Shown here: positions 1 to 21,774 of the stretch, piece after piece | Numbering within the stretch: position 1 is the stretch's first letter | Layout: every line of letters starts with the position of its first letter | Source: a virus | Length of the DNA: 21,774 bases | Reading direction: 5' to 3' (one strand) | IMG/VR virus record: IMGVR_UViG_3300018984_000011 | Location: 1 to 21,774 of that record | Program-made: the position numbers and the translations under genes | The notes under the pieces: model-generated | Databases searched by the model: none | The model's input: the letters and a program-made list of their open reading frames with translations, nothing else | What the model was told of the DNA's origin: nothing

Positions 1-3000
1 GCCCGCGACCGCCGACAAGATCCGCGCCGAATCCCCCAGCCCGGCGACACGTCCCTGCGCCGACGAAGCCGACCGCAACTGCGCCGTCGTCTGACGAAGC
101 GACTGATCCGACGCCTTCGCAGCCGACGTCGCGATCCGCTCCGCCTCAGCGTCGCCCATCGCCGCCAACTGCTGCGCCAGCCGGCCATACCCGCGCGACG
201 CGATCGTCTCCACGTTGTTCACGAACGCCGTCGCGTCCCGCACCCCACCCGCCAACGCACCAGCGAACCGGCCCAGCGGCGTCAGGCTCGCCCGGGACTT
301 CTGCTGCGCCTGCCGCGCCTCCAACGCACCCAACTGCCGCGTCGCAGCCGCCACCGCGTCACGCTTCTTCGCCAACGCCGCCTCAGCGCCCGCGATCTGA
401 GACGCCGTAGCGCCCTTCTTCCGCCGCACTTCAGCGAGCCGCAACTCCGCGACCCGCACCGCGTCGATCGCCTGCCGCTGCCGCGTCGTCGCCTTCAACA
501 AGTCATCCGGCGTCACCGGCGGCCCGAGCTTCGCGTCGAACCTCGAGAAGAACTCCGACACCGGGATCTGCCCGCCGTCCGCGTACCCCTTGACGACGCC
601 GCCGTCAGCGAACCGCTGCGCGTTGATCTTCTGCAACAGGGGCAGATTCTTCCGGGTCGCCGCAGCGTTCACCACGAACTCACCCGACGACAGCCACGCC
701 GGCACGTTGTCCTCACGAGGTCCACCCAGACCGAGCGGGATCATGCCGCCGTCGGCTCGCGCCTCGCGCGTCTGCCCACCCGTCGTGATGTTGACCGACT
801 CGCCACGGATCCGATACGTCACGACCCGGCCGTCGATCCGGGACATCTTCGTGATGACCTCATTCAGCGCCGAGTTCAACCCTTCGAACCCGTTCGCCTT
901 GATCGCGGTAGTGACCGTCTTCGGCACCTCACGCAGGATGTCGCTGTAACGCTTCGTCGCCCCACCGGCGAGCCCAGCGGCCTTGCCTGTCCGGTCAATC
1001 TGGCCCGCAAGCTGAGCCGCCGTCTTCGACACCGCCGACTGACTCGCCCCGCTCTTGACCATCGTGTCGATGACCTTCAAACCAGCATCGACAAGCTCGC
1101 GCATCGACGCCCTAGCGTTCAGCGTCGCCTCACTGTTACCGCGGAGCTCCTTGCTGGCGCCCTTCGCGGCATCCTTCACGCCCGCCAGCGACCGCGCGAA
1201 CGCGTCGTTCGCCGACTCCTGGTTCAACGCCCCAGCCAACGCGAGCACCGCCTCAGAGAGGCCTTCGATCTCCTTCTTCGCGTCCTCCGCCGACCGACCC
1301 ACACCGAGAACAGCCTTCGTCATCGGGGTCTGCGCATCAGCGGCCTTCTTCGCAGCCTCAGCAGCCGCATCCACGGCCTTCTCGTAAGCCTTGAACTGGT
1401 ACCCGACCTGCTCACGAACCTCGGGGTTGTCGATAGACGCGAGGAGGCGGTCGAACGCCGCCTTCGCCTCATCAGCGCGGCCGTTCTGCACCAGCCGCGC
1501 CAAGCCCTCATCCAACTGGTGAACCTGAGCGTTGAACTGCGACGCCCCCACACCCATGTCGAGCATCCGGTTTACGAACCCGGTCATCGACCCGTTGTGG
1601 GCGTTGTCCGCCGCAATCGCGAACTTGTCCAACGCCTCGCTCGTGTTTTCGACATTCCTCTCGAAGAGACCGAACGTCGACGTCGAGAACGCCTCAAGCC
1701 CAGCGCCGGCCAAGGCGCCAGTCCGCCCGAACGAGTCGAGCGCCGCGTCGAGCTCCTTCGCCTCAACCGTCGCCACGCTCATCGCGCCCGACAAGGCCGC
1801 GAACTCCACCGCAGCAGCCGCGACGCCGACCACCGTTATGGCCTTACCTGCAACCGCCATCGCCTTGCCCGTGGCGGTCGACGTGACGCCGAGAGTCTGC
1901 ATCGCAGTGCGCAGTTCGATGATCCGCGGGATCGTCACCAGCGCCGCACCACCCAACAGGGCCGCGCCGCTTGCCGCCGCCGCAAGCGCCACCGCGCCCT
2001 GCTGCATCTCAGGAGAAAGGGCGCCGAACGCGTCGACGCCCTTCTCCGCGGTCTGCACCAGCGCCCGCAGCGCATCGTTCGCGCCCGACCCCGACTGGAT
2101 CAGCGCCGAATCGATCGACCCCTGCAACCGGTCCAAGTCACCCGCGAGGTTCTGCGTCTTCAGCGCCGCCGTCTCCGTGGCGTGACCCTGGTCGTTGACA
2201 GCGCCCTGCCACTTCCTCGCCGCCTCCGCACCGCCCTCCATCACCAGAGCAGCGACCCGGTAGGCGTCCGTACCGAAGATCGTCTTCAGGGCGCTGATCT
2301 GCTGCTCCTGCGACAACCCCGACAAGCTCGTCTTCAGTTCCTCAGCGATACCCGCGAACGGGATCATCTGCCCCTGCGCGTCGAAGAACTCGAGCCCAAG
2401 CTCCTCCATCAACGTCGCGGCCTCTTTCGAGGTCGGCGTCAGCGACAAGAGCATCGTCTTGAACGACGTACCAGCGTCCGACCCGATCAGCCCAGCGGAC
2501 GCGAACTGGGCGAGCGCCCCAGTCGTCTCCTCGATCGACAAGCCCGACTGGTTCGCGATCAGACCGACCTGGTTCAACGCCGCGCCCATGTCGTGCACGG
2601 ACCCCTGCGCCTTACCGGCCCCCGCGGACAGCAGGTCCGCGACGTGAGTGACGTCGCCGCCCTTCAGACCGAACTGCGTCAACGCTGAAGCCGACGTCTC
2701 CGCGGCCTCCGCCACCGACAGGCCACCAGCAGCCGCAAGGTCAAGGGCGCCCCGGAGACCGCCGCCGAGGATGTCCCGAGTCGCGACACCCGCCTTCGCG
2801 AGTTCCTCGATGCCCTGCGCGGCCTCCACCGCACTGAACGCCGTGTCCGCGCCGGCCTTCACCGCCGCCTCACGCAACGCCGCCAACTCAGAAGCCGTCC
2901 CCCGAGTCGCGGCCGCAACAGCAGACATCTGCTTGTCGAAGTCAGCGAACGCCTTGACCGCTGCACCCACGCCAGCAGCCAGCGCCACGCCGGCACCACC

Positions 3001-3171
3001 GACAGCGGTCCCGAGAGTCGTCCACTCCTGGGCGTTTTTGCCAGCAGATCGCTCAGCAGCCGTAGAGAAGTCCGAGACCGACTTACGAGCCGCGGCGAGG
3101 CTGCCCTGGAAACTGGCGATGTCCGCCTTCAGGGTCACGGACACGACGCGGTTGCCGCCGAACAGGGCCAT
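1..3171 (-). CDS. Tape measure protein (3' end cut by the window edge)
   Basis: Sets tail length and is carried inside the tail tube; it may also help DNA entry. 1057 codons are present from the ATG at 3171 and the frame is still open at base 1, so the C-terminus is missing. The first third looks like the TP901-type tape measure core (about residues 60-260), rich in Ala and Gly helices. Two hydrophobic stretches follow (around residues 370-450). Near residue 810 there is a segment with DNVPAWLSSGEF and a following NLPLLQKIN, a familiar signature in tape measures of actinobacterial phages. A charged helix with coiled-coil character lies near residues 890-960. A purine-rich GGGGG sequence precedes the ATG, and the gene starts 15 bases after the frameshifted chaperone ends. 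Position, length and composition all agree with the call. Confidence 0.95.
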   Translation of the reverse strand, partial: MALFGGNRVVSVTLKADIASFQGSLAAARKSVSDFSTAAERSAGKNAQEWTTLGTAVGGAGVALAAGVGAAVKAFADFDKQMSAVAAATRGTASELAALREAAVKAGADTAFSAVEAAQGIEELAKAGVATRDILGGGLRGALDLAAAGGLSVAEAAETSASALTQFGLKGGDVTHVADLLSAGAGKAQGSVHDMGAALNQVGLIANQSGLSIEETTGALAQFASAGLIGSDAGTSFKTMLLSLTPTSKEAATLMEELGLEFFDAQGQMIPFAGIAEELKTSLSGLSQEQQISALKTIFGTDAYRVAALVMEGGAEAARKWQGAVNDQGHATETAALKTQNLAGDLDRLQGSIDSALIQSGSGANDALRALVQTAEKGVDAFGALSPEMQQGAVALAAAASGAALLGGAALVTIPRIIELRTAMQTLGVTSTATGKAMAVAGKAITVVGVAAAAVEFAALSGAMSVATVEAKELDAALDSFGRTGALAGAGLEAFSTSTFGLFERNVENTSEALDKFAIAADNAHNGSMTGFVNRMLDMGVGASQFNAQVHQLDEGLARLVQNGRADEAKAAFDRLLASIDNPEVREQVGYQFKAYEKAVDAAAEAAKKAADAQTPMTKAVLGVGRSAEDAKKEIEGLSEAVLALAGALNQESANDAFARSLAGVKDAAKGASKELRGNSEATLNARASMRELVDAGLKVIDTMVKSGASQSAVSKTAAQLAGQIDRTGKAAGLAGGATKRYSDILREVPKTVTTAIKANGFEGLNSALNEVITKMSRIDGRVVTYRIRGESVNITTGGQTREARADGGMIPLGLGGPREDNVPAWLSSGEFVVNAAATRKNLPLLQKINAQRFADGGVVKGYADGGQIPVSEFFSRFDAKLGPPVTPDDLLKATTRQRQAIDAVRVAELRLAEVRRKKGATASQIAGAEAALAKKRDAVAAATRQLGALEARQAQQKSRASLTPLGRFAGALAGGVRDATAFVNNVETIASRGYGRLAQQLAAMGDAEAERIATSAAKASDQSLRQTTAQLRSASSAQGRVAGLGDSARILSAVAG

Positions 3172-3186
3172 GACAACCCCCGTCCG

Positions 3187-4082
3187 CTATTCGTCTGTGA
3201 GGTCTACGCGTCGCGCACCAAACTTCAATGCCTGCGGGTTGCGGATGTTCGCCTTGCCGCCATCGCTGTGATCGTGGGCGCGTTGCGCTGACGAGTCGCA
3301 GCCGTAACACCGCACGGGGCCGGTCGCCTCATAACCCCACTCGGCTTCCGGGTTGTTCGGGTCAGCCCGCGGGTCCGTCGTCTCCGACAGCGGAAACCCG
3401 CACCCGGGGCAGAGGTCGTCTTCGTACGCCTGCAACGCGACCGCGAGGTCGCTGTCCGCTTCCGTCCACTTCTCGGCCGGCGACCGCTCGCCCCGCAACA
3501 CCGACAGCGGCACACCCCACGACCGCGCGGTCCGGAGCTCCCTTAGGACTTGGGCGTTTCGCGGGCGACCGAGGCCGCGTACGAGAAAGGGACCTCAGTC
3601 CGCCGCTCCCAAGACGCACGCTTGAACGTGTCCAGGAGAAGGTCGAACTGCCCCTCACCGATCACGGCCCGCACCTTGCGCCACTGCTCAGCGGTCAGCC
3701 CGTCGATGGACCCGGCCGCGAACGTCGCGTAGGTGCGCTCCGCCTCCGGCACGTCATCGCCGTGCTCCGCCTTCAACGCCGCGTCGACCGCCTCGAACTG
3801 CTCCCGCGTCACCGCACGGAACCGGAACGTCCGCGCCGACGCGTCGATCTCGTCGCGGATCTCGTCCATGCGGCGCACCATCGCCGCCTGCCCACCACCG
3901 GCGCCCAACGTCGCCTCACCAGCCGCCGACTCACGCCGCGCCTGGTCCTGCAACCGGTTGAGCTCCGCGTCCAGCTCCTCGTACTCAGCGACCAAGTCGC
4001 TGCGCGCGTACACAGTCGCCGCGCGCTCCGGCAGCTTCGCGCCAGAGATCCACGCGTCGATGTCCAGATCTTTGCCAGCCAA
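3187..4082 (-). CDS. Tail assembly chaperone, long form made by -1 frameshift
   Basis: Equivalent of lambda gpGT. Translation starts at 4082, shifts back one base at the slippery heptamer 3585-3591 and continues to the stop at 3187, giving about 298 residues. The -1 frame is fully open from the heptamer through the motif RTARSWGVPLSVLRG, which is typical of the second chaperone in actinobacterial phages, and has no good start of its own near its beginning. The frameshift-specific part carries two CxxC pairs (CPGC and CYGC), suggesting a zinc-binding domain. Such fusions assemble tail tube subunits around the tape measure, whose gene follows directly. The product is inferred from family knowledge and the sequence; the shift has not been shown by experiment. 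Confidence 0.88.
3543..4082 (-). CDS. Tail assembly chaperone, short form (gpG-like)
   Basis: The unshifted product, 179 residues, expected to be the more abundant of the two chaperones. I place the start at a TTG at 4082 because a strong GGGAGGGG lies six bases upstream and the resulting N-terminus (LAGKDLDIDAW) matches the usual chaperone start. A further upstream TTG at 4109 would put the ribosome site inside the gene. The protein is acidic and helical, with residues LVAEYEELDAELNRL forming a likely amphipathic helix. It ends at the TAA at 3543, 42 bases past the slippery site. It lies between the major tail protein and the tape measure, the standard position. Confidence 0.9.
   Translation of the reverse strand: MAGKDLDIDAWISGAKLPERAATVYARSDLVAEYEELDAELNRLQDQARRESAAGEATLGAGGGQAAMVRRMDEIRDEIDASARTFRFRAVTREQFEAVDAALKAEHGDDVPEAERTYATFAAGSIDGLTAEQWRKVRAVIGEGQFDLLLDTFKRASWERRTEVPFSYAASVARETPKS
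3560..3591 (-). other. -1 programmed frameshift site with downstream stem-loop
   Basis: On the coding strand the zero frame reads GTC CCT TTC, so bases 3591-3585 form C CCT TTC, a perfect X XXY YYZ heptamer. After a five-base spacer (TCGTA) comes a short GC-only stem, CGCGG at 3579-3575 with CCGCG at 3564-3560 and a ten-base loop. Both tRNAs re-pair well after slipping, and the new frame stays open to the end of the second chaperone. The hairpin is small, so its role as a stimulator is an inference. Confidence 0.88.
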
Positions 4083-4117
4083 GGGAAGCCCCTCCCATAC
4101 TCGCCCCAAGGGATGAA

Positions 4118-4153
4118 CAGCCGCCCGGCGGTGGGGCTACCGCCGGGCGGCTG
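4118..4153 (-). terminator. Strong hairpin after the major tail protein gene
   Basis: A perfect 15-base inverted repeat (plus-strand arms CAGCCGCCCGGCGGT at 4118-4132 and its complement at 4139-4153) with a six-base loop, 12 bases beyond the major tail protein stop. On the coding strand it is followed by TTCATCCCTT, only moderately T-rich, so it may be a partial terminator or an RNA-stabilising end rather than a full stop. It would favour the tube protein over the chaperones downstream. Confidence 0.75.
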
Positions 4154-4165
4154 ACTTGCGGCCGG

Positions 4166-4666
4166 TCAGGCGATGACAGCGACGCGGCGGTAGTACTTGT
4201 CGCGCGGAGAGAGGGACTGGGTGATGCCCAGCTTCCCGTTCTCCTCCGGCGGCAGGTCACGCTGCGCGCCACACGTCACCGGCAGGACGTTGACCTTGTC
4301 CGCGACAGCGACGACCTGGTCGTAGGGCACGCCCCACCGCTCGACGATGTTCCCGACCGCGCGCTCCGTCAGAGCCAGCGCGGCCTTGTCGTTCACCGCC
4401 GACAGGATGTTCGTGTTGTACGTGATCTCCAGGGACCGAGTGATACGACCGGGCTGGGAGTAGTTCTCCGTGTCACACAGCCGCTTGTCATCGACCGTGT
4501 CCTCCGACACCGACGGGTTGTACCCACCGAGCCGGATGTAGCACGTCAGATCCACGACCGTGCCGGCCGTCAGCTCCGCGACCGTGGGTGTAGCAGGGTT
4601 CGCGATCGCAGGCACCCACAGGACCAGCAGGTTGCCGTCAGCGGGGACAGAAAGAGGCTTAGGCAT
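4166..4666 (-). CDS. Major tail (tube) protein
   Basis: Forms the repeating ring of the non-contractile tail tube. The 166-residue product starts at an ATG with a very strong AAGGAGG eight bases upstream, in keeping with a highly expressed structural gene. The N-terminal region (MPKPLSVPADGNLLVLWVP) is typical of tube proteins in actinobacterial siphophages. A central segment around residues 50-80 (EDTVDDKRLCD, then RITRSLEITYNTN) fits the beta-rich tube fold. It follows the tail terminator and a short accessory gene and is followed by a strong hairpin and the chaperones, the standard context. The call rests on resemblance and position; no catalytic motif is expected. Confidence 0.85.
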   Translation of the reverse strand: MPKPLSVPADGNLLVLWVPAIANPATPTVAELTAGTVVDLTCYIRLGGYNPSVSEDTVDDKRLCDTENYSQPGRITRSLEITYNTNILSAVNDKAALALTERAVGNIVERWGVPYDQVVAVADKVNVLPVTCGAQRDLPPEENGKLGITQSLSPRDKYYRRVAVIA

Positions 4667-4669
4667 CGG

Positions 4670-4879
4670 TCACGCCTCCTTGTTCCCGGCGACCCCGCCG
4701 CGCGGGTTCCCCGCCTTGTCGGTGTTGAACTTCGGCTCCCGGGCGATGGCCCGGTGCCCCTCGTTGACGGGGTAGCCAGCGACGACCTCGAACTGCTCCT
4801 TGAACGCCTCGAGGTACTCCTCGGACACATCCATGGCGTGGCCGGTGGTCTTATCGCGCACCCAGACGAATTTGGGCAT
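4670..4879 (-). CDS. Small conserved-looking protein before the major tail gene
   Basis: 69 residues, ATG start with AAGGAGA five bases upstream, so probably well translated. The N-terminus MPKFVWVRDKTTGHAMDVSE looks like a small single-domain protein, followed by an acidic-aromatic helix and a Lys/Gly-rich tail (DKAGNPRGG). Short proteins of this style are found beside the major tail gene in actinobacterial phages, but I cannot name a function. It ends three bases before the major tail ATG, and its own 3' end carries the ribosome site of that gene, so the two are translationally coupled. Confidence 0.8.
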   Translation of the reverse strand: MPKFVWVRDKTTGHAMDVSEEYLEAFKEQFEVVAGYPVNEGHRAIAREPKFNTDKAGNPRGGVAGNKEA

Positions 4880-4954
4880 GCGTGTCTCCTTATCTGGGGT
4901 GAGCGGACAAGACCCAGCCAGCCCCGGCCAGGGAGAACAACACGAGAAGGACGC

Positions 4955-5389
4955 TCAGCCCGCCACGGTGGACAGGCGGTACACGTCCGAGATGTAGAGC
5001 AGAGGAGGCGTCACGTCGTCATCACGCAGCAACGCAGACGACGACTCATGACTCACCGGGAACGCACGCCGGCCCGCCACCGTCAGCCGCGCGTCCAGGA
5101 CAGCGCCACGGACACGCTCAACGGCCCACAGCACTTCGCTCGCGGTCTTCCCGACGCAGGTGACGCGGACCGCCTGCTCGAGGCGGTCACTGACCACCAC
5201 GAGCTCCTCACGATCCGACAAGCCACCGTCGGGAAACACCACCACGTACGGCGTGACCGGGGCGACCGGCCCTCCACCCGGTGGGACGGGCGCGGGCGGC
5301 ACCACACCCACATGCACAGTCAGGTTCGGAACCGCCCGAAGCGCAGCAACGAACGCCTCGACCTGGGGGCGGACCGCGACCGTGGTCAC
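4955..5389 (-). CDS. Tail terminator protein
   Basis: 144 residues, GTG start overlapping the stop of the upstream gene as GTGA. Its order after the tail completion protein and before the major tail gene, its length, and its pattern (an N-terminal helix, PYVVVFPDGG strands, then VRVTCVGKTASEVLWAVERVRGAV split in two by a helix) fit the DUF3168/gpU-like tail terminators that cap the tail tube and join it to the head. A proline-rich loop (PPAPVPPGGG, residues 31-40) is the odd part. A 75-base gap follows, in which I see only the ribosome site of the next gene and no convincing promoter. Confidence 0.75.
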   Translation of the reverse strand: MTTVAVRPQVEAFVAALRAVPNLTVHVGVVPPAPVPPGGGPVAPVTPYVVVFPDGGLSDREELVVVSDRLEQAVRVTCVGKTASEVLWAVERVRGAVLDARLTVAGRRAFPVSHESSSALLRDDDVTPPLLYISDVYRLSTVAG

Positions 5390-5757
5390 TTGAAGACCGC
5401 CCGCGTCGCCACGTCAGCGAGGTGGAACTCCAGCAAGGGGATCTCGCGGTTCACCGGGGCCATGAAATCCCGCGACGGCGGACCGTTCGACGTCCCCTCG
5501 TACACGACGCCGCCAAGCGACCCCGACCCGCCGAGCGTGGGACCGATCTCCGCGTCGAGGCCGCGAACGTCGTAGCTGATAGCCCGCGACAGACCCGGGA
5601 AGTGCTTCGACCCCGCCAGGTCGCGGATCAGACCGTTCTTGATGTTCAAGGCGGCCCGCTCGATGACCTTCGCCGACTCCAACGTCACCTCACGCGACGC
5701 CGCGCCCAACTCGATCCCCAGCGCCCGCACCTCGTCGGAGTTCACAGTGACCCGCAT
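5386..5757 (-). CDS. Tail completion / neck protein (HK97 gp10-like)
   Basis: 123 residues, ATG start overlapping the previous stop as TGATG. The N-terminal half is a helix-rich segment (EVRALGIELGAASREV, then KVIERAALNIKNGLIRDLAG) followed by HFPGLSRAISYDV and a glycine-rich loop, then ending in a hydrophobic helix. This layout matches the small HK97 gp10-like minor tail component that sits between the head-tail stopper and the tail terminator. The assignment is from pattern and gene order; I see no catalytic site. Confidence 0.7.
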   Translation of the reverse strand: MRVTVNSDEVRALGIELGAASREVTLESAKVIERAALNIKNGLIRDLAGSKHFPGLSRAISYDVRGLDAEIGPTLGGSGSLGGVVYEGTSNGPPSRDFMAPVNREIPLLEFHLADVATRAVFK

Positions 5758-5951
5758 CAGCGGTCACCATCCATGCGGTCCCGGATCAAGGTGTCCTCCG
5801 CGAGGCGCATCATGCCCAGCGCCTCAGTCAACGCCAGATCGTCACCGTCGCCGTCCACAGCCTCAACCCAGTCCGCGAGGTCACCGTCAGGCGTAGCCCG
5901 TCGTTCGATGGTGATCAGCGCCACCCTCATGCCAACCGGCTCTGCACTCAT
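5757..5951 (-). CDS. Small acidic hypothetical protein in the neck gene cluster
   Basis: 64 residues, ATG start overlapping the previous stop as TGATG and ending in the same kind of overlap with the next gene, so it is part of a coupled series. The sequence is acidic (DLADWVEAVDGDGDDLA) with a strand-like start (MRVALITIERR) and a short C-terminal helix. I do not recognise a family. Position between the stopper and the completion protein suggests a small neck accessory role, but this is only by association. Confidence 0.7.
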   Translation of the reverse strand: MSAEPVGMRVALITIERRATPDGDLADWVEAVDGDGDDLALTEALGMMRLAEDTLIRDRMDGDR

Positions 5952-6355
5952 CAGCCCTGCACCTCCTCACACGCCGCCGTCCGATGGGTCGCGTGCGTCT
6001 TCGCCGGCAACATCGCCCGCACCCGATACACCCGACCCACCAACTCCACGTCCTGCCCGGCAGCCATCACCGTCACCACGTCGCCCCGCTCCAACAGCGG
6101 CGCCGACATCGGCAACTGCAACGCCACCGACAGGACCGTCCACACGAACTCACCGGCAGTCGGAGTCGCCGGCTGCACGTTCGGGACCTGCACCCGAGCC
6201 GGCCCCACATACACGGCCACCGGCGCAGTCGGCGTCTCCCGCCCAGTCGACTCGTCCCACGTTGACGCGCCCGACGCCCGCGTCACCATGACCACATCCT
6301 GAAGCAACGACTCGAAAGCAGCGCGCCCCGCCGCCGTCGCCGAAGCCGCAGTCAC
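5951..6355 (-). CDS. Head-tail stopper (DUF6093-like)
   Basis: 134 residues, GTG start overlapping the connector stop as GTGA. After an N-terminal helix (AAFESLLQDVVMVTRA) comes a beta-rich body: TWDESTGRETPT, VYVGPARVQVP, then ERGDVVTVMAAGQDVELVGRVYRV split by turns. That succession of a short tag, an xYxGPARVQ strand and a GDVVTV strand is familiar from stopper proteins of actinobacterial phages, which close the head after packaging and form the platform for the tail. Gene order supports it. Confidence 0.75.
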   Translation of the reverse strand: MTAASATAAGRAAFESLLQDVVMVTRASGASTWDESTGRETPTAPVAVYVGPARVQVPNVQPATPTAGEFVWTVLSVALQLPMSAPLLERGDVVTVMAAGQDVELVGRVYRVRAMLPAKTHATHRTAACEEVQG

Positions 6356-6750
6356 CAGAACCGGCCCGCCACATCAGGCGCCCCATACGGACGAACCGTG
6401 AACGCCGCACCCGACCCGCCAGACGTCGCAGGCGGGGCCAACAGATCCCACTCGAGATCCGTCAGATCCAGCCCCGCAGCCGCGGTCTCCGTACGCCGGT
6501 ACGAATAGTCGTCGATCGACTCACTGAGCTTCCCCTCAGGGTTCCGCAAGCCACGCGCCACCGCACCAGCCACAACAGACTGCGCAATCACAGCGAGATC
6601 CGGGGAAGCAGCGACACGGCCCACAAGATCCGGGAACCGCAGGCGCACCCGCGCCTCCACATACGCCAACCACTGAGTAGCCGCCGCCGACTCAGCCTCC
6701 GTCAACGGACGCATCAGCGCCGTACCCACATCAGCAACCGAAGCGAACAC
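6352..6750 (-). CDS. Head-tail connector protein (adaptor)
   Basis: 132 residues, GTG start with GAGGGGG upstream. The N-terminal two thirds is helical: VGTALMRPLTEAESAAATQW, VEARVRLRFPDL, then AVIAQSVVAGAVARGLRNPEG, followed by a polar stretch with SIDDYSYRRTET and a C-terminal tail ending FTVRPYGAPDVAGRFW. This is the usual layout of the adaptor that binds the portal (HK97 gp6 / SPP1 gp15 class). It begins the neck gene cluster after the capsid genes. Confidence 0.8.
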   Translation of the reverse strand: MFASVADVGTALMRPLTEAESAAATQWLAYVEARVRLRFPDLVGRVAASPDLAVIAQSVVAGAVARGLRNPEGKLSESIDDYSYRRTETAAAGLDLTDLEWDLLAPPATSGGSGAAFTVRPYGAPDVAGRFW

Positions 6751-6772
6751 GACACCCCCTCACGAAGAACCA

Positions 6773-6806
6773 GGCCGGCCGGGCGCTTCCCCACGACCGG
6801 CCGACC
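6773..6806 (-). terminator. Candidate hairpin between capsid and connector genes
   Basis: Arms GGCCGGCCGG (6773-6782) and CCGGCCGACC (6797-6806) pair over ten bases with a 14-base loop. The one imperfect position is a G-U pair in minus-strand RNA but a C-A mismatch in plus-strand RNA, so the structure favours the direction of the genes. It is followed by TGGTTCTTCG, weakly T-rich. Could be an attenuator or an RNA-stability element. Confidence 0.45.
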
Positions 6807-6812
6807 CGGAAC

Positions 6813-7154
6813 TCACTCGACCGCTACGCCAGCGGCAGCCACAGCCGCCACGATGTCGTCGCGGGTAGCGTCGTCCTCGACCTCGACGCCGTGGGACTGC
6901 GCGTACGCAACCCACGCCGCCTTCGCCGAACCAGGACCCGACTTCGGCGGAGGCGCATCGCCCTCGTCGACCACGGCGGCGGCAGGATCCACCGGCGCAG
7001 CCGCAGGGGCCGCGTCCTCAACCCATACGTTCGGGTTCTGGATCTGCTCGACCGCCCACCCCGGCAGGTCCGCCTCGACGAGGCCAGCGGAGCACAGGAA
7101 CGCCCCGCCCGACTCGTCCGCGACGATCACGTTCTCGACCAGGCGGCGGCCCAT
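6813..7154 (-). CDS. Small protein after the major capsid gene, C-terminal SAP/Rho-N-like segment
   Basis: 113 residues, ATG start overlapping the capsid stop as TGATG; a longer upstream reading would run into the capsid gene. Residues 1-45 are a compact, strand-rich segment (GRRLVENVIVADESGGAFL), followed by a low-complexity Ala/Pro/Asp linker (about residues 47-75) and a C-terminal helix-turn-helix-like piece (AKAAWVAYAQSHGVEVED, then DDIVAAVAAAG). Short Rho-N/HeH-like tails of this kind occur in proteins encoded beside phage capsid genes. Function is not known; it could be a minor head component. Confidence 0.75.
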   Translation of the reverse strand: MGRRLVENVIVADESGGAFLCSAGLVEADLPGWAVEQIQNPNVWVEDAAPAAAPVDPAAAVVDEGDAPPPKSGPGSAKAAWVAYAQSHGVEVEDDATRDDIVAAVAAAGVAVE

Positions 7155-8194
7155 CACAGGACGGTAGCGACGAAGGACAGGTCGGGGTTCGCAAGCACCG
7201 GCAGGCCGATCGCCTTCGAGTGCACCCACACGCCGATCGGGTCGACCGACTTGTACGTGCCCACCACGATGCCCGGCTGGTCGAACGGCGCCAGACCGTA
7301 ATCAGGCTCCATCGACTCCAGCGTCCGACCCCACCACGTGCCACCCAGGTCCGTGCCGTCCGCGTTCGCGGTCGGCGCCGGCAGGAACAGCAGCCGGTTA
7401 TCCGGGATGACCTTTGTGGTCACACCGTTCACCCGCACAGCGCGGTCATACACGTACACCGGCGGCAGACCCCACGACGTGAGGATCCCGTTCACGCCCT
7501 CACGGCCGATCAGACGACCCCCGCCACCCTCACCCGTACGGATACCGGCGTCGGCGCGGATCTCGTCGTTCTTCTGCATCGCCATCAGCACACGAGTCGA
7601 CGTGACGATCGCGCCCGGGGCCTGCCCAGTCGCATCCACGTACGTCTGCATCCACGTCGCCAGGTTCGTCGACGCCGGCGCGCTGCTCGTCGACCACAGG
7701 GTGCCAGCGGTCACAGTGTGCCCAGCGGTACGACCGAAGTCTGCCTCCTGGATCACACCGTTCTCGTTGATCGTCACCTTGCCGGTCACCAGCGCCGCGC
7801 CGCGGGCGAGCTCCATCCGGTCAGACACCGCCCGACCCTCACGGATCGCGGCCTTCTGAACCGTGGTCAGGACATTCTCGTCGCTGTCCTGCCCCATGCC
7901 CCGGAGCCGGTCATACTCACCGACACGCACCTTGTCGCCCAGCGGAGGCAGCTCGATCGTCTGCCGCTTCCGGGTCGGAGCCTTACCGATCCGCGACTCG
8001 GTGTCGTACGCCTGGAACATTGCGGCGTCACCCTGGGCCAGCGACCCGGTAGTGAAACGCACGTTGATGTCGGCGACGAGCTGGTTCGGAAGGAACAGGG
8101 ACAGCGTGTTCCTGTTCACCTCGTAATCGGCCATGTCGGCTCTCACATATCCCGTGAGATCCGCCGGCGAAATGACATCCGTCCAGAGACTCAT
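7154..8194 (-). CDS. Major capsid protein (lambda gpE-like, Phage_cap_E)
   Basis: 346 residues, ATG start with GGGGGGAG upstream. The N-terminus (MSLWTDVISPADLTGYVR) is characteristic of the gpE-type capsid proteins of actinobacterial siphophages. A central segment KRQTIELPPLGDKVRVGEYD and a later VYVYDRAVRVNGVTTKVIPD followed by RLLFLP fit the HK97-fold axial domain and P-domain of this family. It follows the decoration gene by 17 bases and lies in the order scaffold, decoration, capsid. Its codon use is a mix of G and C at third positions, as in the other head genes. Confidence 0.93.
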   Translation of the reverse strand: MSLWTDVISPADLTGYVRADMADYEVNRNTLSLFLPNQLVADINVRFTTGSLAQGDAAMFQAYDTESRIGKAPTRKRQTIELPPLGDKVRVGEYDRLRGMGQDSDENVLTTVQKAAIREGRAVSDRMELARGAALVTGKVTINENGVIQEADFGRTAGHTVTAGTLWSTSSAPASTNLATWMQTYVDATGQAPGAIVTSTRVLMAMQKNDEIRADAGIRTGEGGGGRLIGREGVNGILTSWGLPPVYVYDRAVRVNGVTTKVIPDNRLLFLPAPTANADGTDLGGTWWGRTLESMEPDYGLAPFDQPGIVVGTYKSVDPIGVWVHSKAIGLPVLANPDLSFVATVL

Positions 8195-8211
8195 AGCTCA
8201 CTCCCCCCGTC

Positions 8212-8928
8212 TCAGTTGAAGACGAAGCTCGGGGCAGCCTTCTGAGCCGCCGAAGAAACAGGGAACGGCAGGTTCGCCGTGATGATCCGCCCGTGCCACA
8301 CCAGCGGCCCAGACACGTTGCCCGTCGAACCGGAGGGGACCGACACGTCGGTCAGGAGGAACCCGTCGAGGACATCGGAGCCGTCCGAAGCGCCGGAACC
8401 GCCACCAGTGGTGGTCGCGATCCCCACCGCCGGCGACGAGCCGCCCGTAAGCGACGCGGACGCGGTCAGCGCCGGCACGTCAGTGCCCGAACGGGCACCG
8501 GTGAACGTGACGACGTACGGAGTGCCGGGGCCGGGGCCACCGGTCACAGCCAGATCGCCGGGGTTCACGTTCGACAGGTTCTCGAGGGCGGTCTGCACCG
8601 CCGACGCCGTCGCGTTGTACGCGATCGCAGCCGACGTCTCACCGTCGAGGGTCAGGGTGAACGTGCCACCAGTCGGGGTGCCCGTGATGGTCACCGTCTG
8701 CACCTCATTCGGGCGGGCAGCCAGCGGCACCCAGAACCCCGAATAGGTACCCGACGTGGCCCGCGCCAGCGGCATACCCGACTTCAGGTACCCATCCGGG
8801 TAGTGCGTAAGCGCCGTCAGAGCCGCACGCGCGACCGTGATCGACTTCGCGTTGTCAGTGCTGTGGCGAGAACCAAGCCAGGACTGATCGCCCTGACCGA
8901 TGGTCTCGCTCCGGAAGCTCAGGTCCAT
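8212..8928 (-). CDS. Head decoration protein with an inserted beta-sandwich-like domain
   Basis: 238 residues, ATG start with GGAGACC upstream. Residues 1-72 (ending SGTYSGFWVPLAARP) and 178-238 (GASDGSDVLDGFLL onward, including LVWHGRIITANLP) look like the two halves of a lambda gpD-like decoration protein. Between them, about residues 73-177 form a separate Thr/Gly-rich domain: VQTVTITGTPTGGTFTLT, then AIAYNATASAVQTALENL and PYVVTFTGARSGTDVP. That resembles the repeat modules found in phage and bacterial surface proteins. Decoration proteins stabilise the expanded shell; the insert would probably be displayed on the outside of the capsid, an inference from its location in the chain. Confidence 0.8.
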   Translation of the reverse strand: MDLSFRSETIGQGDQSWLGSRHSTDNAKSITVARAALTALTHYPDGYLKSGMPLARATSGTYSGFWVPLAARPNEVQTVTITGTPTGGTFTLTLDGETSAAIAYNATASAVQTALENLSNVNPGDLAVTGGPGPGTPYVVTFTGARSGTDVPALTASASLTGGSSPAVGIATTTGGGSGASDGSDVLDGFLLTDVSVPSGSTGNVSGPLVWHGRIITANLPFPVSSAAQKAAPSFVFN

Positions 8929-8967
8929 AACTGGTCTCCATTGTGAGTTTGATGATCAAGATGTGGT

Positions 8968-9558
8968 TCAGGCGATGCGCACAGCAGCGCGGGCCTCGCG
9001 CTCCGCCGCCAACTCCTTCTGCCGGCGCTCCGCGCCCGACTGGACCGACGACTGCACCGACCCCTGCCGCGTCCCCTGCGACGGATCAGCCTTCGGAGTA
9101 CGCGGCTCCGCGGCCCTCGCAGCAGCCGCCGCCTCCGCCTCCACGCGCGCCCGCGACAACTCCGCCAGCCGCTCCGCCTGCCGCGTGATCCCCTGCTCGT
9201 CAGCCGCCGTCAAGAACGTCTCCGCGTCCTCACGGCTGATCTGATGCTGCGCCGCGACCATGAACCGAAGCGCCTGCACACGGGCATCAGCGGCCTCACG
9301 CTCGAGGCGCTTCACCTGCTCCTGAGCCCGCTGAAGCTCCGACATATCCTTCTCGCGCGCCTTGTTCAGCTCCGCCTCGGCCTCCGTGGCACGCTTCTCA
9401 GCGGCCTTACGGGCGACCTCCTCAGCCTTCTTCTCAGCACGCACCGCAGCCAACGTCGCCACGACCTTCGGGTCCTTCTGCTGGTCATCACGACCAGACT
9501 CAGCGACCTCAGCGGCAGCAACAGCAACAGCAGGGGTGGAGTCTTCGAGCTCAGGCAT
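8968..9558 (-). CDS. Scaffolding protein
   Basis: 196 residues, ATG start with GGGAG upstream. Nearly all helical and highly charged: residues 27-100 form a long coiled coil with Lys/Glu/Ala repeats, residues 100-145 a second helical part, and the end is Gln/Ser-rich with a short repeat (SVQSSVQSG) then a basic tail (RRQKELAAEREARAAVRI). A coiled coil with a basic C-terminus that binds the capsid protein is the normal shape of scaffolds. It lies between the MuF-like gene and the capsid genes, the standard place. It is thought to act inside the procapsid and to leave before packaging. Confidence 0.87.
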   Translation of the reverse strand: MPELEDSTPAVAVAAAEVAESGRDDQQKDPKVVATLAAVRAEKKAEEVARKAAEKRATEAEAELNKAREKDMSELQRAQEQVKRLEREAADARVQALRFMVAAQHQISREDAETFLTAADEQGITRQAERLAELSRARVEAEAAAAARAAEPRTPKADPSQGTRQGSVQSSVQSGAERRQKELAAEREARAAVRIA

Positions 9559-9623
9559 TGCACTCCCATCACGGAAGGTGGACCGCCCGGCATCACACCG
9601 ACCGGTTGGAAACTTGGAGGTCG

Positions 9624-10535
9624 TCAGGCGACCAGGTACCCCGCCTCGAACAGTCGGCGACGGAACTCCTCATCCGTCGCGGACACCCGAGCGATCGCCT
9701 CAACCGTCAACCGGCGGCGACCCCGCAACCGGGACCGAGCGAACCCACGCTTCGACGTGCCCTCAGCCGTCGTCATCCCCTTGTACTGGCCGGCGCGGCG
9801 CGCGTTCACGACCTGCGAGATATCCGCACCCAACGACAGCGCCCGCTCCTCCGGCGCCGTTAGCCCACGGACCTCACCGCGGCGGAACGCCTCGTACGGG
9901 TCGACCGTCGCTGACTCCGCGAAGGACTGCGACGCCGAGGGGGCCATACGACAGTCATCTTGAGGATGTCGAAGGAACCCCTGGGACTTCCGATACACGC
10001 GGCCAGCGAGGATCGCGCACCGCGAACAGGACGGCGGCGTCAGGATTCGCACCCAGCCAATCACCGCTGGCCGCGCCTGCATCCCAGCGAACACCGCCGC
10101 GCGACCCGTGTCCTGCAACGTCGACCGCACATACATCGACAGCGCCGACCCGCCACGGGCCATCGCCGTCTCCGGCGCCACACCAGACCCGATGAGCGAC
10201 TTCACGCCGATCACCGACTCGTACAGCAGGCTGTCCAGCGCCCGGCCGTCCGACGCCACACCCGCGAACGCCGCTGGCGCCACAGCACCCAGCGACTCCC
10301 CGCCCCCGTCCTGCTCCGCGAGCACACCATCCAGATACGGGTCAGCGTCCTCCGCCGCCCGCACCTGCAACGCGACCACGGCCGCCACGAGCGTCGGCCC
10401 TACCCGGGCCCAGCCCGCGTCCAGATCGCCGACCGGCACCGACGCCCACAACCGGCGCGCTGCCTCAACGCCGACTAGCCCGACCTGCCGCTGAAACGCC
10501 ACATGCGCCGCGACGGAATCGAGCGCGACCGGCAC
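9624..10535 (-). CDS. MuF-like head morphogenesis / capsid maturation protein
   Basis: 303 residues, GTG start 3 bases past the portal stop, with GAGGGG in the portal's last codons. The decisive segment is at about residues 165-195: RILTPPSCSRCAILAGRVY, followed by GFLRHPQDDCRM. This cysteine/histidine motif is the mark of MuF-like minor head proteins. The usual form of the second part is HPxCDC, so here an Asp stands where the first Cys is expected. The C-terminal third (AEGTSKRGFARSRLRGRRRL) is strongly basic. A few copies are thought to sit near the portal and help head assembly. A 65-base gap follows, without a clear promoter. Confidence 0.85.
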   Translation of the reverse strand: MPVALDSVAAHVAFQRQVGLVGVEAARRLWASVPVGDLDAGWARVGPTLVAAVVALQVRAAEDADPYLDGVLAEQDGGGESLGAVAPAAFAGVASDGRALDSLLYESVIGVKSLIGSGVAPETAMARGGSALSMYVRSTLQDTGRAAVFAGMQARPAVIGWVRILTPPSCSRCAILAGRVYRKSQGFLRHPQDDCRMAPSASQSFAESATVDPYEAFRRGEVRGLTAPEERALSLGADISQVVNARRAGQYKGMTTAEGTSKRGFARSRLRGRRRLTVEAIARVSATDEEFRRRLFEAGYLVA

Positions 10536-10538
10536 CGC

Positions 10539-11996
10539 TTACCCCTCGGGCAGCGACAGCGGGACGGGCTCAGGCGCCGCAGCGCCTGCCTGGCTGTTGA
10601 CCGGCAAGCCGGCCAGCAACTGCGCGGTCAACGGGTCAGCACGGTTGAACGCCGCTTCCTCCGTCGCCTCCATCCGCTGAATCTGCACCTCGGAGTACCC
10701 GACATCCTCACGGGCCTGCCGGACAGTGATCAGCGGACGGTCACCCTGCAACGACTTGATCGCCGCGTCGATCGTCTGCGCACGCGTCGGAGTCGCCGGG
10801 TTCTTCCACAGCGTCTCCATCTGCCGCAGATCCGGGTTCCAGTCGCCGTCGACAAAGCGCCGCACCAGGCGCATCGTCTGCTCCCACGACCCAGCGAAGC
10901 CGCGCTCCTTGCGCTCCACCGTCTTCACGAGCCGGCTCTCATCCGCGGTGATCGCTTCAGCCGAAGGGGGATTTGTGGTGAGTTGTCCCAAATAGCGCAG
11001 CGGGAGCCCGTACACGCCGGCGAGAAGCTGCCCGTACATGTCCACGATCGTCTTGAAGTTCGACAACTCCGCCGCCGCGAACTGCCCGAACTTCGCGTCC
11101 TTGTTCTCCGACATCGAGATCGCACCGAAGTACGACTCCCACACCGTCAACGACTTCCCCGTCTCGTCGACGAACCCATCCTTCGCGACACCCACAGCCC
11201 ACCGCTGCGGGATCGCCATGAGCTCCGCCGCGACCTGCGCGTTCGTCAACGCCCGCGCCGTCGCATCCGTCAGGTCGATCGCCCGCAGCATGTACGACTG
11301 CCCGTCGCGGGCCGCCAGCCGGGGGCTGTTCGTCAGCGCCACCACGGGCACACGGCCCAAGTTGTGCTGATCGCGTCCCGGCGAACCGTCCTCGTCCTCA
11401 ACCCAGTCGCCGCGCTGGTCCTTCACCAGCCACGCGGTCACGTCCGGCAGGTAGAGGGTCGCGCGCTCCACCTTCTCGCCGGACGAGTCATCGACGTAGA
11501 ACTTCGCCGCCGCTGACAGGGCGCGCCGACGCGGATCCCACTCGCCGGTCATCTCCGTCGCCGACTCGACCGTCACCAGCGGCGTCGTGTCGTCTTCCTC
11601 GTTCCGGCCCACACACGTGAAGCTCCGCCCGTAGATGAGCGAGTCGAGGTGCGCGAGCTGCGACTCCTCATCGAGGCCGTTCGCCTGCCAGATCCGCCAC
11701 ATCTCCTTATCGGCGTCCGCCGCGCCCGGGAGGCGGAACCCCTCAAGGTCGATCCGCTGCTCAACCGAGTCCACGCACGTCGCCGGCCACGCCACCACCG
11801 TGATGAAGCGGCGCAACTCTGGCGGCACCGCCAACCCAAGCTGCTCAAGCCGCTGCATGCCGTTGTAGTACGCGTCCAGGTGCTTGAATCCCAGCCGTGC
11901 CCGCGTCCGATCACCCAACGCGTGCCCATTCGTGTCCCGCTGCAACCGCGCCCGCAGGCGAGCCAGGACCGTGGCCTCAAACTCGGAGACAGCCAC
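10539..11996 (-). CDS. Portal protein (SPP1 gp6-like)
   Basis: Forms the dodecameric ring at one vertex through which DNA enters and leaves. I start it at the GTG at 11996 because GGGAGG lies nine bases upstream; a TTG at 12002 would leave only three bases. The 485 residues have the family's layout: an N-terminal helical part with LDAYYNGMQRLEQLGLAVP, a WPATCVDSVEQRIDLEGFR strand segment, a central stem/wing region, and NFKTIVDMYGQLLAGVYGLP followed by the crown helix with SAEAITADESRLVKTVERKE. The C-terminal end is Pro/Ala-rich. It sits 18 bases after the large terminase. Confidence 0.93.
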   Translation of the reverse strand: MAVSEFEATVLARLRARLQRDTNGHALGDRTRARLGFKHLDAYYNGMQRLEQLGLAVPPELRRFITVVAWPATCVDSVEQRIDLEGFRLPGAADADKEMWRIWQANGLDEESQLAHLDSLIYGRSFTCVGRNEEDDTTPLVTVESATEMTGEWDPRRRALSAAAKFYVDDSSGEKVERATLYLPDVTAWLVKDQRGDWVEDEDGSPGRDQHNLGRVPVVALTNSPRLAARDGQSYMLRAIDLTDATARALTNAQVAAELMAIPQRWAVGVAKDGFVDETGKSLTVWESYFGAISMSENKDAKFGQFAAAELSNFKTIVDMYGQLLAGVYGLPLRYLGQLTTNPPSAEAITADESRLVKTVERKERGFAGSWEQTMRLVRRFVDGDWNPDLRQMETLWKNPATPTRAQTIDAAIKSLQGDRPLITVRQAREDVGYSEVQIQRMEATEEAAFNRADPLTAQLLAGLPVNSQAGAAAPEPVPLSLPEG

Positions 11997-12014
11997 AACC
12001 AACCGCCTCCCACA

Positions 12015-13667
12015 TCACCAACGACGCACAACAACCCGGCTATCAACCCGCTCCGGCTCACGACCCCAACCCGCAGACCGCGCATCCGCCGCAGCCTCAT
12101 GGGCCAGGACCGAGGTCACAGCGGCGTCGATCTTCTGGTCCTGACTCGGCTTGCCCAAGATGTACCGATCACCCGGCCGCGCCAGCTTCTTCGCGTGACC
12201 GACGTGGATCTCGGTGATCGGGCAGCCGTCGTGCATCAGGGCACCCGTCGACAGGTCCGTCACGGTCCGCTCAAGCGCCGCGTGCATCTGCACGATCCGG
12301 TACGTCTCCCACGGCAACACCGTCTCGTCGCCGTGCTCAAGCGCCCAGGCGTCGATCTCCGACCGCCAGTCACGTGGGTCGCACAGCATCCGCTCGACCC
12401 AGTACGTTCGGAACAGCTCATCGACCGCCGCGTTCACCTCGCCGCGGGGGATGCGCCCGCCCCACTCAGCCGGGTTCCAGATCATCGGCCGCCGGTCCGG
12501 GCCGTACGTCGGGGTGAACATCCACCCGTCCAACGTCTCCGCCCGTATCGCCGTCCAGTCGTCCGTCTCCGACCCGTCGAAGCCGGCGCACACACGGGCG
12601 CCCTGCTCTGGCGCCGGGCGCCTCGCGAGCGCGGACGCCCACAAGCCGTCGACCAGCCACGACCCCTTGCCCTGCACGAGGCGGTTCCCGAAGAACCGCT
12701 CTGCCTGCGCCGGGTCGTGCTCCATGAGCTCAACGGCCTCAGCCTCGATCGAGTCCAGGTTCACCCACCACGAGCCCTCGTACACATACTCATGGATCTT
12801 CCGCCGTTCCCGCTTGTTGCGGTACGACAAGCTCTTGGGCGGCTGCCGGAAGAACTTGAACACGTCCGGCGCCTGCGACTCGTACGTCGTCTGCGCGACG
12901 CTCATCTCCGTCGGATCCCACGCGTTCGTGGTCTCGATCGTTCGGCCACCCATGCCGGCCGCGCCGCGCCGCTGCGTCTCGGCGACCTTCCGCATCTTGT
13001 TCCGCGCCGTGTACAGGCCACTCTCGTCCTGGAACGCGAACGACAGCGGATTGCCCAGCCGGGAGTTGGCCGAAGCCGTCACGACGTCGATGCGGTCCAT
13101 GTCCGGGTCATCGTTGCTGCCCAGGATGCGGATGAAGCCCTCACGGACCTTCAGCAGTTCAGCTAGCGGGCCCATGCGGATCATTGCCGTCAGTGGCCGA
13201 TAGATATTGTCGACCTGGTCTTCCGACGTCGCGGTTAATTGCGCGTAAGGACTGGGGTGGCGAATGCCTTTCGGCTCCCCCACCTCGTACGGGAACGACC
13301 ACCCGCATCCGCACCCGAAGTCCGAGCACAAGTACGCGTCGCCCTCCGCGGCCCAGCCACCGAACAACGACGGCCCGACCGCCTCCACGCACGTGATCGC
13401 CGCAGCCCACGGACCCTTGCCCGTCTTCTGCGGCGCCACGATCTGCGACCGCCGATACACGAACGCCTGGTTCATCAGCGGACGCTCAGGGATCCACACC
13501 GCGTCCGGGCGGATCCGGTAGTGGTTCGCCGTGCACCAGAACTGCCAGTCCGACATCTTGAACGGCTGCCGCCGGGCGAACCCGTCCGGCACCCGGCAAT
13601 GCTGCTCAACCCAAGCGTCGATCAGATCCCCGAGCGTCGGGAAGTCGACCACGTACTCACTGGGCAT
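12015..13667 (-). CDS. terL: Terminase large subunit
   Basis: The motor and nuclease that packages DNA. 550 residues, ATG start overlapping the small subunit by 11 bases. The ATPase has a Walker A at residues 78-85 (APQKTGKG) and a Walker B with the catalytic acid at about 208-215 (LSFAFQDE). A Cys-rich loop (LCSDFGCGCGW, 113-123) lies between them, as in related actinobacterial phage terminases. The RNase H-like nuclease shows three acids in place: D364 (GFDGSETDDW), D430 (LCDPRDW) and D514 (QKIDAAV). All key residues are present, so the enzyme looks intact. Together with the nearby HNH gene it suggests cohesive-end packaging (family knowledge, not shown here). Confidence 0.96.
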   Translation of the reverse strand: MPSEYVVDFPTLGDLIDAWVEQHCRVPDGFARRQPFKMSDWQFWCTANHYRIRPDAVWIPERPLMNQAFVYRRSQIVAPQKTGKGPWAAAITCVEAVGPSLFGGWAAEGDAYLCSDFGCGCGWSFPYEVGEPKGIRHPSPYAQLTATSEDQVDNIYRPLTAMIRMGPLAELLKVREGFIRILGSNDDPDMDRIDVVTASANSRLGNPLSFAFQDESGLYTARNKMRKVAETQRRGAAGMGGRTIETTNAWDPTEMSVAQTTYESQAPDVFKFFRQPPKSLSYRNKRERRKIHEYVYEGSWWVNLDSIEAEAVELMEHDPAQAERFFGNRLVQGKGSWLVDGLWASALARRPAPEQGARVCAGFDGSETDDWTAIRAETLDGWMFTPTYGPDRRPMIWNPAEWGGRIPRGEVNAAVDELFRTYWVERMLCDPRDWRSEIDAWALEHGDETVLPWETYRIVQMHAALERTVTDLSTGALMHDGCPITEIHVGHAKKLARPGDRYILGKPSQDQKIDAAVTSVLAHEAAADARSAGWGREPERVDSRVVVRRW

Positions 13668-14121
13668 CGCCGACAGCCCTCAACCGCCGCGCTCGAGCAG
13701 CGACCACAGGGGCCGCAGTCGGCGCAGGCGCCTCATCCGACGACTGGGCGATCTTCCAACCCATCTCCGCCAGACCAGCCGTCGTCATCCCCACCTGATC
13801 GGCGAACCGGTGCAACTGCGCCAACACCGACGCAGGCGCCTCCGGATCCTCACACCGCACCCGAACCCGAACCCACATCGCCACCGTCGGAAGCCGCCAC
13901 GACTCCGACTCCAACGACCACGCGCAAGCCTGCGGCGACCGCCACGCCTCCGCCCACACCTCCAGCTCACGATCCGACGCCGCAGAGAGGGGCCACGCCG
14001 GCGCCGGCCCGTCGAACCCCGACGCTGGCAACGCCGTCAGCACAAACCCACGCCGCTCCGACCGACCCGACGACGGATCAGCAACCGGACCAGACCGATT
14101 CCGAGCACCACCACGAGGCAC
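13657..14121 (-). CDS. terS: Terminase small subunit
   Basis: Recognises the packaging site and feeds DNA to the large subunit. I take the GTG at 14121 as start (VPRGGARNRSGP) because GGAGAG lies eight bases upstream; a GTG at 14130 has no spacing. The 154 residues include the usual opening RNRSGPVADPSSGRSERRGF, a LPASGFDGPAPAWPL segment and a helical end (LAQLHRFADQVGMTTAGLAE, then MGWKIAQ), the layout of many actinobacterial phage small terminases. Codon use is striking: the first 26 codons all end in G or T, whereas the HNH gene on the other side of the intergenic region mostly uses C. Confidence 0.85.
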   Translation of the reverse strand: MPRGGARNRSGPVADPSSGRSERRGFVLTALPASGFDGPAPAWPLSAASDRELEVWAEAWRSPQACAWSLESESWRLPTVAMWVRVRVRCEDPEAPASVLAQLHRFADQVGMTTAGLAEMGWKIAQSSDEAPAPTAAPVVAARARRLRAVGDAQ

Positions 14122-14153
14122 AGCAACCACTCTCCAACGGCATCACGCCGCAT
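14037..14153 (-). CDS. Possible tiny membrane protein overlapping the start of terS (doubtful)
   Basis: A 38-residue frame beginning MRRDAVGEW and containing one clear hydrophobic span (WLLCLVVVLGIGLVRLLI) followed by RRR. It overlaps the small terminase by 85 bases in another frame and has no ribosome site before its ATG. The same frame is open upstream as far as about 14340 but lacks a standard start there. It may be a chance frame in GC-rich DNA; I list it only because the membrane span is clean. Confidence 0.15.
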   Translation of the reverse strand: MRRDAVGEWLLCLVVVLGIGLVRLLIRRRVGRSGVGLC

Positions 14154-14178
14154 CGGATAGGGGACGGCATCACGCCGC
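14137..14178. repeat. Direct repeat pair ACGGCATCACGCCGC
   Basis: Two identical 15-base copies at 14137-14151 and 14164-14178, 27 bases apart, just upstream of the small terminase ribosome site. Each copy is itself partly symmetrical (CGGC...GCCG). The core CGGCATCAC occurs again at 9588-9596 in the gap before the scaffold gene. Could bind the small terminase or a regulator; no direct evidence. Confidence 0.8.
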
Positions 14179-14277
14179 CCCCGCGATCTTGTGAACCCTT
14201 CGCGCCTGGCGGCGTCCTCACCGGCGGCGTATTTCTCGGCCTCTGGCTCGGGCTCCTCCCCCGGGGTGCCTGCATCG

Positions 14278-14354
14278 CCGCAGGTCAGGGGCTTGCGCGT
14301 CGTCCGCCGAGCCGCGTCGGGCGTGGACGCCGTCCACGTTTCCGCAGGTCAGGG
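14278..14354. repeat. Direct repeats CCGCAGGTCAGGG around a perfect dyad
   Basis: Two identical 13-base copies at 14278-14290 and 14342-14354. Between them, at 14322-14338, is the perfect dyad CGTGGAC-GCC-GTCCACG. The core CAGGTCAGG also appears at 15494-15502, overlapping the end of the winged-HTH gene. The arrangement is what one would expect of a protein-binding or cleavage site, but no known site is recognised. Confidence 0.8.
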
Positions 14355-14356
14355 CG

Positions 14357-14719
14357 CTATGCCTTCGGGGCGTTCCACCCGGCGGGGTTGCTGATGGCGG
14401 TCCATCGGTTGTGGCATGGCGCGCAGAGGGGGCGTCCGTGCACGGGGTCGTCGGGGTCGAGGCCGCGGGCTATGAGATCACGTCGATCCAACGGCCAGTG
14501 GTCTGCGACGGTGGCTGGCTGTCCGCAGTGGACGCAGCGCCCGCTGTTCTTGGCGAGGACTCCGGGGCGGAAGCGGGCGCGGTGTCCGGGCCCGTAGGTC
14601 TTGGTGCCTGAGTCGCGCGCCTTGTCGGCTGCGGCTTGGCAGGTGGGGCAGCGTCCGCCCGGGGTGAGGATGCCGCAGCCTGGGGTCGTACAGGTGCGGA
14701 CGCGCCTGCGCGGGGTCAT
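14357..14719 (-). CDS. HNH endonuclease next to the terminase
   Basis: 120 residues, ATG start overlapping the upstream stop as ATGA. The N-terminus has a zinc-knuckle pattern (C10, C15, C24, C27), then a basic segment, and the HNH core: C62/C65 (RCVHCG), the catalytic DH at 73-74 (VADHWPLDRRD), then C99/C102 with HN at 103-104 (LCAPCHNRW). All expected residues are present. In cos-type phages an HNH protein encoded beside the terminase is required for cutting at cos and for packaging (established for HK97-like phages), so this is more probably a packaging factor than a homing nuclease. Third codon positions are mostly C (19 of the first 27). Confidence 0.9.
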   Translation of the reverse strand: MTPRRRVRTCTTPGCGILTPGGRCPTCQAAADKARDSGTKTYGPGHRARFRPGVLAKNSGRCVHCGQPATVADHWPLDRRDLIARGLDPDDPVHGRPLCAPCHNRWTAISNPAGWNAPKA

Positions 14720-15423
14720 GCCTTACCGCGTGGGGTCTTGGCGAACTGGCCGTCGCCGCGTTGGCGGCGACGGTGGGCGAAGGGGTCGTAGTCGAGTTGT
14801 TCGTGTTGGGCGATGACGGTGGCGATGTGGTCGCGGAGGATGGGGCTGTCGCGATACCACTCGCGGCCGGCTACTCGTAGGGGGCGGAAGCGACGGTGTA
14901 GTTCGGCTTCGTCGTCCGTGGTTCCGAAGTGGACGGCGAGGAACTGGGTGTTGGGTGGGTAGGAGGCGAGGCGCGCATCGAGGTCGGAGGCGAACCCGAT
15001 TTTGAGGTGTTCGCCGACTTGGAGGTAGTAGATGTCGCCGTCGCGTGGCCCACCGGGGACGTGTTGTTGGCGACGCGTCCGCTCGCGCAGGGCTCGCACT
15101 TCCTGGCCCACGTGGTGCCACACGTAGCATGCGTGGTCTTCGCACAGCATGACGTGTAGTTCGGCAAGTTTCTCGACGGGGAACTTGCGGCAGCCACGTA
15201 CTGAGCATTGGAAGCCGGGTGTACGGCGTTCGTAGCCTGCGCGTTTGAAGTCGTCTTCGGTGGGGGTGCGACCGAAGAGGGTCCAGCCTCTGAGGCGGTC
15301 GCGTTCATCCCGTTCGCGCCGCAGGCGCTGGCGTCGCACTTCGGGGTGTTCGGCGCCTTGCTCCGGCGTCCGAGTCAGGTCATCTCGGGTGGGGCCTGGC
15401 ACGAAACGGTGTTGCTTGGGCAC
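14716..15423 (-). CDS. T5orf172 / MUG113 (GIY-YIG-like) domain protein
   Basis: 235 residues from a GTG with CAGGAG upstream. Residues 26-48 are very basic (Arg-rich). Residues 73-97 hold a Cys/His cluster (CSVRGC, then LHVMLCEDH) that may bind zinc. The C-terminal domain, about 128-205, has the GIY-YIG-superfamily pattern of T5orf172 proteins: IYYLQVGE, LKIGFASDLDARL (R151) and the glutamate in EAELHRRF (E174), then REWYR. It ends with a basic tail. These domains occur in phage proteins and are presumed DNA nucleases or binding proteins; activity here is untested. Stop overlaps the HNH start, so the two nucleases are coupled. Confidence 0.8.
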   Translation of the reverse strand: MPKQHRFVPGPTRDDLTRTPEQGAEHPEVRRQRLRRERDERDRLRGWTLFGRTPTEDDFKRAGYERRTPGFQCSVRGCRKFPVEKLAELHVMLCEDHACYVWHHVGQEVRALRERTRRQQHVPGGPRDGDIYYLQVGEHLKIGFASDLDARLASYPPNTQFLAVHFGTTDDEAELHRRFRPLRVAGREWYRDSPILRDHIATVIAQHEQLDYDPFAHRRRQRGDGQFAKTPRGKA

Positions 15424-15443
15424 TGCGCGCTCCTGGTTCGGGG

Positions 15444-15479
15444 CATGCGCTACCGCCTCAGCGGTGACAGTAGCGCGTG
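15444..15479. promoter_or_regulatory. Inverted repeat, candidate operator or RNA hairpin
   Basis: In the 74-base gap before the T5orf172 gene. Arms CATGCGCTAC (15444-15453) and GTAGCGCGTG (15470-15479) are complementary at nine of ten positions, with 16 bases between. A second, competing stem lies inside (ACCGC with GCGGT around 15452-15465). It stands just after a gene with two HTH-like modules, so an autoregulatory operator is possible. No clear -10/-35 boxes seen. Confidence 0.4.
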
Positions 15480-15497
15480 GGTGGGTGTTTGTACAGG

Positions 15498-15908
15498 TCA
15501 GGCGTTGTGTCGGCGAGTGAGGCGGATGGCGATGGCGAGGACGCCGGGGCGGTCGTAGGTGGTTCGGGTTCCGGGGTGGCGGGTGATGGTGTCGGGGTAG
15601 CGGACGGCCCATTGGCGGATGCGCGCTGGTCCGCCGTGGCCGAGGTCGATGCCGTGGCGTTCGAGTAGCCATGCGGCGAGTTCGCGGTCGGTTGCTGGGT
15701 CGGCTCGGTGGGCGTCGTTGGGGGGTGGGTCGTGGGCGCCAGTGCGGGTGGCGCGCTCGAGGTCGACGAGGTGTTGGTCTGCGACGTAGAGCTGGTTGTC
15801 GATGGGGTTCCGGATGGCGATGAGGTGGCCGGCGCGCACCCAGCCCTCGATGACATCAAGGGGCAGGCCAAGTCGGTCGGCGGCCTGGGCGAGGGTGTGG
15901 GCGATCAC
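15498..15908 (-). CDS. Protein with two winged-HTH-like modules
   Basis: 136 residues, GTG start overlapping the upstream stop as GTGA. Residues 3-52 form an excisionase/MerR-like winged helix: TLAQAADRLGLPLDVIEGWV is the helix-turn-helix and RNPIDNQLYV the wing. After a short linker, residues 75-130 repeat a similar plan (ARIRQWAVRYPDTITRHPG, then RTTYDRPGVLAIAIRL). It probably binds DNA. Candidate roles are a transcription regulator of the late genes or a terminase-associated DNA-binding protein; the sequence cannot decide. The small terminase is already identified as a separate gene, so this is unlikely to be that subunit. Confidence 0.75.
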   Translation of the reverse strand: MIAHTLAQAADRLGLPLDVIEGWVRAGHLIAIRNPIDNQLYVADQHLVDLERATRTGAHDPPPNDAHRADPATDRELAAWLLERHGIDLGHGGPARIRQWAVRYPDTITRHPGTRTTYDRPGVLAIAIRLTRRHNA

Positions 15909-16780
15909 TGCTGTGCTCCGGTGAGCTTGAGCGCCTTGGCTGCGCGGCGCTCTTCGCGTTCCTTCTTCTTCTTCTTCTCGGCTTCCGCCTCAGCGAACAC
16001 CTTGATCATGAAGTCGTACTTCTCGGGGGGGATGACTTCGTTGCAGTCGACGGCGACGCAGGCGATGGTGACGGGGTCGCCGGGCTCTGCGGGGGCGCTG
16101 CGGGTGAGGGTGAGGCGGGCGCATGCCTGGCATGGGACGGGGAGGAATACGCGCCTCTCGTCCATGGGCCAGCGAGCGCGCATGCGGCTGACGCGGTCGG
16201 TGAGTTCTTCGGTGAGGGCGCCGGCCCACTCTTGGGTGATGGCCCATGGGAGTTGCCGTGCGATCCACCGGCAGATGGCGTGTGTGGTGAGGAGTGGGTC
16301 GGCGCTGGCGGCAAGGCCGACGACGCGGGCAGGGTCGTAGATGCGTTCGCCGTTGCTTCGCCTGGTGCTGGCCGGGCGGACGTCGGCGCCGTTCCATCCG
16401 GGGCCGTGGAGGCGGCTGGGGTGTTCTTCCATGATGAGGAGCGCCCAGGATGCGAGCTCGGCGTGTAGGTCGTCGGCGTCGGATACGGCGGAGATGTTGA
16501 GGGGGGCGGGTGGGGAGAAGCCTTTGCCTTTTTCGGCTGGCCGTACGGAGTTGGAGGCGCCTGGCTGGACGTGGTCGCGGATGTGGGCGATGAGCTTCGG
16601 CGCGTAGTTGAGGGCTTCGCGGACGCGCTCTTGGTGCCACTCGCAGATGAGGTCGCGGCCTTGGGTGTGCGCGGGGAGGCATCCGGCGCAGTCGGTGCGG
16701 GGGCATTCGGCTTGGTGCTTCCTCGGGATGGTGTGGCCGGGGGCGCCGTTCTCGAGGGTGCCGGCGATGCAGTTCGCCAC
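15905..16780 (-). CDS. 291-residue protein with two Cys zinc sites and a Lys-rich tail
   Basis: GTG start with GAAAGGA upstream. The N-terminal site has C26, C31, C34, C46 and H49 (CPRTDCAGC, then LICEWH), a pattern seen often in uncharacterised actinobacterial phage proteins. The middle (100-210) is helical and Trp-rich. A second site is CQAC at 217-220 with C241 and C246. The C-terminus is a charged helix with five Lys in a row, encoded by five AAG triplets. No catalytic motif is recognised. It is the first gene after a 96-base gap, so it may head its own transcript. Zinc binding is inferred from cysteine spacing. Confidence 0.8.
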   Translation of the reverse strand: MANCIAGTLENGAPGHTIPRKHQAECPRTDCAGCLPAHTQGRDLICEWHQERVREALNYAPKLIAHIRDHVQPGASNSVRPAEKGKGFSPPAPLNISAVSDADDLHAELASWALLIMEEHPSRLHGPGWNGADVRPASTRRSNGERIYDPARVVGLAASADPLLTTHAICRWIARQLPWAITQEWAGALTEELTDRVSRMRARWPMDERRVFLPVPCQACARLTLTRSAPAEPGDPVTIACVAVDCNEVIPPEKYDFMIKVFAEAEAEKKKKKEREERRAAKALKLTGAQQ

Positions 16781-16842
16781 GGTGGTCCTTTCGCGCCGGG
16801 GTGGTTAGGGTGTTGGCGACTGCTGCCCTGCGGGCGTGGTTG

Positions 16843-16878
16843 GTCCTCGTCGGGTTCGCGGCCCGGCGGGGACTTTTT
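16843..16878 (+). terminator. Intrinsic terminator reading rightward, against all genes
   Basis: Arms GTCCTCGTCGGG (16843-16854) and CCCGGCGGGGAC (16862-16873) pair over 12 bases with a seven-base loop and are followed at once by TTTTT (16874-16878). The two imperfect positions are G-U pairs in plus-strand RNA but C-A mismatches in minus-strand RNA, and only the plus side has the T run. It therefore fits a terminator for rightward transcripts. The T run overlaps the stop codon of the minus-strand gene at 16877. Confidence 0.65.
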
Positions 16879-17053
16879 ACGTGGCGGCTAGTTCTGCTTC
16901 GCCTAGCTGTTGGAGGACGTGGTTGATGAGTAGGTCGTTCATGGCGGCGTCGGGCTTGTAGAAGAGCTCGGTGAGGACGTCCGAGCTGGGGATGCGGCGC
17001 CTGATGGTGGTGTTGCCGACGGTGAGGGTGACGGCGACGGTTTTCTCGGTCAT
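16877..17053 (-). CDS. Small hypothetical protein, last of the coupled small-gene series
   Basis: 58 residues (MTEKTVAVTLTVGNTTIRRR and onward), ATG start overlapping the previous stop as ATGA, TAA stop. A two-strand start (VAVTLTVGNTTIRRRIPS) is followed by a helix (DVLTELFYKPDAAMNDLLIN, then HVLQQLGEAEL). The alternation of strands and a compact helix looks like a folded small domain, but I recognise no family. A 96-base gap without genes follows, holding a plus-strand terminator and the ribosome site of the next gene. Confidence 0.75.
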   Translation of the reverse strand: MTEKTVAVTLTVGNTTIRRRIPSSDVLTELFYKPDAAMNDLLINHVLQQLGEAELAAT

Positions 17054-17361
17054 GCCTGCTCCCTGATGGCGTCGCGGATGGCTTGGTCGTGGTCCTCGTT
17101 GGTGGGTTGGTAGCGTTGGTCGATGCCCGGGAAGGGCGCGATGGGCCGGTTAACGTGTGCGGTTGCGACGGTGACGTTGATGGTGTCGGGGTGGTCTCGT
17201 CTGCTGTCGTAGGCGATGACGTGGTGTTCGTCGTCGACGGTGAACTTCGCTTGTAGGGGGATGTCGGCTGGGTCGAGACCGTGGTCGCGGGCCCACATTT
17301 GCCAGGCGTGGAAGGTGGCTTCGCTGGCGTCGGGGCCGGGGCCGATGGTTCTGCGGGTCAT
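17050..17361 (-). CDS. Hypothetical protein, 103 residues
   Basis: ATG start overlapping the previous stop as ATGA; its own stop overlaps the next start the same way. Begins MTRRTIGPGPDASEATFHAW, then a segment with QAKFTVDDEHHVIAYDSRRD and a strand TINVTVATAHVNRP, ending in an acidic helix (NEDHDQAIRDAIREQA). The middle strands suggest a small beta-rich fold. No family recognised. Third positions are rich in C, as in its neighbours on this side of 14.3 kb. Confidence 0.75.
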   Translation of the reverse strand: MTRRTIGPGPDASEATFHAWQMWARDHGLDPADIPLQAKFTVDDEHHVIAYDSRRDHPDTINVTVATAHVNRPIAPFPGIDQRYQPTNEDHDQAIRDAIREQA

Positions 17362-17531
17362 GCCTGCTCCTTGGTTTCGTGGTGTTCGCGGCCGTCGAGT
17401 GAGTGGTGGATTATGAGCCAGCCGATAGTGCCGTCGTCCCGTGAGACGGGTTCGGTGGTGGGTCCGCAGGGGCAGTCGTCGTCGTGGTGTTCGATGAGGT
17501 CGTCGACGGGTTCGACGTGGACGGTGTTCAC
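17358..17531 (-). CDS. Small His/Cys-containing hypothetical protein
   Basis: 57 residues from a GTG overlapping the previous stop as GTGA; ends in an ATGA overlap. Sequence begins VNTVHVEPVDDLIEHHDDDC and contains CPCG, followed by WLIIHHSLDGREHHE. The cluster of His, Asp and the CxC could bind a metal. No family recognised. A longer version of this frame extends upstream but is the shadow of the neighbouring gene; the coupled GTG is the better start. Confidence 0.65.
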   Translation of the reverse strand: MNTVHVEPVDDLIEHHDDDCPCGPTTEPVSRDDGTIGWLIIHHSLDGREHHETKEQA

Positions 17532-17740
17532 GCGGTGACCTTGGCGAACCCGACGGGTTCGTGGTGGCTGGTGGTGATGTGGGCGCCGGCGCCTACGTGG
17601 TTGGCGTCGCGGTCGTTGTCGCGGGGCTGGCAGGGGTGGGTGTCGCGCCATTCGTGGAGGAGGGCGCGTGCGGTGGTGAGGCGTGTGCGGTCGATGCGGA
17701 TGTAGCCGCCGCAGGGGCACGACTCGCGAAGCGTCTTCAT
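17528..17740 (-). CDS. Small protein with N-terminal CPCGG
   Basis: 70 residues, ATG start overlapping the previous stop as ATGA. Starts MKTLRESCPCGGYIRIDRTR, which looks like half of a zinc ribbon, followed by a helix (TTARALLHEWRDTHPCQ) and a His-rich end (GAGAHITTSHHE). A treble-clef or ribbon-type metal site using C8, C10 and C37 with histidines is possible. No family recognised. The next gene starts at its stop (GTGA). Confidence 0.7.
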   Translation of the reverse strand: MKTLRESCPCGGYIRIDRTRLTTARALLHEWRDTHPCQPRDNDRDANHVGAGAHITTSHHEPVGFAKVTA

Positions 17741-17973
17741 GTGCGGCCCGTCACGAATCGCTCAAGTTGGCGCCAGCGGTCGCGGCGCCACTCCCAGTCG
17801 TGTTGTGCGGCGGCGGTGGCGCTCGCCCATGTGGGGTAGTGGTAGCCGGGCTCCAGCATTCGCACGGAGAGGACGGTTCCGTCCCGGGTGACGTGACCCC
17901 ATACAGCGAACCAGGGCTTGTCCTTAGGCGCGTGGGGGTCGCGGTAGATGACGTACTTGTAGGTGCCGGTCAT
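17737..17973 (-). CDS. Hypothetical protein rich in aromatic residues
   Basis: 78 residues, ATG start overlapping the previous stop as ATGA. Reads MTGTYKYVIYRDPHAPKDKP, then WFAVWGHVTRDGTVLSVRML and an amphipathic helix with many Trp and Arg (WASATAAAQHDWEWRRDRWR). The beta-strand start, a turn and a final helix give it the look of a small alpha/beta domain. No family recognised. Confidence 0.75.
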   Translation of the reverse strand: MTGTYKYVIYRDPHAPKDKPWFAVWGHVTRDGTVLSVRMLEPGYHYPTWASATAAAQHDWEWRRDRWRQLERFVTGRT

Positions 17974-18272
17974 GGGGTGGCTCCGCATTCGGGGCTGTTG
18001 GGGATGACGCCTCGGGTGCCTTTGTAGATGAGGGTGGCGCCGTCGCAGGTCTTGTAGATGCCTGGTTTGACGGTGACCCATCCGTGTCGGGGGTCGGTGT
18101 GGGAGGCGAGGCCGTCTTGGTATTCCCCGATGGCGGAGATGGGGGCGAGGGCGATGAGTGCGCATGCGGTGATGGCTGTGGTGAAGAACGTCTTGTCGTG
18201 CTCGCGCCGGAGGGCGGCGGCGCTGATGCCAGCGAAGACGAGCGCGGCGAGGAGTAGGAGCAGCCAGGCCAT
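17970..18272 (-). CDS. Small membrane protein
   Basis: 100 residues, ATG start sharing one base with the upstream stop (TGATG). Residues 2-20 (AWLLLLLAALVFAGISAAA) are a membrane segment, and residues 30-48 (FTTAITACALIALAPISAI) a second, with a short basic loop (LRREHDK) between. The remaining 50 residues are polar with two Cys (C76 and C96) and would lie on one side of the membrane, perhaps the outside. Function unknown; position in the early-type cassette does not suggest lysis. Confidence 0.8.
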   Translation of the reverse strand: MAWLLLLLAALVFAGISAAALRREHDKTFFTTAITACALIALAPISAIGEYQDGLASHTDPRHGWVTVKPGIYKTCDGATLIYKGTRGVIPNSPECGATP

Positions 18273-18649
18273 CAGGCACCATCCTCGATGGGGTTCCAGT
18301 TGGTGCAGCCGGGCCAGTTGGCGAGGACGTCGGTGCCGGGGCCGTGTGTGATGCGTTGGCCGCCGCGGGCGTCGCATTTGTGGTAGACGCGTGCTCCTCC
18401 CCTGATGGCGATGCGGTGGGTGCAGGTGCCGCATCTGACGCGGTCTTCGAGGATCGCCGACCCGGGGTCACGGGTGGCGTCGATGTGGAGTGGGATGAGG
18501 AGGCGGGTGGCGTATCCGAGTGGGTGGTTCCCGGCGGCCCACTGCGCGTTCTGCCGGTGTCGGAGGCGCTGCCCTGGTGTGAGTCCCGCGAGGGGGTCGG
18601 CGACGGCTGGTGGGGCGGGGATGTCGAGGGCGTCCTGCTCGGCGGTCAT
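18272..18649 (-). CDS. Hypothetical protein with a Cys-based zinc pattern
   Basis: 125 residues, ATG start overlapping the upstream stop as ATGA. N-terminal 35 residues are Pro/Ala-rich with LAGLTPGQRLRHRQNAQWA. The C-terminal half has CGTC, then VYHKC and WPGCTNW, four cysteines in a CxxC...C...C spacing that suggests a zinc ribbon. A hydrophobic ATRLLIPLHIDA strand lies before it. No family recognised. The next gene encodes a membrane protein and starts on its stop codon. Confidence 0.75.
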   Translation of the reverse strand: MTAEQDALDIPAPPAVADPLAGLTPGQRLRHRQNAQWAAGNHPLGYATRLLIPLHIDATRDPGSAILEDRVRCGTCTHRIAIRGGARVYHKCDARGGQRITHGPGTDVLANWPGCTNWNPIEDGA

Positions 18650-18834
18650 GACGTCGCCTCCCCTGCGCGTTCGGGGCGATAGATGATGGCTTCGCGGAGC
18701 CCGGTGATGCAGGTGACGTCTACGCCTGGCATCCGGCTGGAGAGTTCGGCGGAGATGCGCGCGAGTCCGCCGTGCTGGTTCTCGCCGTCGAGGGGGATGA
18801 AGACGATGTCGCCGGGCTGGACGATGACGCTCAC
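18646..18834 (-). CDS. Small beta-rich hypothetical protein
   Basis: 62 residues, GTG start overlapping the upstream stop as GTGA. Reads VSVIVQPGDIVFIPLDGENQ, then ARISAELSSRMPGVDVTCIT and EAIIYRP. The alternation of short strands and one helix, with a GDIVF turn, looks like a compact folded domain. No family recognised. Confidence 0.75.
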   Translation of the reverse strand: MSVIVQPGDIVFIPLDGENQHGGLARISAELSSRMPGVDVTCITGLREAIIYRPERAGEATS

Positions 18835-19172
18835 TCGGTGCCTCCGGTCGCTGCGTCATAGGGGCTGGGCGCCGGCCGGAGTTCGGCGGCGCCGTGCACG
18901 ATTCTTCCCGTGGCGTTGCGCTGGGGCACGTATGCGTTGAGAGCAGCGCAGATGTGGTCGGCGAGCTCGGAGGTGATGTCGTGGCCTTGCTCGGTGGTGG
19001 TCTGTTCTACGGAGATGACGCACTTGTAGAGGCCGGGGTCGTTGGATACTCCGACAACGAAGTAGCCCTCGGGATGGTTGACGGTGGGTTCGTCTTCATA
19101 GGGGGTGTCGGGTCCTACGTGTTCGACGCGCCAGGTGCTGGCGCCGCGTTCGAAGTCGGTCTTGTCGCGCAT
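18831..19172 (-). CDS. Hypothetical protein, 113 residues
   Basis: ATG start with CAGGAG upstream, 14 bases after the small membrane gene. Begins MRDKTDFERGASTWRVEHV; the middle has strands (YFVVGVSN, LYKCVISVEQTTTE) and a helix (TSELADHICAALNAYVPQRN). The C-terminal tail is Pro/Ala-rich. One of the few genes in this cassette with a good independent ribosome site. No family recognised. Confidence 0.75.
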   Translation of the reverse strand: MRDKTDFERGASTWRVEHVGPDTPYEDEPTVNHPEGYFVVGVSNDPGLYKCVISVEQTTTEQGHDITSELADHICAALNAYVPQRNATGRIVHGAAELRPAPSPYDAATGGTE

Positions 19173-19186
19173 TCGGGCTCCTGTGG

Positions 19187-19294
19187 CTAGTGGTGGGTGA
19201 CGGCGGCGTAGATGAGGGCGAGCGGGGCGAGGAAGAGCAGCCAGGCGCCGACGATGAGCCCGACCCAGATGGCGAGGCCGCGGATGAAGCTCAC
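19187..19294 (-). CDS. Very small membrane protein (35 residues)
   Basis: GTG start overlapping the upstream stop as GTGA; TAG stop at 19187. Reads VSFIRGLAIWVGLIVGAWLL followed by FLAPLALIYAAVTHH: one or two hydrophobic spans nearly covering the whole chain with Arg near the start and His at the end. It is too short for most gene finders. The stop/start overlap and the clean hydrophobic pattern are the reasons to accept it. Confidence 0.65.
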   Translation of the reverse strand: MSFIRGLAIWVGLIVGAWLLFLAPLALIYAAVTHH

Positions 19295-19551
19295 GGGTAC
19301 TCCCGGCTGTGATGGACATCAGGGGGCGGCGGGTCAGCGAGTGCGTCGAGCGCGTGGTAGTCGTCCTCACTGACTTCTTCGACAGGGTGTGAGCCGCAGT
19401 GGTCACATGGGAAGTACAGGGTGGCGTCCAGCTTGAGGGCATCGCTGAAGAAGATGTGGCCGGCGCTGCCTTTGATGCGCATCCAGTCGCCGAGGAGCGG
19501 GCATCTCATGAGCCAGTACCGGTCGTGGATGAGGATCTCGGTGTCGCTCAT
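19291..19551 (-). CDS. Hypothetical protein, 86 residues
   Basis: ATG start overlapping the upstream stop as ATGA; a longer in-frame reading extends upstream through the neighbouring gene and is rejected. Begins MSDTEILIHDRYWLMRCPLL, then GHIFFSDALKLDATLYF and a CDHCGSHP knuckle followed by an acidic helix. C17, C49 and C52 with histidines may hold a metal. The mix of aromatic strands and a CxxC resembles other small phage proteins, but no family is recognised. Confidence 0.75.
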   Translation of the reverse strand: MSDTEILIHDRYWLMRCPLLGDWMRIKGSAGHIFFSDALKLDATLYFPCDHCGSHPVEEVSEDDYHALDALADPPPPDVHHSREYP

Positions 19552-19862
19552 GCCGGCTGGGCGTCGTGTCGGTCGGCGAGGGCGAGGAGTTGCGCGGCGT
19601 AGGCGCGGACCTGGTCGGGGGTGACGGCGCGGGTTTCGGTTCCGCCGCGGGTGTTGACGTGGACGTATAGGCCGCCGTTGATGTCGTGGAGGTCGCCGAG
19701 GTCGGCGGTGATGACGATGTTTGACCATTCGCCGAGGTCCCAGCAGACGGCGTCCTCTCCGGGTCGGGAGAAGTCGGGGTCCGTGTCGGTGTAAAGCTCG
19801 AGGGTGTTCGTGTAGGGGCCACCCAGGGTGGGGCGGAGGGCGTCGCTGGCGGTGGTGGTCAC
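19548..19862 (-). CDS. Hypothetical protein, 104 residues
   Basis: ATG start overlapping the upstream stop as ATGA. N-terminal part is polar with LELYTDTDPDFSRPGEDAV; residues 45-80 are beta-like (NIVITADLGDL, GGLYVHVNTRGG, ETRAVT) and the end is a helix (PDQVRAYAAQLLALADRHD). Looks like a folded small domain, with no family recognised. Confidence 0.75.
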   Translation of the reverse strand: MTTTASDALRPTLGGPYTNTLELYTDTDPDFSRPGEDAVCWDLGEWSNIVITADLGDLHDINGGLYVHVNTRGGTETRAVTPDQVRAYAAQLLALADRHDAQPA

Positions 19863-20257
19863 GGGGTCTCCTGGGGGGTCTGGTCGGTGTGGTGCCGCTT
19901 GGGTCCTCGCCGCTTGCCGGGTCCGCCCCGGCCCGTCAGGGCGCGGTCGGGCTGTTCGGGGCTTGGCGGGGCCTTCTGGGGCCGCTCCGGGCCGGTTCCG
20001 TCCTGGGCGTCGGCTGCGTTGGCGGCTGCGGCGCGTTCGGCGCGGGCTCGGCGGCGGATCGTGGTGGGTGACACCCCGGGCCCGGACTTCCCGGTGAGCC
20101 CGATCGCGTCCGCGACGTCGAGCGCCCAGTCGCGGAGGTCGTCGCCGTCGAGGCCGTGGCGGCGTCCGGTGGCGACGAGGCGGTCGGCGACGAGCCGGAC
20201 GGTGGCGGGGTCGGTGCCGTGAATGGCTTCGTTCAGCATGTACGCGCGTTCACCCAT
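19859..20257 (-). CDS. Hypothetical protein with basic, probably disordered tail
   Basis: 132 residues from an ATG that overlaps the zinc-ribbon gene by eight bases; an in-frame ATG at residue 7 (MLNEAIHGTDP) is an alternative start. The first 60 residues are helical (TVRLVADRLVATGRRHGLDG, DLRDWALDVADAIGL), then SPTTIRRRARAERAAAAN, possibly a basic DNA-binding helix, and a Pro/Gly/Lys-rich tail. A nucleic-acid role is plausible from charge only. Confidence 0.7.
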   Translation of the reverse strand: MGERAYMLNEAIHGTDPATVRLVADRLVATGRRHGLDGDDLRDWALDVADAIGLTGKSGPGVSPTTIRRRARAERAAAANAADAQDGTGPERPQKAPPSPEQPDRALTGRGGPGKRRGPKRHHTDQTPQETP

Positions 20258-20438
20258 GGGACACCGCCGGCTGCCCGGGGAGGGGAACGGCGTCGCTGTC
20301 CCACCAGGAGGTTGTCCATGGGGTTCCGCAGGCGGCGCACTTGTAGTCGCACACGACGGTCGCCTTGTCGGTGATCGTGTTGATGGGCGGGTTGTCGCGC
20401 AAGAGGCATGCGGGGCACCCGTCGAGGTAGTCGGTCAC
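20250..20438 (-). CDS. Small zinc-ribbon protein
   Basis: 62 residues from a GTG overlapping the dnaB stop as GTGA. VTDYLDGCPACLLRDN carries a first knuckle (C8, C11) and VVCDYKCAACGTPW a second (C34, C37), the spacing of a classic zinc ribbon. It ends with a Trp/Asp stretch (TTSWWDSDAVPLPG). Immediate coupling to the helicase gene suggests co-expression with replication functions; a partner or regulator role is a guess. Confidence 0.75.
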   Translation of the reverse strand: MTDYLDGCPACLLRDNPPINTITDKATVVCDYKCAACGTPWTTSWWDSDAVPLPGQPAVSHG

Positions 20439-21774
20439 GCGACGGCCCCAGAGGGCGACCACGGCTGGGGCGTGAGGCGCTGGTAGGAGCCCTCGAAGGT
20501 CATGGGGAACCCTGTGATGGGCCCGCGGCGGTTCTTGGCGACCTTGATGCCCATGAGATCGGGCTTGTCCCCCTGGAGGTCGCGGTGGAGGAGGATCACG
20601 TTGTCGGAGTCCTGCTCGACGGCGCCGGACTCGCGGATGTCGGACAGGACGGGCTCGCGGTTCGCCTTCTCCATGTCGCGGTTGAGCTGGGCGAGAACGA
20701 TGAGGGGCACGCCGAGTTCGAGCGCGGTGAGCTTGAGGGTCCGCATCATGGCGGCGACCTGCTGTTCGCGGTTCGCTTTGCTGCGGTCGGCTGCGGCGGG
20801 GGTGATGAGCTGGAGGTAGTCGACGACCCAGAGGGCGCAGCCGGTGGGCCGGCGGAGTGCGCGTCGGATGTCGGATCGGATCATGGCGACGGTGGCGTGG
20901 GTTCGGCGCGGGATGACGAACGCGCTGTCGCGGAGGGCTTCGGCGGCGCGGGAGACGGCGGCCCATTCGCGTTCGGTGAGGGGTTCTTTGGGGGCGCGGA
21001 TGAGCCGGCCATAGTCGACGCGGGCGAGGTTCGCGTAGGCCCGGTAGAGGAGGTCTTGGGAGTGCATCTCGAGGCTGGTGTAGCCGACGCCGGCGCCGGT
21101 GGCTGCGACGTTGAGTGCGATTTGGAGGCCGACGACGGTCTTCCCGACTGCGGTTCGGGCGGCGATGGTGGTGACGGAGCCGGGTGGGAGGCCGCCGTTG
21201 AGGATGCGGTCGAGTTCGGTGAGGCCGGTGGGGATGCCGGGGGTGTGGCCGTGTTGGAGTGCTTCGAGGGTGGCGTCGATGTCTTCGCCGATGTTGACGG
21301 ACTGGTCGGGGTCGTGTCCGTCGGCGACTTCGGTGACGGTGCGTTGTGCGGCGTCGACGAGGTCGTTGGGGTCGCCGCCTTCAGCTGACCAGCCGAGTTC
21401 GGTGATGCGGGTGCCTGCGGCGATGAGCTTCCGCTGGATGGCGCGGTCGCGGATGATCCGGGCGTAGTGGGTGGCGCTGGCTGGGGATGGGACGGCGGCG
21501 ACGAGCTCGTGCAGGTAGGGGTGGCCGCCGGCCTTGGCGAGGTCGCCTGTGTTGCGGAGGTAGGCGGCTGCGGTGACGGCGTCGACGGCGTGGCCGCGTT
21601 CGGTGAGCTGGGTGATGGCGTGCCAGATGAGTTCGTGTCCGGGGCGGTAGAAGTCGCTGGCGGTGATGCCGGTGTCGAGGACGTCGGCGACGGCGTAGGG
21701 GGCGAGGAGGCATGCGCCGAGGACGGACTGTTCGGCGAGGTGGTCGTGGGGTGGGGTGCGGGGGGCGGGGTGGT
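20435..21774 (-). CDS. dnaB: Replicative DNA helicase, DnaB type (5' end cut by the window edge)
   Basis: Unwinds DNA ahead of the phage replication fork as a hexameric ring. 446 codons plus a stop are present; the start lies beyond the right edge. The first visible residues (HDHLAEQSVLGACLLAPYAV) begin the helical N-terminal domain, so little is missing. The RecA-like domain has Walker A AARTAVGKT (coded at 21137-21163), Walker B LWVVDYLQL (near 20807-20830), and the loop with LIVLAQLNRDMEK and RESGAVEQDSDNVILLHRD that contains the usual Gln and Arg residues. No polymerase or primase is visible in this window. The stop overlaps the next start as GTGA. Confidence 0.95.
   Translation of the reverse strand, partial: HPAPRTPPHDHLAEQSVLGACLLAPYAVADVLDTGITASDFYRPGHELIWHAITQLTERGHAVDAVTAAAYLRNTGDLAKAGGHPYLHELVAAVPSPASATHYARIIRDRAIQRKLIAAGTRITELGWSAEGGDPNDLVDAAQRTVTEVADGHDPDQSVNIGEDIDATLEALQHGHTPGIPTGLTELDRILNGGLPPGSVTTIAARTAVGKTVVGLQIALNVAATGAGVGYTSLEMHSQDLLYRAYANLARVDYGRLIRAPKEPLTEREWAAVSRAAEALRDSAFVIPRRTHATVAMIRSDIRRALRRPTGCALWVVDYLQLITPAAADRSKANREQQVAAMMRTLKLTALELGVPLIVLAQLNRDMEKANREPVLSDIRESGAVEQDSDNVILLHRDLQGDKPDLMGIKVAKNRRGPITGFPMTFEGSYQRLTPQPWSPSGAVA

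Follow-up and report, generated by a model that had tools for sequence, protein, structure and literature searches.

Genes and features at the boundary

The window (the whole 21,774-nt stretch of DNA that was analyzed, IMG/VR record IMGVR_UViG_3300018984_000011) is an IMG/VR fragment from the genome of a high-GC tailed phage. Its minus-strand genes run from a DnaB-type helicase through small early-type genes to an HNH gene and then, across a 226-nt intergenic region, to terS, terL, the portal gene and the structural genes (Table 1). The HNH gene, the intergenic site, terS and terL are adjacent and co-oriented, as in a cos-type HNH-terS-terL packaging module. The family matched by terS, phrog_226, is labelled 'minor tail protein', as are the first genes of Isolde and Dubu, even though these lie directly before terL; in other records the same gene is called small terminase. 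The tail label on this family is probably a propagated misannotation. The gene adjoining HNH (14716-15672) had a weak match to MUG113/T5orf172 domains, which we take to be GIY-YIG nuclease-like.

Table 1. Features on either side of the HNH/terS boundary in the window
Feature	Position	Strand	Remarks
Left arm (packaging and structural genes)	1..14217	-	Coding strand G+T rich at synonymous sites
terL, large terminase	12015..13667	-	phrog_19179/21277; 62% identity to terL of Arthrobacter phage Isolde
terS, small terminase	13657..14130	-	phrog_226, E 1e-13; directly precedes terL; G/T-ending codons
Identical 15-nt repeat pair, spacing 27	14137-14151, 14164-14178	-	Between cosN and terS
cos core element, 35 nt	14192..14226	-	CGCSGGKGAGG-N13-CG-NNN-GGTTCA; 1 match in window
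Predicted cosN, 9-nt cohesive end	14218..14226	-	CGCCGGTGA; between HNH gene and terS
CGCCGGTGAGG			Sequence within cos fragment
Right arm (small early-type genes and replication helicase)	14227..21774	-	Coding strand A+C rich at synonymous sites
13-nt repeat pair	14278-14290, 14342-14354	-	Between HNH gene and cosN
HNH endonuclease gene	14357..14719	-	phrog_589 and phrog_144, E 3e-14; upstream of cos; C-ending codons
DnaB-type replicative helicase	20435..21774	-	PF03796 E 2e-61, PF00772 E 9e-27; truncated by window end

Strand composition reverses once in the window

A sequence-only reading of the window had proposed, from hand counts, that GC skew reverses sharply at the HNH/terS boundary within a run of same-strand genes. 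Our recount reproduced its figures exactly (51 C and 26 G in 14041-14160; 32 C and 51 G in 14401-14520). Each of the first 26 codons of terS, counted from the GTG at 14130, has G or T in its third position (26/26), and 19 of the 27 opening codons of the HNH gene end in C. Many comparable reversals elsewhere, named in that reading as evidence against such a boundary, were not seen: GC skew changes sign once in the 21.8-kb window. All 1-kb windows up to 14.5 kb are negative (-0.00 to -0.24) and all those from 14.0 kb onward are positive (+0.11 to +0.31). The maximum-likelihood changepoint is at 14222 for G+T (2-log-unit support 14180-14289, dLL 392) and at 14380 for G/(G+C) (support 14259-14391, dLL 294).

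The reversal is at the HNH/terS boundary, as first read, and the effect is bigger than was first reported. Fourfold-degenerate sites on the coding strand are 73% G+T in the left arm (2042 G/T versus 745 A/C) and 13% G+T in the right arm (117 G/T versus 808 A/C, or 87% A+C), an odds ratio of 18.9 (chi2 p ~1e-229). Third-position composition in the right arm (A.12, C.71, G.16, T.02) is roughly the complement of that in the left arm (A.02, C.31, G.54, T.13). Synonymous base usage in the two arms is almost a mirror image, with GC3 nearly equal (0.85 and 0.87) and only the sign of the strand differing. All codon families move in one direction, with C- and A-ending codons up in the right arm and G- and T-ending codons up in the left; from left to right, GAA rises from 8% to 59%, GAT falls from 27% to 2% and GCG falls from 63% to 12%. 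Because every family shifts the same way and GC and TA skew reverse together at the boundary, tRNA choice is unlikely as the cause. The codon pattern is the signature of strand-asymmetric substitution, not of tRNA-driven choice.

The reversal lies at a predicted cos site

The minus strand at 14226-14192 reads CGCCGGTGAGGACGCCGCCAGGCGCGAAGGGTTCA, laid out as CGCCGGTGA, the cut, and then GG-N13-CGNNNGGTTCA. The minus (coding) strand would be cut between 14218 and 14217. This 35-nt element occurs once in the window versus 0 times in 100 shuffles. In Arthrobacter phages Isolde, Seahorse and Tiff81, the deposited linear genome ends with CGCCGGTGA and starts with GG...GGGTTCA, and because these relatives begin and end exactly there, we interpret the element as cos. 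The record of Streptomyces phage Dubu ends with CGCGGGGGA and starts with GGG, and that of Streptomyces phage phiSASD1 starts with CGCGGGGGA; the same 9 nt at opposite record ends is what is expected for a 9-nt cohesive end. CGCGGGGGA is also at the end of the Kromp record, where the downstream half of the element is different. In relatives where it was found, the element has a constant length of 35 nt and lies ~90 nt before terS. By homology, the predicted cosN is very probably CGCCGGTGA at 14226-14218, with the left and right genome ends joining there. The guess in the sequence-only reading that the switch marks the physical genome ends gains support from these deposited ends, and the site can be placed at 14218-14226.

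Although annotated as circularly permuted, the record of Gordonia phage Nyceirae (NC_031004.1) has its ends precisely at a cos-like element, closing with CGCGGGGGA and opening with GGGCGCTG..GCGGAGGGTTCA. Nyceirae may in fact be a cos phage.

The repeats that had been noticed in the intergenic region are real and form two pairs, one on each side of cosN (Table 1). The 15-nt pair is a candidate for small-terminase (cosB-like) sites, judging from sequence and position. In the cosN-terS interval of relatives, repeats with a match of at least 11/12 were found in 15% versus 0% of shuffles. The 13-nt repeats contain a motif, GGTCAGRGGCTTG, that in the same or a related form lies beside cos in Dubu and at loci L046/L137, L060, L138 and L151. 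The intergenic region at 14131-14356 (70-74% GC) contained no origin-like iterons and no AT-rich stretch, only the two short repeat pairs. We rejected origin-type repeats near cos, as these short pairs resemble terminase sites more, and we also rejected strong secondary structure in the intergenic region (z only -1.2).

The reversal recurs at cos in related phages

A scan of viral contigs for the cos element retrieved at least 119 stretches, nearly all just upstream of terS/terL. Among the matches listed, terS and terL lay downstream in nearly all, usually near +90 and +590, a terS homolog was present in all but a few cos loci, and an HNH homolog lay upstream in most, often near -430. Eight metagenomic contigs among these matches terminate 11-29 nt upstream of the predicted cut, versus ~0.2 expected by our own estimate. 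For loci with at least 0.8 kb of flank on each side, GC skew was negative before cos and positive after it in 72 of 88 (among the matches listed). Where 2.5 kb was available on each side and the changepoint was clear, it fell within 150 nt of the predicted cut in 21 of 24 loci. At several loci the changepoint has an identical offset of -5, so the exact base is influenced by the conserved element. We show that the flip is a recurrent property of this phage group; no paper describing it was found in the literature searched.

The phages that share the flip span 57-72% GC, and its amplitude is very uneven even among near relatives (0.61 in the window and 0.07 in the relative G003). The window value is the largest of 35 phages compared, against a median of 0.25 in those that lack PolA. 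The flip is absent from four phages that encode a PolA-type polymerase of their own, which points to the replication machinery and suggests that the flip depends on it, though these four look like one clade and count effectively as one event. DnaB was rejected as a correlate, being found in only 4 of 40 records with no pattern. Little or no flip was seen at the genome ends of lambda, HK97, TM4 and phiC31, and little in P22. Its absence in the first four led us to reject the idea that cos phages in general carry the flip.

Two further records drew our attention. Mycobacterium phage Giles, which has unrelated ends and a different cos, also shows a flip, seen as a sharp synonymous G+T drop in the last tenth of its genome (0.26 versus 0.54 at the start). 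An IMG/VR record described as 'linear' (G029) carries the terL start at both ends (44-1144 and 45524-45598) and is probably a complete circular assembly.

Strand and coding direction may both contribute

Across cos, the keto fraction is 0.28 just upstream and 0.68 just downstream, and the bias decays both ways. In late genes 15-25 kb from cos it is lost (0.68 to 0.45). Non-coding DNA beside cos did not flip (keto fraction 0.478 versus 0.481, 59 loci), and non-coding DNA away from cos had a weak flip (0.484 versus 0.448).

Reverse-strand genes allow strand to be compared with coding direction. In the right arms of 15 genomes with sizeable reverse genes, coding-strand G+T was 0.385 for forward genes and 0.485 for reverse genes (p 0.002), where genes on unannotated contigs were called with our own simple script and some reverse calls may be wrong. 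Two of four reverse genes first called beside cos in one contig (G033) resemble shadow reading frames and were excluded. A pure strand model expects reverse genes at 0.615 and a pure coding model at 0.385; the observed genes are near neutral, not mirror images. An additive model put the contribution of strand at -0.050 and that of coding at -0.065, and a coding term near -0.07 renders the window arms (0.13 and 0.73) symmetric. Among annotated reverse genes, those of Kromp mostly follow the coding strand, and those of Kromp and Isolde together lean more to the coding side.

We reject a model of replication strand alone, as reverse genes are neutral and not mirrored. A model of gene class alone is also rejected, as the bias decays within the late operon and reverse genes of the right arm differ from forward ones. 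The statement in the sequence-only reading that transcription does not explain the switch holds only in part, since some of the bias goes with the direction of the genes.

Possible causes of the arm difference

The best fit combines a constant coding preference with strand-asymmetric substitution caused by DNA synthesis that diverges from cos, and we give this account somewhat better than even chances. The flip is probably at cos because DNA copying or repair runs outward from there. The two arms that meet at cos would be shaped by opposite strand-asymmetric substitution, such that the strand with its 5' end at cos becomes G+T rich (keto-rich, leading-type) in both arms, with the bias strongest next to cos and decaying over 10-20 kb. 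Lytic DNA synthesis diverging from cos would be the likeliest source, either from an origin at or near cos on the circularized genome or by priming from cos nicks, and a constant preference of genes for C-ending codons would be added on top. Features of an origin type are present at cos, namely the sign change in GC and TA skew and the shift of all codon families. A replication-type cause is no more than moderately supported, because the non-coding DNA lacks the flip. The sequence-only reading had also proposed an origin or a terminus; the origin is the half that fares better, as a sharp flip that decays with distance is more readily explained by synthesis diverging from cos than by synthesis terminating there. 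A stronger proposal, that in a large group of actinobacterial phages cos serves both as the packaging cut and as the start of bidirectional lytic DNA synthesis, hence the opposite bias of the arms, is tentative and less likely than not.

The bias might instead be a coding-strand effect of expression class, in which late and early genes differ in synonymous bias through mutation tied to transcription or through selection on mRNA composition, with cos simply falling between two transcription units. Such an effect accommodates non-coding flanks of cos that do not flip, Kromp reverse genes mostly on the coding-strand side, and a boundary that also divides early-type from structural gene blocks. 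It does not accommodate the late genes 15-25 kb away, which are of the same class and have no bias, the difference between reverse and forward right-arm genes, or the shift of all codon families, GAA against GAG included. Transcription-associated C-to-T change predicts G+T-rich coding strands, not the 87% A+C of the right arm. We consider expression class unlikely as the cause, if the most serious of the alternatives.

Damage or repair anchored at the ends is improbable. After each infection, strands beginning at cos would be resynthesized by nick translation or exposed by exonuclease where the cohesive ends have annealed, which is consistent with a bias that is maximal there, decays both ways and leaves the G+T-rich strand with its 5' end at cos in both arms; however, a reach of 10-20 kb is long for repair patches, and several other cos phages lack the bias. 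A meeting point of two modules of different history, also raised in the sequence-only reading, each with its own codon usage, would suit arms so sharply unlike in synonymous codon use, but it is very improbable given that the same flip at the same element is common to the 72 of 88 loci (among the matches listed), in phages of 57-72% GC, and so is not specific to the window phage, and that GC3 is about equal between the arms.

Divergent synthesis from cos remains our preferred account. Linked to a conserved cut site, the skew flip offers a means of locating where the genomes of these phages end in metagenomic fragments. The flip points to a possible link between the packaging site and the start of replication in actinobacteriophages. 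Among the 35 phages compared, the window flips most strongly (0.13 versus 0.73 G+T at fourfold sites), which makes it well suited for testing.

Comparison with known systems

HNH-assisted cos packaging is represented by HK97 and by Staphylococcus phi12/SaPIbov5 (Quiles-Puchalt et al. 2014, cited as reference 28 in PMC5052747). The phages studied here are like these systems in the order HNH gene, cos, terS, terL and in the short cohesive ends of Isolde, Seahorse, Tiff81 and Dubu. They are unlike them in that the cos sequence is distinct; HNH dependence is a prediction for this phage.

In bacterial chromosomes, leading and lagging strands differ in GC skew and the minimum of cumulative skew is at the origin (PMC3269016, PMC7111523). 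The single sharp sign change, the keto-rich leading-type strand in both arms and the shift of all codon families resemble this replication-strand skew. Unlike it, the flip is at cos and not at a known origin, non-coding DNA is exempt, and the bias decays instead of holding to a terminus.

For the haloarchaeal virus BJ1, cumulative skew was used to choose the genome start; there was no evidence of cos, and the authors interpreted the skew as a sign of one-directional, rolling-circle replication (PMC2194725). As in BJ1, a sharp skew change here marks the start of the genome map. Unlike in BJ1, the flip here goes with a cut site that is conserved across many genomes.
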